Positions 1 through 64,000 of a stretch of DNA of 64,000 nucleotides are shown here, one piece after another (position 1 is the first letter of the stretch; each line of letters begins with the position of its first letter). The notes under the pieces were generated by a model. The model was not told the DNA's origin and made no database searches. It saw only the letters and a list, made by a program, of their open reading frames with translations. The stretch is from NCBI GenBank assembly GCA_003194525.1, contig NBIV01000150.1, forward strand, positions 120,678 to 184,677, in the 5' to 3' direction. Both the position numbers and the translations under genes were made by a program. The stretch is from Gracilariopsis chorda (Eukaryota; Rhodophyta; Florideophyceae; Gracilariales; Gracilariaceae).

Positions 1-296
1 CTCTCAAGACGCGCCAGTACGCCATTAGAATTTGAATGAATCCCTCCTATAATTTCAGGGTATCTACGTGAAAACTGTAATAGAGAGTTAACACCAGTTC
101 TTAAAAAAAGAATTTTATTGGATACAGCATCAACGAGTTCGGTATGAAACCTCATACATAGGTTATCCACCTCACTGACTAAGAAAGCATGAGAGCCCTG
201 TAGAACAGACCTTTGAACATCGGAGTGACGAATTTGTGCTTCCATCTCGACAGTGAGTGCATAATTATCCAAATTTGTGCGTCGGGGAACCTTCAT
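1..296 (-). CDS. Unrecognised protein, N-terminal part, runs off left edge
   Basis: On the minus strand an open frame runs from an ATG at 296 to base 1 without a stop (98 codons), so the 3' part lies outside the window. An in-frame stop lies a short way upstream of the ATG. The predicted peptide begins MKVPRRTNLDNY and is mixed, with no signal peptide or membrane segment. I do not recognise the family. It could be an exon of a host gene or part of an eroded transposon. The evidence is only the uninterrupted frame and balanced amino acid composition. Confidence 0.4.
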   Translation of the reverse strand, partial: MKVPRRTNLDNYALTVEMEAQIRHSDVQRSVLQGSHAFLVSEVDNLCMRFHTELVDAVSNKILFLRTGVNSLLQFSRRYPEIIGGIHSNSNGVLARLE

Positions 297-2897
297 AAAA
301 GCGGTAGAAGGCCCAGCAGCGGGAAAGCTGATGTCTAAGCAGAGTTTTTCCGATTGTCGGTTCTGCTTTCAGAGTCATCCTGGTTATAACGGTACGAGTA
401 CAGAATTGGCGAAAAATCTTCACCTACCGACCTGATTCGCTAAATACTTCGAGTTCGGAGCGGCTTTCTACCTGAACCCATCGCAATGCGAAAGAACAAC
501 CTAAAATAGAGAACCTTTTAGGTCCAGGGACCAGTGTGTGATGAAATACCATGCAAAGGGAAAGACAAATGAAGGCGTTTGGAAACTTCCTCTGTAGGAG
601 TACCAACAGTACACAGAGCCAAATGCAGTGGGCGCACTAGTCGGATGTTAATCCAAGGCTAACCGTCCCGAGGTGCGTGCAGGGGTACGTTATAACCGGA
701 AAGCAGTCGCAGAGGAAGCAGAAAAGAAATATGGAATCACCGAAGAACACGGAAGTGATGCCTGTATCGAGGAAACTGGACAATAGTTAAGAACATGCAG
801 TGCGGGTAGAAATGGCAACGCGGTATGCCCTTCGATACGCTACGAGATGGAATAAATAGTTTCGCCCAAGGAATTGGCTGTCCAATGGAACTTACCAAAC
901 ACCAGGGATTCCTTAATCATAGCTTAGCACTCCGTTGATGCGTTTATATCCCCGCGACGAGGGAAGGCTGCCCATCTAAATATGCTCCAGCGCACTGTCA
1001 AGCGATCATTACTAGAATAGCTAATTAAAATAGAACTATTTTTAAGTATTAGGTACGAACACCACTTCACGTGTGGTATGTTAAGTGTGCCAAAGTGGCA
1101 AGTTTACTAAAAGACATTAAACGGCGCAACTAGCCTTGATAACGAGTAACTGACCTTGTATTCATATATCGAGCTAATCCGACACGATGCGGTAACTCTG
1201 TATCTAAGTTGCAATACTTGACAACCTGCTAAAAAGGCATTGCATTACAGAAAGTACATTAAGAGTGAGTGATAATTGAGCGCAGGTGCTGTGTAGTACG
1301 TGAGGCTTACGTTGTTTCTGGCCCTAGTCGCATGGACCGATACCATGATACAGACGTTATACTATGCACTTTAAACAACTAAGCAAATTAGCGCAATAAG
1401 TAATTCGGAACTCTAGAAAACGTACAATACTGAAAACCTAGTACAGCGCACCGCAAATTAGCTCACTGTATTACACTATGAATGATTCCGAAAGCACGAA
1501 AGGCATACCTTCGGCTTCACTGACCTCTGTGAAAATGATTTTCTGCAGTACCAGAGGGTGGTAGGGAAACTCTAGGAGATAATAATAGTAAAGGTAAGGA
1601 TGCAATATAAATGAAAGAACAAAAACGATTTTGCAGATGTACCGAATCAAATTTTCAACAAAAAACCAGCTATCTTCTTACGCTTTGCTCGCCAGATGGT
1701 TAGTAACTACACACCTAAATAGTTAGTAGTACTGTCTGTGGGGGATGTAGAACACATTTGCGGCTGGAAACGAACTGTTGATGAGACCAAGATGACTGGT
1801 AAACAAATACAAACTCAATGCTCGCTGAAAATGTTGCTTGAGCAGTTTAGTTCAGTATAAAATTTTGTTCACTAAAACCATCATTTCGAACTAGTGTTTC
1901 ATATATATACGATTCCATTTACAATAATTAGTACAATTATTCTTTAAATCATCGGCCAAAAATTCTATTCTGCTCAAAATTTGGTCTTTTTACATTTTTT
2001 TGGATTTAACTTGATGCATTAGTAGTGTTCTCTGCTATACTGTTTACACTCTTCATTCATGAAAATTTGACTTCGCATTGGTTTTAATATTTTACATCCT
2101 ATGATGCTGATGGGTTTTTTGCGCTACTAATCGAAATAGAGTTCTGCTTCCGTATTAGTAAATTTTGTTTTGTTTCATTATGAACTTTCATTCTTTACCC
2201 CTTTTGACTTTGCTTCATATTTTTGCTTTAACTCATAACTATGTCAGCCTAGTGTTTGTAACTATCGTGATGACAATTAAATTGCATTGCTTCGTGGCTC
2301 ATGGATATTTGTCGATGTTTGAATTCAAGTATCGATTTCGGTGGCTTGAATATTGACTGTATTCAGTATGATGGTTGGAGCTATACTATGGGCTACAGGT
2401 TTATCGCTTTACTACCGTGTGTATTTCGAAACCTTCGCCTCGTTTATTGCCTTCAAAATGGCTTCATAGAAACTACAAGAGAACGACATTGCGAGTAAGG
2501 ACGAAAGAGTTTTTTTTTTCAATGTTTGTCCCCACCACCGTTCGGTTCTAAGACTTTTCATCTGGCTTCTCGTCGCAGTCGCGCTCTTTCGGCATTCGTC
2601 TCGTTTTCACAGCATGTCTCTATGCAACCGGAGGACTCAACCGGGCTTTTTAGCTCCCTAAAAACCATGGGTTTTTGTGCTCTGCTTTCCGGTTGTAGCC
2701 GGAGCGACGTTTACAGAGAATAAAAGATAGGACCAAGGAGCAAACATCGGTGAGAGATAATTTTCTTTTATTGTCCTAGTATGTTTGCCTTCTTCAGATA
2801 TAGTAAGCAGATTTGTTCACTACACTACAAAACCATCCAGCCAGGAATGACGCCAGCACAAGGCTGTCGTTGCCTTTTCCTCCATTCAAATTGTCAG
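297..2897. other. Long stretch with no recognisable gene
   Basis: Only short overlapping open frames of 60-65 codons occur, in several frames and without family-like motifs. The part from about 1860 to 2480 is AT-rich. A short frame at 2526-2723 is not convincing. No terminal repeats or RNA genes were seen up to the Copia-1 LTR. Confidence 0.5.
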
Positions 2898-3193
2898 TGA
2901 TAAGCTTGCGTGGGTAACATATTGGGCCTCTACGCAACTTTCAGTCAGCTACGAAATATATTTAGTGTCGCGTAAGTGCCAATTACGGAAGAAGTCCATT
3001 TCAGGTTCACAGAGGAATAACTTCCGTGCAATATTCCTTAGTCTAGTCTACTATAAAAGGCAAAGACTAGATGGCTTCAACCATCTAGTCCGGCACCCAA
3101 CTTTCAACATCTTCACCATCGCTTTTGTTTCATCCCTCATCAACATCATCATCATCATTACAACTACTTTGCCGTACTTATTGTAGTACAACA
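2898..3193 (+). repeat. 5' LTR of Copia-1
   Basis: It matches 9689-9983 in direct orientation, with a shared internal block reading GATGGCTTCAACCATCTAG and a TATAAAAG-like promoter box just before it. It starts TGATAAGC and ends TACAACA. Confidence 0.88.
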
Positions 3194-4233
3194 TTCGCGA
3201 ATAAAATACTTCAATATTCAACTATCAACTACTGGTAGTGGAAGAAGAACTACTCTATTGTTCTTTACATTCTCTTATAGTGCGCTTGTGGTCGCTTATC
3301 GAAGGGTGTTATACAAGAGAACATATTGCTTTGTTCTTGCTGAAAAGCTAAAGTTTAAAAGTAAGTATTATTTACTTCTTTTACGACACAACGTATAATA
3401 TCTAACCGAGCTCTACTCTACCTAGTGCCGCGGAGCGAAAGTTCCTCGGAATATTGGTCAGTTCGGTCGCACCATTCAACGGACTCGGTGGTTGCGCCAC
3501 CTATCTTGGACTTCGATGCAGGAGTTACGGCAGAAGAATCGTCATCGGAAACTTCTACTATTCGCCAGCAAGGTACCGGGAATCTACCTGTCAAACGTCG
3601 TGACACGCGTACTGCGAAGCCAACCTCAGACCTTACACGTGGTGGTGAGCCAGATTGTGAACCTCTAACCGAGCACGGTGCCATACATATCGCACGCGTG
3701 GCAATCTAAACCGAAAGGCGACGCAAAAATAAAACTAAACAACAGCGATTCATAAATTGAAAAATTTGTAGTATTTAGTTGGTCAGCCAACGCCAATTTG
3801 AAATACATCTAAGAAGGGTCAAGCAGAAAAGGAAAGAACGCCGTGCCAACTACAGTGACAGTGACATCACCTGTCACCTGTGTGACATCAGGTTCAGAAA
3901 AGTATACCACCTGCAAATGCATTACATGAGCCGCCATCACTGAACCCAGAAAAACCGCCTTACCAGTGAAATCGTTTAGAATACATAGTAAATATCCATT
4001 TTTTAAACTAGAAAAGCACTCATAAAACCAAACAATAGGAGAAAACAAGCCAGAAACACAAATCCCAACTTAAAGAAAAAGAAAAGAAAACAAAACAAAA
4101 GAAAACAAAAAAATAAAATAAAATAAAAACAAAACAACACAACAAGAAAAGGCAAAATAAAAAAGGAAAAAAACAAAAAAAGGACCAAAAAGGTGCATTT
4201 AGTATTACCTTGACTATAATACAATAAACATTT
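3194..4233 (+). other. Copia-1 untranslated leader with A-rich tract
   Basis: About one kilobase separates the 5' LTR from the gag ATG. Two overlapping opposite-strand frames near 3418-3709 look like chance. From about 4070 to 4190 the plus strand is an almost pure A tract broken by single C, G or T bases, ending some 40 bases before the gag ATG at 4234. No primer-binding site starting TGG is obvious after the LTR. Confidence 0.55.
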
Positions 4234-5244
4234 ATGACACCTCCAGTAAACCGTTCTCAAAGTAACGCTGAAGACAGATATCAGGAGCAGAAGACCCCAT
4301 TCCGTACCCCGCCGGTGAACACTTGTTTACCGTTTCCTCTTCAAGGCACTAATATGAATATGCCTCAAATCAATCCATCTTCCTCACCTCCATCCAGGAT
4401 TACAAGAAGACATTTCGGTCCAGCCCTGGAAATTGTGAATAGCATCCAAAAGTCAATGGTAGAAACTATCTGGTCTTACCAGAACGACGTCGTGGTTCTC
4501 AGCAGTGATCAACTCATCGAATTTATTCGTGGAGATTATCCTCCCGATGTACTATTTAGTACACAATTGGCATCAAATGTGGCATTATTTAGTTCTCTTG
4601 CAGGACTAATTGTTATCCTTCGTGGAAATCGCTCTCCACATATTTTGCGAAGTAGTTTGCAAAAATTTGCACACATCATTTACTCTATCCCCGAGGAAAA
4701 AGAGATTGCGGAAATATATATGAAGAATGTCCATCGATCTTCTATTTCAATGGCTTCGTCTAACCCCGCCACGAGTATTAATCAGGAGCATAACATGAAT
4801 CCTCCGATTTCTTACAGACATGGAAATCCAACTGCACATCGAAAAACTGTTGATCTTACAAGACGTCAGACATTCATCGACATTCTGAAAGCTGCCCATA
4901 ATATTTCAATGCGATTCAAGGATAAAGAAACAAAGTTCTCAGGAGCTTTAGTAGAATCATGGAACACCTATGTCATCGAATACAAGAGAGCTTTAGAAGA
5001 CAGTCTGGTACCAGAGCAAAAGCACCTTCCTTTTCTCCATTACATCCTCCGGAATAATGCAAAGAGCTATTTTACAACTAACGTCATTTCGGCAGCAACC
5101 TCACTAGAATCAGCCAATGAAATGATGAAGAACCAGTTCAACCCCTTCGCTAAATGGAAGAAAATAGAAAATCTTCTCTCCAATCTTCGTTGGAATCATT
5201 CGCACCCTGCTCTGCGTCCGAAACTGCTACTCTGGAAATACTAG
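4234..5244 (+). pseudogene. Copia-1 Gag (capsid) ORF
   Basis: This is a 336-codon frame from ATG. The first 130 residues or so are polar and Pro/Ser/Asn-rich. The C-terminal half (after about residue 200) has the look of a Ty1/copia capsid domain, with the segments FIDILKAAHNISMRFK and VESWNTYVIEYKRAL and a run of amphipathic helices. It would package element RNA into virus-like particles. The frame ends early and probable Gag continuation, with Gln/Lys-rich sequence, lies in another frame at 5343-5606, so a frameshift is likely. No intact zinc knuckle was found. Confidence 0.65.
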
Positions 5245-6079
5245 AAATAGAAATATCCCAACTTGCACCACAAGGTCCATCCCACTGCAACTAGGAAGCA
5301 AACAAAATAACGTTTCTTCGAAAAGCAGTAATCAGGAACTCATTGGCCAGTAACACCATCATGAGACTTCATACCCAGCATCTCTCCTATCAAGAGTTTT
5401 ATACACAGCTCAAAAGCACGATTCAGCAGAAAAAAGAGGAATCCAACGCTGGTAAGACCACAAGCATATACGGATTGTTCCAAAAATCAAACACACCACA
5501 GTTAATCTACCAAACGAAGAAGCACTTTCAGCCACCACGCTGTGGTAGACACAAGAACAATTTGAAACCACATCTCAGTACGCGCGTGAGCTTCAATTTT
5601 GGTTAAAAAGGACATATTCTCAGACATTGTCGCCATTGCAAAGGGGTTACCACTATCGCAGCTCCCAAATTCCGCACGTACCAGAAGTCTAAGTATCCGA
5701 ATCAGAATCGTGCTCTGAAACAGGTCTTGTTCGAAATAAGTGAACAAGTAGATACATCTGATACGTAAGATAATGAGACTTTCTCCCACTTAGCTGGCAA
5801 GGAGACGGACGCACCCAATGCAGATGCCGAAGAGAAAAAATGTGAAGCAAATGACGAAGCACAAAGATTATTTTTCAACGAACTTGACGTGAACTCATCG
5901 TCATTTAGACTGGATTTTTAGATCGGAAGTCTCAGATGCGTAGATGCTTTAATTGAATCAGAGACGTTCCCAAAGGCTCTGCGCATAAAGTCCAGAAACA
6001 GTTCAGGCGACGCTTCAAGTGTTATCAAGTATCCGAAAATGACATCAACGCTCACAATTGGAATATCTTTCATGGTGGA

Positions 6080-9000
6080 TGCGTTGACATAGGATCTGAA
6101 AGATCTGGTATTTTGAAATTTTTAGCTAAAGTCTACTGCAGAAAATACAAAATAACACCGCCAAAAACAAATTCTCGCATTTGCTACCGACTAGGAAGCT
6201 CAAAAGTCCAAAGCATTGCTCAGATTCGAATACGCATTTGTGCCCCAGATGGACTAGTTCTCATGCTATGTGTGGACATCATAGTCTGTGATATACCACT
6301 TCTGCTTGGTTTCGATTTCTTGGATCGTGAACATCTCTACGTAGACAACACTGAGAACAAATTGGTATGTAAGAACGGCTGGAGCATGCCAGTAACTCGC
6401 AAACTCGGTCATCTTTATGTCGAATGGAATATTTTTACCAATTATTTTACGAAATCAGAACTGCGTAAAATGCACCTCTACTTCTATCACTCAACCGTTG
6501 GCAACCTGTTCAACCTACTCAAGTGTGCAAAAAATGGTGATAAAAACAAAGAAACAAAGGATTCACTACGGGAAATAACAAAGGCTTGTCATATGTGTCA
6601 ATGATTTACGCCAAAGCCCCAACGATTTCGATTTTCTTTCCCACTAGGAGTCGCTTTCAATCAGAATCTAGCCATTGATTTATTTTTCAATAACAAGAGA
6701 CCAGTTTTACATGTTGTCGATTTACAAACACATTTCAGCGCCGCTCGATTTCTCAAAGGCTAGTCGTTGGATGCAGTTTGGAACGCATTTCTAGCGTACT
6801 GTGCTACGTTCTACACAGGCTATCCAGACTCGATTCGTTGTGACCAAGTTTCAGTATTCACCTTGTCGAAATAGAAGATCTAATGACTGAATTTGGAATT
6901 GATTTCACTCTATCCGGAGTGGAAAGTCACAACTTCATTGGAGCAGAAGAGCGATATCACGGCCCCCTTCGTTGCATCTTCCATAAAATTCAGTTTGAAG
7001 CCAACATTAAAGACGATGAACTGATACTTGCTACAACAGTGATAACCATGAACGACATTATGAATCCAGAAGGTCTCGTTCCCTCTCTTCTCGTATTTGG
7101 AGTATTGCACAGATTTCCTGGAAAAAATACGAAGCTTCCAGATCAAGAGGATCTCATGCAAGCTCTTTTGACAGCGCGGTCTGAAATATAAATCATAGCC
7201 AATGAAATTCGACTGAAGCCAGCGCTCCGGTTATGGCTACCAGATGCAGTTCGCTACGAATTTACCCCCCGGACAGCAAGTCTTGATCTATAGAGAGGAA
7301 GAACAGCCCCGCTGGACCGGTCCCTCTACGGTCACCACGATATCAGGTAAACAACGTTTTGTAGAAAACAAGAAGAGCGAAGTGCAAAGCAGCGTTTCTC
7401 AAGCGAAACCATTTATTGCTGATCAGCACATTGATCCCTCAAAACCTAAAAAACGCACCATACCTAGAAAAGTTGAGCACTTGCTCCAGTACATGCTTTC
7501 CGATTTGAAATAAGATCATATCAACTCAGATAACGTCGAATTTCATGAAGTTAGCCTACCTTATGTAGAAAGATCTAGCCACCTATACATAACCGAAGTA
7601 TTGGACCCAGAGACCCTTGAAGACACTCCGGGAAGTTTTCAGAGCCCAAGAAGAAGTAAATAGAAGTACTTATGAAGAAAGGAACGCGGAAAGTAGTTTC
7701 GAAAGCCGAACTTCCCGAAGAAGCAATGTCATAGGATCTCGTTTCGTATTTGCAATAAGAAACCGAGGAACCAAAGAAAAGGTTCACAGAGCAAGATTAG
7801 TAACTCAAGTTTTTTCTGACAAAGGCCAAACCCATTTAATCCACAATGTGACATCTGCGAGACATGGTACGATCAGACTCATTATGTCAATTGCAGCAAT
7901 GCATAACTGGATCATATGGAGCCATGATGTAACTCAGGCGTACATACAAAATAACCAGAATCTTGCACGTACCGTTTACATCAAACCACCACCGGATAGG
8001 ATCATTTCAAGTGATTACGTGCTTCGTCTGATAAAACCACCCTACGAATTACCTGATGGTAGCGATTATTGGAACATAACAATCATGTCCCACGTCAAGA
8101 ACGATTTCAAGATGAGTACCCTCAAAAGAGATTTTTCAGCTTTCTTCAAAAGATCTGAGGGGACACTTGTAGTAGAATACTACGTCCTTTGGCCATATGG
8201 GGTAGTGGTCTACTAGGGGGTAGTAGCGGCATAGAGCCAGCCACTGGGGTGACAATCCACTGGGTCTACTAGTGATGCGGGCACCAACTGGCAGCGAGGG
8301 GCAATGGGCGGGCACTATCTCAAGACTCTACAGGTCGGGAGAGTGGTAGCGATAGCTTGGAGGCTTTTGGAGTCATACTGGCTGCATATGGCAGCAAGAA
8401 GACGGTGAGGGTGCTTGCCTTCACTTTTCGGAGATCGGCGGCACTCGAGCCAACGTATCTAGCTGGCGAAGCGCTCTGACCTCCGGAAACTATCCTAAAG
8501 AATTAAATAAAAATAGCTCCTTAATAAACTGGAGGCCACAGTGCCTTGGCATTCTCACAGTCCCCTGGTATCCCCTGTCTCGGCACCCAGCTTGGCTCAG
8601 TGGAGTATTTAGGCCAGCAATGGTCTGACCTCTGCCAGCCCGGACCTTTGGTTAACTCACCACTCCACATCCCCGATGGTCATTCTCCTACAACACTCAC
8701 CGGACTTCTTGGGTTGTACATCGATGACTCAATTATTACAGGAACGAAAGATTACATAAAATTGACCAACGAGAACCTGGAAAGATTTGAATCCCGGTAT
8801 AGAATTCATGATAACTTCAAAATTGCGGGCATGCAAATTGTATTAAGAACAGGAAAGTATGGCATAAATCAGAACGAATATTTACAGAAGACTGAACCTA
8901 TAAATAACCAAGATTCATTTGAGGAATTTCGTTCGAATTGCACCCAACTGGCTTGGATTGTGTACTCTAATCCAAATATTTCTTACTTAATTAACAAAAC

Positions 9001-9590
9001 AGCACAAGTTACAAAGGAAAGTCTCAATTCTAAGATCGTCAAAAGAATGAATACGATCATGAAGCAACTCAAATAAAAAAACTCAAGACTGCGTTACTGT
9101 GAATTAGGTAAAACATCAATTCATCTACGAGTTTATTCAGACGCTTCTTTCTCTAACAACCACTATATGATTTTTCAGCTGTGGTATCTAGTGCTACCTG
9201 CGGACATGTACAACAAGTGCAACATTATTCATTATCGGAGTTACAAGAGTCGTCGAGTTGTGAGATCAGTACTGGGAGCAGAATTGTATGCGTTTGCCGA
9301 CGCATTTGACTAATCCTATACATTGAGACGCCATCTGGAACAAATACTGGAGCAATCCATCCCATTAAGAATGTTTACCGATTCCAAAAACCTCTTTGAT
9401 GTGTGTGATAACTAAATCGTCCGCGACCGCCGAGAAAAGGTTGTTTATAGACGTCACGTCCGTTCCTGAGGCATAAGATGCCCAAGAAATATCCGATGTT
9501 GGTCTTGTTAAATCCAAAAACAATCCAGCTGATATTTTTACGAAGAAAATTTCTAACGAAGTGTACACGTCAATTCAATTGCAACTAAAA
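6080..9590 (+). pseudogene. Copia-1 Pol remnants (PR, IN, RT, RNase H)
   Basis: Protease-like sequence at 6113-6604 includes DIPLLLGFDFLDRE, followed by a pre-integrase zone with a CHMC zinc motif. Integrase core pieces follow in shifting frames (about 6650-7190), ending with HNFIGAEERYHGPLR, which resembles the glutamate region. RT begins near 7617 (RARLVTQVF, AYIQNN, VYIKPPPD) and resumes after an insertion at 8698 with LYIDDSIITG, the catalytic YxDD box intact. RNase H follows at about 9100-9420 (VYSDASF, ELYAFADAF, MFTDSKNLFD). Multiple stops and frameshifts show it cannot make a full polyprotein. Confidence 0.8.
8167..8693. mobile_element. 527 bp non-autonomous element inserted in Copia-1 RT
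   Basis: The insert starts TTGTAGTAGAAT and ends with the inverse of TTGTAGGAGAAT, an imperfect 12 bp terminal inverted repeat (11 of 12). It is flanked by CAC at 8164-8166 and 8694-8696, a three-base duplication. Removing it and one CAC rejoins the RT frame just before the YIDD box, which supports an insertion rather than divergence. It has no coding capacity and is locally G-rich. Its superfamily is uncertain. Confidence 0.75.
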
Positions 9591-9688
9591 ATACGTTAGA
9601 CCACAGAATTGAGCAATGGATACTTGACTGGAACAAGAAATAATGGACTCTAACAATAGAGATAATTTGTTTAAAGAAAAATAGAGAG

Positions 9689-9983
9689 TGTTAAGCTTGC
9701 GTGGGTAACCTATTGGGCACCCACGCAACTTTCAGACACCTACGCCAATTATGTAGTACTACGTAGGTGCCGATTACGGAAGAAGCCTTTTTCAGGTTCA
9801 CAGAGGAATAAGCTCTGTGAAATTTCTTTAGTTTAGTGTACTATAAAAGACAAAAACTAGATGGCTTCAACCATCTAGTCCGGCACCCAGCTTCCACTAG
9901 CTCTACCATCTCTTTTTTTTCAACCCTCAACAACATCATGATCATCATCACAACTACTGTGCCGTACTTATTGTCGTACAACA
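9689..9983 (+). repeat. 3' LTR of Copia-1
   Basis: Direct repeat of 2898-3193, beginning TGTTAAGC and ending TACAACA. Many substitutions relative to the 5' LTR indicate an old insertion. Confidence 0.88.
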
Positions 9984-10104
9984 GTCCGGTCCACGCTTCA
10001 GCGTGTGGAGCTCTTAGACCATCGCTGACAAGCAAGAGCAAAACAGCAAAAAGGTATTTTGCTGCCATTTGTATCTCCCACGGTTGTGAAGCAGGAGCAA
10101 AATT

Positions 10105-10169
10105 TTGAACAGGTTCACATTTCCGAACCAAATCAGGACGATTTGGTTCGGAAATGCAAACCTGTTCAA
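10105..10169. repeat. Subterminal hairpin of Harbinger copy 1
   Basis: A 65-base inverted repeat: outer arms TTGAACAGGTT/AACCTGTTCAA (11 bp) and inner arms of 16 bp (ATTTCCGAACCAAATC and its complement), separated by a small internal loop, with a 5-base apex. The same hairpin lies at the equivalent place in copy 3 (40523-40587). Confidence 0.85.
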
Positions 10170-10257
10170 ATGACTGATACCAAAGCAGTATCCAAGTACC
10201 GGGCTCTGAAGGGCTCAATAGCCAACTTCTGGCCCCAGAAAAGCGAAACAGGGTACA

Positions 10258-11424
10258 TTGATTGAACCTGACAATGTTCCAGTACTCTTTCTCGTTCCAC
10301 CACGTTTCCTTTGGAAACAACTTGTTCGTCTCAGAAACACACAGTGGAAAAAAAAGACATATACCAGAGGTCCAAGTTTTACGCCTCAAGAAGACGCTGC
10401 AATCACTAGAGCCTACATCAAAACTTCAGAAGACCCTATAATAAGAACAGACCGCATAAAGAAGATGTTCTACGACACGATTGCCAAGGTGTACAACGAG
10501 GTGTTCAAGCCTGCAAATCGTTCAATACGATCCACTGAATCCATCGGTAACCGCGTTAAACTATTAAAGACATAGTGCAAATTCTACTCGACCTGCGTGA
10601 CGAGAGTTGGACGCCTCAATCCATCAAGATACAATGCTAACGATCGCTCTCGTATGGCAACTGCTCTTTTGAACGGTATCAAAATGAATTCTCCCACAGA
10701 CGATATTGGAGAACCATTTCGATTCTCTGAAGAATCGGAATTGCTCAAACTGCACCCAAAATTTGCGTCCGAAGGTGGTTCGGTGAAAGAAATTTCGAAT
10801 GGGACCTCAACAGAGAGCCAAAACCAGGATCTTCACGAAGGAATGACAGGCACGGGAAGAGAAAAAGTAGAAACTGTAGTATTAGAGCAGACGAAGAAAA
10901 GACCACAGGGCAGAAAGGCAGCGAATCTGGAGTGTGTCAAGCAAAGAGACTGCGAGGAAATGATAAAAGTGGCCAAAGAAGCTCTTAATCTTCAACGCCA
11001 ACGAGCGCACGAGATACAACGACAAAACAACATCTCGCTGTTCACTGCCTGTGCCGACAGCAGCCCTGAGGCTGAGAAGTTTTTCCGCATTTCTTGTAAA
11101 CGAGTGCTGGAAAAACTGAAGAAAGAGGAAGAGGCTGCATCCAATGCCGTCAAAAAGCCAAACACCATTCACCTGTTCATGACAAAGCTGCAGGCACTGG
11201 AGATATATGTTCAGAACGAAATGCTGGCTCTCATTGTCCACCGGAGAACAGAGAAGTATAGAAGTTCAAAGCGTCAATTCCTCCGCTCAGAGTGCAAGAA
11301 CATTTTCAGAATCCCAAAAATGTCTCACAAGGGAGCGCCTAGCGCCATAGAGAGCTTGCAAGCGAAAGTGCTCGCGCGAACGCGTGAGAAAGAACGCTCT
11401 TTTGATCTTAAAAGCGGCCTATGA
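10258..11424 (+). pseudogene. Harbinger Myb/SANT-like protein, copy 1
   Basis: This is the accessory DNA-binding protein of PIF/Harbinger elements, which helps transposase nuclear entry and end binding. The N-terminal part has a trihelix/SANT-like domain (FTPQEDAAITRAYIKTSEDP ... RIKKMFYDTIAKVYNEV ... RIKLL-like helix 3). The C-terminal half is a Lys/Glu-rich helical region with a probable coiled coil (VLEKLKKEEEAASNAVKK). One in-frame TAG at 10573-10575 interrupts it; copy 3 has AAG there, so it is a point mutation. The frame otherwise stays open to 11424. It converges on the transposase gene. Confidence 0.8.
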
Positions 11425-11458
11425 AATTGTGCTTACATCATTCAATGAAATCGGTAGG

Positions 11459-12761
11459 TTAGACGGATCCGTGATAAGACCACAAATGCTCCATCAAGGC
11501 CTTTTACAGACATGCTTGTTTGAACTCGTTACGAAGAAACTCCTGTCCCTCGCAGAGCGCAGCCATAGAGCCCGGCAAAACGTCATTGCTTGCCTCTTTT
11601 GTCCAAACTGGTTGTCCAATGTGGACCACATCTCTGTCACACAATGGTGCCACTACCGCTGTCCACTATTCCTCTTCTGCACTCAAACTCACTTGAACCA
11701 TCATATTGTGCAAGATAATGCAGATATACATGACATCTTGCATGCTGTGGACGTGCCAAAACCTTGACGGCCTTCGCAGTATGTGCCATCTATCCTGAAG
11801 CATACCGGAAGCACGTTCTACATCTTTGCATCTGGCTTTCTGATAAGGTGCAAGATTCGTTTCTTATTTCGTGAGAGGGTGCTGCACAGTGTGAGCAAGT
11901 ATTGGATACTTTGAATAAAAGCCGTCACAAAGAAATTATGGTACGTCTCGTTCCTTTTCGTTAAACACATAGGTCATCCTAGGTGGGAATGATCCATTGG
12001 CAATCATTTTAAACAGCGTAGACGTTTCTAAAACGTTAAAGTCGTTTGCACTGCCGAGCGTGCCGAAGAAAGCATGTCAAACGTAGAAGTTATGATCCGC
12101 AATTACTTCTACTGTCAGACCAGGTTTCTTCTCCTTTCCTTGGTACTATCCTCTTCCAGCAACAGGAAAGTTTTTCCAGATCCATTTGGAGCAGTCAGTA
12201 CTACCAAGCATACCACGGAAGCCCAATGTTCGGCTTGTGGGCAGTAAAACTTTCAGATCTGCTTCCCTTGGGCATCTTAGGTACTCCAGTTTAAATTGTT
12301 CTAAAACACTTCTGCAAAATCATTTCAAGCAGTCTGCAGTAGTTGACATCGCCATACGAATGTACTCATCGACGCTGTCATATGATTTTCCATATGAAAG
12401 AAGTCGTAGCGCAGCTGTAACGTTTTGTTCTGTTCTGAAACTGACTTTTCTTGTACAGTCTTTTTTAGAAGTAAAGTATTGATGCTTCTTTTAAGTCTGA
12501 CACACAATAAGCTGAAAAATGGTTTAAAAGCTCTGAACAGTCGTCGAAAATGATCCTCATGATAAACTACATTACTGCACAGATAGTCGCGATGTAGACG
12601 GTAGAAGGCGCACTGTCGTTGACGGTCAATTTTGCGACTGAGGTTGGCGGTAGACCCACCGTGAAAGCGTGTGTTTCGTCGCTATCTGAGCACGTGAAGA
12701 TGTCTTGTAACAGCTCATCAAGGTCCTCGTCAAGCTCAAAGTTGCAGATTTCTGAAGACGT
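11459..12761 (-). pseudogene. Harbinger DDE transposase, copy 1 (degenerate)
   Basis: It is identified by colinear similarity to copy 2 at 25600-26910. Both end in a TAA preceded by GGATCC-containing sequence, and both carry the transposase C-terminal pattern in which a helix resembling ILHNMI follows a WxILRRP-like segment. The initiator ATG of copy 2 is ACG here (12759-12761). Its length, about 434 codons, fits the ALP1-like plant transposon protein family. Scattered stops and frameshifts break the frame; the antisense frames look open only by chance. Confidence 0.72.
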
Positions 12762-12905
12762 GATACCCTCTTGCCGTTGGAGTTGGAACGAAATGGGAGC
12801 AAATCAGCAAATAACCAAAACTCTCACAGCCATTCATTGTTCAACACTTTGGCTACGTTTTGTTTGTTTGCTCCCGGTTTGTCGTTCTCGGTGGAGATGT
12901 TCTTA

Positions 12906-13113
12906 TCTAAGAGCTTGCAATTTTGGAACTGCACCAGCTCAGACAGAAAACATGTTGTCACCTGGCATGTGTGTGAATGGAGCCACACTGGCCATCAGTT
13001 GGAACGTGGAATACAGTCCCCTCGTTCCAACTGGAGGCAGTAAATGACCCCGCTGATCTTCCCTCCCCGCAAGGTCTGAGGGGGGGACAGGGAGTGAAAT
13101 CCAACCCAGCTAC
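12906..13113. other. Short spacer with an 11 bp inverted repeat
   Basis: Between Harbinger copy 1 and Copia-2. CAGTTGGAACG at 12996-13006 is repeated in inverse at 13023-13033 with a 16-base loop. No gene is seen. Confidence 0.6.
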
Positions 13114-13118
13114 AATGT

Positions 13119-13262
13119 TCTGAACGACGCAATTTGAGCCATACGTTGGCACGCGCAGTGCTGTCCACCTTTTACTCTTTACTGTGCACTGCAAAAGTGC
13201 CACCGGAGGTTCCACCAGGATTGAGCCCCCGAGGGAATGGAAGGAGGCCGCCGATCCCTTCA
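13119..13262 (+). repeat. 5' LTR of Copia-2
   Basis: 144 bp, matching 18233-18377 in direct orientation. Shared blocks include GCAATTTGAGCCATA, GGCACGCGCAGTGCTGTCC and GGAGGCCGCCGATC. It ends CTTCA. The first two bases are TC where the other copy has TG. Confidence 0.85.
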
Positions 13263-13275
13263 TGGTAGCATCGCC
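13263..13275 (+). promoter_or_regulatory. Putative primer-binding site of Copia-2
   Basis: TGGTAGCATCGCC lies immediately after the 5' LTR. The first eight bases match the complement of an initiator-Met tRNA 3' end, the usual copia primer; the rest departs from it. Confidence 0.5.
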
Positions 13276-14056
13276 TAGCCGACCCCTCTAACCGCCCTCC
13301 AACTTGGCGACATCTTGGCCTCCCTACCGATCTATCGTGCACTACCGCGCCTCAACTCAACCTTATGACTCCGTTACGCCTCTTTTCGCACGCAACGCGC
13401 TGCACAGCCACACACAGCCGCTCGAACTCGACCATGCGCTACGCCACGAGCGTCTGTCGCCCTGGGAACCATTGTAAATTGCAAAACTCTGTCTGGACCC
13501 AGTCTACCTCAGGTATGCTTGCGTTCAAAAGGGGCTGCACCACTCATCATACAGGTGCATTTTGCAGAAAGGCGACGACAATACGTGACTACCTAACGAA
13601 GTTGACACACTGGACTTGAAGTTCGGTCCTCGAACTACAACAAAATTCTGGGTCAACAATACTAACATCTATTTGAAATGGTTTTGGGTTCTGCAAGAGT
13701 GTAGAGACGGTCAACTGGTGAACTAATATCTTTTGGTTAGTAGCTTCCTTTGGACCACCCGTAAGGACACACACGTACCAAGCCCTGGTTCGCGTGGGGT
13801 AAGATAGAAGGAAGGAAATCGCGTCTCACCGAGAGAGTCTGACTCGGAGCCAAGGGTCTGACCCTCGCAATACAGAAGTCAAAGAAAAACATTTCACCTG
13901 TTTGGCGACTGGTGAAGGCCACCTAATTGAAACTTTGTCATCTCGAGTTGAGCATACTTCTCGAAGGATGCCGACAAAGAACACGACTCTAAGCGTATCC
14001 CGCGACTAAACAAAGGTACGGACTACTACACTTGACGAATATATGTAAGAGATCTA

Positions 14057-14719
14057 ATGAATTCTCTACAATCCCTTTTCGTCCTGATGGAGCCGTGCCC
14101 TGAACCCGCACAACCACGTCGCCGTTGGGACGACGCAGACCGCAAAGCCAGATCTTCGATTGTGCAAAACCTAGGGACTCAAACAATTGTGGCTGTCTCT
14201 GAACTGTTAGAGCAGGAACACTGTTCTGCTCTTAAGGTATGGACGAAACTTGAAACAACGTATAAGAAGGACAACATCCAGTCCAAAATGAACCTCAGGC
14301 AGAAGCTTAGTACCTTTTTATTCAAGGACCGCGAAGACATTCAACAGCATTTAATTGAGCTGGAGACTACGTTCCTGGAGCTCCCATGTCTTGGGGACCC
14401 ACTGTCCGATCACGAACGTACTGCCACCCTACTGCGAACCCTGCCGGACTCATTTATAGCAATCACTCTTATAGCAGAGGCGAAAAACGTGGAGTACGAT
14501 AAAGTCGTTTCCCTTGTCCGTTCGGAGATGGATTGGAGAAACCATCGCACCTCCGCTTCCGCAAACAACGAGAAAAAGACGGACCGTAAGAAGGACCAAT
14601 CGCACCCATACCCATCCGCACATAAATCTGTCTCAAGAAATCAGCACTCACGTAAGAAGAAGAAATGCGTTGAGTGTTGAAACTGCGGAAAAATCGGACA
14701 TACCCGTGCTGAATGTTGG
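14057..14719 (+). pseudogene. Copia-2 Gag with zinc knuckle
   Basis: The frame has the UBN2-type copia Gag fold: ALKVWTKLETTYKKDNIQ, then MNLRQKLSTFLFKD and LLRTLPDSF, with a basic Lys/Arg-rich tail. A CCHC zinc knuckle (CGKIGHTRAEC) follows directly in the same frame, but a TGA at 14678-14680 falls inside it. The initiation site is uncertain, since the LTR-to-ATG leader is some 800 bp with no other coding signal. It would form the particle and bind element RNA. Confidence 0.75.
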
Positions 14720-14929
14720 TAGAAGAGAAAGTCCAACAACAACAAATCAAACGGGAACTCCAGAAATGGTGGTGGACGAAACCGACATCAAAACAACCAC
14801 AATTTCCCCAACAACAGAAACTGGGAATCACAACAAGGTTCCAATTACCACCACACCCGCAACGACGCTCAGCGAAATAACCGCGACAACAACGATTACG
14901 ATCGGGAATCGCGTGGCTTCATCGCTATT

Positions 14930-17880
14930 ACACAAGCGAAGTCCTCCATTACTCTTGACACTCGGACATGGTTGGAATGCGTAGCGACACATGTTTTTGT
15001 GAACGACAGATCCCTGTTTTGGGACTATCACCCGACACGGAACCAAACCGTAAGAACCTGTGATAAGGAATCCGAAATTAAAGGCTATGGAACTATCCAT
15101 CTACCTTTAGGTGACGGATTAACTCTTCTGGCAGAACACATACCCTCGTTTCACTCGAACCTGGTCTCGCTCTCAGTTCTCTCTGGCCATGTGAACATTC
15201 AATTTGAAACACGAAATGATTTCACAGGATTCAAATTTAAAGACCCCACTTCTAATGCAGTACTTTACCAGACCTCAGCGAGGGACGGACTATATCCCTT
15301 ACCAAATCCCGTTCCCCCACTACGTGCACAAAATGTACTGCCATCCCCAGGACAAACGGTCAAAGACTGGCACGATAAACTCGGACATCCCGGAAAGGAG
15401 AGACTGCATGCCTTGAACTATGCGAAGGTCTTCCTCAACTCTCCCCAACCGAAGTCAATAATATTTACTGCTCTCCGTGCATTGAAGTGGGTTTGAGAGG
15501 CGCACCTCTTCCGCAATCTATGTCTACTGCAACCATACCTCTGGAACCGACTCACATGGATCTCACAGATCCCATCAATCCACCTTCATTACAAGGCTCC
15601 CGCTACATCCAGGTTCTCTTGGACGATAATACCCGAGTATGCTCCATTTATTTCATGGATCAGAAGTCCCAATTCTTTCAATCAATCAGGTGGTACAAGG
15701 CTTGCGCAGAAAACGAAGTATCCCCTAACCGTGTTTACCGCGTTCGCCTTGATGGGGCGGGTGAAAACCGTCCGGATGACTTCATCACGTAGGCAATGGA
15801 AAACGGAATGATTCTCGAATATACTCCTCCATACGCACACCAATCCAATGGGGCTGCCGAGAAGATCATTTAGGACTTGTGGAGAACGGCACGAACTCTC
15901 CTGCAGGCCTCTCAGCTCCCACACGAACTATGGGAGGAAGCCATCTCTCACTTGAACTACTTGCGAAACTGGCTGCCTAGCTCCCGAGTAGGAATGAGGA
16001 TACCGTTTACTCTCTGGTTTGGACAGAAGTCTGACTTCTCCAACTTATTGAAGTTTGGACAGAGAGGTCACACATTCATATACAGATCCGGAACCGTACC
16101 AAGCAAGAATTTGTTACCACGAGCAGTACCCAGACACTTCGTCGGCATGCACAGCCCGCGAGCTCTATACTGGATCTACATACCTTCCATGCGGAAAGCT
16201 ATTAAGTGCCAGGAACAAGACTTCAAAGTGGCTAGGGAACAACTCCCATCCATTGGTGAAATAATGGACTTCTCCTCTCTGCAACGGAACAAGGCCGAGA
16301 GGGAAAATCAATTAAGAAGACGAAGAACACCTCGACGCTGCTCTGTCTCACTGTATGGTCGCCCATTCGCGCTTCAAAGACCTTAGAGATCCTGACAAAG
16401 TCCCAAAGAACTTTAAAGAAGCCAGAGTTATGCGTGGATGGGCAGAGGCGATTGACAGGGAGTGCAACGCGCTCGTGCAAAGGAAAACTTGGGTGTTGGT
16501 GAATAGAATGCCTAGCATGAGGCCATTACCATTTTTTTGGACCTTCCTAGCCAAACAACTAAGCTCAGATCCACCAAGGATCCTGCCCAAGGCGCGATGT
16601 GTAGTACGAGGTGATATGCAACGCCAGTACTTAGACTTAGATCCCGACAATCTGTATGCACCAGTGGCTCGCTTGGAAACTATTCGATTTACAATTGAAA
16701 AAAAACCAGCCCAAAGTCTCATACTGGAAACGATGGATAGCAGTAACGCATACCTATATGGTGATATGGAAGAACCTATAATCATGGAACAGCCGTAAAC
16801 TCTTCAGGCTCTTCATAAGTTCTAGGAAAGGTTTGGCTCTTGCAGAAGTCAATTTACGGAGCAAGGCAAGGCGGATCAATCTGGGGATCACTGCTACACG
16901 ACGCATTACTGCGCCATGAATTCAAAAAGTTAAGCACGGACAGCTGCCTTTTCCTTTACAAGTCTTAAAGGAGCATTTTGAACTTGGTGTTCGTGGTCGA
17001 TGACATTTTGATGTTATCGAACTCGTATTCTCTTCTAAAAGACTTCGAAGAGGAGATAAACACGGCTTTTCAGGTCAGGCTTCTGGGTGAAGCGAATTAC
17101 TTCATTGTACTAGATATTGAACGTGATAAGAATGTCATTAAGGTTCGGCAAACTAAGTACGTGAAAAAGATCTTGAATGAGTTTGGACTTCTGAACGCCA
17201 ACATTACCCGAGCGCCATTACCTACACCGTGCGACCTAGGTCGTCACACCGAGAACGAAGGAGTTCTGACAACTACGCTTCACAGTTGCTACCGGTAGAA
17301 TGGTAGGACATGTTATGTATCTGGCTGTGTCTTCGAAACCGGAAATAATATTCGCAGCTTCCATGCTCGCGAGACAAATCCACGATCTTAGCATGAGGCA
17401 CGTGGGACTTGAAAAGAGAGTAATAAGGTACTTGAAGGGTACGAAGGGACTTAGTTTGTTCGTTCCCGCTACCACTAAGGCACCATTTGAAGCATATTGT
17501 GATGCAGATTGAGCCGGTTGTCGTGAGACAGGAGGGTCTACGACTGGAATTATGGTGAAATTTATTAAAGCACCAGTAATGTGAATCACGAAAAAGTAGA
17601 CACTCGTGGCTTTTTCGTCCAGCAAAGCAGAATACATTGCAATTTTGTATAGTGGAAAGATGCTTGTATGACTTCGAACGCTCTTTTGGGATCCCCGCAC
17701 AGATGAGGTTCTACAAGGTGAACCAAATATGTACCTGATTTATATATTCACGGACAGTTCGACTGCATTGTCGATGTATTCAAATATTAAGACTTCGGAA
17801 AGGAAAAAACATATAGCTCTAAAGTCATCATGTTATAGAGCTGATGAAGTTTGGCGTGATGAATGTGCAAGAGATTTGAA
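14930..17880 (+). pseudogene. Copia-2 Pol remnants (PR, IN, RT, RNase H)
   Basis: Protease-like sequence starts near 14950. The pre-integrase domain has WHDKLGHPGKERLHAL at about 15365-15420. The integrase core continues from 15487 (THMDLTDP, LDDNTRV, then AYAHQSNGAAEK-like sequence around 15830). RT begins around 16390 (GWAEAIDRECNALVQRKTW, then RCVVRGD), and its catalytic box near 16990 reads VFVVDDILML, a Val in place of the usual Tyr. RNase H follows at 17300-17880 (AYCDAD, then SSKAEY). Frameshifts and stops occur throughout. Confidence 0.8.
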
Positions 17881-18232
17881 CTGATGTGCAACCTCCAGGC
17901 TTGCTGACGTGCGACGGGACAACTCGCAAAAGTTATTGACCATACTTGGTATTTTTTATTAGGTCTGTTACAATCATCTGATCATTGTTTACCTTGTTTT
18001 TATTTGTTTTCTTTTGAATCTTATTGCAGATGCTTGTTTGGTTTTTGTCTTTCGTATTGGTGAAAAGGGTCTCCTATATTAAGGAAGAGTACTATACCAT
18101 TTTCTTCATGACGCAGATTTTTCCTACTGGGTTTTGCTGCTTCTTAAGGTTTTTAACGGTAGATACTACGCTCCCATGTTTTGTTTGTCTAGTACGCAAA
18201 TCATCGCTATCGAGCATGTTTGCGAGGGACGG

Positions 18233-18377
18233 TGTGAATAACGCAATTTGAGCCATATGTTGGCACGCGCAGTGCTGTCCACCCGTTACTCTTTACTGTG
18301 CACTGTAAAAGCGCGGCCGGCGGTTCCACCAGCCTCGACTCCGCGGGGGGGAGGGAAGGAGGCCGCCGATCTCTTCA
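18233..18377 (+). repeat. 3' LTR of Copia-2
   Basis: Direct repeat of 13119-13262, beginning TGTGAATAACGC and ending CTCTTCA. It is the nearest upstream element to the tryptophan dioxygenase gene. Confidence 0.85.
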
Positions 18378-18532
18378 AATGTGGGCATGAATTGAATTGA
18401 GCCCTGGTGTCCCAGCGATGTAGGGATATGCCTCAAACCGTATTTATCACGTTAACTGTCAACCTCTGCTCATGAGCGGCCATTCTACCTACGCTACCCG
18501 GGGGTGTCTGAGTTCACATCTCGCTGGTCGTC

Positions 18533-19885
18533 ATGTCTCTTCCTGTCGTTGATTCCTGCTGCTCCCGCAACACCTCTCCAGCTTTTGAGCCGTCCGAACT
18601 CTCACCCGGCAGTTCTACTAATCCTTCCGCCTCACATGAAAACATCTCATCATCTCAGCCTGTCCACTTTGCAGGCAACCGCGCCACCTGCCCTTTTGCT
18701 TCTGCTTCTAGTCCCGATATGCCCACACTCGCTGTCGGCAACGGCGATGGAGGACACAAAAAGCTCTACTATGCAGACTATCTGCGTCTCGACCAAGTGC
18801 TCAATGCACAGAACCCTATCTCCTTCATGAAAGGGAATCCGTGCCATGATGAAATGCTCTTCATTGTCATTCATCAGACCTACGAGCTCTGGTTCAAGCA
18901 ACTTCTCTTCGAGCTCGACACGGTACGCGCCGTACTGGCCGCACTCAACATTGGTGAAAAACTTATCTCGCTCGCTCTGCATCGTCTCACCCGCATTCGC
19001 GAAATTCTCAAGTTGCTCAATGATCAAATGCGGGTCCTGGAGACCATGAGCCCTCAAGAGTTTCTGGAGTTTCGTGATTATCTCTTTCCTGCTTCAGGCT
19101 TTCAGTCCTTTCAATTTCGTTTATTAGAAATAAGACTGGGAGTTAGACCACAAGACCGCGTCAATGGTCGTTGGATAAAGGGCTTATCCCCTGAGCATCA
19201 GCATGTTGTTCGAGAAGCTCAGCAGGAACCTTCCTTGTTCGATTACGTTGAACGCTGGCTCCGAAACATTCCCTTCCGGGAGTATCGTGGCTACAACTTT
19301 CAGAAGAGTTATGAATCTGCCATCACCCGCATGTTCGAGATTGAACGCAGGACCATTCTAACGAAGCTTGAACCCGCTGATCGCGGAGCAATGCTTGCGG
19401 AGCTGTCGAATACGTACAAGACCTTTGAGTCTGTTTTTAAACGTGAGGTACATGAAGAGCTCATTAAGACAGAGAAACGCCGAATGGGTTTTCGCGCCAC
19501 ATCTGCTTCATTAATGATTACGTTGTATCAGGAAGAACCAATGTTCCAACTCCCGGCGCGCTTTTTACAGATGCTTGTCGACGTTGACGAGCAGCTCAAC
19601 CGGTGGCGCCACGCTCATTCGCAAATGGTTCATAGAATGATCGGTATAAAGGCTGGCACAGGAGGTAGTCTGGGTCACAACTACCTCAAAAGGACTGTTG
19701 ATTCCCAAAGAGTGTTCAGCGATTTGGCAAACCTGTCAACTTTACTAATTCCTCGACGGCTACTCCCGCCCCTCCCCTCTGTGCTACGCGATCAGATGAG
19801 ATACTTTCACTCCGTCGAAATGTACGACCGAACCATGTTCGAAGTAGGGGGAGGTGGAGACGAGATTGATTGGTCATTTTGTTGA
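18533..19885 (+). CDS. TDO2: Tryptophan 2,3-dioxygenase
   Basis: This haem enzyme opens the indole ring of L-tryptophan to N-formylkynurenine, the first step of the kynurenine route. The 450-residue frame is uninterrupted. After a Ser/Pro-rich N-terminal extension of about 80 residues, family motifs appear in order: YYADYLRLDQVL, then HDEMLFIVIHQTYELWFKQL (residues 105 onward), and near the end WRHAHSQMVHRMIG with His362 at the position of the proximal haem ligand, followed by KAGTGGSLGHNYL and LSTLLIPRR. The catalytic core is complete. The extension is longer than in animal enzymes (about 406 residues), so an internal start is possible. The gene is intronless and converges on TIM17. Confidence 0.95.
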   Translation: MSLPVVDSCCSRNTSPAFEPSELSPGSSTNPSASHENISSSQPVHFAGNRATCPFASASSPDMPTLAVGNGDGGHKKLYYADYLRLDQVLNAQNPISFMKGNPCHDEMLFIVIHQTYELWFKQLLFELDTVRAVLAALNIGEKLISLALHRLTRIREILKLLNDQMRVLETMSPQEFLEFRDYLFPASGFQSFQFRLLEIRLGVRPQDRVNGRWIKGLSPEHQHVVREAQQEPSLFDYVERWLRNIPFREYRGYNFQKSYESAITRMFEIERRTILTKLEPADRGAMLAELSNTYKTFESVFKREVHEELIKTEKRRMGFRATSASLMITLYQEEPMFQLPARFLQMLVDVDEQLNRWRHAHSQMVHRMIGIKAGTGGSLGHNYLKRTVDSQRVFSDLANLSTLLIPRRLLPPLPSVLRDQMRYFHSVEMYDRTMFEVGGGGDEIDWSFC

Positions 19886-20377
19886 AGCAACTTCTGCTTC
19901 GTAATATCCCATGATGCGTGGCTTCGAACATTTGATCAAATTGGTCACCTGACAAGTCTATGAGCCACGAGTCCAAGGACCAAAGCGGATACGCTTGTCT
20001 CTCGTCCATTGTATAGTCCCATTTCCGACTTTGCGGTCCATAAAGAATCCCTCGGAAATCCAGGTGTTACTTTTCTCAGCTGACTCCGGGGAGCCTACTA
20101 CTCATATATTGAACAATCCTTAATTCATGTGTAGCAATGACACGCTCTGATACATTCTGAGCACTAATTCAGCTCTCAATGTTGTTCGAAGTCTCTGTAC
20201 CCTACGCCGAATCTTTCGAGAAACATCACGAAGCCAAGAAACGCCCCACGTTCGAGCACTTTCCTTTAGAAAAAGCTCGTTGAACGGAAAGCCAAAAACG
20301 TCCCAAGCTCGGAGGTAGCCTGGGGCCTTAACGAAATGAAAACCAATGAAAGAGAAAAGGATGTAATACTAGGCCAC
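19886..20377. other. Convergent 3' spacer
   Basis: It lies between the stop codons of the dioxygenase and TIM17. No gene or repeat was seen; both transcripts should end here. Confidence 0.5.
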
Positions 20378-20847
20378 TCACTCGGCACGACTCGCAGCAG
20401 CAAGCCTTTGACTCTGCTGCTTGGCTTGAGCGCGTTCCATTTCATCTCTGAGCTTTTGCATTTCTTCAGGGGACATGTTTTGTTGGCTGGTATATCTTGT
20501 GATCACAATACTTGCACCTTCTATTAGCGCCAACAGAATGCCCCCGAAAATGGCGCTCTTCCCTGCCGTACGAAGCCCCGAGCGACTTGCCAAGACTCCG
20601 CCAGTCAGTGCTCCTGATGCAATGGAATTCCAAGGGTCCTCCTTTCTTCTAATACCTTGCAGTGTACAGTCAAACGTTGAGAATAGGCCACCCCAAACCG
20701 CAAAGCTGCCGCCCAGTGCTGGGGCCCGAACTTTGACGGCATCAATCGCACCGATTAGTCGAGCACCGTTCGGAGAGTTCTTCGCTCCTTTCAAGAAATG
20801 CCATATGGTGCCGCCTATAGCGCCCATTCCAAAGGCTCCACCGACAT
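20378..20847 (-). CDS. TIM17: Mitochondrial import translocase subunit TIM17 (3' exon)
   Basis: TIM17 is part of the TIM23 channel that moves presequence proteins across the inner mitochondrial membrane. The exon encodes [20 protein letters not shown], then [19 protein letters not shown] and [19 protein letters not shown], a near-textbook Tim17 signature with four predicted membrane segments, and ends in a charged Glu/Lys/Gln tail. On the minus strand TTCGTACAG precedes 20847 and looks like a splice acceptor, entering the GGAF motif in phase 1. The conserved PCPW N-terminus (about 15 residues) must therefore lie on an upstream exon I could not place. The ATG at 20827 is internal, not the start. 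Confidence 0.93.
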
Positions 20848-21646
20848 CTGTACGAAGTTAGGGTGCGTTCAGTAGAGCATCCTCGTACGTTAGCTCACGG
20901 CCATGCGATATTACAGTTGCAGCTTCTGACGGATGAGAAGCTCATACGAGGGGACCAAGAGAGTTGGCCAACCCTGAAAGCTTGCGTGAAGAGCAACAAA
21001 ACGTACCGTCAATTATTCTGTGAGGACAAGGCTCACGTTGATGTTCGACAAGCCGGCTGTCCGGCTCTGGTGGGGCATCGAAATTCATTGGCAAGACTTG
21101 TTGAACTCAACACTCCCCGTTTATACGGTTTAGTTCGAAGATATTTTTTGCTTTCACGTATTACGCGTTTGACGTTGAGCGTTTGAGGGCTTGGTAAGAG
21201 TTTTGCTGGAAAAGCAAGCCGATGGTAGGTGAGCGGAGAGGATGATGCAGGTTTGATCACTGGCTGGGGGGACAGACCGTGCTGGATTGCAGAAGTTGGG
21301 GCCTGGCGTGGTGTCGTATCGGACATGTCTGGTGCATTTGAGGGGCTGTCACCGCCATGCTCGTGCTCCCATACGGCCGGCGGCACCACTTGGCTGGACA
21401 ATTACCGTCCGTTGAAATATTCATCGACTCGTAAAATTAGAAAGTAATATGGACGTAATTAAAAAAGTCCACCTTGGAAAACAGGTAGCCCAATCTTCCT
21501 CCCCTTGCGACGATCAACGCGTATCCGAGCGTATGAACACAGTCGAGGACAGGAATAAACTATAACGGCATAGAAGTGAAGCTCATTATACCACCATATT
21601 CTGCCTGAAGACACTGCGATCTGCACTTGTCTGATTCTTCAAAAGT
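20848..21646. other. Divergent spacer between TIM17 and TRAPPC4
   Basis: It should hold the first TIM17 exon and both promoters. A minus-strand frame of 122 codons (21033-21401) is Pro/Ser/Thr-rich and looks like chance. A plausible minus-strand intron donor is GTGAGC near 20900 with a TACTGA-like branch site, but the exon in front does not read PCPW. Confidence 0.4.
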
Positions 21647-22258
21647 ATGGGGTTGCAATACCTCTTCGTTATTAACAAAGCGGGGAGCCTTATTTTTGAT
21701 CGCAGGCTGAGCGAAAACGCTCCTCAGCTCTCTCCAAACGATTGTTTACATCTCGCTTCAACGTTTCATGGGTAAGCTTTTTCGATTCTATCAAACCGTG
21801 ATTAGCTGTACTCGGTCGCATTTTCTTCAAAGCTCTACTGACTAGTATTTGACTACTTTGGTTGAAGCATGCAACTTCTTGTTCAACAACTATCACCTGA
21901 ACCATCCGACCATGGTTTTGGCATTGTAACTTTGGAGACCGAGTCATATGTTTTGCAGGCGTATCGACCCGAGACCGGAGTACAGTTCTTTGTCACAGCA
22001 GATTTGAAAACGGAGAACTTAGCCGCCTTTCTCGTGAGTTAACGGTACCTGCTGTCTTTTGAGAACTCTAGTACTGAATCTAACCGAATGTTTTACTTTC
22101 ACAACCATCAACCCTCACAGCGAGACGTCTACGTGATTTACGCCGATTACGTGATGAAGAATCCTTTCTATGAGCTCGACATGCCCATAAAAGTCGATCG
22201 CTGGGAAGCGCACTTGAAAAGACTGGTGGACAAGTACAACAACCGCGTCAATGTTTGA
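21647..22258 (+). CDS. TRAPPC4: TRAPP complex subunit 4 (Trs23-like), three exons
   Basis: This sybindin-family subunit belongs to the TRAPP vesicle-tethering and Rab-activating complex at the ER and Golgi. Exons are 21647-21771, 21868-22033 and 22121-22258, with introns of 96 and 87 bp (GTAAGC...GAAG and GTGAGT...CACAG). The spliced product is 142 residues, the usual Trs23 size. It starts MGLQYLFVINKAGSLIF, matching the family's first beta strands. The later segments LASTFHGMQLLVQQLSPEP, VTLETESYVLQAY and VMKNPFYELDMPI align collinearly with plant and animal TRAPPC4. It ends at TGA 22256-22258. No long continuous frame reveals it. Confidence 0.9.
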
Positions 22259-22781
22259 TGGAAGCATCCCACCACTGTATTACAGCTTTGAAGCCCCGGT
22301 CATCTACTTGCGGAGGCTCCTTGTGGCTGTCTGGCTGATGCTCGCTTTCAATATCAGGTTTCATCGCTCGCTTCTTGCCTGTGTCTCAGTCTCAACTTCC
22401 GGGGCTTCTAGGGCACCCGCCAGAAAGCAAATCAATATATCGCTGTAGCAAACATGTACATGTACAAACGTGCGGTCATGGTTACTTCCGCCCACAGTTT
22501 TGGTTCTTATGTCGTATGACTGGAACGAACCTTTGGTACAATATGACACGAAGGCCGAGAATGAGGGGTGCGTGGGCGCTTGTCCTTCAGGTTCAAGTAA
22601 TGGAAATAACGGCGGAGGCAGGCTATCGCTTCATTGTCGTATAAACATGGTCTAAAATGCACAAAAACAGAGATAATTGTTTTGTGGCCACAAGCTCGAT
22701 GTGGTAATCATCGTGTTGCCAGTGGCAAGGAATACAAGGGTAATCGCATCCACCTTGATTTGATGATATCGTTCTTTGCAG
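22259..22781 (+). other. Spacer, probably holding 5' exon(s) of the kinase gene
   Basis: A frame reading MSYDWNEPLVQYDTKAENE starts at about 22509, and a Ser/Arg-rich frame resembling a transit peptide starts near 22335. Either could be a first exon spliced to the acceptor TTCTTTGCAG ending at 22781. I could not fix the donor. Confidence 0.35.
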
Positions 22782-24159
22782 CCATGAACCGAAGAGGGCA
22801 TATGCGTATCCGAATCAGCAGTGCTACATGATTGATAGTGGCACAGCTCGGACTACCTCGGCGATCCCGGAACGACTGTGTACTCTAGAGGAAGTTTCAT
22901 CCGTTCTCGCTCCAAACGGCCCAATCTCTGTCAGGTGCACCTCTACTACCCCTGACTTTCGGCAGACTGGAGGACGGCGTAGAATGGCATTTATTACAAC
23001 GCCCCACTTGCTCCCACGCTTGAGAAAGAGCCAACATCAGAACGCTGTTAGCAAGAGGCGGCAAATAGTCGCTAACTACCTGTCGCCGGCTTCGTTCCAC
23101 ATTAACTTTGATACCGCCAGCACCAATGGAAATTTTGGAGCTGTCTTCTTCGGGCAGTATTTGGATCCTGTCTCAGAGTACACTACGCCACAAGACGTTG
23201 TTGTTAAGTGTCCGATTGCCTCTGACCTAGGAAGACAGCTTTACAACATGGAGAAGCACACGAACGTCAAGCTAAACAGTAACTTCAGCACCGACCAACG
23301 GTTTCCGGAGTACATAGGGGAACTGCTAATTCCCAGAGATGTCCCAGTCATCCAGGGAATCTCTCGTTTGGGACTTGTGTGGCGTAAAATTGGAACTGGT
23401 GAAACTCTTGAAGACTTCATCACGACATCAAGAATTACTCAACTAGCATCTATCTTGCGCGTAAGCGGCAATATGCGGCCCGTTCGACGAGAGCTTGCAG
23501 CTGGAGTTTTGCGAGAGCTGTGTCTCATAGTAAGAGACTTACAATTATGCGGGATTGTACACAGGTTAGTTTTGACGTGCATGAACAAATTGATGACTAT
23601 CGTTCAAGATCCAATCCTCGACTAACCTCTTCCTATTGCAATGTGTGCTTTGAACAGGGATATTAAGCCTGAAAACATCCTAGTGGTTCCAAATGATTCT
23701 GGAGGAACACCGCTCAAGGCGATTGACTTCGGCTCATCTTGTGATTGGAAGACACCCTTTAAGAAAGGTCTACGTTTGGCGACATGTGACCCGGTGTACA
23801 TGGCACCAGAGAAAAGACTAGACCTTTTCAAGCCTGCTTACCGCTTTGATGTGTACAGCATCGGCCTGATTGTGCTTCGATGTGCGCTTCCTAATCTAAC
23901 CGAATCAAAGGCGTTATCTGATTTCGTCTCAAATGGTCTTGCCAAATGCCGATTCTCTTTTGAGAGAGTCTGCTCTGCGATATTAAGCGGCCGTCTGCCA
24001 TGCTCGGAAGCCGTCAGACAAGATATCAAAGCGCTGACATCTCCACAATATAATGACCTCTACGCAGTGCTCGCCACGATGCTGACGGAGGATCCGAATG
24101 ACCGTGCCAATGTGGACGACTGTCTGCGATCTAGGCTGTTGCAATCAGCCTTCGTGTAA
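22782..24159 (+). CDS. Protein kinase, STN7/STN8-like (plastid?)
   Basis: A Ser/Thr-type kinase domain is spread over two exons, 22782-23564 and 23658-24159, with a 93 bp intron (GTTAGT...GAACAG). The glycine loop reads GNFGAVFFG (about 23130), the ATP-binding Lys is in VVVKCP (AAG 23205-23207), the catalytic loop is HRDIKPEN with the Arg codon split by the intron, then DFGSS (about 23725) and MAPEK. The segments DLGRQLYN and GLVWRKIGTGETLEDFI resemble the insert found in thylakoid state-transition kinases, so a light-regulation role in the plastid is possible but inferred. The upstream N-terminus is unresolved; the ATG at 22828 lies inside the open exon. Confidence 0.8.
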
Positions 24160-24182
24160 GTAAACGAATAGAATGGTTTGTT

Positions 24183-25259
24183 TCAAACGGAAGCTGATGT
24201 TTCGTTCTGCAGAGAAGATTGATTAGCGCTGTTTCTGGCTGTTACAATCGGACGAGATGCGGTAAGCATGTAATTCACGTTTGTGGTTTCAACAATCGAG
24301 AAGGATCCCCTAAAAGGATTATAAGCCACTCCAACAGCTTCTTCTGGTACTAGGTTTGTTTCCTTTCTAATGACGTCGGCCACTTCCTCTGGTGTTGGGA
24401 ATCTTGTCCAGTCGTGTGTACCTGGCGGCAACCAGCCCAGAACGCGTTCTGCCGCGACGATACCAAGAACATAAGAGGCGACGGTGCGGTTCAGTGTGGA
24501 AAGAATGAGGACACCCCCTTCTCTAACTAGGGAAGCACAATGCCTAAGAAACCGTGCGGGTTCCGCCACATGCTCAATGATCTCAAGAGCAAGAACAACG
24601 TCAAAGTTTTCTCCGGAATTCAGCACATCTTCGACCGCAGCCTCTCTGTATCGTAACACGTCGGTTGATGCTATAGCTGGATCCTTTGCAGCGTGGGTTC
24701 GAGCCACCGCAATTCCTTCTGAAGACTTGTCTATACCAAGCACTTTTGCCCCAAGGCGAGCCATCGGTTCAGCAACCAGTCCGGCTAAGTTTGATATGTG
24801 TTGTTAGTACGTATGGTTCTTGAGTGTGCAAAAGGTGCAAAACGACATACCTCCACAGCCAACATCTACAACGTCGATGCCGGAGAGACACTTAGTGTTT
24901 CTATCCCCAGAAGATACGGCTGGTGCGCAGTTCGGTAGTACCATTTTCTCGATAGTTGATCTGATATAGCCTATACGGGTGGGGTTGAGGCGGTGCAGTG
25001 GAGCTGCGGATCCGTTCGGATCCCACCATTTTCCTGCCAGAGCTGAAAACTTGCCAATCTCACTAGGATCGACACTAGATTTCGCCGAAGAGGATGAGCA
25101 TAGTGGGCGACGGAAGCTCTTTAGCATTGCTGATCTTGGAAACACACTGGATTCAAAACAGATTCTCCACATTGTGTTTGAGAGCAATATCATCAGAACC
25201 AGAAAAGCTTCAGTGTATGCCCGACACGGTAGAAGGTAGTGTTTGAGTTCACTCAGCAA
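24183..25259 (-). CDS. COQ3: Ubiquinone biosynthesis O-methyltransferase (UbiG/COQ3)
   Basis: It transfers methyl from S-adenosylmethionine to polyprenyl-benzoate intermediates in the two O-methylation steps of ubiquinone synthesis, normally in mitochondria. Exon 1 is 25259-24851 and exon 2 is 24784-24183, with a 66 bp intron carrying GTATGT, a perfect TACTAAC branch site and TTAG. Motifs are [25 protein letters not shown] (SAM motif I, at the splice junction), [10 protein letters not shown] and [14 protein letters not shown]. The longest reading gives 336 residues. Likelier starts are ATG 25172 or 25127, which leave an Arg/Ser-rich mitochondrial-type presequence. The 3' ends of this gene and the kinase are 23 bp apart, in convergent orientation. 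Confidence 0.93.
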
Positions 25260-25458
25260 TTAATGTTGTTTAAGAAGCAGTTAGTGATGAGGCATACCGG
25301 CGACAGGTGCATAAGACTCAAATCGAGGGGCTGAGCTCCCCAAGTACGAACTTCGCACTTCGAAAGCGTTCGTCTCTGGAGGGCCGGGTGTCAACATTCT
25401 ACTGCCTGCACTGCATATTTCTGTTTTTGGGAGCCCTTCACAAAGTTAAGATTTCTTA

Positions 25459-26933
25459 GAGCATCTCCAACGGGAACGACAAACCGGGAGCAAACAAGCA
25501 AAACGTGGCAAACGTGGTGAGCAATGAATGGCTGTGAGAGTTTTGGTTATTTGCTGATTTGCTCCCCTTTCGTTCCAACTCCAACGCCAAGACTGTACCA
25601 TGTCTTCAGACATCTTCAACTTTGAGCTTGACGAGAACCTTGATGAGCTGTTACAAGACATCCTGACGAGCTCAGATAGCGACAAAAACATACGCTATCA
25701 CGATGGGTCTACTGCCAACCGCAGTCACAATATTGAACGTCAACGAGAGCGCGGCTTCGACCGTTTACATTGCGACTATCTGTGCAATAATGCAGTTTAT
25801 CATGAGGATCATTTTTGCAGACTTCTCAGAGCTTTTTAAATGAGTTTCCAGCTTATTGTGTGTCAGACTTTAACAAAAATATCAGTAATTGACCTCTTAA
25901 AAAAGACTGTACAGAAAACCTCATTTTCAGAATAGAACAAAAAGTTAAAGCTGCGATACGACTTCGTGCGTACATAAACGTATATGGAAGCGTCGATTAG
26001 TACATTTGCATGGGTTCCTCAACCGCTGCGGACTGCTTGAAACGATTTTGCGGAAGTGTTGTAGAACAACTTAAACCGGAGTACCTAAGATGCCCAGATG
26101 AAGCAGATATGAAAGGTGTATTGCCTAAAAACCAAACATTGGGCTTATCTGGTATGTTTGGTAGTACTCACTGCTCTCAATGAATCTGAAAAAACTGTCA
26201 TGTTGCTTGGAGAGGACAGTACCAAGGAAAGGAGAAAAGACCTGGTCCGACGTTAGAGGTAATTGCGGATGATAACCTCTACATTTGTCATGCTTTTTTG
26301 AGCACGCTCTGCAGTTCGAACGACCGTAACGCTTTCAAAACGACTGCGCTGTTAAACAAGATTGCCGATGAATCATTCCCACCCAAGATAACCTATGTGT
26401 TAAACGAAAAGGAACGAGACGTACCATAGTTTTTTTGTGACGGTGTTCACCCAAAGTATCCAATACTTGCTCACACTGTGCAACACCCTATCACGAAAAA
26501 AGAAAAGAACCTTGCATCTTATCATAAAGGGAGATGCAAAGAAAGATGTAGAACGTGCTTCCGGTGTGATTAAGGCTTGATGGCACATATTGCGAAGGCC
26601 ATCAAGGTTTTCGCACGCCAACAGCATGCACGACGTCATGTATTTCTGTATTATCTTGCAACATATGATTATTCAAGAGAGTGTGAGTGCAGAAGAAGAA
26701 AAATGGACAACAGAAGTGGCACCGTTGTGAGACAGAGATGTGGTCCACATCGAACAACCAGTTTGGACAAAAGAGGCAAACAATGAAGTTTGGCCGGGCT
26801 CTATCGCTGCGCTCTGCGAGGGACAAGAGTTTCTTCATAACAAGTTCAAACAAGCATGTCTAGAAAAGGACTTGATGGATCATTTATGGTCTTATAACGG
26901 ATCCGTCTAACCTATCGATCTTATTGAAGGATG
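25459..26933. mobile_element. PIF/Harbinger copy 2, left part
   Basis: It begins GAGCATCTCCAACGGGAACG after TTA at 25456-25458, matching the inverted end of copy 1. It carries the transposase gene on plus. At 26934 it is cut by Gypsy-1 and resumes at 33642 for about 45-55 bp, then homology stops, so the Myb-like half and the second end are missing. Orientation is opposite to copy 1. Confidence 0.85.
25600..26910 (+). pseudogene. Harbinger DDE transposase, copy 2
   Basis: From the ATG at 25600 the first 80 residues read as an acidic N-terminus (FELDENLDELLQDILTSSD) followed by RQRERGFDRLHCDYLCNNAV, the hallmark start of ALP1-like/plant transposon protein transposases. The frame then breaks near 25839. 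In later frames a C-terminal ERASGVIKA-like and WHILRRPSRF-like segment appears (26540-26640). The gene ends at TAA 26908-26910, and Gypsy-1 sits 23 bp further on. It would cut and rejoin DNA at TTA targets if intact. Confidence 0.78.
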
Positions 26934-27996
26934 TGTCGGTCGCTAATGTTGCGGAATGTGCCAGAAATTGCTGGAACACACGTGTAGAATGTTCCAGTAG
27001 TGTCTAGCACATTGCACGCTTTGTTGGCCCAGCAAAGACTACAGTATTTTAGTGATGCTGGCGCAAATTGTCGCTTTATTATTGGTTAGTGTGCAGCTCC
27101 TGAGGTCTCTAGAAGCCAATGGAGTAACCTAGACGCACACATGAGTAACTAGCAAGTAGAAATGCGTATTTGGCTCGTTTGTAGTGCCTCTAAACATTAT
27201 AAAAAGAGGTTCTGAGCTTCGGACTTCGGTCTGAACTCACCTCAACAATCGACCAACATCTAAGCCCCACCCCCTATCAACCTTCAGCCACTTCAACTAT
27301 CATCAACAACCAGTGAGGCGTTCGCCACTAGATAAAGGGCTTCTAGTGAGGCGTGTGCCGCTAGTTGTCCAATAGGGTGGGGAAGTACCGTCGCTAAGAC
27401 CGGTTGAAGCGCCTTAGGCGTGGACGGGAGACGGGTAGTGTGTACCAAAGGGGTTTCTGTCGTCTGTGAGCCCCACCGGAGCTTTGCTCTGATAACGGTG
27501 TCGGTCGAAAGACCTGGTGATTTCCGGACGGAAGTACTTGACGGGAAGCTATCCGCAGGCGACGTGCCGTGCAACCTTTCCTGCAAAGGGCCAGCTTGGG
27601 TATAGAGTGAAAGCATATCCCGCTGTTAGTAGCTCTCCTCGGGAAGCCCTGTAAGGATTGTATGCGCCTGCTTCTGGTTAGTGCAGAGGTAGGTAGGCTG
27701 CAGAATCCACTTCACATCCGGAGTGTCTGACCGGAAGCCGAGGGTCTGACCCTTAGTGATCCTTGACATAATTCTTGGGTTGCGCGCCGTTTCAACAAAG
27801 AAGTTAAGAAGTTTTATTTGGGTAGTGAGCCTCTTGCTCTCCCTAGTGTTGTTTTATTTCATCGAGTGGGTTTAGTTCTTTTGATCCCACTGTTTCCAAC
27901 TTGTTTTGGGGCTTTTAGCTACGAAGAGCACCCTTTTGGCTTTTATTATTACAACTTTTTGGCCCCCTGCGTCACCGTCCCGTGATGGCGCCCACA
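26934..27996 (+). repeat. 5' LTR of Gypsy-1
   Basis: 1063 bp. A TATAAAAAG promoter box lies at 27198-27206. The final 12 bases ATGGCGCCCACA supply the gag start codon. Short open frames inside the LTR on both strands recur in every LTR copy and are not taken as genes. Confidence 0.96.
27198..27206 (+). promoter_or_regulatory. TATA box in Gypsy-1 5' LTR
   Basis: TATAAAAAG, duplicated at 32843-32851 in the 3' LTR. It marks the likely U3/R promoter that drives the genomic RNA; a copy in the 3' LTR could read outward into the Sec24-like remnant. Confidence 0.6.
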
Positions 27997-30900
27997 TGGT
28001 ACTCTCGAGGAGGGAGCTCTTCTGACTCTAACGCTGCATTTAATTCTTATGACGGTTCTTCTATTGACGTCGTAAAGTTCTTCTTTTACTTTGAGAATGT
28101 TGCGATGAGAGGAAGGACTGACGAGGACATGGCACTTGAGTTGCTTGGTTCCCTTGAGAACATAGCCTTTGAGTTCTACGAAGAAGCAAAGGACTACCGC
28201 TCCGTTAAGCAAGCTTTCATCGATCGTTTTGGAAAAGCCGAGGAGTCTGAGGAAGATATACGCCTTGCAATTTCTGCTAAATTGGATTATCCAGACTTGG
28301 TTCGTTCCTTGACCTATATGGACAACCTCTTCTTAAAGGCAGGATTCAACGCTAAGGCTAAGTTTGGTCTTTTGAAGAAAGCTGTAATGGAATACGCTGA
28401 TCTAGCCCAGTTCGTTGTTTTCCGTGGTGCTGATGATTATGATGAGTTGAAGGTTCAAGTGAAAGCCTTCGATGCTGCCCGGAAAGCAATGGGGAACTAC
28501 GTTTCATTAAGTACCCCACCTAAGCGTATTGTCCAAAACCACAGGTCTTCTGAAGAAAATATCTCTCATGCTTTGGAGTCTAAGGTCGACAAACTCTCTG
28601 AGCAGTTTGCTCAGCTGTCATTAATGGTTAAGAAGACACAGACGGAGCGTCGAGACTACGAAAAGGTTTGTTCATACTGCAAGAATCCCGGACATTATGC
28701 CTCACAATGTGACTCTAATCCGCACCGAGATACGCGATGCCCGCGTTGTGGGAAAATTGGACACTCAGAGATCACTTGTTGGCGAAGAATCCGACCCGAA
28801 GAGACCCGCAAAGAATGGGATGCCAATGAGGAATCTAAAGAGTTAGCATCTAATCTTCAGAAAGGATCTGACTCCGTATCAATTGTCACCGAAAACGCCG
28901 GGAATGCTGATGTAGTCTCCACAACCAAGAGAAGTGCTGACGGTGAAGCGTTGCCCAAACAGCGCAGTTCAGACGGTGGTGCACCCATCCCGCTTTTGCT
29001 CAATCCAACAAGATACGAAGAGAGAGTTCGGAGACCTAAGGTTCATGAACAGAAAATCAAGAAGCCGAAACAGAGGAAGTCGAAGAAGCAGAGTCTTCAA
29101 GACCATGCAAGCAAATATAACGTTCTCACTGAGCTTGCGAATGCCTCTTCCGGACTAACCTTTGGACAACTTATTAGAGGAGACGCAGATGATGCGAAGA
29201 AAGACATTCGTAAGCTCATCGGTCGCAAAAGCAATGTTCGACGCCCTTTTGTTGGGCCAGTCGGTAAGCAGCCTAGAAGTCTTAAGGCGGTCCCCGTTAT
29301 GATATATGGGACTGAGACTGAAGCTTTGCTCGACTCTGGAGCTGTTCCAAACCTTATGTCAACCAAGCTGTGTGACAGGCTAGCACTGGAACCCAAGCAT
29401 ACGACGAAGAAGATAACTGTTGCCAATGGACAGAGCGCCGTATGCAGAGGAATACTATACGATATCCCTATATCCTTCAGGGACGTCTCCGTTCCATTAG
29501 ACTTTCTTGTTATTGATGGTCCACCATTCGACATCATTGTGGGTTGTCCAACACTTGAATCGTTACAAGCCTGCCTTGACCTCGGAAATCAGCACGTGAA
29601 GATGAATATTGATGGAAAAAGAGTAACACTTGGCTTTGACTATGCTCGCGTCGAGATTTCAGACGAAGAGGGTTTCCAGACGGATAGCGACGACTTCACT
29701 TCAGATTCTGACGCCGCTATTGACTGTGATACTGCTTCTGAAAATGACGAACAACTCGTGGTTGCTCTAACAGAAAAGAGCCATGGCGAGACTCCCGAAA
29801 TGATCCCGCAATTGGACATCACTACCGATGAGCAGCACGAGAAGTTACTCTTTTCAAAACTCTCGCACATTTCAGAGGATGAAAGAGACGACTTGGTTTC
29901 TTGTCTGAAGGACTCGAATGTAATCGCTTGGTCATTGAAAGACTTACGCCCAGCCGATGTGCCTGTTTCTCACTCTTTCAAGTTGACCGTTGACAAACCA
30001 ATCTACTTCAGAGCCAGGAGGATGTCTCCCAAGCACAACGAGTTCGTACGCAAGGAGATTGATCTTCTTCTCGAAGCTGGTATCATTACCCCTTCAGCCT
30101 CTGCTTGGTCGTTTCCAATTTTCATTGCCTCGAAGAAAGATGGAAGCGCAAGGTTTTGTGTCGATTACAGAGAGCTGAACAGAGTCATGAAAGCTGACCG
30201 CTGGCCTTTGCCACGCATGGAAGAGATCTTTGACGAACTTGGAGGTTACTGTGTCTTCACTACGCTCGACCTGTTCTCTGGATACTGCCAAGTCAAGATT
30301 TCTGAGGATTGCAATGAGATGACGACCTTTGTGTGCAGATACGGAACTTTCATGTTCGAAGTCATGCCATTTGGTCTCATGAATGCCCCTTCCACCTTTC
30401 AACGGATGATGGATCATGTGCTAAGAGGACTTCCATTCGTTCGGGTTTACATTGGTGACGTTGTCATATTCTCAAGAAGCCTCAGAGAGCACGTGATTCA
30501 CTTGAAGGCTGTGATTGGTCGGATTGCGAAGCATGGATTGAAGCTCAAACTGTCCAAATGTTTCTTTGCACTATCGGAGGTGTCTCTTCTAGGCCATGTA
30601 ATCAACGGAGATGGAGTGCACGTGGACCAGGAGAAGATTGCTAAGATCCAGGATGCCCCAATTCCTGCCACCACTACGGAACTACGATCTTTTCTGGGAC
30701 TAGCCGGATACTATCGAAAGTTCATCAGAAACTTTGCTGAGACCTCCGCCGTGCTTCACAGTGCTACCTCCGGGAATAAGAAGCTGCGTTGGACCGGAGA
30801 GATGCTAGAAGCTTTCCACGGTCTGAAGAAAAAGATGACTGAGCCTCCGGTACTTTCATTTCCAAACTTCGAGCAGCCTTTCATTGTGGAAACGGACGCC

Positions 30901-32534
30901 TCTAGTGTTTCAATCGGCGCAGTTCTCTCTCAGAAAAAGGAAGATGGGAAGATACATCCTCTGCAGTTTGCCAGTCGTACTATGACCGCTGCGGAAAAGA
31001 ACTACTCTGCATGTGAAAGAGAAGCATTGGCAGTTATCTTTGCTCTCAAGAAGTTCAGGTTGTATCTACTCTCGTCTGTTCCATTCAAGGTAATCACGGA
31101 CCATATGGCTTTACGATATGCATTTCAGAAGCGCAATATACATGGACGCTTAGCTCGCTGGCTAGACTTTCTGGCCGAGTATGACTTTGAAATAGTGTAT
31201 CGTGCAGGCAAGGAGAATGGCGCAGCAGATTATCTGTCAAGGATAGTTCACGGAGACGAGGTCTAGCCGTTAGAAGATGAAGGCGACCTTGCTTGTATGG
31301 CTATTGAGCCTGACGACCTCTCCGGTCTTGAACCATACTACGCAAACATTGCGCGCTTCTTGTGTGGTCTGCCTACAGATGAGACTGATGCACGTCTCCG
31401 CCAAGCAATCCGACGAAATGCGAAGAAATTCCTGGTCTGGGAAGGAAAATTGTTCAGAAGGATGCCAAACGCACTGCGAGTTGTTCTTGTTATTGGTTGG
31501 CGACAGATCATTATCAAGTCATTTCATGATGAGATTGGACACTGGGATTTGAAGACTACAAGGAAGTTCATCACTGAGAGATACTGGTGGCCCACTATGC
31601 ATGAAGATATCGGCAACTACGTCAAGAGTTGTGACGAATCCCAGAGACTCGCACCACTACCAAGTATTACAGCAAACTTCGGACTCCCATTTCCTCTCTC
31701 TTTGACATCTTCTCGATTGATTTTGCAGGTCCTCTTCCGACTACCGAATCCGGAAACCGTTTCATTCAGGTTTGTGTTGAGCATTTGACTGGTTGGCCAC
31801 TTGCCGTAGCGACAAAATGGTCTACGTCACAGGAGGTCATAGACTTCGTGAGAAAAGAGATCATTGCCGTGTTTGGTTTCCCTCGTATCGTGGTGTCGGA
31901 CAATGCTACATGCTTCACTTCTAAGTCGCTCGTCTCATTCATGGAGTACCATGGTATCAAATGGAAAACAGTCTTGGCGTACGCCCCCATGTCCAATGGC
32001 CGAGCTGAAAGGATGGTTGGTACTCTGAAAAGAGCAATAGGAAAGAAAGCTCTGGATAATCGTTAAAGTTGGGACGAACACCTGCCTTCGGTTCTGTACG
32101 GATACCGGCGCAGACATCTTGCCAGTGGGATCTCTCCGTTCGAGTTGCTTTACGGCGTGAAACCACGTATGACCTCCGATGAAGGTGGTGTCGTGGCACG
32201 AGTTGGGAACTCCTCCGACCGGTTCCGCTCAGTGGAGCTGCTCGCATCAAGGAATAATAGAGCTAAACGTTCTGCTCAGAGGCCTTTGAAGGAAGTCGAT
32301 GCAGTCTCCATTACGAAGTTTGAAGTCGGTGATCTGGTCCTTGTGGCTCGTGGAAAGGCCCTGAACACTACGGTGAAATGGCCTGCTTTTTCCTCTAAGT
32401 ACTTTGGTCCATGTCGTGTGGTGAGGGCTCACCATCCAAGGTACACGTTGGTTTCTCCACACAACCGGTACACTCGCCATGGAATACACGCCCGTCGTTT
32501 GAAGAAGTATATTGCGCGCCCGATGGAAGGTTAG
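27985..32534 (+). pseudogene. Gypsy-1 Gag-Pol polyprotein (PR, RT, RNase H, IN)
   Basis: A 1093-residue frame from ATG 27985 holds Gag, two CCHC knuckles (about 28668-28785), a protease with LLDSGAVPNLMS, RT with FCVDYRELN and MPFGLMNAPSTFQ, and RNase H with VETDASS and CEREALAV. The RT catalytic box at 30448-30459 reads YIGD, not YxDD, so one catalytic Asp is lost. A TAG follows at 31264-31266 between RNase H and integrase. Integrase then runs in the same frame (zinc domain with the last Cys replaced by Ser), shifts frame near 31700, resumes with SIDFAGPL, VVSDNATCF and MSNGRAERMV, and meets a TAA at 32064-32066. There is no chromodomain. Confidence 0.93.
27997..28013 (+). promoter_or_regulatory. 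Putative primer-binding site of Gypsy-1, inside gag
   Basis: TGGTACTCTCGAGGAGG begins exactly after the LTR and starts with the TGG expected to pair with a tRNA CCA end. The gag frame (ATG in the LTR) reads straight through it. Confidence 0.6.
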
Positions 32535-32578
32535 GTTTTCAGGTTGCCCCGGCGTGGCCACCCTTGAGGTTGGGGTTG

Positions 32579-33641
32579 TGTTGGTCGCTAATGTTGCGGA
32601 ATGTGCCAGACATTGCTGGAACACACGTGTAGAATGTTCCAGTAGTGTCTAGCACATTGCACGCTTTGTTGGCCCAGCAAAGACTACAGTATTTTAGTGA
32701 TGCTGGCGCAAATTGTCGCTTTATTATTGGTTAGTGTGCAGCTCCTGAGGTCTCTAGAAGCCAATGGAGTAACCTAGACGCACACATAAGTAACTAGCAA
32801 GTAGAAATGCGTATTTGGCTCGTTTGTAGTGCCTCTAAACATTATAAAAAGAGGTTCTGAGCTTCGTACTTCGGTCTGAACTCACCTCAACAATCGACCA
32901 ACATCTAAGCCCCACCCCCTATCAACCTTCAGCCACTTCAACTATCATCAACAACCAGTGAGGCGTTCGCCACTAGATAAAGGGCTTCTAGTGAGGCGTG
33001 TGCCGCTAGTTGTCCAATAGGGTGGGGAAGTACCGTCGCTAAGACCGGTTGAAGCGCCTTAGGCGTGGACGGGAGACGGGTAGTGTGTACCAAAGGTGTT
33101 TCTGTCGTCTGTGAGCCCCACCGGAGCTTTGCTCTGATAACGGTGTCGGTCGAAAGACCTGGTGATTTCCGGACGGAAGTACTTGACGGGAAGCTATCCG
33201 CAGGCGACGTGCCGTGCAACCTTTCCTGCAAAGGGCCAGCTTGGGTATAGAGTGAAAGCATATCCCGCTGTTAGTAGCTCTCCTCGGGAAGCCCTGTAAG
33301 GATTGTATGCGCCTGCTTCTGGTTAGTGCAGAGGTAGGTAGGCTGCAGAATCCACTTCACATCCGGAGTGTCTGACCGGAAGCCGAGGGTCTGACCCTTA
33401 GTGATCCTTGACATAATTCTTGGGTTGCGCGCCGTTTCAACAAAGAAGTTAAGAAGTTTTATTTGGGTAGTGAGCCTCTTGCTCTCCCTAGTGTTGTTTT
33501 ATTTCATCGAGTGGGTTTAGTTCTTTTGATCCCACTGTTTCCAACTTGTTTTGGGGCTTTTAGCTACGAAGAGCACCCTTTTGGCTTTTATTATTACAAC
33601 TTTTTGGCCCCCTGCGTCACCGTCCCGTGATGGCGCCCACA
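32579..33641 (+). repeat. 3' LTR of Gypsy-1
   Basis: 1063 bp, near-identical to the 5' LTR. A G-rich tract (GAGGTTGGGG) directly in front may be the polypurine primer. Confidence 0.96.
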
Positions 33642-33690
33642 GGATGTAAGCACAATTTCATGGGACGCTTCCAAGATCAAAAGAGCTTTT
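33642..33690. mobile_element. Harbinger copy 2, fragment beyond Gypsy-1
   Basis: The first roughly 45 bases after the target duplication are the inverse of 11396-11442 in copy 1 (GTAAGCACAATTTCAT, then AAGATCAAAAGAGC). Homology ends close to the Sec24-like ATG. Confidence 0.8.
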
Positions 33691-34248
33691 TTCAAGCGCT
33701 TTGACCTCAATTGTCACGCCATGTCGAACAAGCCGCATTCTTCGCAGCTTTCCAGCGGCTCTGCCTTAGCTGATACCAGACAGATTCCAGAGACAAAAAT
33801 TCCTGTCTCTCCAGTTCATTCTTTTCTCAGTCGCTTTCCTGGTCGACGTATTTTGAGCCCCAGCCCACTGATACCTGCCACTTCAAGCACACCACATAAA
33901 ACAACCAACTCCAAGGCTAATACCAATGCTCCCCAGCAAGTTCCAGCAGATGAAGTTACATCAGCAGGTGGTTTAATACATCTAGATCAGGAAAATAATC
34001 TAGATCCAGACCTTACACCTCAAACTTCATCAAGTCCACCACATCAAAATGAAGATGAAATCACCCCGAATAGAACCAACCAAACTTCTGCCGAAGATAA
34101 ACTAACCCCCGTCAAAAAACCCAAGCAAAGTTGCAGATGAAGCAGAGGGCAAACTGATCCAAGTCAAACCAGACACTGACCCCTTGCTCTTCGAAGGTCG
34201 TCCGAGTCATCCAATTCTTCACTTCTCCGCAGGAAGCGCCTTGATCGA

Positions 34249-35875
34249 TGAAGTGCAATGCCCTCAGAGAGGGATTCTTGGTACTTGCTTGATTTCCCGA
34301 ATGTTTCCGTAATGTAGTCATTGCATGAACTACGACCACTAATAGTGGATTTCACACATGGGACACGGAAGAGTCAGTTGGTGGTTGGCCACAGTAGTGG
34401 GCATGAACAACCAATGTGGAGTAATTTATTTAATTCTATTTATTAGTTTTACACCCATCTCTGGTATGGTTGGTACTTTGTGCGCCGGCGGGTTGCCGTC
34501 GCACCAGTAAACCTTCCCAAACAAGGGACCCCAACCTGGGGAATTGGCTCTAGACCTCACCGCCTTTGCGTGTTCTGAAGTGCAACGCCCTCAGGGAGGG
34601 ATTCCTGGTACTTGATCGTTTTCCCGATATTATCGGTTGTGTAGTGTGTGTATGAACTACGCCCCACAATGGTGGGTATGGACACGTGGGACACGGTTTT
34701 GGGTCAATTGGCGGTTGGCCACAGTAGTGGATGTTGCCACGAAATGTGGAGTATTTCAGTTAATATTATTTATTATTTTCACACCCATTTCTGGGAAGCT
34801 AGTACTTAGTGCGACGGCGCACTTCCGTCGCACCAGTAAACCTTCCCCAACAAGGGACCCCAACCTGGGGAATTGGCTCTTGTTGTTGCCACTTGCGCGC
34901 GTACTCTACTCCTCCTTGGAGGGAAACGCCGTAAACCACGGGACATCTAACCCCCTTGCACATGTAAATAAGCCCATCCTTGGGAGTATAATTGTTCCAA
35001 TCATATTGGTGTTTCGCCCTGTATAGGGAGTCCTGTCCATCGGCATTGCCGTATCTGTTCGTCGCTCTCGCGACTCACTTCCTCCTTCCTTCCTCCTCTT
35101 CGCCCTTCCTTTTTCCCCTTTTTAGGGTAGTGCCTCCCGCTATCCGCGGCCCTCGTGTGTGCATCCGCTCACACACCCCCACTTACGTGGAAACATACCT
35201 CTACTGAGGATCACACCCCGCTCACGCGGATACCGATTCTTCGCCTTCACCTCCCTGCGCGAGTCGCGACAGGTGTCCCTGGTCTTACAAACTTGCTTCG
35301 CCGTGACACCTCTGGGAGGGCTCTACCCAACTGGGTTCACCTCGTGAGAGGAAGATCCCGAACGTCTTTCGGTGTTTTTCCCTTTGGGGCATTGCACCAC
35401 ATGTTCTCTACTCCTCTTTGGAGGGAAGCACCGTCGTATAAGGGAAGTCTAATCCCCTTGCCTATGTAAAGGACGCGAGTATTCGGATTGTTATTCGAGC
35501 TGTCTTGGTGTTCGCCTCGTATAAGGTTTATTTACCGGCACTGCCGTTAGTCTTCGTCACGACACTCGTGACTCAGCTCCCCCTTATTTTTCCCTTTGTA
35601 GGGTGGGTTTCCCGCTACCCACGGCTCGTGTTCGCGCGTGCCACTAACGTGGAAACCTCACCTCTCTAGAGGACGAGCACCCCCATACACCGCTCCTGCG
35701 GATACCCGATTCTTGCCTCAACCTCCATGCGTAAGTCGCGACGGGTGGCCTCGGCCTTACAACCCGACATAGTCGTGCCACTTCTGGGAGGGCTCTACCC
35801 AACTAGGCTCAACTCTAACGAGGAAAGGTCCCGAACGTCTTTCGGTGCGCTCCCGCTTCCGGGCATTGCACTACA
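34249..35875 (+). repeat. Solo LTR A of the hairpin-rich gypsy family, split by LTR B
   Basis: It starts TGAAGTGCAATGCCC and ends TTGCACTACA. The two parts (34249-34575 and 35407-35875) sum to about 796 bp. The flanks ATCGA (34244-34248) and ATTGA (35876-35880) are a duplication with one mismatch. It lies in the Sec24-like coding region. Confidence 0.85.
34576..35401 (+). repeat. Solo LTR B nested in LTR A
   Basis: 826 bp, starting TGAAGTGCAACGCCC and ending TTGCACCACA, with perfect TGTTC duplications at 34571-34575 and 35402-35406. It is closely similar to LTR F at 57829-58653 in inverse orientation. It is younger than LTR A by nesting. Confidence 0.9.
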
Positions 35876-36006
35876 ATTGATCACAACGCCCCTGAAACAA
35901 CAGCACGTTTCTCCATCGCAAACCGTCAGACGCCACTCTGCGTCCTTTTCTAACCTCAACACGTTCACTTCCAACAAATGCAGGTTCTACCATTTGGCTT
36001 TGTATG

Positions 36007-36898
36007 TGAAGTGCAACCCTCTTGAGGGAGGTTTCCATGGACTTGGTGTTTTTGCCGCTTTCGCGTGTTTATGATTATTACCGCCATTAGCGGGTGTCTC
36101 AGCCCTCAGCGCATCCGCACTGTGCACCAGGTGCACACCTGTGCATACGCCGTGTGCCACCCAAGGCGTGAGTGGAAAACGTGTGACACGGATCGTCAGG
36201 AGGAGGTTGTCACCGCAGTGTGGACATTTTTTAAATTTATATTTATTATTTATTATTTATCTACGCTAGAGTAGGGAGATTACTACACTATATAGTGGCT
36301 CGGCGACCTCGCCCTGACACTGAGTAAACTTCCCCAACCAGGGGTTCTTGGCTCTAAGTCTTTTCCGCTTTCGCGAGTCTTCTACATTACTCGGAGGTAA
36401 AGCCGCGTTTCTAACGGTAGACCTATCCACCCTGCGTCACCAGGAGTATCACCGCCTTGGGCGTTTGTCACTTAATTCACCACCGCCGTGTTCTCACCCC
36501 TGTATAGGGTTCCTTTGTACCTTTTTTCGTGGCCCGGTTGGCCCTTACCCCCGTCCTCCCCCATCGGGCATCCCCCGTATTTCCCTTAGCCCACTCTCGT
36601 GGTTTCTACCCCTTTGTGTGGTTGCTCGTCACCGCTGACGCGTGTCTCTCGTGCCGGTATCCCGTGAAGTCTTCCCCCACTTACGTGGACTCGTACTCCT
36701 TGAAAGGGCTGTTTTCCCATTCGTGGTGATCCTAATCCTACCGTTTCAACTCTCCCCGCTTGGCGTGAGGGTGAGCCTCGGCTTTACAACCCGACTTCGT
36801 CGTGCTCATCCGGAGAGGCTCCGTTCGCTTTGTTACCCTCCAGAGGGGAAGATCCGAACGTCTTCGTGTGTTGTCCCGCTTGCAGGTATTGCACTACA
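36007..36898 (+). repeat. Solo LTR D, diverged member of the same family
   Basis: 892 bp, starting TGAAGTGCAACCCTC and ending TTGCACTACA. The flanks are GTATG (36002-36006) and GTAAG (36899-36903). It lies between the Sec24-like middle piece and the zinc-finger part, and its removal joins the frame on both sides. Confidence 0.88.
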
Positions 36899-38946
36899 GT
36901 AAGGTCCCCGTTCGGCGACCTGCGCGAAGTGCACTGTATTCCAAAAGCTCCGTACAGATGCAGAACGTGCGGCTCTTTTGTGGCGAAGGGCAGTGGCGCA
37001 GAGGGGCTTTTGGCAGGGTCTTCGAGGTGGACTTGCGCTTTTTGTGGGAGGAATGACAATGATGTGGGAGACACTTCTCAGGAGAAGCTCAAAGATTCCA
37101 CGTCTTATCCTCAATGGTTCTCCGATACCGTACAGTATGAACAGCCGCAACCACCTCCTACCCCGATCAACCAAAGAGGTGCTATCATCCTCATAGTAGA
37201 TGAAAATCTGAAGGAAGAGGAGGCTGACTGGGGTCACACCGCTGTTGCTGTGGTTCATGTTGCGGCCGCAGAACGAGGGCTTCGATTTGCTCTTCTCACC
37301 ATTTGATCTGGCTGTTCCGTTGCTGTTAGTAGAGAAGATCGCACATCCGCGGCCTCGTTTGAAATGATCAGTGCAGCAAGAGCTTCAAAGCTTACTACGA
37401 CGGAGAAGATCGCTTCTTTTTGAATCCACCTGTATCTGTCGTAAGTGGGACAGCCCATGCTAATGGTACGTATGAGGAGCTTGAAAAGGCCCCTACTGAG
37501 CCTTTCATAACGCCCCGTGCTGCCTCCGGGTTTTTTGCTGAGCGTGACGGTGCAACCGCGGAAAAGAAGGACTGTGAAGAAGGGCAAAATAAGAGGCGAG
37601 TAGTAAGGCTTCCCGCGGATGCCGAATCCATACGTTTAGACGTGGCCATTGTTGTGGCGTTTGAGCTCAAGGATATCACTGATAGTAAGAGTACTCGAAT
37701 CCTATCGCTTATCACAGGCTTGCTGACGTTAGCAGAACATGAATTACGCACAAGCTCCCCACGTCCTTTGAGCAGTACAGCACAAGGTGAGGCCTAGCTT
37801 GAATCAAGTTATTCGTTTGTTGCCCTCTCAAATCTTTACGAACAAGTGGGATCAAAAGCAGGCATGCGAATTGCTCTTGATCTCGTGTGCTTTGGAGCGG
37901 AGTACGGGTTTGCAGGAGAAATCCTACTTGGAGCAGCCAAACAGTCTAGAGGAGGATTGCTTTACTCGGCTACTCGTACTTTTTCATCAGCGTCTGCTCT
38001 CGCAGAAGCGGCGGTTTTCCTGATTCAGAGATCAACAAACCCAGGAGTTTTAACGATCCGTGTTTCGAGCCCACTTTCCGTGGCTAGAGTTATTGGACCC
38101 TCATTTCCGACTGCTTCGCAGCATAAGTGTGCAGTACCTGGTGTGGGTCCAATTATAGGCTTCTGCGTTCTTCTCAAGTCTCAGACTACCTCAAAAGCTG
38201 ATGCTGACGTTCTTTCGCACGCTTTTGTACAGCTCGCAGCCAAGGCGGGTAATATTACCAGAGTCGTCACTGTCAGAATACCTTTGACCAAGAGGGCACA
38301 TGAGTATATGAACTAACTTTACGCAGAGATATGCGCACTCATCCTTGGCAGGGCATGCATTGTTTCCGGTGGTGCGCTTACAAGGCCTTCCATCTCTCTC
38401 CAAGCGGTTGATCTGACTATGCAACGATTGCTGCTGGGGTCAGAAAAGGCTACTGGAGTGGCTAGACTGTTGTTTGAACTTCATCGCGGCCTTCTTCTAG
38501 GACAACATGTTCATGTTGATATCTCTTTGGTATTGCGTTCATTCTTTCTGTGCTCTGATGTGTCGCTGGCGTCGCTTCTTATGTTACCGCGCTTGTTCAC
38601 AAATGCAATGGCTGATGATGCTACAGGGCTGATGGCAGAAGTGCAGCTTGAAAAGATGTACGTGACTGATGAAGCTGTTCCAGTGCTGGACACCGGGTTT
38701 AACGTATTTGTATATGTCGGACCGAGGGCTTCCAAAAAATCGGAAGACGCATTGTCACAGTCAGCAGGGGCTGTGGCGGCGAAAAATATGTCACCTTGCC
38801 GACTGTGGAAGCTTACACCCAGACGAGATGCAGAGTATATTCTAGAGACGTATTTGTCACCGTCGAGTGAGAGCAAGAGCAGGAGACGACTCGATGCACC
38901 TAAACCAGGATTCATAGCATACTGGACTTCTTTAGCGCGTGCGTAA

Positions 38947-39298
38947 AAGAGTGTGAAGGCTCTGAAACAAGCGCAGGCGTCAAGCACTTGGAGAAGCGGG
39001 TCAAAGCGTACTGAAAGAGAACTTGAAAAGCTTACTTTAGCGGGCGTTCACTCGAAGTGGTAAGGACGGTAAACATACTTAGTATGCTTGCTAATCATGG
39101 TTTGCGGTCAAAGACATGATTCTAGGGTGAGTCACGGGGTTATTGGGGTGTGGATAAAACGCGCGGCGGTGCGATGTAGAGGTAAGGTGGACTTGATTGC
39201 CAAGTTGAAAGCGGTTATGCCTTGCATACGAACACTGTTGTGATGACGTACGTGCCGTTCTTTTCCCGACTGCATGAGGTGGATATTGCGCAAAGCGT
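38947..39298. other. Spacer, nothing recognised
   Basis: This stretch between the Sec24-like remnant and Harbinger copy 3 shows no open frame of note and no repeat end. Confidence 0.5.
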
Positions 39299-40390
39299 TC
39301 ATTTCGGAAGTAGGGCGAGCAACTTCGCTCGCAAGCTCGCTACGGCACTACACGCTTCCTTGTGAGATGTTTCGGCGATTCTGAAAATTTTCCTGCAAGC
39401 TGAGCGTAGGAACTCACGCTTTGAACATCTATATTTCTCTGTTCTACGGTGGACCATGAGAGCCTGCATTTCGTTCTGAACATATATCTCCAGTGCCTGC
39501 AGCTTTGTCATGAACAGGTGAATGGTGTTTGGCTTTTTGACGGCATTGGATGCAGCCTCTTCCTCTTTCTTCAGTTTTTCCAGCACTCGTTTACAAGAAA
39601 TGCGGAAAAACTCCTTAGCTTCAGGGCTGCTGTTGTCACAGGCAGTAAAAACCGAGATGTCGTTTTGTCGTTGTATCTCGTGCGCTCGTTGGCGTTGAAG
39701 ATTTAGCGCTTCTTTTGCCACTTTTATCTTATCCTCGTAGTTCCTTTGCTTGACACACTCCAGTTTTGCTGCCTTTCTGCCCTGTGGTCTTGTTTTCGTC
39801 TGACCTAATCCTACAGTTTCTAGTTTTTCTCTTCCCGTGTCTGTCATTCCTTCTTGGAGATCCTAATTTTGGCTCTCTGTTGAGGTCCCGTTTCAAATTT
39901 CTTGCACCAAACGACGTTCGGACACATATTTTGGGTGCCATTTGAGCAATTCCCATGCTTCAGAGAATTGAAATGATTCACCAATATCGTCTGTGGTAGA
40001 ATTCATTTTGATCCCGTTCAAAAGAGCAGTTGCTATACGAGAGCGATCGTTAGTATTGTATCTTGATGGATTGAGGCGTCCAACTCTCGTCACGCAGGCC
40101 GAGTAGAATGTGCACTTTGTCGTTAATAGTTTAACACGGTTAGGGATGGATTCATTGGGTCGTATTGAACGATTTGCAGGCTTGAACACGTCGTTGTACA
40201 CTTTGGCAATCGCGTCGTAGAACATCTTCTTAATGCGGTCTGTTCTTACTATAGGGTCTTCTGAAGTTTGGATGTAGGCTCTGGCGATTGCTGCGTCTTC
40301 TCGAGGCGTAAAACTTGGACCTCTGGTACATGTCTTCTTCTGTCCCATTGTGTGTTTCTGAGACGAACAACTTGTTTTCGAAGGAAGCAT
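39299..40390 (-). pseudogene. Harbinger Myb/SANT-like protein, copy 3
   Basis: It is colinear with 10258-11424. The SANT-like N-terminus (FTPREDAAIARAYIQTSEDP) and Lys/Glu-rich C-terminal region are both kept in one frame, broken by a TGA at 39893-39895 (TCG in copy 1) and a nearby TAG where copy 1 has CAG. The start is uncertain; 40390 is the first ATG of the open segment, and the frame can be extended upstream to about 40450. Where copy 1 has the inactivating TAG, this copy has AAG. Confidence 0.8.
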
Positions 40391-40522
40391 GGTGGAACGA
40401 GAAAGAGTACTGGAACATGTTCAGGTTCAATCGATGTACTCTGTTTCACTTTTCTGGCGCAAGAAGTTGGCTATTGAGCCATTCAGAGCCCGGCACTTGG
40501 ATACTTCTTTGGTATCAGTCAC

Positions 40523-40587
40523 TTGAACAGGTTCGCATTTCCGAACCAAATCGTCCTGATTTGGTTCGGAAATATGAACCTGTTCAA
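40523..40587. repeat. Subterminal hairpin of Harbinger copy 3
   Basis: Same 65-base hairpin as 10105-10169, inverted: TTGAACAGGTTC outer arm and ATTTCCGAACCAAATC inner arm with complements. Stem bases are nearly all conserved; the differences fall in the apex and internal loop. Confidence 0.85.
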
Positions 40588-40678
40588 AATTTTGCTCCTG
40601 TCTCACAACCCTTTGATATACAAATGGCAGCAAAATACTTTTTTGCTGTTTTGCTCTTGCCCGTTGGAGATGCTCTTA

Positions 40679-40976
40679 TTCAATGCAGTAAACACAAAGT
40701 GTGGCAAGGCGCACACACCTGGCCACGTTCCAGGAGCTCATAGCCGCCCGTAAAGACACCCAGGGTCACCATCCTGACCGGTGCCGTCCCTGGGCATCTG
40801 TTATGTCACCACACACAGCATGAATTGTATGCATACAAGGGTAGCGATCGCTACTGTCCGTTTTCCCCATTTAGAGGCAACCCTCGACTTCGTACTGTTT
40901 ATGGTATATCTCTTATAGCCTGGATGTGCGAAAAAAACCAAATCCACGGAGGCAAAACAGATTCCAGTAGGTATAG
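40679..40976. other. Spacer between two Harbinger elements
   Basis: About 300 bp with no gene or repeat end seen. Confidence 0.5.
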
Positions 40977-41427
40977 TTAGAGCATTCCCACCCGTCGGAG
41001 GCAAATGATCAAATCACCAAAGTTCTAGTTGTTTGCTCCTTTGCTACGTGTGTTGCATTTCCCACCGCAACGGGGGTAAAGTAAATATTTGCTACCGGAG
41101 CAAATCCAGGGCGTAGAAGTGGCCAACTCTACGCCCAGAATTGCTCCCTTGCACCTCGACACCAAATAGGTGGCTGCAGTTCATTGGTCTGCAGTCACGC
41201 GTTAGCGCCATAGCCGAATTGATTTCAAGTGTTTCTCCATGATATTCCCACCAAATTAAGGGCGCCGATAGTGGCCTTCGAAGTCTTTATCATCAGAGTT
41301 CCTCTTCCTACCATGTTCAGAGCGCATGAGTCAAGCCATTACCTCAACAAAATGACGCCCAGCGACCAAAACTGCCCAGCACAGAACCCCTGACTTTTCG
41401 CCAGGTCTGACGGTTCCTGTGTTACCC

Positions 41428-42315
41428 ATGCCCGCACCTGTAGCACTTATGCGCTTTCGTGGGTTTAACTACACTCCTGTGGATGATTCTGCTCTTGCTA
41501 GAGCATGGCTGCTCGTTTTTGAAGATCCCGTGATTGGCTCCGAGCAGAAATCGCTCGATTTTTTCAAAGGTGTGTCCAACTTTTTCTTTATTCTCAAGCC
41601 TCCGACTACCGAAATGCGTTCCACGGATTCCCTGAAGGGAAGGATCAAGTTAATGAACAAGGAATGCGTTAAGTTTACGGGATGCGTGGCGGCCATTCGC
41701 CATTCCAAACCAACTGGAGTCGTGGATGACGATATCGTGAGAATAGCAACGGCCCTTTACAAAAATATCAAGATTACATCTACCGCAGATAATTGTGGTA
41801 AGCCTTTTTAGTTTCTGCTGGTATGGAAGCTTCTCAAAGACCATCCTGAATTTTCGTGCACTGGGACGATAGAAGATACTCACTCAGGGAGAGGTCTTTT
41901 TCAAGGCAGCGGTGCTTCTATTACTAACACGGAAAAAGAAATTGACGACACTTCTGTCCCTTTCGTTAAGGCGGAACGTCCTCTTGGCCGTCGTAGGGCG
42001 TAAGAACTTAAGGCTAGAACCGACGCTGTCCAAAAGAAATTAAGACTTGCGCAACAGTCTATTGTGCTACAGAAGGCGCGAAACGAGTCATTGAGCCGCC
42101 ACAACGAGATTTCACTTTTCTTGAATGCCCCTGCTCAATGTGATGAGTCCAAAACGATCGAGTTTTTCATTCTCCTTTGTAACGAGGCTCTACAGAAAGC
42201 CCGTGCACGAGCGGCAAGCCTTACTCTTGAGAAAGAATGCGCGCCGTCGAGAAGCACAAGTGCGGAGACACTAACGTCAGCTGTTGAGACAAACTTACCG
42301 AGCGACGTTGAATGA
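41428..42315 (+). pseudogene. Harbinger Myb/SANT-like protein, second family
   Basis: The first part (MPAPVALMRFRGFNYTPVDD, then ARAWLLVFEDPVIGSEQKS and DSLKGRIKLMNKECVKF) is the SANT/trihelix domain with the same spacing as copy 1. A stop TAG at 41809-41811 and a later TAA at 42001-42003 interrupt the frame. Coding continues in the same phase to 42315 with the Lys/Arg-rich helical part (RHNEISLFLNAP, then CNEALQKARARA), matching the C-terminal domain of the first family. It would aid transposase binding to the element ends. Confidence 0.75.
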
Positions 42316-42450
42316 AGCTACAGTACGTTGGAACCAGTCAGGTACCACATATATTCCATGATTAGTTTCTTAAGGTTGTAGTATTCAACCACGTTTCCTC
42401 TTAAAGCTCGTTCTTCACACAAAGCCGCCAGCGATCCGGATGGAGGGCAA

Positions 42451-43632
42451 TTATAACCCGCAACAGGCTCTGGAGATCCCCACATTGAAAACTGCCGGTT
42501 CCCCTGTTACTATTCCCATGTCATTCGACACGTTCGAGTCGTGTTGTTCGTGAGGTGTTCGCTCTTTTACACCCATGTTGTGAAGAATGACACAACGCTT
42601 GACAACGTCTTTCATAAATGCTTTCGAGAAATATCTTCCCGGACGTGACAAGATGTACCAGTTTCTTTGCAGAACCCCAAAGGCTCTCTCAGCATCCTTG
42701 CATGCTGCCTGTTGGGCTCTTAAGAGCACGTTTTTTCTTTCCGTCCCAGGTTCTACGACAGCATGAAGCAAGCACGGCCATTTACGGTAAATGCCGTCCA
42801 CTAGCCAATATGGAATGTTACGGGTATGTGCGTCAATCTTTTACTCCATCGTAGGTGGATATAAACTGCTAGAAATGTTTGAAAGAAGAGAGGAACAGTC
42901 CAAAACATTGATGTCGTTGAAAAAACCAGGCATCCCGATGAAAGCGTGCCATATCCACAACTGATGGTCGGCACTCTCTTCAAGAGTGATTGTGGGAACG
43001 CCTTATGTCCCCTCAAACTGGGCGTGCCATGACGTGGGGCACTTTTTCCACACCCATTTACCGCATTTTAAGCATCCTAGCATGCCTGGAAATCCTCTAT
43101 CTGCTGAGCTGTACAAAATTGCTTTCAACACTTCTTCCGTCGGTTTTCGCAAATACTCTCCTTCAAATATATCAATAACCGTTCGTAAAATTTTTTGGAC
43201 GCAGAGATTCACGGTTGAAGACCGGAGACGTAGATACTTGTCAGCAGCGTGGGAACTGTAGCCATATGCTAATATCCGCATTGCTGCTGCTACTTTATGC
43301 CGAGTGCCCAGACGTAATACGCCACAGCAGTCTTTCTTTTGAATTTTATAGGAGTTGTGGGCTTCCACAGTTATTATTATTTTAGTGTAACGATCTTGGG
43401 AAAGGCGAAAGCGCCGAAGAAAATTGCGATCGTTGTACACGAGTTCGAAAGAGAAATAATCTTCCAAGAGACGTTGACATCCTTCTTCGCGCTTTTTGTC
43501 GATGTTCGCAGATCAACCTGGTATCGATCCATCTTGCGGATTGGTCTTATCATCACTGCTTGAGAGGAGAAGGTCGGTGATGACTTCGAATATGTCATCG
43601 CTTGCATACTCCTTGATATCACTGCTATCCAT
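42451..43632 (-). pseudogene. Harbinger DDE transposase, second family
   Basis: It starts MDSSDIKEYASDD, an acidic N-terminus, with a TGA after about 40 codons. It continues KREEGCQRLLEDYF, RRFRLSQDRYTKII, LGTRHKVAAAMRILAYG and WVWKKCPTSWHAQFEG, the conserved block of ALP1-like transposases. A frame break follows. The C-terminal third has AERAFGVLQRNWYILSRPGR and VVKRCVILHNMGV. Where the family has IDC at the first catalytic Asp, this copy has LKC, so it looks catalytically dead even apart from the stop and shift. About 394 codons, normal length. Confidence 0.85.
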
Positions 43633-43875
43633 TGCCTGCAATTAAGTATTGGGCAATGTTGAAGAGTGTGGGGATGCTCTTCACGATGTGGTCGAGTGGA
43701 GATGAGCTGGAGTACGAGGGGTTTGGTGGCACTCCGCGTACTGTTCAGCATCTGTGCGGTGGGGAAACCGGACGTCTATCAAATGAGCAAATGTATAAAT
43801 TGTCCTGCCCAATCAGGCCATTTTGCGTGGCAGCCAAATTAGGTGTTTTGCTCCCTACCGGTGGGAATGCTCTTA

Positions 43876-45674
43876 CTATGGGTAAGGGTTGAAGAGGAAG
43901 GGTTAGCGGTCTTTTGATTGCTAACCTTCTCGCCTTAGCCTTCTAACCTTTCGCACCTCAGACAACGGAACAACTGGACAAGGCAGCCCAAGCTTGCCGC
44001 CCACAGCATCTATTCCGTTCTGCCCTCTTTTCAATGATGATTTGGTCAGATGAAACGCCTAACAAGAAATAATCAAATTTTGTAATCAAGTGAAGATAGT
44101 ATACTTTTACGAGAGCTTCATTAGATTTTTGGATACGTCATCTTAGAAAGTCTTCCATCTCCCATCTCGGAGGCAACGTGGTGTGAGAGATTGCGCCTCT
44201 TCCTTACAAGTCCAATTTTCTCGTTGAGATACACAATTTCATTCCAAACAGAAAGGAATGAAACGAACTATAACCTCAGCCAGATATCATGACCCCGGCT
44301 AAAAACGGTTGAGAGAGAAAAAAGGTCATGTTTAGGATCCGACAACAGGCAGCAATCTCTGTCAGCTTTGTTTCAATAGGCCCGTATATGTGACGGACTG
44401 GCTGGAGGTCAAAAGTGAATGAGCATGACTGACTGACTACTACGACCGAGTTCCAGGCAGCCAAAGTCAAGCCATTAATTAGAATCAAGTACTTAGTTCG
44501 CCCCTACTAGTTGCATACCCATGGCTGAACAAGATGCAAAAGTTTTGAGTTTTACACGTACCGCCAACCGCACAAGCGGTTCCAGCAAACAAAGCTTTTA
44601 AGAGCGGGCATGAATCCCGCACATGTAGTAGAAAAAGCTGGAACAAGAATGAAGAACAAGAATCTCTATTCAAAGTACACTTAGAACACACCTATCTAAG
44701 AATAATACAGACGCAGCGTTTATCTACGCAGTATGACGACTTGTAAAAGCAGCTACCGAATACTATTCTACAATCACCATCATTGAGAGTTACTAGGTAC
44801 GGCATCACTTTTCTACCTGACTTACTAACCTGAACAGACATAATGCATCCCAAAGTTAAAAAAGAAAACACTAAAGCAAAAACGAATTGTTGTTGCCTAA
44901 GCACACAAAATTTTCAAGAATAGGTAAAGTTAGACGTATTGAAGGGTGTCGGTGAGCAAGAACTTAATTCAAAGTTTTAAGAAACAAGCTCTCAAAGCAT
45001 CTCCATCACAGGTTCCTATCGACCCAAAGATGTTCGAGAGGCTTTGGCCTCGGATCCATTGCAATCTTCTCTGCTTCAGCAAGCAGAGAAGCTTGCGATG
45101 GATTTACTACGCACCTACCTGAAAAGTCTGTCACATATAGCCCCTGTGTTCCAGTTACTTTTCGATTTCCTTTTGTCAGCTCGCTCAAAAAACGAGAGAT
45201 GCTTCTTCTTCTTTAACAACTGAAAAAAAGCGAACGCAGTGGATGATCAAAAGAGAGGATATCAAGGGTCTTGGTACAAAGCAATCCAGTGACAATAAGA
45301 GCATGGTCTTTATAGTTTGACAGTCAGTTGAATGTTCAGTTGATATGAAGGCCTCTATTCGGGATTACAGTGATGGTTCAATAGTGCCCATGTGGAGACA
45401 AGAAACAATCAGGTCCACGCCGACGATTCTTTCTCTCTAGCCGGTAGAAGGTAAAGGGTTAACAGGATCTATAAGTACTTACAGTTCCTTCGACATCGAC
45501 CATACGACATCTCTGTTTCGAAAAGCACAGAGTGTTCACCAGGACAACTTTGCAGACTAAGTTCGACGCTAATGAGTCAGATCGAGAGGAGGACGTGTTA
45601 TCGCAGATACACGTTGTATATATACAAGCTTACCGTACTTATTCTTGTTCGAAAGTGCCCTAGTACGTCGTGCA
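43876..45674. other. Long spacer with no recognisable gene
   Basis: Only short frames of 60-70 codons on both strands, none with family motifs. A perfect hairpin with 11 bp arms (CTTCTCTGCTT and complement, loop CAGC) lies at 45066-45091. It should contain the 3' end of the WD40 transcript at its right. Confidence 0.5.
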
Positions 45675-47345
45675 TCATAGAGCCGAATGCCAGATGTTTA
45701 TCTTGGAGTCCGCACTGCATGACGCCAAAATTGGTTCACACGGGTGAAAGTCAACAGAATAAGCTATGTCTTTGTGCCCGATCAGAGTTTGTACCAATGT
45801 CCCGGTGCCCGCACTACCACCAACATCAAACACGTAGACGTTTCCATCTGCACTGCCCGAAGCCAAGACCAGAGAGCTTTCAATGGCATCACCAATGGAT
45901 GTAGTCTCAGGAGTGTTCGCCATAAGTTCAGTATCTTGGTGCTCTTCGTCATCTTCGTTTGAGCTGCTAATGGAATAACAGTCATCTTCCTCATCCCAGG
46001 AGGCATTTTGATCGCCTCCATCCCTAACCATATCTGTACTTGGTGATCTCTCAGAGGACCTCTCTGAAACACTGCGGTTCCTTTTCTTGCGCATAGGCTT
46101 ACGCGCCAGACGACTTGGATGATAATCATCGCCCATGAAAAAGCTCGACTTAATCGGCCAGTGACGGTTGTGCACACTGCGTAACGCGTGCAAGGGACGC
46201 AGCACTGGTTTCTCACCTTTAAAGAGAGATTGGCCCCGATCATAAACCCTAAGGAATGCATCATAAGAATTAACTGCCATGAGACGACCGAAGTCCTCAC
46301 CAGCGGTCGGTGGACAAGTGTGAACATGAGTAATGGGATGATGATTCTCGTCGTTAAAGGCAGTGTCAAGCAATGCTGCGTCTCTCTTTTCAACACCGCC
46401 CTGATCTTTGGATTCAACCATTCGTAAGTCCCATGACTTAATTGCTCCTCCGTGATCTCCAGTAATGAATCGGTTTCCGTCGAGAGTGACGTGGATGGTG
46501 TTGACCACACTTTCGTTGGCGACCAGAGTAAGAGGATCAGTGACGGGCCGAGTCGGAGCTCGACGATCGATAAGATGCACTGCGTTCTTAGAAGTCGCGA
46601 AGAATACGAGATTGTCATTAGCTGGGGAAACACTTACCGCGTTGACCAGTCCACTACAACTGTATCGCGTCACAGCGTTCTGGCCTCCCGAGTCAACATC
46701 CCACTCTGCAACGGTGTGATCAAGTGAGCCAGTCATTATACGAGCCGAGTCGAACGTCCATTCCACAGCAACTATTGGAGCTCGATGAGCATCCGAAATG
46801 GATACGCACGGCTCGTATGTGCTGCTGTCCAGGAAGCGATCAACGGACCATACGCAGATGCTCTTATCGAATGATACCGAGGCGAGGCGCTGGCCGTTTC
46901 CCGAGAATTGAATGGCATAAATCGCAGCATTGTGTCCTATCAATTCGGCACGTTTCCGGAAAGGCGTGTAGTTGGGATTAGCACTCGAGATAATGCCGGT
47001 GCTAGATTGAAGACCAAGCAATGAGCGCTCTGTGTTTCCAGAGCGCCTGTACGCGGATCCTTTACCTGAGAATGATGAAAGGTGTTCTGCTGAAGTGGTT
47101 GGAAGCTTTCTAAGAGCTTGAACGACATCAAATGGCAAACGATTTGTAGCTGTTGAACCAGGTGGGAGGATTGATAATTCGAAAAGGGACTTGATCAGAA
47201 CAGTGTTACGGTTCTCTAATTCATGGATACGCTCTTGAAGCTGAGCCTTCTCGCGCGTGGAAATCTCCAGTTGTTTCTTGTAAAATGCCTCTCCTCTTCC
47301 AGTCTCCAAAGGCGGAGTTGCATTAGATGATAGATTTCGTTCCAT
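45675..47345 (-). CDS. WD40 repeat protein with N-terminal coiled coil
   Basis: A single 556-codon frame. Residues about 20-58 form a coiled coil (YKKQLEISTREKAQLQERIHE...). From about residue 130, WD40 repeats appear: LIGHNAAIYAIQFSGNG...ASVSFDKSICVWSVD, DAHRAPIVAVEW...GSLDHTVAEWDV, then GDHGGAIKSWDL, and the final LIGHKDIAYSVDF...CSADSKINIWHSAL. A Ser/Arg and Asp/Glu-rich insert (about residues 395-480) interrupts the propeller. It should act as a protein-binding scaffold, but I cannot assign an ortholog. The gene is intronless and divergent to the E2 gene, 631 bp apart. Confidence 0.85.
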   Translation of the reverse strand: MERNLSSNATPPLETGRGEAFYKKQLEISTREKAQLQERIHELENRNTVLIKSLFELSILPPGSTATNRLPFDVVQALRKLPTTSAEHLSSFSGKGSAYRRSGNTERSLLGLQSSTGIISSANPNYTPFRKRAELIGHNAAIYAIQFSGNGQRLASVSFDKSICVWSVDRFLDSSTYEPCVSISDAHRAPIVAVEWTFDSARIMTGSLDHTVAEWDVDSGGQNAVTRYSCSGLVNAVSVSPANDNLVFFATSKNAVHLIDRRAPTRPVTDPLTLVANESVVNTIHVTLDGNRFITGDHGGAIKSWDLRMVESKDQGGVEKRDAALLDTAFNDENHHPITHVHTCPPTAGEDFGRLMAVNSYDAFLRVYDRGQSLFKGEKPVLRPLHALRSVHNRHWPIKSSFFMGDDYHPSRLARKPMRKKRNRSVSERSSERSPSTDMVRDGGDQNASWDEEDDCYSISSSNEDDEEHQDTELMANTPETTSIGDAIESSLVLASGSADGNVYVFDVGGSAGTGTLVQTLIGHKDIAYSVDFHPCEPILASCSADSKINIWHSAL

Positions 47346-47976
47346 GGCCGCATCGGGCCGAAATAAAAGCGTTCAAATGGACAGAAAAACGTTTGTAATC
47401 TAGTGATGAGCTCAGCGTAGTAAGCGAAGTGGATTCGTAAATCACTCAGGTCAAAGTGACTTAGTTCCGCAAGACAGGCTTATAACGTAATGCTTTGAGC
47501 TTGTCAGTGTTACGGCTCGGTCCAAGGTCAGCTATCGGAGTGCGTCTAGAGTGGATCTGAATCAGCGATTTGGGTGAGCAGTCAAAAGACGAGTTCGTGA
47601 AGTGAATGAAAGACAAACGTTGAAGATGAACAGGTTGAGGTACAACTTATGTGGAATGAAACAGGCGTAATCAGCGGCACGTGACATTACTACAGTCCTA
47701 TGAAGGTACTGTTGTTCATATTAGCAGGTTTACACGTGTACAGCTGTTCACGGTCTGCGTCCTTTTTTGGTGAAAGAACGACGCAGGACGAAGCAGGGGC
47801 CCAAGCACAGGCTGCCAAGTGGCGTGCCCAATTCGCAATCTCACCTGAGCTCTTTGTTCTATCTTCATGAGGAGCACGATCCGTTTACATCGCAAACCGA
47901 ACTTGTATCGCTCCACACTTTGTACAGTTTGCTCCTTGACATATTTCTCCGAGCTGTCTATCAAGTTTGCCGTAAG
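47346..47976. promoter_or_regulatory. Divergent promoter region, WD40 and plastid E2
   Basis: The 631 bp between the two start codons should contain both promoters. The frame upstream of the E2 ATG stays open back to about 47767 but lacks another in-frame ATG, so it is taken as leader. No clear TATA box was found. Confidence 0.45.
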
Positions 47977-50040
47977 ATGACCGTCTCATCTCCTCAATCC
48001 CGAGTTTCTCGCCCTACCTGCTTTTTGATCTCCAGCTTCCAAAGCCCCAAATTCATATCCAATCCTTCGACCCAGCATTCTTCTTTCGTTACTCCGATCT
48101 CAACAAGGAAGCTACGCTACGCTCGGCCCTCGCGTTTTTTTCGTTCGCGCATCGTGTGCTCTCAGCAAGTTGGCACCAAGCAACATGAAATCTTTATGCC
48201 GGCGCTAAGCTCCACGATGACCGAAGGTCGCATCGTACAATGGCTCAAACAACCAGGCGACAGAGTCGAAGTTGGCGAATCCGTAATGGTTGTGGAAAGC
48301 GATAAAGCTGATATGGATGTCGAATCATTTGAGGCCGGATACTTGGCACTTATTCAAGTGGAAGAGGGTGAATCCGCCGATGTCGGTGCTACCGTTGGGA
48401 TCATCGTTGAGAGTAAAGATGATATATCGAAGGTGGGCACATCGGCGCCCGCACCAGCCGCAACGAAAGCTCCTGCAAGCTCCTCTCAGGCTCAGGCCCC
48501 GACTCCGGCCCCACCAACCCCTGAAGCCCCCAAAACTGCAGCTTCTTCCGCTGCACCCCCCAAGCCGAAGCTTGCCGAAATTTTCATGCCGGCATTGAGC
48601 TCGACTATGACTGAAGGAAAAATAGTAGAATGGGCGAAAGGCGAAGGCGACAAGGTTGAAGTGGGAGACATGGTTATGGTCGTTGAGAGTGATAAGGCTG
48701 ATATGGATGTAGAATCCTTTGAGGAAGGTTATATTGCTCATATATCCGTCGATGCTGGCCAGTCATGTGTTGTTGGCGAACCTGTGGCCTTTCTGGCAAA
48801 GACAGAGGCAGAGATTCCCCTCGTTAAAGCCTGGGCTACTTCAACCTCAGCTGGTGCAAGTACCGAGAAGGCCACCACTTCAGAACCGTCCACTTCCGCT
48901 ACGACAGCAGCAGCAGCAGAAGCACAAGCCGCACCCCCGGTTACTACCACATCAACACCGGCCTCAATGCCGGTTGTGAATGAAGGCCGTATCATCGCAT
49001 CCCCGCTGGCAAAGGCTACGGCAAAGAAAGAAGGAATTGACTTGAAGTACGTTAAGGGAACAGGGCCCAGCGGTCGAATTGTCGAAACTGACGTACTGAA
49101 AGCCAAAGAAGCCCAACCTGTTCAACCCTATACGCCGCCAGTGGGGAAGATTATTGCCACCCCGGACGCAAAGAAGGTAGCGAAGAAAGAGAAGATTGAT
49201 CTGGCTGCTGTGAAAGGCACCGGGAACTTTGGTCGTATTACAGCAGAAGATGTTCTCAGAGCTGCCGGAAAGGCTCCCGTGGAAGTGGGGAAGGCACCTG
49301 CGACCAAGAGCAGCCCTGCGAAACCTGCAGCTGCTCCGGAACCATCAAAGACTACAACGGAGATCCCAGCTGGGGCGGTAGCAATGAACGCGATGCAGAA
49401 GGCCGTTGCGCAAAACATGACTGCATCTCTGACTACCCCAGTGTTCCGATTAACGTACACTATTAAGACAAGAGCGTTGGACGAGTTGTACGCAAAGCTT
49501 AAACCGAAGGGTGTCACTTTGTCCGCTCTCTTGGCTAAGGCTGTAGCTATAGCCCTTTCTAGACATCCCATCATGAATGCGCTTTACTCCGAAGACACGA
49601 TTGTTTATCGTTCAGAGGTCAATGTTGCAATGGCGGTCGCGCTCAAGGACGGAGGACTCATAACGCCCACTCTGATGAACGCCGATAAAACTGATCTGTA
49701 CACCCTGTCCCGCAATTGGAAGGATATGATACAACGAGCCATGGACAAAAAGTTAACGCCCAAAGAATACAGCGGCGGAGCATTCATTATTAGCAATCTG
49801 GGTATGTTTGGGGTTGATCAGTTTGATGCAATTCTGCCTCCTGGGGTCCCGGGTATTCTAGCTGTTGGAGCGTCGAAACCTGTCGTCGGCTTGCAAGAGA
49901 ACGGGCTGGTTGGGGTGCACAAAGAAATGAAAGTAACAATGACTGCAGACCACCGCATCATTTACGGAGCGGATGGTGCAGAGTTCCTGAAAGAGCTGAC
50001 TAATATAATAGAAAATGAAACAACAGAACTAGTAATGTAA
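47977..50040 (+). CDS. Plastid pyruvate dehydrogenase E2 (dihydrolipoyl acetyltransferase)
   Basis: This is the core of the pyruvate dehydrogenase complex, moving acetyl groups from the E1 product to CoA; the plastid form feeds fatty-acid synthesis. The first in-frame ATG at 47977 gives 687 residues. A Ser/Arg/Phe-rich transit-like N-terminus spans about 1-65. Lipoyl domain 1 starts near 71 (Lys110 in ESDKADMDVES) and domain 2 near 201 (Lys240). Two E3-binding motifs follow, near 338 (IIASPLAKATAKKEGIDL) and 391 (IIATPDAKKVAKKEKIDL). The catalytic domain runs from about 466 to the end, with DHRIIYGAD (His659). Sequence such as SNLGMFGVDQFDAILPPG matches plant plastid E2. It is intronless. Confidence 0.93.
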   Translation: MTVSSPQSRVSRPTCFLISSFQSPKFISNPSTQHSSFVTPISTRKLRYARPSRFFRSRIVCSQQVGTKQHEIFMPALSSTMTEGRIVQWLKQPGDRVEVGESVMVVESDKADMDVESFEAGYLALIQVEEGESADVGATVGIIVESKDDISKVGTSAPAPAATKAPASSSQAQAPTPAPPTPEAPKTAASSAAPPKPKLAEIFMPALSSTMTEGKIVEWAKGEGDKVEVGDMVMVVESDKADMDVESFEEGYIAHISVDAGQSCVVGEPVAFLAKTEAEIPLVKAWATSTSAGASTEKATTSEPSTSATTAAAAEAQAAPPVTTTSTPASMPVVNEGRIIASPLAKATAKKEGIDLKYVKGTGPSGRIVETDVLKAKEAQPVQPYTPPVGKIIATPDAKKVAKKEKIDLAAVKGTGNFGRITAEDVLRAAGKAPVEVGKAPATKSSPAKPAAAPEPSKTTTEIPAGAVAMNAMQKAVAQNMTASLTTPVFRLTYTIKTRALDELYAKLKPKGVTLSALLAKAVAIALSRHPIMNALYSEDTIVYRSEVNVAMAVALKDGGLITPTLMNADKTDLYTLSRNWKDMIQRAMDKKLTPKEYSGGAFIISNLGMFGVDQFDAILPPGVPGILAVGASKPVVGLQENGLVGVHKEMKVTMTADHRIIYGADGAEFLKELTNIIENETTELVM

Positions 50041-50756
50041 GCGGAAGGGCTTCCATTTTCAATTCTGATGAACAAGAATAATGTTCTCGTCGGGATTTAA
50101 ACAGCCTTTCCATCTCTTATCATATCTTCGAGATGTTTAGATGTGGCGACGCGGGAAGCTTTGGTATAGTTGCATGCGAGAACAAACCGAGGTCTGTTTC
50201 CAGTAAGATTTCCTTGTGACTGAACAAGCGCTGTGCAGCAGTTTGATGCCATCAATCGAAGCATGAATAGAAAGAATCTCACTGACGGCTTCGACAAAGC
50301 CAAAACGAGTCGACGGTCGTCTCGAAGACTAGGGTATTCTTCTCTCCCCTATGACGCAGTTGGCGGTGGTACGTACTAGAGATCAGCATTCCGATCCTCT
50401 TTAGCAGATCAACGTCGGTCATTCGGGTAGATGTAGCTTCTACTCTTCGTGAAAAACAAACGATACATGGGCTGTTTTGATGACTTTCCCTTCCAAATTC
50501 TAAGGGGCTGCGCTAGTCCAGCTCATTACTTGAAGAGCTGCAAGCATGGCCGATGTAACATCTCTCTCAAACTTATTCCGTTGAGAACCGTATTAGTGCA
50601 GCAAAAGAATTACGGGTAACTGCTATCCCTATAACCCTAGTGCATTGTATCCCCGGTATGATCGGGAAAGGTAATCTATGGACAGCGTGGTAATCACGGA
50701 CGGCTTTTTTTAAAATTGTGCGGACTTGTTTACAGAAAGGATGATAGAGTCAAAGC
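50041..50756. other. Spacer after E2
   Basis: A minus-strand frame of 68 codons (50097-50303) is balanced but matches nothing I know. No other signal up to the MITE. Confidence 0.45.
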
Positions 50757-50759
50757 TTA

Positions 50760-51329
50760 GAGCAAGTCTACCAGTGCTCTATGTTATAGACACTTGTTTT
50801 GAAAATAACATTCAATTTAGCATCCCAAATAATGTGCAAGTCTACCAGTAAAGTGCGATATGCTTGACTACGAGTACGAGTCATTTGCAATACAAGAAAC
50901 GCTAGCCCATCAATTCAGCACTCAACCAAGCGCCTTGTATGAGGTACAAAGAATCACAGCCAACATGTTCAAACGACGCCGTTCGATCGCCTCGCCTCTG
51001 CTCGATCGCTCCCGCCACTGAAGTTACAAGATTTCTAGTTGTGAACAGATAGAGGTTGTAGCAGAAAATGCTTTTCGTTGGCGCGAATATTTGTTTCCGG
51101 CTCATTCTACCCGCCAGAAATCTGTTTGGTATAGAACTAGTGCTCTGATAGGTCAATGAAGTCCTTAAAACCCATTAAATATTTTCCTCGTACTGGAACG
51201 AAAAAAGAAATCACAAGGCGGATATGGCAACGAGAAATAGCAATAAGAACACTAGTAGGGATGCTAAAATCGCCTAGGGTGCGATATTTTAAGATTTTTT
51301 GGAGATATAGTTCTCTGCTAGACTTGCTC
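50760..51329. mobile_element. Harbinger-type MITE (570 bp)
   Basis: The ends read inward GAGCAAGTCTACCAGTG and GAGCAAGTCTAGCAGAG, an 11 bp perfect inverted repeat extended with mismatches, flanked by TTA at 50757-50759 and 51330-51332. GAGCA and TTA are shared with the autonomous Harbinger elements of this window. It has no coding capacity. A second copy of its left end (CAAGTCTACCAGT) lies at about 50838. Confidence 0.8.
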
Positions 51330-51332
51330 TTA

Positions 51333-51389
51333 GAGGAAGTCTAAAAGAGAGCTATATCCTAAAAAACCAAATATATCGCCTCAGAGGCG
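51333..51389. repeat. Second inverted end abutting the MITE
   Basis: After the TTA, GAGGAAGTCTAAAAGAGAGC and the following bases (to about 51389) are an imperfect inverse of the last 55 bp of the MITE. The two together form a hairpin of about 119 bases centred on TTA (51271-51389). It looks like the end of a neighbouring related element sharing the same target triplet. Confidence 0.6.
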
Positions 51390-51733
51390 CGGTTGAAATC
51401 CCCTGCCAGCGTTCCTTTCAAGTAGGAAGGAAAAGTGTGAAGTAAACAGAAAGAAGAGGAGGATGAAGTGGACAAAGAGCAAACGTCGGAAAAGATGAAA
51501 AAGTGCCCCTTTACTTACCGTGCTTGCGGATCATTCCAGCAGCACGGCGCTCACTCTCACGGATGAGCTTCTGTATGAGCTTACGGACTTCCTCTATCAA
51601 GCAGATGATGAAGCAAATGAAAAACAAGACAATGAAAATAAGGTCCTAAAATTGAGGGCTTTAGACGGCATAGATTGGGACGCCGTTATGGCTGAAAGTG
51701 TCGAGACTTAGAGCGGCAAAAAAGATCAAATAT
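51390..51733. other. Spacer with a small acidic frame
   Basis: A 63-codon frame without ATG (51520-51711) is acidic (LTDELLYELTDFLYQADDEA) and ends 22 bp before the solo LTR. It could be an exon or transposon remnant; no homology is recognised. Confidence 0.35.
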
Positions 51734-52800
51734 TGTCTGTCGCGAAATTGGTAGAATATTCCGGCACTGCTGGAACACACGTGTAGAGTGCTCCAGCAGT
51801 CTCTGAAGCATTGTAAGCTTCGCTGGTCCAGCATTACCACTGTATTTTGGTGATGCAGTCGCCAGTTGCTAAAGTACTATTGGTTAGTGTGCAGCTCCAG
51901 AGGCTTCTGGAAGCCAATGGGGTAACCTAGACGAACACATGAGTAAGTAGAAAGTAGTAATGCGTTTCTGTGTTGTTTTGCATGCTTTTTGTCTCTATAA
52001 GAGGGCGAGTTGAGTCCCGAACTTCGGTCTGGACTCATCTCAAGGAGAACCACATCTCAAAGTCCTCACCCCCGCAACTATCTCAACTATTACTATCAAC
52101 CATCAACTCTCAACCGCACTTAGTGAGGCGCTTGCCGCTTTGTGCATACTTGGGGTGGGGCATTACCGTCGCTGAGACCGTTTGAAGCGCCCTTGGCGTA
52201 AACGGGAGACGGGTAGTGTGTACCAAAGGAGCTTATGTCGTCTGTGAGCCCCCACCGGAGCTTTGCTCGGATAACGGTGACGGTCGAAAGACCTGGTTGT
52301 TTCTGGACGGAGGTGCTTGACGGGAAGCTGTCCGCAGGCGACGTTCCGTGCAACCTCTCCTGCAAAGGGCCAGATTGGGTATAGAGTGAAAACATATCCC
52401 GCTGTTAGTAGCTCTCCTTTGGAAGCCCTGTAAGGATTGTACGCACCTGCTTCTGGTTGGTGCAGAAGCAGGTAGGCTGCAGAAATCACTTCATGTCCGG
52501 AGTGTCTTACCGGAAGCCGGGGGTCTGACTCCTAGTGACCCTTGAAATAATTCTTGGGTTGTGCGCCCTTTCAAGAAGTTTCAAAAACTTTCTTTTTGGA
52601 TTGAGCCTTGTGCTCTCCTTTTGTATTTTTTGTTATCGTTGCAGGTTGAGTCCTTTTGGTCCCTGCATTGGTTGTTCGTTTGATCTTTTATTCGTGTCAT
52701 TTCATCTTTTTGGGGCTTCGAGCTACGAGGAATACCCTTTTTAGGCTAATTTTTCATCTATTTTGGCCCCCTGCGTCACCGTCTCGTGATGGCGCCCACA
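51734..52800 (+). repeat. Solo LTR of the Gypsy-1 family
   Basis: 1067 bp, starting TGTCTGTCGC and ending ATGGCGCCCACA like the Gypsy-1 LTRs, with perfect AATAT duplications at 51729-51733 and 52801-52805. It is clearly more diverged from the Gypsy-1 LTRs than they are from each other, so it comes from an older insertion that lost its interior by LTR-LTR recombination. Confidence 0.93.
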
Positions 52801-52805
52801 AATAT

Positions 52806-53299
52806 ATCGGATTATATCCCTAATGCTATTGTTTGAGGATCACCATCGTGAAGCCAATGTTCGGGAGGGCAATAGTTCGGCCATCGGCAAAATTCCAAAA
52901 TTTCGAAGATAAAGAGGCATAGAACATGTTTAGCAGCTTTTATACACGAAGTTTAACCGCAAGATATGCAAAGGAAATTGCACAGCAAGCTTATAAATTT
53001 TAACCACTAGATATCTTTTGGAAGGTCTCAAAAAGACGTTTTGATCACAATAGTGATCAATAACGGCACCTTCTAAAAACCCGCAGAACTAAATATGCAG
53101 TGTATTGAACATTTTGCCACATTTATGAATTAGTCGCAATTAGTTTACTCTCGCCGCTGGTTTTGCCTTAAACGTACGTGAGCTGCAGTGATAGAGCGTG
53201 CAATGTCACGAGCTCACAATTCATCTACCATTCTTTCCAACAGTCGCTTTAACACCTGTCGTTGAACAACTATCTCCTATAACTGCGCCATTGGCACAT
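52806..53299. other. AT-rich spacer
   Basis: No gene or repeat end was seen. Confidence 0.45.
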
Positions 53300-56200
53300 T
53301 TATCTCCATATTAGTCTGCAAAAACTATCTTTCTGCTTTTTCGTCAATAACATCAAAAACTTTTTCAAAGTAGAATTGCAAACAAGACTTTGCGTATTCA
53401 TCAGCTTTAAAACCTTTGCAGAATGCCATAAAATCCAAGAATTCTTTTTCTTATCCTTTTCATATCCTAATACACAACTCAACGTTGCAAATAGAACAGT
53501 AATAGAATAAGCGATGCATTTACTATTTTCTTTGGTGTTTGCCGCATAGCAAGCAAGAACATATTCTTCTGTGCTCCGGAACATGGCCTGTAATACCAAA
53601 TCACACCTTTACACCGTCTGTACTACTTTGAAACAGCATGCGTTTTTTTTTAGCTTCTACTACGGCAATTAGTCTTGCAGGTTCAGTTTTGTGAAGTAGC
53701 TCGTTCTTGGTAAGGAGTTTTTGCCCTTCACTAACCGCCAATGAATCAGTATAGCATGGATGCTCTTTCAACAAATCATAAATAAACTCGGAAGTAGCCT
53801 GAAAATTTTTCGAAACACTTCAAATAGACTAAAACACCTCCAGAGTCCCACACACTTTGCCTTTCGAACATCTGCTCGGCAAAGAAAGCGTTCATGGCAA
53901 TTGGTTTGAGAGTATAGGACGCTATCTTCTGTTCCTACTTAAAATGGGAAGTAGAGCTGCATAGAATCGCCCTCTTCGGCGTGGATTCATCCACTTCCGC
54001 CTTTTTTTAGATTTGAAAGACTGCGCATCATGCTTAAACAATTTTGAACTGCAAAAATGCGCCGTTTATATTGACATGCCTATCGCAATGCGCCAAAAAT
54101 CCAGCCGTGTCGTAATTGTAGAGTGCAGTGGTTTAGAAACAAAAGGCGGCATAACTGCATCATCTTCGTACGCCCAGGCACCAAGAGGTGCAGCTAAAGA
54201 CTTAATAGTCTCATTGCAATTCACTAGTACACATAATCACAACGATTTGTAGAATACCAGTCTTGGCGGCTGCAGCGCAAACAGCACAGATGAGGCCAAG
54301 CACTAACATCTGGTGCAAAATCTGAGCCATGTGCTTTTTGGGAACTTATGTCTGAAACTGAGCATCTCCAGGTTCGCACTGTACCGGTTCTGTCAATAAC
54401 GTGACGCTCTGACCAAGCAATGATGCAGGCTCACGTGTTTTGATTTCAACTGTCGCAAATACAAAAGCATTATCTGAAATATGGACTGGACCTTCATCAG
54501 AAATAACAGCGGAACTGAAACTTTGCTAAATTGCCTTCTTGAAGAGCGCTATGCCGTCCGGAGATCAGGCAAAGTAGAGAGCATCTTTCCGAAACAGAAA
54601 ACAGCCTCGAAAACGTCTTCCACACGTGGAAGGGCACGCAATCTGGCTAGTACTGCATTCTAGTTCGCTGTACCGTGCATATTAGTCTCTGTAGAACTCT
54701 TGGATGAAACCCATCCGTCATACAAAAGCTTAAACCGATTTTCCAAAGCCTTCTCTCGACGCAAACCAACAATCCCAAGCGCAGACTGCGTGGTCTCACT
54801 GCTAAGCATCATCAAGCCAGCTTTAGTGCCCATCAACCTAAGCGGATTGAGTACAAACCAATCTGCGCATCTTCGTCCTACGTTGAAAGGCACACAAGTA
54901 CTTCGAATCACCTGTTCCACATTTGTCTTCAGATCCGAGATTTTCTCTCCTTCAATGCTTCGCCGAGTATAAAGAACTTTGTTAAGCGAATAGTTTGGCT
55001 TGGACACAGCTGCTCATGTGCTCAAGTGTTCGTGTAAGGACTCAGTAACAGTGTACATAAACCCCAGAACTTTCGCAAACTTCTCCGTCCCTGTTCCCGA
55101 ACAGCCAGTGCAGTAATTGTCTTCTGCCCAACAACCAATGAACCCGATGCTCCAACATTCTTCGTCCCGAGAAAAGCCTCCAGCTTTAAGCTGTGGGTTG
55201 TCGACAACAAAACCCCGACTCCTATCTAACTGAACGTTGGAAGCAATGCCTACATCCCCGTTTTCGCTTGCATCCGCAGCTAGGACATTCTCAGTCGCCT
55301 TGCTAATTTCCTGACCTTTCTTGACATAACACATGCCGGGGTACAGGTATTAAGAGGCAAAAAAGGGATGAAAGTGGAGTGCGGGGTCAGGCATTACAAA
55401 TAATGAGCTGAACCCTAATTCAGTCAACAGCTCCCTACAAGACGTCTTGCCATAGCCTCTGCCCGGACTGAATATGCAGTGTCGGTGGCGCCCTTCCCGT
55501 GATTGTCTGCTAGCACCTTAAACAAGCGACGAACCGAATTAAGTTGAGATTCTCTTCGACGTCTACAACGCACGGCGAGCACAATCCTGAACAGTGCATC
55601 AGCCACAGCATCCACAGAGTTCCCCTCCTTCTCCCCGTTCCTCGCGCTCAGGATCTTCACTTGATTGTAATTTGCACTGGTACCGTATAGATAGTGATCT
55701 AAAGTAGCAAGGAAATGAAGCGGAACGAAGATCACTTTCTTCGTGGCTCTAAAAGATAGTTGCTTTAATTCCTGAAGCTGCTGCGTCTGGTCTCGTCGCG
55801 TGTTTCATTTCATCTGCCCATTCTGGCCACGGCCCGTACCGGAAAATGCAAGGATGTTACTCTCAATAAACCAAAATGCTCTCTCGAGAGGGTGTGGAAC
55901 TACCAGACTGTCGGAGTACATAAATGGTCTTGCAAAACCTAAACACAGATGTGTATGACAACGGTAGTACTGCGACGTAGCGGTTGGTTTCAGAAACCAT
56001 GATGGATTCAATGTAAAGGTTCCGCAGCCTGATGAGTTCATTGAGCCACTCTTTCAGCTGTAACAGAACGCGATTAATGAACAAAATAACAAACCCATTC
56101 CTTACCGGTCCAATGTCTGGAATGACGCACTCTATTTTAATCTTTCCAACCGCGGTTTTGCACAACAGTCTTGCATGCTCGTGTACAACCCTCCCAGCGA

Positions 56201-56470
56201 ACGATTGCTCCAGCTTGAAGGAAATACATCGAGAAACACTAAGATTCCATCTTTCACTAGGATTGTCTCGGTTTTCACGAACTGTGCAACCAGCACTCGT
56301 GTCTGGACCCCGTCCTCGTGCTCTGCCACGGCCTCTCCTCCTAGAACGTTCGCGTCCCCTACCCCCTTCTCTCACTGTTGCACGACTAATTTGAGCAAGT
56401 TCAAGCGCATCGTGTCCACGGCTTTGCTCCACCGGCAAAGAACTACCCCTGTTTGTAGATGTGGTCACCG
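53300..56470 (-). pseudogene. Eroded minus-strand coding region, unknown family
   Basis: Several minus-strand frames follow one another with breaks: 56468-55863, with an RG-rich stretch (RGRGRARGRG) followed by VVHEHARLLCKTAVGKIKIE; 55735-55424; 55334-55014; 55007-54660; a frame around 54330-54500 with VFATVEIKTR; and 53599-53300. Order, strand and composition suggest one large ancestral gene or transposon ORF. The EIKT segment resembles the second half of a PD-(D/E)xK nuclease motif, but the partner Asp is not identified, so this is a guess. No terminal repeats were found. Confidence 0.4.
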
Positions 56471-57351
56471 GTACATTTCTGTTATTAGCATCATTAGCAT
56501 TTGTCGGCCGTACCTGTGCGCTGTTTTTCTTGTTTATGACACAAGAACAGTTTCTGCTTCAGAAAAAGGCAGAGTTTTGGAGGGAGCGGTTATGCTGGTC
56601 ATGACTTTTGGGTTTAATAAGCGCTCGGCGCACAAATGCTGTTTAGAGGGGCCAGCAAACACAAATTTTTATCTGCTATACGAACGTTAAGAGGTTCTTA
56701 GAGGAACGCAAAAGCTCGCAAGCGAGGTAGAGAGTGTCGTAAGGGGTGAATACAGTCGGTAAGAAGTTGGACAGAGAGGATGCTGCAACTTAGCAAGAGG
56801 GTGGCGTATTCTCGATGTGGAACTTGCAACTGTCTCTCTAAAGGGAAAATATTTTTTTTTTGAGATCGCTCCAATGAGATGAAAAGGAACCTAGGAGCCA
56901 AAAACTGCGGTGAAATTGGCCCTACTTTGCTCTTCTTATGATCACTATCCTAGTCGCAAGGTCTCTGAAACTCTAAAACCGAAAACAAGTAAGGATAACT
57001 ATACTGATCATTGAAAGCATTAAAGATATCTTATCGCAACATTAGCAAACCAAGAACCTAACCGAAATATCACAACCATTGTTTTACTGTAAAAAGGAAC
57101 AGGTGACATGTAATCAGCATCGACTGCGTATGAATTGATTTGGGGCAACGCGAAAGGCGTGGTTACCACGATGATGCTACTCACAGGAGTGTGACGTGGT
57201 TACCGTGATTGTACTACCGTATATGAGTTGGACCTGTACGAGGTTATGCCAGTGGGATGATTTACTGTGTGAAGTTTCACCTAGGAAGGTAGGAATCTAG
57301 AATGGATTGCAGGATGAGCGGGCGCGTGTGCGCGCGTTCCACAGCACCATG
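56471..57351. other. Spacer, nothing recognised
   Basis: No convincing frame. Hairpin-like words such as CGTGGTTACCACG begin near 57172, foreshadowing the hairpin-rich LTR region to the right. Confidence 0.4.
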
Positions 57352-57828
57352 CTGAAGTGTTAAGTTTTACTTGGTTTGACCCCTCAGGGTTCCTGAAACT
57401 GGCCTGGCCGTGTGTGTGGACCTGAGGAGGTTTGCAATATTGTAGTTAATTATTATAGTTTATTTGGTAGTGTACTTCCTCAGTTGAACGCGACCTCGTC
57501 ATCGCGAGCACTAAGTAAAGCTAACCCGAGACTTTGGTAGTTCACAGCTGTTCAGTTTGACCTGAGGTATCCAACTCTGGATTGTGACGTCGTTGCGCCG
57601 TGTGCTAGTCCTCGCGGAGGGTCACCGCATTCGGTTCGCTCAATTCAACCGCTCGGTACGCATACAGATACTTTGTGCTATAATTTTCGTGTGACATTTA
57701 TCTACCGTGTGGTGCTGGTATCGCCCTTTTACTGGGTACTTTGTCCGCTACATCCCGTGAATTTGCACCCTCTGTCGGGTCTGGTTCCGCTTTCTGCAGG
57801 ACTAGCCGGGTGGTTTTTCTCCGTTATC
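57352..57828 (+). repeat. LTR-like fragment, diverged relative of LTRs A-D
   Basis: It begins TGAAGTGTTAAG and shows the same landmarks in order as LTR B: an AT-rich TTATTATAGTTTATTT block, then a hairpin-bearing CGCGACCTCG...CGCGAG stretch and AAGTAAAGC. It is cut at 57828 by LTR F. The boundary to the left is uncertain. Confidence 0.5.
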
Positions 57829-58653
57829 TGTGGTGCAATGCCCCAAAGGGGAAAAACACCGAAAGACGTTCGGGATCTTCCTCTCACGAGGTGAACCCAG
57901 TTGGGTAGAGCCCTCCCAGAGGTGTCACGGCGAAGCCGGTTTGTAAGACCAGGGACACCTGTCGCGACTCGCGCAGGGAGGTGAAGGCGAAGAATCGGTA
58001 TCCGCGTGAGCGGGGTGTGATCCTCAGTAGAGGTATGTTTCCACGTAAGTGGGGGTGTGTGAGCGGATGCGCACACGAGGGTCGCGGATAGCGGGAGGTG
58101 CTACCCTAAAAAGGGGAAAAAAGAAGGGCGAAGAGGAGAAAAAGAGGGCGAAGTGAGTCGCGAGAGCTACGAACGGATACGGCGATGCCGGTAACAATAT
58201 CCCTATACAGGGCGAAACACCAATGCAATTGGAACAATTATACTCCCAGTGATGGGTCCCTTTAGATGTGCAAGGGGGTTAGATGTCCCGTGGTTTACCG
58301 CGTTTCCCTCCAAGGAGGAGTAGAGCACGCGCGCAAGCGGCAACAACTAGAGCCAATTCCCCAGGTTGGGGTCCCTTGTTGGGGAAGGTTTACTGGTGCG
58401 ACGGCAGTGCGCCGTCGCACTAAGTACTAGCTTCCCAGAAATGGGTGTGAAAATAATAAATAATATTAGCTAAAATACCCCACATTTCGTGGCAACATCC
58501 ACTACTGTGGCCAACCGCCAATTGACCCAAAACCGTGTCCCACGTGTCCATATCCACCATATTGGGGCGTAATTCATATACACACTACACAACCGATAAT
58601 ATCGGGAAAGCGTTCAAGTACCAAGAATCCCTCCCTGAGGGCGTTGCAGTACA
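57829..58653 (-). repeat. Solo LTR F (inverse orientation, close relative of LTR B)
   Basis: 825 bp, in its own orientation starting TGTACTGCAACGCCC and ending TTGCACCACA. It matches LTR B almost throughout. The flanking four bases TATC (57825-57828 and 58654-58657) look like its target duplication. Confidence 0.85.
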
Positions 58654-58909
58654 TATCCCCCCCCTAAGACGGGAAAACGACCGCGGACGCGGAGGGTTCC
58701 CAGACGAAAATGGGTGATAAAAGCGCGTACGCCGTCTCCGGTTCTTCTTTCCTGGCATAGCCGGCTATTGTAGTATAGTGTTGTGGGGAGCTAGATGCTC
58801 CCTTGAATAAACTTTCCCGTTTAGAACGGTGCTTCTCGGTTGAGTTCCCCGTCTTCGACGGACCTTGCCTTGTTATCCTTTCCTTTCGCTCTCCGCTCGC
58901 GCGGCAACG

Positions 58910-60808
58910 TTACCCAACTTGGGCATTAACCAGCGTGGCTGGGGCTGCAGTCCCCGTTTGACGGTGGTATCGCAGGACCTGCGACCGTGGGAGGTGTTCG
59001 ATTGGCTCCCACGTATCCCCACTGGGGTCATACCCGTACCAGCGGACGCAGTATTGTAGAATACCATCCTGGTCCCAGGTGTGTCTGACAAGTCGGTCTA
59101 CTACGAGCTCTCGTTCGTAGACCTGCCGGCCGTGCCGGGTGGTGGCTGTAATCCCTGGCGAGGGTTGCCCGCGGTGCGGTGTAATGTCCCTTAGCAGGGT
59201 GTTCGGCGATAACTCCGACGTTGCCGTGCGCTGTCCTAGTGGCCGCTGCTCATGCGGGAAAATATCCCTCAAGAGGGTGTGTGGTGTCACGGTTTTCACC
59301 GGCAAGTCGTTCCCCAGAGGGGTGTCGTTGTTCCCGTCTTCACGGTAGGCCGGGCGAACCGCCAGTCGGCGGGGGACTTGGGCTCCGCCTTCGTGGTTGA
59401 GCTCACGAACCGCGAGTTTGCGGGAAGATGACCGCTCCTGCGGAATCGGCATTTCCACAATCCCCTGGGGGGTCCCGTGCGACACGGTGATTGGTTGGCA
59501 AATCGCCTCCCTGCCAGGCGCACGAGCGCTCTGCACCATACGTTCCGGCGATGCCGTGGTGTCCCCGGCTACTGACGGGTTGCCTGGGGCTAACTCCGGT
59601 ATACCGGTATTTTGGTCAACATTCCCCTTTGGGGGGTGCCGGGCAGGTGCCGATGACACCCTTTTCAGAGGAATTGCCGCTAAGCGCGGTGCACCATCTC
59701 CATGAGGAGGAGCAGCGTCCGGTACGACCGGTTTCGAGAGTGCGATGGCGCGCGTTTTTCCCGAGTTCCTCGGTTCTTCGCCGCAGCGTTGCGGGGGTTG
59801 GCGCAAATTATTCCCCGTAGCGAGGGCTTCGATTCCGTCAACGACGGGAGGCGTTTCCGGTGCTTGCGAGCCAGGGCTTAAAGCTTCGACTGCGGCTTGG
59901 CTGCCTTTTTCCCCAAGAGGGGTGTGGGTATTTCCCTGTGAGGCCGGCGTATCTGGGCGCCCCTTCTCCGCAAGGCGCGGGTCTGATCGACCTGATTGAA
60001 CCGCTTCCGTGGGGACTTCCGCCAACGGCGGCTTCGAGGCATCGCCCTGCTCAGGGGATTGGGGGCAATCGTCACCATACTCCCTTATCGGGGATCCTTC
60101 CCTGACAGGGGTGTGCGGTAGTTGCGCTTCAACTTCCCGTGTAGCACGGTATGTTTTCCGCGTTTGTGGCGATGCCTCCGGGGATGGATCGGGCGATTGC
60201 CTTTCCGCTGCTGCGGTATTGGAGTGAGGCTTCTCGTTTTCCCGTGACAAACGGTGTATTTGCCGCTTTTGCGGGGCCTGCGCGTGTGGTTCCTGTTGCA
60301 CAGCACTGCCCGGGAACGGGGGATTAGTGTCGCGTGACATACTCCGTGCTCCACGGTCAGTGTTCCGTATGTTACGGTGTGTTTCCCGTTGCGACGGCGA
60401 TATCGTTCCTCGAAAACGAGTGTTCTCCTCCCCCTCCTTAGACGGAGCGGCGGTATAAGGGATAACAATCCCCACCTGGAGGGTATAGATGCGCACCAGG
60501 GGGGCAGACGTGGTAGGGGCGGGCGCTGAGGGGCCCGAATTACCCGGCTGAGCCGGTGAGTCCGACAGAGTCGGTAGGTCTGAGAGTCCCCGGCTGGGGT
60601 CTGGTAGTACCGTAGGTCTAGTACTCCCGGATGGTTCCGGTGTTGCAGAGTCCGTAGAAACGGGGTTGCCTGGATCCAGGACTACCTCTGACGAGGGAGG
60701 ACCGGCAAGGACAACACGATCACGGGAAATCCGTTCGTGCGTGTCGCCCATCTCTACCATGACAGTGTCGGTGTTAACAGAGATGACCTTGAAGGTTCCA
60801 TCCGCCAC
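58910..60808 (-). pseudogene. Chromo-1 integrase tail, long spacer and chromodomain
   Basis: Same gene as the Pol entry, shifted by one base at the G run 60888-60893 (six G on plus). In this frame the integrase C-terminus continues with YVFITKEYYNPEREKRH and ADGTFKVISVNTDTVMVEMG. About 540 residues of Pro/Ser/Thr/Arg-rich low-complexity sequence follow, with recurring phrases such as PHTLLRDIFPH and SPNTLLRDITPH. A chromodomain ends the protein: ERELVVDRLVRHTWDQDG, then CVRWYGYDPSGDTWEPIEHL, with three aromatic-position residues for methyl-lysine reading. The stop is TAA 58910-58912. The domain would target integration to marked chromatin. Confidence 0.85.
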
Positions 60809-63573
60809 AGGCGAGAGTTTGTGACGCTTCTCCCGTTCTGGGTTGTAGTACTCCTTCGTGATGAAGACGTAGTTATTTGCCCGAATCGGGGGGTCTTTCC
60901 TCGCAAGCGAGCGTCAAAATTCCGCTTGTAAGCGGCTTGGGCCCGTGCCATAGACTTCCGCGCAGCGGGGACCAGCTTGGAAATCCATTGCTTCCATTGC
61001 TGCCGGTAGATACCCACAGATGGGAAATTGTCCAAGGTAGCTTGGGGTTCCAGCGCCACAGGCGGGGGTGTTCTAGATAGAACCAACTCGAATGGCGAAA
61101 CTCCGGTAGTCCGGTGTACCTGCGTATTGTACGCGTAGGTTACCGCATCAGCGTAGAGATCCCAATTAGTTGGGTGGTCAGCGACGTAGGAACGTAACGC
61201 CGCGAGTAACGTCCGGTTAAACCGTTCAACTTGCCCATTACACTGGGGGTGGTAGGTAGTCGTGAACAAGTTCTTGACATCCAGGATGCGACAAACATCC
61301 TGGAAGAACTTGCTCACGAACTGTTTCCCGTTATCGGAGAGCACCTCCACAGGGGGACCGTAGACAAAAATCCAGTGCGTCACCAGAGCCTGGGCCACCG
61401 TGAGAGCGGTTATCCTCCGAAAAGGGACAGTCCGTACCAGCTTAGAAAAGCGGTCGGTGATGACAAGTAGAAACTTGTTTCCACGTTTGGTGGTGAGTAG
61501 TGGTCCGAGGAGATCAATTGCGATAAACTCGAGTGGCGCCCTTGCGGGGAATAGTTTCATCTTCTTCGCATTTTTGCGGAGTTTGACGCGATTCTTCGCG
61601 CATTCGCTACAAAACCGCACAGTTGCGTAGCAATCCACCGCCATTGCGGGCCAATAGAAATCCCTTCGCAGGGTTAGGTAGAGTTTCCTCCCACCTGGGT
61701 GACCTCCAATGGGGGCGTAGTGTGATAGATGTAACACCCGCGATTGCAGGGAATGTGGTACCACAATCTGTGGGCGGGCTTCGACCTTTCTTACGAGGTA
61801 GCCTTTGTCGCTTACCCCGAAAGGGAGATCTTCACCACCGTTGATACGGGCACGAATTCTCGTACAGAATGGGTCGCCGAATTGTTCTCGGATCATTTCT
61901 TCCGGTGATACCGGTACAAAGTTTCCCGGTAACGGGTTCTCAGATTTATCTCGCGATGCGAGTAGTTCGTCAAAGTCAGCATCCTCGTCCCAGTTTTCTG
62001 GCCCAGCCTCGACGGCACATTCCGGATCATCCGGGTCTATAGCCATGAAGCATGGGACTTCATCATCCTCCGTTGGGAGTGCTTCCCCACTTGTGGGTAA
62101 CCGCGACAAAGCGTCGGCCTGGGTGTTCTGCGCGCCCTTTTTATAAATGACTTGAAAGTCATATTCCGCGAGGCGGAGTCTCCAGCGCATGAGGCGTCCC
62201 GACGGGTCGGAGATATTCATCAACCACCTCAATGAGGAATGATCCGTGTACACGGTGAAGTGAATTCCCATAAGGTAGGGGCGCAGAGTGGTCATCGCCC
62301 ATACGACGGCGAGGCACTTTTTCTCCGATACGGAGTAGTTCCGCTCATGAACATTGAGCGAACGTGACCAATAACCAATTGGATGTCGTTCCCCCTGGGG
62401 GGTGGTTTGAAAAAGAGCACACCCGACTTGGTAGTCGCTCGAGTCCGTATCTACGGAGTATGGAAACCCAAGTTTTGGGAGATTTAGGATTGGTGCTGAT
62501 GTGACAGCCTCCTTTAAGGAGTTAAAAGCTTCCGATTGCTCGGGCGTAAATGTTCCCAGTTTTGGGGGGTTCCCCTTTCGCAACAACGCGTTCAGGGGCG
62601 CTGCCGTATCCGAAAAGTTCGGGATAAACCGTCGATAGACGTTGACCAGCCCCAGAAAGGAGCGCAGTTCCGTTTGAGTACGGGGTTCTTTCGCCTCAAC
62701 GAGGGATTTGACTCGAGCTTTCTCGATCGCTAACCGTCCAGGACGGATAATGTGACCCAGATACTTCACAGTATATGTGAAAAACTCGCATTTCCTCAAC
62801 TTGAGGGTAATTCCCGCATCGCGGAGTACGGTCAGCACGTCTCGGACGTGAGTGAGATGGTCGTCCAATGAGTTGGAGAAGATGATAATATCATCAAGGT
62901 AGACCAGACAACTCCGCCACTTAAAGCGGTTGAGTAGAATATCTACTGCACGCTGAAAGGTGGCGGGGGCTTTGGTTAACCCAAATGGCATCCGCTTGAA
63001 GCTGTACGTTCCTGCATGGCAGGTGAATGCGGTTTTGTCGCGATCCTCCTGTCTGACAGGTACTTGCCAATATCCCCAATTGGCATCAAGGGCCGTGAAC
63101 ACGGTGGCGTCTCCAAGGGAGTCAATGCACGCGTCCATACGAGGGATGGGGTACGTGTCCCTAACAGTCACGGCGTTGAGCCGGCGGTAGTCGACACAGA
63201 ACCTCCAGTTTCCGTCGGCCTTTAAAGCCAGTACAACTGGGGATGCCGAGGGTGATTGAGCGGGCTCAATCACACCTGCGCGGAGCATCTTGTCCACCTG
63301 GGACTGCTCCTCTTCCCGAGCTTTCGGACCTGCCCTGTAAGGGGGTTGTGCAACCGGTCGCGCACCGGGGATTAAATCGATCCGGTGTTCCGTTGCATCA
63401 ATCTCGCCAAGCGAGCCATCCCACATTGTGGTGAATTCCCGTAACATAGTACGGAGATTGTCGCGGTGCGACTCTGGCACGTGGCTGAAGTACAGCGCTT
63501 CAAGTGCTTTATCCGGATCAATCCGGTCATTGCTCGATGGAGCATTGTCCTGTGGAACAGGTGTGGTTCGCAA
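60754..63573 (-). pseudogene. Chromo-1 Pol: RT, RNase H, integrase
   Basis: 939 codons are open. RT shows FCVDYRRLNAVT, FTALDANWGYWQV, MPFGLTKAPATFQ and an intact YLDD box (plus coordinates 62890-62901). RNase H has VDTDSSDYQVG and YTDHSSLRW. Integrase has the zinc domain (HLSHYAPIGGHPGGRK, then CSECAKNR) and the core IDLLGPL, LSDNGKQF and NGQVERFNR. All catalytic residues are present. The frame is lost at the G run 60888-60893 and the true C-terminus continues in the next frame. The N-terminal join to the protease-side frame near 63590 is also out of phase. Otherwise it is well preserved. Confidence 0.9.
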
Positions 63574-64000
63574 TTCCTAGTTACTCGGTATGTTCGACGC
63601 TGAAGTAGCGGTTTCCTCCCCTCCTTAGACTTGACGTCTTCGGACGGCGGGGCGAACTCCTCAGAAGAGGTGGTAGCTCCGAGTACATCGGCGGCTGTCA
63701 TCTTCGTTGGCAGCATTCCCATAGGATGGGGGGTTACACTCCCAATTACTTGGTGTTTGACCAGATACTGGGGGTGTTTGCCAAGGTTGGCAACCAATAT
63801 CCGGAAAGGAACATCCGGGGAAATGGAGACAATTCCATTAGCCAGCGCCAGCTGGGATTTCTCGTACAACGAGGCGAGGGGTTGTATAACCCGAAGACCG
63901 TGTTGACGGAATTTACCTGCACCCAGACTTGGGACTCAGCCGGTATAGAAACCGAGGCAGCGACGCGGAGCTTGGTGGACTCGCGGGACGCGGGCGGTGG
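63372..64000 (-). pseudogene. Chromo-1 region upstream of RT, partial
   Basis: The frame with GIVSISPDVPFRILVANLGK and YLVKHQVIGSV is the segment normally between protease and RT in chromoviruses. It is open from about 63869 and shifts into the RT frame near 63590, beside a TAG. Sequence beyond 63870 is partly in another frame. The protease DTG motif is not inside the window. Confidence 0.7.

What the first reader, a model, noticed from the sequence alone, without database searches (positions are those of the whole stretch)
57829..64000. Chromodomain retroelement and its LTR family are studded with short perfect hairpins, in coding sequence too
Seen: perfect 4-6 bp stems with 1-5 nt loops recur about every 20-35 bp. 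Examples in coding sequence: 58913-58923, 58930-58942, 58971-58983 (6 bp stem), 59068-59079, 59126-59138, and CCGTCCAGGACGG near 62730. In about 360 bp from 58913 I count six stems of 5 bp or more, where about two are expected by chance. The same texture fills LTRs A, B, D and F (for example 34858-34870, 34911-34922, 34997-35009, 35017-35028, 35061-35074). Gypsy-1 and the host genes do not show it by eye. Stems inside conserved RT and integrase codons imply selection or a generating process that uses synonymous freedom. Possibilities: a structured genomic RNA, protection from silencing, or spread of mini-palindromes.
Basis: partly seen in the sequence, partly recalled or inferred. Interest (0 to 1): 0.86.

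Follow-up and report, generated by a model that had tools for sequence, protein, structure and literature searches.

The report
Retroelement studded with conserved mini-hairpins
A group of mobile elements in a red-alga genome is filled with tiny hairpins of one fixed design, written into its genes and its ends alike and kept by natural selection; what reads them is still unknown.

Summary
In the element and its LTR relatives, stems of 5 bp or more run 2.3 to 6 times above dinucleotide shuffles; pol holds 52 against 11.4 in codon-preserving shuffles. The excess resolves into one module: 5'-CC, 2-3 free Watson-Crick pairs, a 3-4 nt loop, GG-3', 12-14 nt, with a mismatch just outside (5 of 145 paired there, 32.1 by permutation). 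Of 128 strict units in the window, 119 lie in the element and LTR cluster. The mirror type, GG..CC, is hardly enriched and not conserved.

Between copies about 80% identical, stems differ at 0.05-0.07 per site, loops 0.27-0.28, other sites 0.19. Compensatory changes occur but are few. I read this as purifying selection rather than a generating process. Three families about 65% identical carry the module, mostly at different places; the other gypsy-type elements tested do not.

G-U is tolerated no better than other mismatches and both strands fold alike, which disfavours ordinary structured RNA. Best guess: dispersed binding sites for an element-encoded protein, perhaps Gag, on single-stranded cDNA or genomic RNA.

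The parts
57829..64000 (-). Family F1 gypsy-type element, cut by the end of contig C150; 90 strict CC..GG hairpin units
   Evidence: pair just outside CC/GG is Watson-Crick in 2 of 90
57829..58654 (-). 3' LTR of the element
   Evidence: 94% to 34581-35401
58910..60913 (-). 3' ORF with chromodomain; 30 stems against 10.5 in codon shuffles
60754..63576 (-). pol frame: RT, RNase H, integrase; 52 stems against 11.4 in codon shuffles
62734..62746 (.).
59126..59138 (.). Example unit CCGGC-CGT-GCCGG (5-3-5)
58930..58942 (.). Example unit CCAGC-GTG-GCTGG (5-3-5)
34248..34576 (+). LTR fragment A, 78-80% to F1 LTRs
34576..35401 (+). LTR B, 94% to the element's LTR, same units
35403..35875 (+). LTR D, of a subfamily 73-74% like F1 LTRs
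36400..36750 (+). Stretch with 3 units, hardly alignable to F1 LTRs (46-52%)
26929..33641 (+). Gypsy-1, negative control: 0 CC-terminal units, 2.4 expected

Best explanation
The element carries a dense array of short hairpin recognition modules under purifying selection. SHOWN from sequence: each module is 5'-CC, 2-3 Watson-Crick pairs, a 3-4 nt loop and GG-3', 12-14 nt long, with a mismatch just outside CC/GG and rarely less than 6 nt to the next module; one full copy holds 159 strict ones over LTRs, gag, pol and 3' region; stems are conserved and loops are free; three families keep the density but mostly move the positions. INFERRED: the modules are read, folded from a single strand, by a nucleic-acid-binding protein of the element itself, most simply Gag, which has one CCHC knuckle. 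They would act like dispersed packaging or coating sites on the genomic RNA or, because wobble pairs are not favoured, rather on single-stranded cDNA, and so help to select, compact or protect the element's own nucleic acid.
For: Strict units 145 against 6.5 (F1) and 72 against 4.0 (F2) expected; pair just outside Watson-Crick in 5 of 145 (permuted 32.1) and 3 of 72 (19.3), 0 of 500 permutations as low. Codon-preserving control, CC..GG hairpins: F1 gag 49 against 4.5, F1 pol 103 against 13.2, F2 gag 31 against 4.0, F2 pol 52 against 5.7. Divergence L059 to L083: stems 63/869, loops 100/353, other 979/5214 (p 1e-19); reverse 36/736, 81/303, 1036/5423; third codon positions stem .156 and .060, other .338 and .352. 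Composition control: CC/GG outside units differ at 200/1328, inside 22/385; GG..CC stems 6/26. Shared variants break hairpins in 17 of 189 (37.0 expected), singletons in 89 of 436 (86.3 expected), p 3e-4. Exclusion around units: 2 gaps under 6 nt, about 18 expected. Motif geometry differs by family, CC one step in for F3, which fits an element-encoded reader. CCHC knuckle in all three Gags.
Against: No binding partner is shown. F3 alone gives no sign of purifying selection within the family: shared variants break 6 of 43 (6.2 expected) and are commoner in stems (.0201) than outside (.0123). In the F2 copy L061 the stretch after pol (7501-9500) is at background. Non-CC hairpins with an A or T in the outer two pairs are also somewhat conserved (.108 and .118), so the motif is not absolute. 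A few compensated pairs only. Units turn over: 63 of 96 comparable F1 units unchanged in L083, and few are shared between families.
Confidence: 0.4

Rival explanations
1. The hairpins are selected as RNA: binding sites for Gag or another protein on the sense genomic RNA, that is, classical dispersed packaging signals whose reader demands a regular Watson-Crick stem.
For: Dispersed packaging signals are an established model in RNA viruses (PMC6281560, passages). Gag has a CCHC knuckle. The units run through all of the transcribed element.
Against: G-U is no better tolerated than A-C or other mismatches, inside or just outside the stem (4 against 5.2, 7 against 7.4). Transitions are not clearly enriched among stem changes (66 Ts, 51 Tv; other sites 753, 658). 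Sense and antisense fold about alike.
Confidence: 0.27
2. A generating process, such as fold-back template switching in reverse transcription or mismatch correction of quasi-palindromes, keeps making and repairing perfect mini-palindromes; no function is needed.
For: Watson-Crick only and strand-symmetric, as templated DNA synthesis would leave it. Turnover between families. F3 shared variants gain hairpins more often than expected (7 against 1.6).
Against: It does not predict avoidance of the pair just outside, the CC..GG over GG..CC preference or the spacing exclusion. Singletons gain hairpins at the random rate (16 against 14.6 over four sets). Repair from either arm should leave compensated pairs about as often as restored ones: I estimate by hand some 52 'missing' changes and hence about 26 compensated pairs; 9 were seen.
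Confidence: 0.1
3. The dyads serve the host chromosome: non-B DNA favoured in centromeric or heterochromatic chromatin where these elements sit.
For: Centromeres of several organisms are enriched in short dyads that may form cruciforms (PMC8997354, passages). The element has a chromodomain. An LTR-derived tandem array exists at C40.
Against: The module has fixed ends, length and a forbidden outside pair, not just dyad symmetry. Other gypsy-type elements of the genome lack it. The listed copies lie on many contigs, but no centromere map exists to test.
Confidence: 0.08
4. Pairing hides CC (and GG) in single-stranded cDNA or RNA from a host defence enzyme such as a deaminase or nuclease.
For: What is conserved is the pairing of CC with GG, while loops evolve fast.
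Against: CC and GG outside units are common (1328 such sites compared). Fixed length and forbidden outside pair are not explained. Loop changes show no strong C-to-T or G-to-A excess. Gypsy-1 does without.
Confidence: 0.05

Closest known systems
Ty3/gypsy chromodomain retrotransposons (chromoviruses)
   Same: Domains and layout: LTRs, Gag with CCHC knuckle, RT-RNase H-integrase, chromodomain in F1
   Different: The genome-wide hairpin array; Gypsy-1 and loci L080-L082 in the same genome lack it
Dispersed packaging signals of RNA viruses (PMC6281560, passages)
   Same: Many dispersed stem-loops with a shared recognition motif, in coding sequence too
   Different: Here one exact geometry, Watson-Crick only, the motif at the stem base rather than in the loop, and about 16 strict units per kb; no binding shown
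Bacteriophage N4 vRNAP promoter hairpins (PMC4496689, passages)
   Different: Three promoters, not an array; contacts in loop and stem; a polymerase reads them
Short dyads at centromeres (PMC8997354, passages)
   Same: Short dyad symmetries thought to form hairpins or cruciforms
   Different: No fixed end motif or forbidden outside pair in the passages read; centromere role not testable here
Genome-scale ordered RNA structure (recalled; only a search listing seen)
   Same: Structure spread over a whole genome through synonymous choice
   Different: Here strand-symmetric, without wobble pairs, made of one small module

Membership tests
Ty3/gypsy chromovirus | RT, RNase H, integrase in that order | tested here: met
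   Pfam hits on pol
Ty3/gypsy chromovirus | Chromodomain behind integrase | tested here: met
   F1: 37.2 bits, cut-off 25.1, and 34.8. F3 only 20.9 bits, below cut-off; none reported in the F2 pol frame
Ty3/gypsy chromovirus | Long terminal repeats | tested here: met
   L059: two 793-bp stretches 99.7% identical
Ty3/gypsy chromovirus | tRNA primer site and polypurine tract | not tested
   not looked for
Dispersed packaging signals | Many dispersed stem-loops sharing a motif | tested here: met
   159 strict units in one copy
Dispersed packaging signals | Structure conserved in evolution | tested here: met
   Stems against loops and other sites; density kept but positions mostly moved between families
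Dispersed packaging signals | RNA-type pairing, wobble tolerated | tested here: not met
Dispersed packaging signals | Coat protein binds the units | not testable with these tools
   needs binding assays
Centromeric short dyads | Short dyad symmetries in excess | tested here: met
Centromeric short dyads | Location at centromeres | not testable with these tools
   no chromatin map
Genome-scale ordered RNA structure | Sense strand folds clearly better than its complement | tested here: not met
   mean z per 120 nt: F1 -1.31 and -1.06, F2 -0.91 and -0.85, F3 -0.38 and -0.36
Mobile mini-palindromes (copies of one unit) | Units are copies of one another | tested here: not met
   inner stem and loop bases vary from unit to unit

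The most novel reading that the evidence does not exclude
A retroelement lineage has a genome-wide DNA hairpin code: about 160 exact CC..GG mini-hairpins per copy that fold in single-stranded cDNA and are read by an element-encoded protein with family-specific geometry, imposed on LTRs and proteins alike through synonymous choice, so that the whole element is a cis-acting recognition surface.
Probability: 0.35. Interest if true: 0.95.

Novelty: categorically new. Interest (0 to 1): 0.88.

Why it matters
If right, a second code runs through nearly every part of a recently active retroelement and limits which codons its proteins may use. It offers a natural system to ask how a genome marks its own nucleic acid for packaging, protection or copying. 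The strict rules (ends, length, forbidden outside pair, free loop) make predictions that simple binding assays can test, and the family-specific offset of CC offers a way to find the protein that reads it.

Tried and rejected
A-rich flanks on the sense strand looked like evidence for RNA; with codon-preserving shuffles chance CC..GG hairpins in F1 pol show the same bias (0.74 and 0.74) and in F1 gag nearly so (0.66 and 0.61), so this was dropped. An excess of A-C over G-U at the outer pairs in dinucleotide controls dissolved into ordinary flank composition when split by pair type with a codon control. Periodic spacing: none (eleven periods, R at most 0.049; flat pair distances). DNA of relatives outside this genome: two IMG/VR scans gave none. 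Positional conservation between families as the sole test was too strict, as they share only about 65% of bases. Host naming stopped at red alga: best named hits Chondrus crispus, 56%, and Agarophyton chilense, 55% over 66% of pol. A drop in shared variants within F3 was looked for and not found; F3 stays in the totals. The names used for two host genes (tryptophan dioxygenase, PDH E2) are by eye and recalled. The submit step failed once, because the fields were garbled, before this version.
Full report
Where it is. Host proteins resemble those of red algae: a WD-repeat protein is 56% identical to one of Chondrus crispus, the best named hit; pol is 55% identical over 66% of its length to a protein of Agarophyton chilense. 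The element at 57829-64000 (minus strand) has RT, RNase H, integrase and a chromodomain and is cut by the contig end. A search with 1 kb of pol scored 40 places of 1153 candidates, all 98% identical or more. A fuller copy, L059, has two 793-bp LTR stretches 99.7% identical, a 724-aa Gag with one CCHC knuckle and no Pfam hit, and a 1853-aa frame with pol and chromodomain. In the window's copy the pol and chromodomain parts lie in two frames.

The observation. The ten quoted stems with coordinates are present, and the eleventh lies at 62734. Stems of at least 5 bp with loops 1-5 exceed dinucleotide shuffles in all seven 1-kb bins from 57001 to 64000 (z 3.7 to 15.2) and in the three bins 34001-37000 (z 2.5 to 3.6); the other 54 bins lie between -1.9 and 2.7. 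Against codon-preserving shuffles pol has 52 against 11.4 and the 3' frame 30 against 10.5; Gypsy-1 and three host genes have no excess. In full copies of F1 (L059) and F3 (L060, L062) nearly every 500-bp bin is above expectation; in the F2 copy L061 the first bin and the bins from 7501 on (2, 2, 4, 2 against about 2) are near background.

What the unit is. Tables of maximal stems show the excess in 4-5 bp stems with 3-5 nt loops. The pair that would leave a loop of 1 or 2 is at chance (21 of 86, 26 of 99): complementarity runs down to the smallest loop that a single strand can make. By outer dinucleotide, CC-starting stems are 9.0-fold (F1) and 8.6-fold (F2) above codon shuffles, CT 3.5 and 2.3, GG 1.7 and 1.3. 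Strict units (CC..GG, 12-14 nt, all inner pairs Watson-Crick; overlaps allowed) number 145 against 6.5 in F1 and 72 against 4.0 in F2. The pair just outside is Watson-Crick in 5 of 145 (32.1 by permutation) and 3 of 72 (19.3). The next pair out is mildly reduced in F1 (24 against 36.9) and not in F2 (19 against 18.9). G-T just outside is not avoided (4 against 5.2; 7 against 7.4); A-C there is 27 against 36.4 and 8 against 9.3. Units with one inner non-Watson-Crick pair: F1 G-U 11 against 6.4, A-C 14 against 8.0, others 46 against 31.7; F2 7 against 4.6, 14 against 4.1, 50 against 18.5; with codon control F1 9 against 7.3, 13 against 10.6, 41 against 32.2; F2 7 against 4.5, 13 against 5.6, 41 against 17.9. 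So G-U is treated no better than a mismatch. Non-overlapping strict units in the window: 128, of which 90 in the element and 29 in the LTR cluster; the pair just outside is Watson-Crick in 2 of 90 and 0 of 29. The 159 strict units of L059 leave 2 gaps under 6 nt where about 18 are expected, and no period is seen.

Who has it. The RVT_1 search scored 150 of 3380 candidates and 30 loci were fetched. With L001-L008 (L001 is the window's own copy) these are 38 RT loci in three families by identity: F1 8, F2 7, F3 23. All 38 have CC-terminal units at more than three times expectation. Pol is about 71% identical in residues between F1 and the others, and DNA 64-67%. In F3 CC lies mostly one step inside the stem: 78 such units, outside pair 11 against 19.6 by permutation, 6 of 500 as low. 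Three other gypsy-type loci, L080-L082, 31-34% identical in pol, have 0, 0 and 0 CC-terminal units where fewer than 1 is expected in each, and no excess of stems in general; Gypsy-1 has 0 against 2.4. Two older F1-related copies, L083 and L084, have 115 against 6.7 and 103 against 5.1.

Selection. If a hairpin present in one copy were neutral, its sites should diverge like others. Between L059 and L083, in stretches at least 65% identical, stems differ at 63 of 869 sites, loops at 100 of 353, flanks at 34 of 187 and the rest at 979 of 5214; in the reverse direction stems 36 of 736, loops 81 of 303, rest 1036 of 5423. At third codon positions stems differ at .156 and .060, loops .453 and .430, the rest .338 and .352. 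Loops exceed the rest also at first and second positions, so hairpins may sit in the more variable codons. By outer bases: CC stems .071 and .048, stems with A or T in the outer two pairs .108 and .118, other GC .183 and .117, GG 6 of 26 and 4 of 16. CC or GG outside units: 200 of 1328 and 186 of 1373, against 22 of 385 and 6 of 327 within units. Of 127 units in L059, 63 are unchanged in L083, 4 kept by compensation, 29 broken and 31 not comparable; doubly changed pairs are Watson-Crick in 9 of 18, against 11 of 49 in slid controls. Among LTR variants 75-76% alike, three compensated pairs and several loop swaps can be read, such as CCCTGTATAGGG / CCTTGTATAAGG, along with several broken units.

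Within families. Shared variants break hairpins in 17 of 189 cases (37.0 expected), singletons in 89 of 436 (86.3 expected), p 3e-4. The depletion comes from F1 (pol 5 of 64, 12.8 expected; LTR 6 of 77, 16.9 expected). F2 has 0 of 5 (1.1 expected). F3 shows none: 6 of 43 (6.2 expected), with 7 gains (1.6 expected), and shared variants per site are commoner in its stems (.0201) than outside (.0123). Compensated pairs within families are rare: one clean case in 621 F1 pairs. Between families hairpin centres coincide in 16 of 99 (3.5 by chance), 16 of 99 (3.4) and 14 of 85 (2.9): more than chance, but most have moved.

DNA or RNA. Mean folding z per 120 nt is -1.31 and -1.06 for sense and antisense of F1, and closer still for F2 and F3. 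Wobble pairs are not favoured in any test, and the transition share in stems (66 of 117) is near that of other sites (753 of 1411). A palindromic unit carries no strand information of its own. The simplest reading is a DNA hairpin, for which single-stranded cDNA is the obvious stage; a protein that demands a regular RNA stem remains possible. This step is inference.

Literature. Nine full-text searches of the held library. Listings were seen for each, and passages of PMC4496689, PMC6281560 and PMC8997354. None of what I saw describes such an array in a retroelement. Subscription papers are mostly not in that library.

Verdict. Confirmed, sharpened and extended: a selected, rule-bound hairpin array in one clade of gypsy elements of a red alga. 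That the hairpins are kept by selection I hold at about 0.9; the mechanism, protein-read sites, at about 0.4.

Noticed in passing
L046; G000 C40:302896-312839: Tandem array with a period of 1184 bp made of an LTR 76% like the F1 LTR plus about 384 bp; the units repeat with it.
   Followed up: partly
window 36400-36750: A stretch only 46-52% alike to F1 and related LTRs holds CCCTGTATAGGG and CCACTTACGTGG, both identical in letters to units of the F1 LTR, the first not in the aligned column.
   Followed up: no
window 10016-11375 and 39315-40676: Two inverted copies of a 1.36-kb repeat, 90% identical, with a coding-like frame; each is flanked by a 66-bp near-palindrome at 10105-10170 and 40523-40588.
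   Followed up: no
window 26929-27996, 32574-33641, 51734-52800: Gypsy-1 has 1068-bp repeats 99.4% identical at its ends, and a third copy 76% alike lies at 51.7-52.8 kb.
   Followed up: no
L059 against L083 and L084: Hairpin loops diverge faster (.27-.28) than other sites (.19), also at first and second codon positions; whether this is relaxed constraint or raised mutation was not settled.
   Followed up: partly
L061:7501-9500: In the F2 copy the stretch between pol and the 3' repeat has no hairpin excess, unlike F1 and F3.
   Followed up: no
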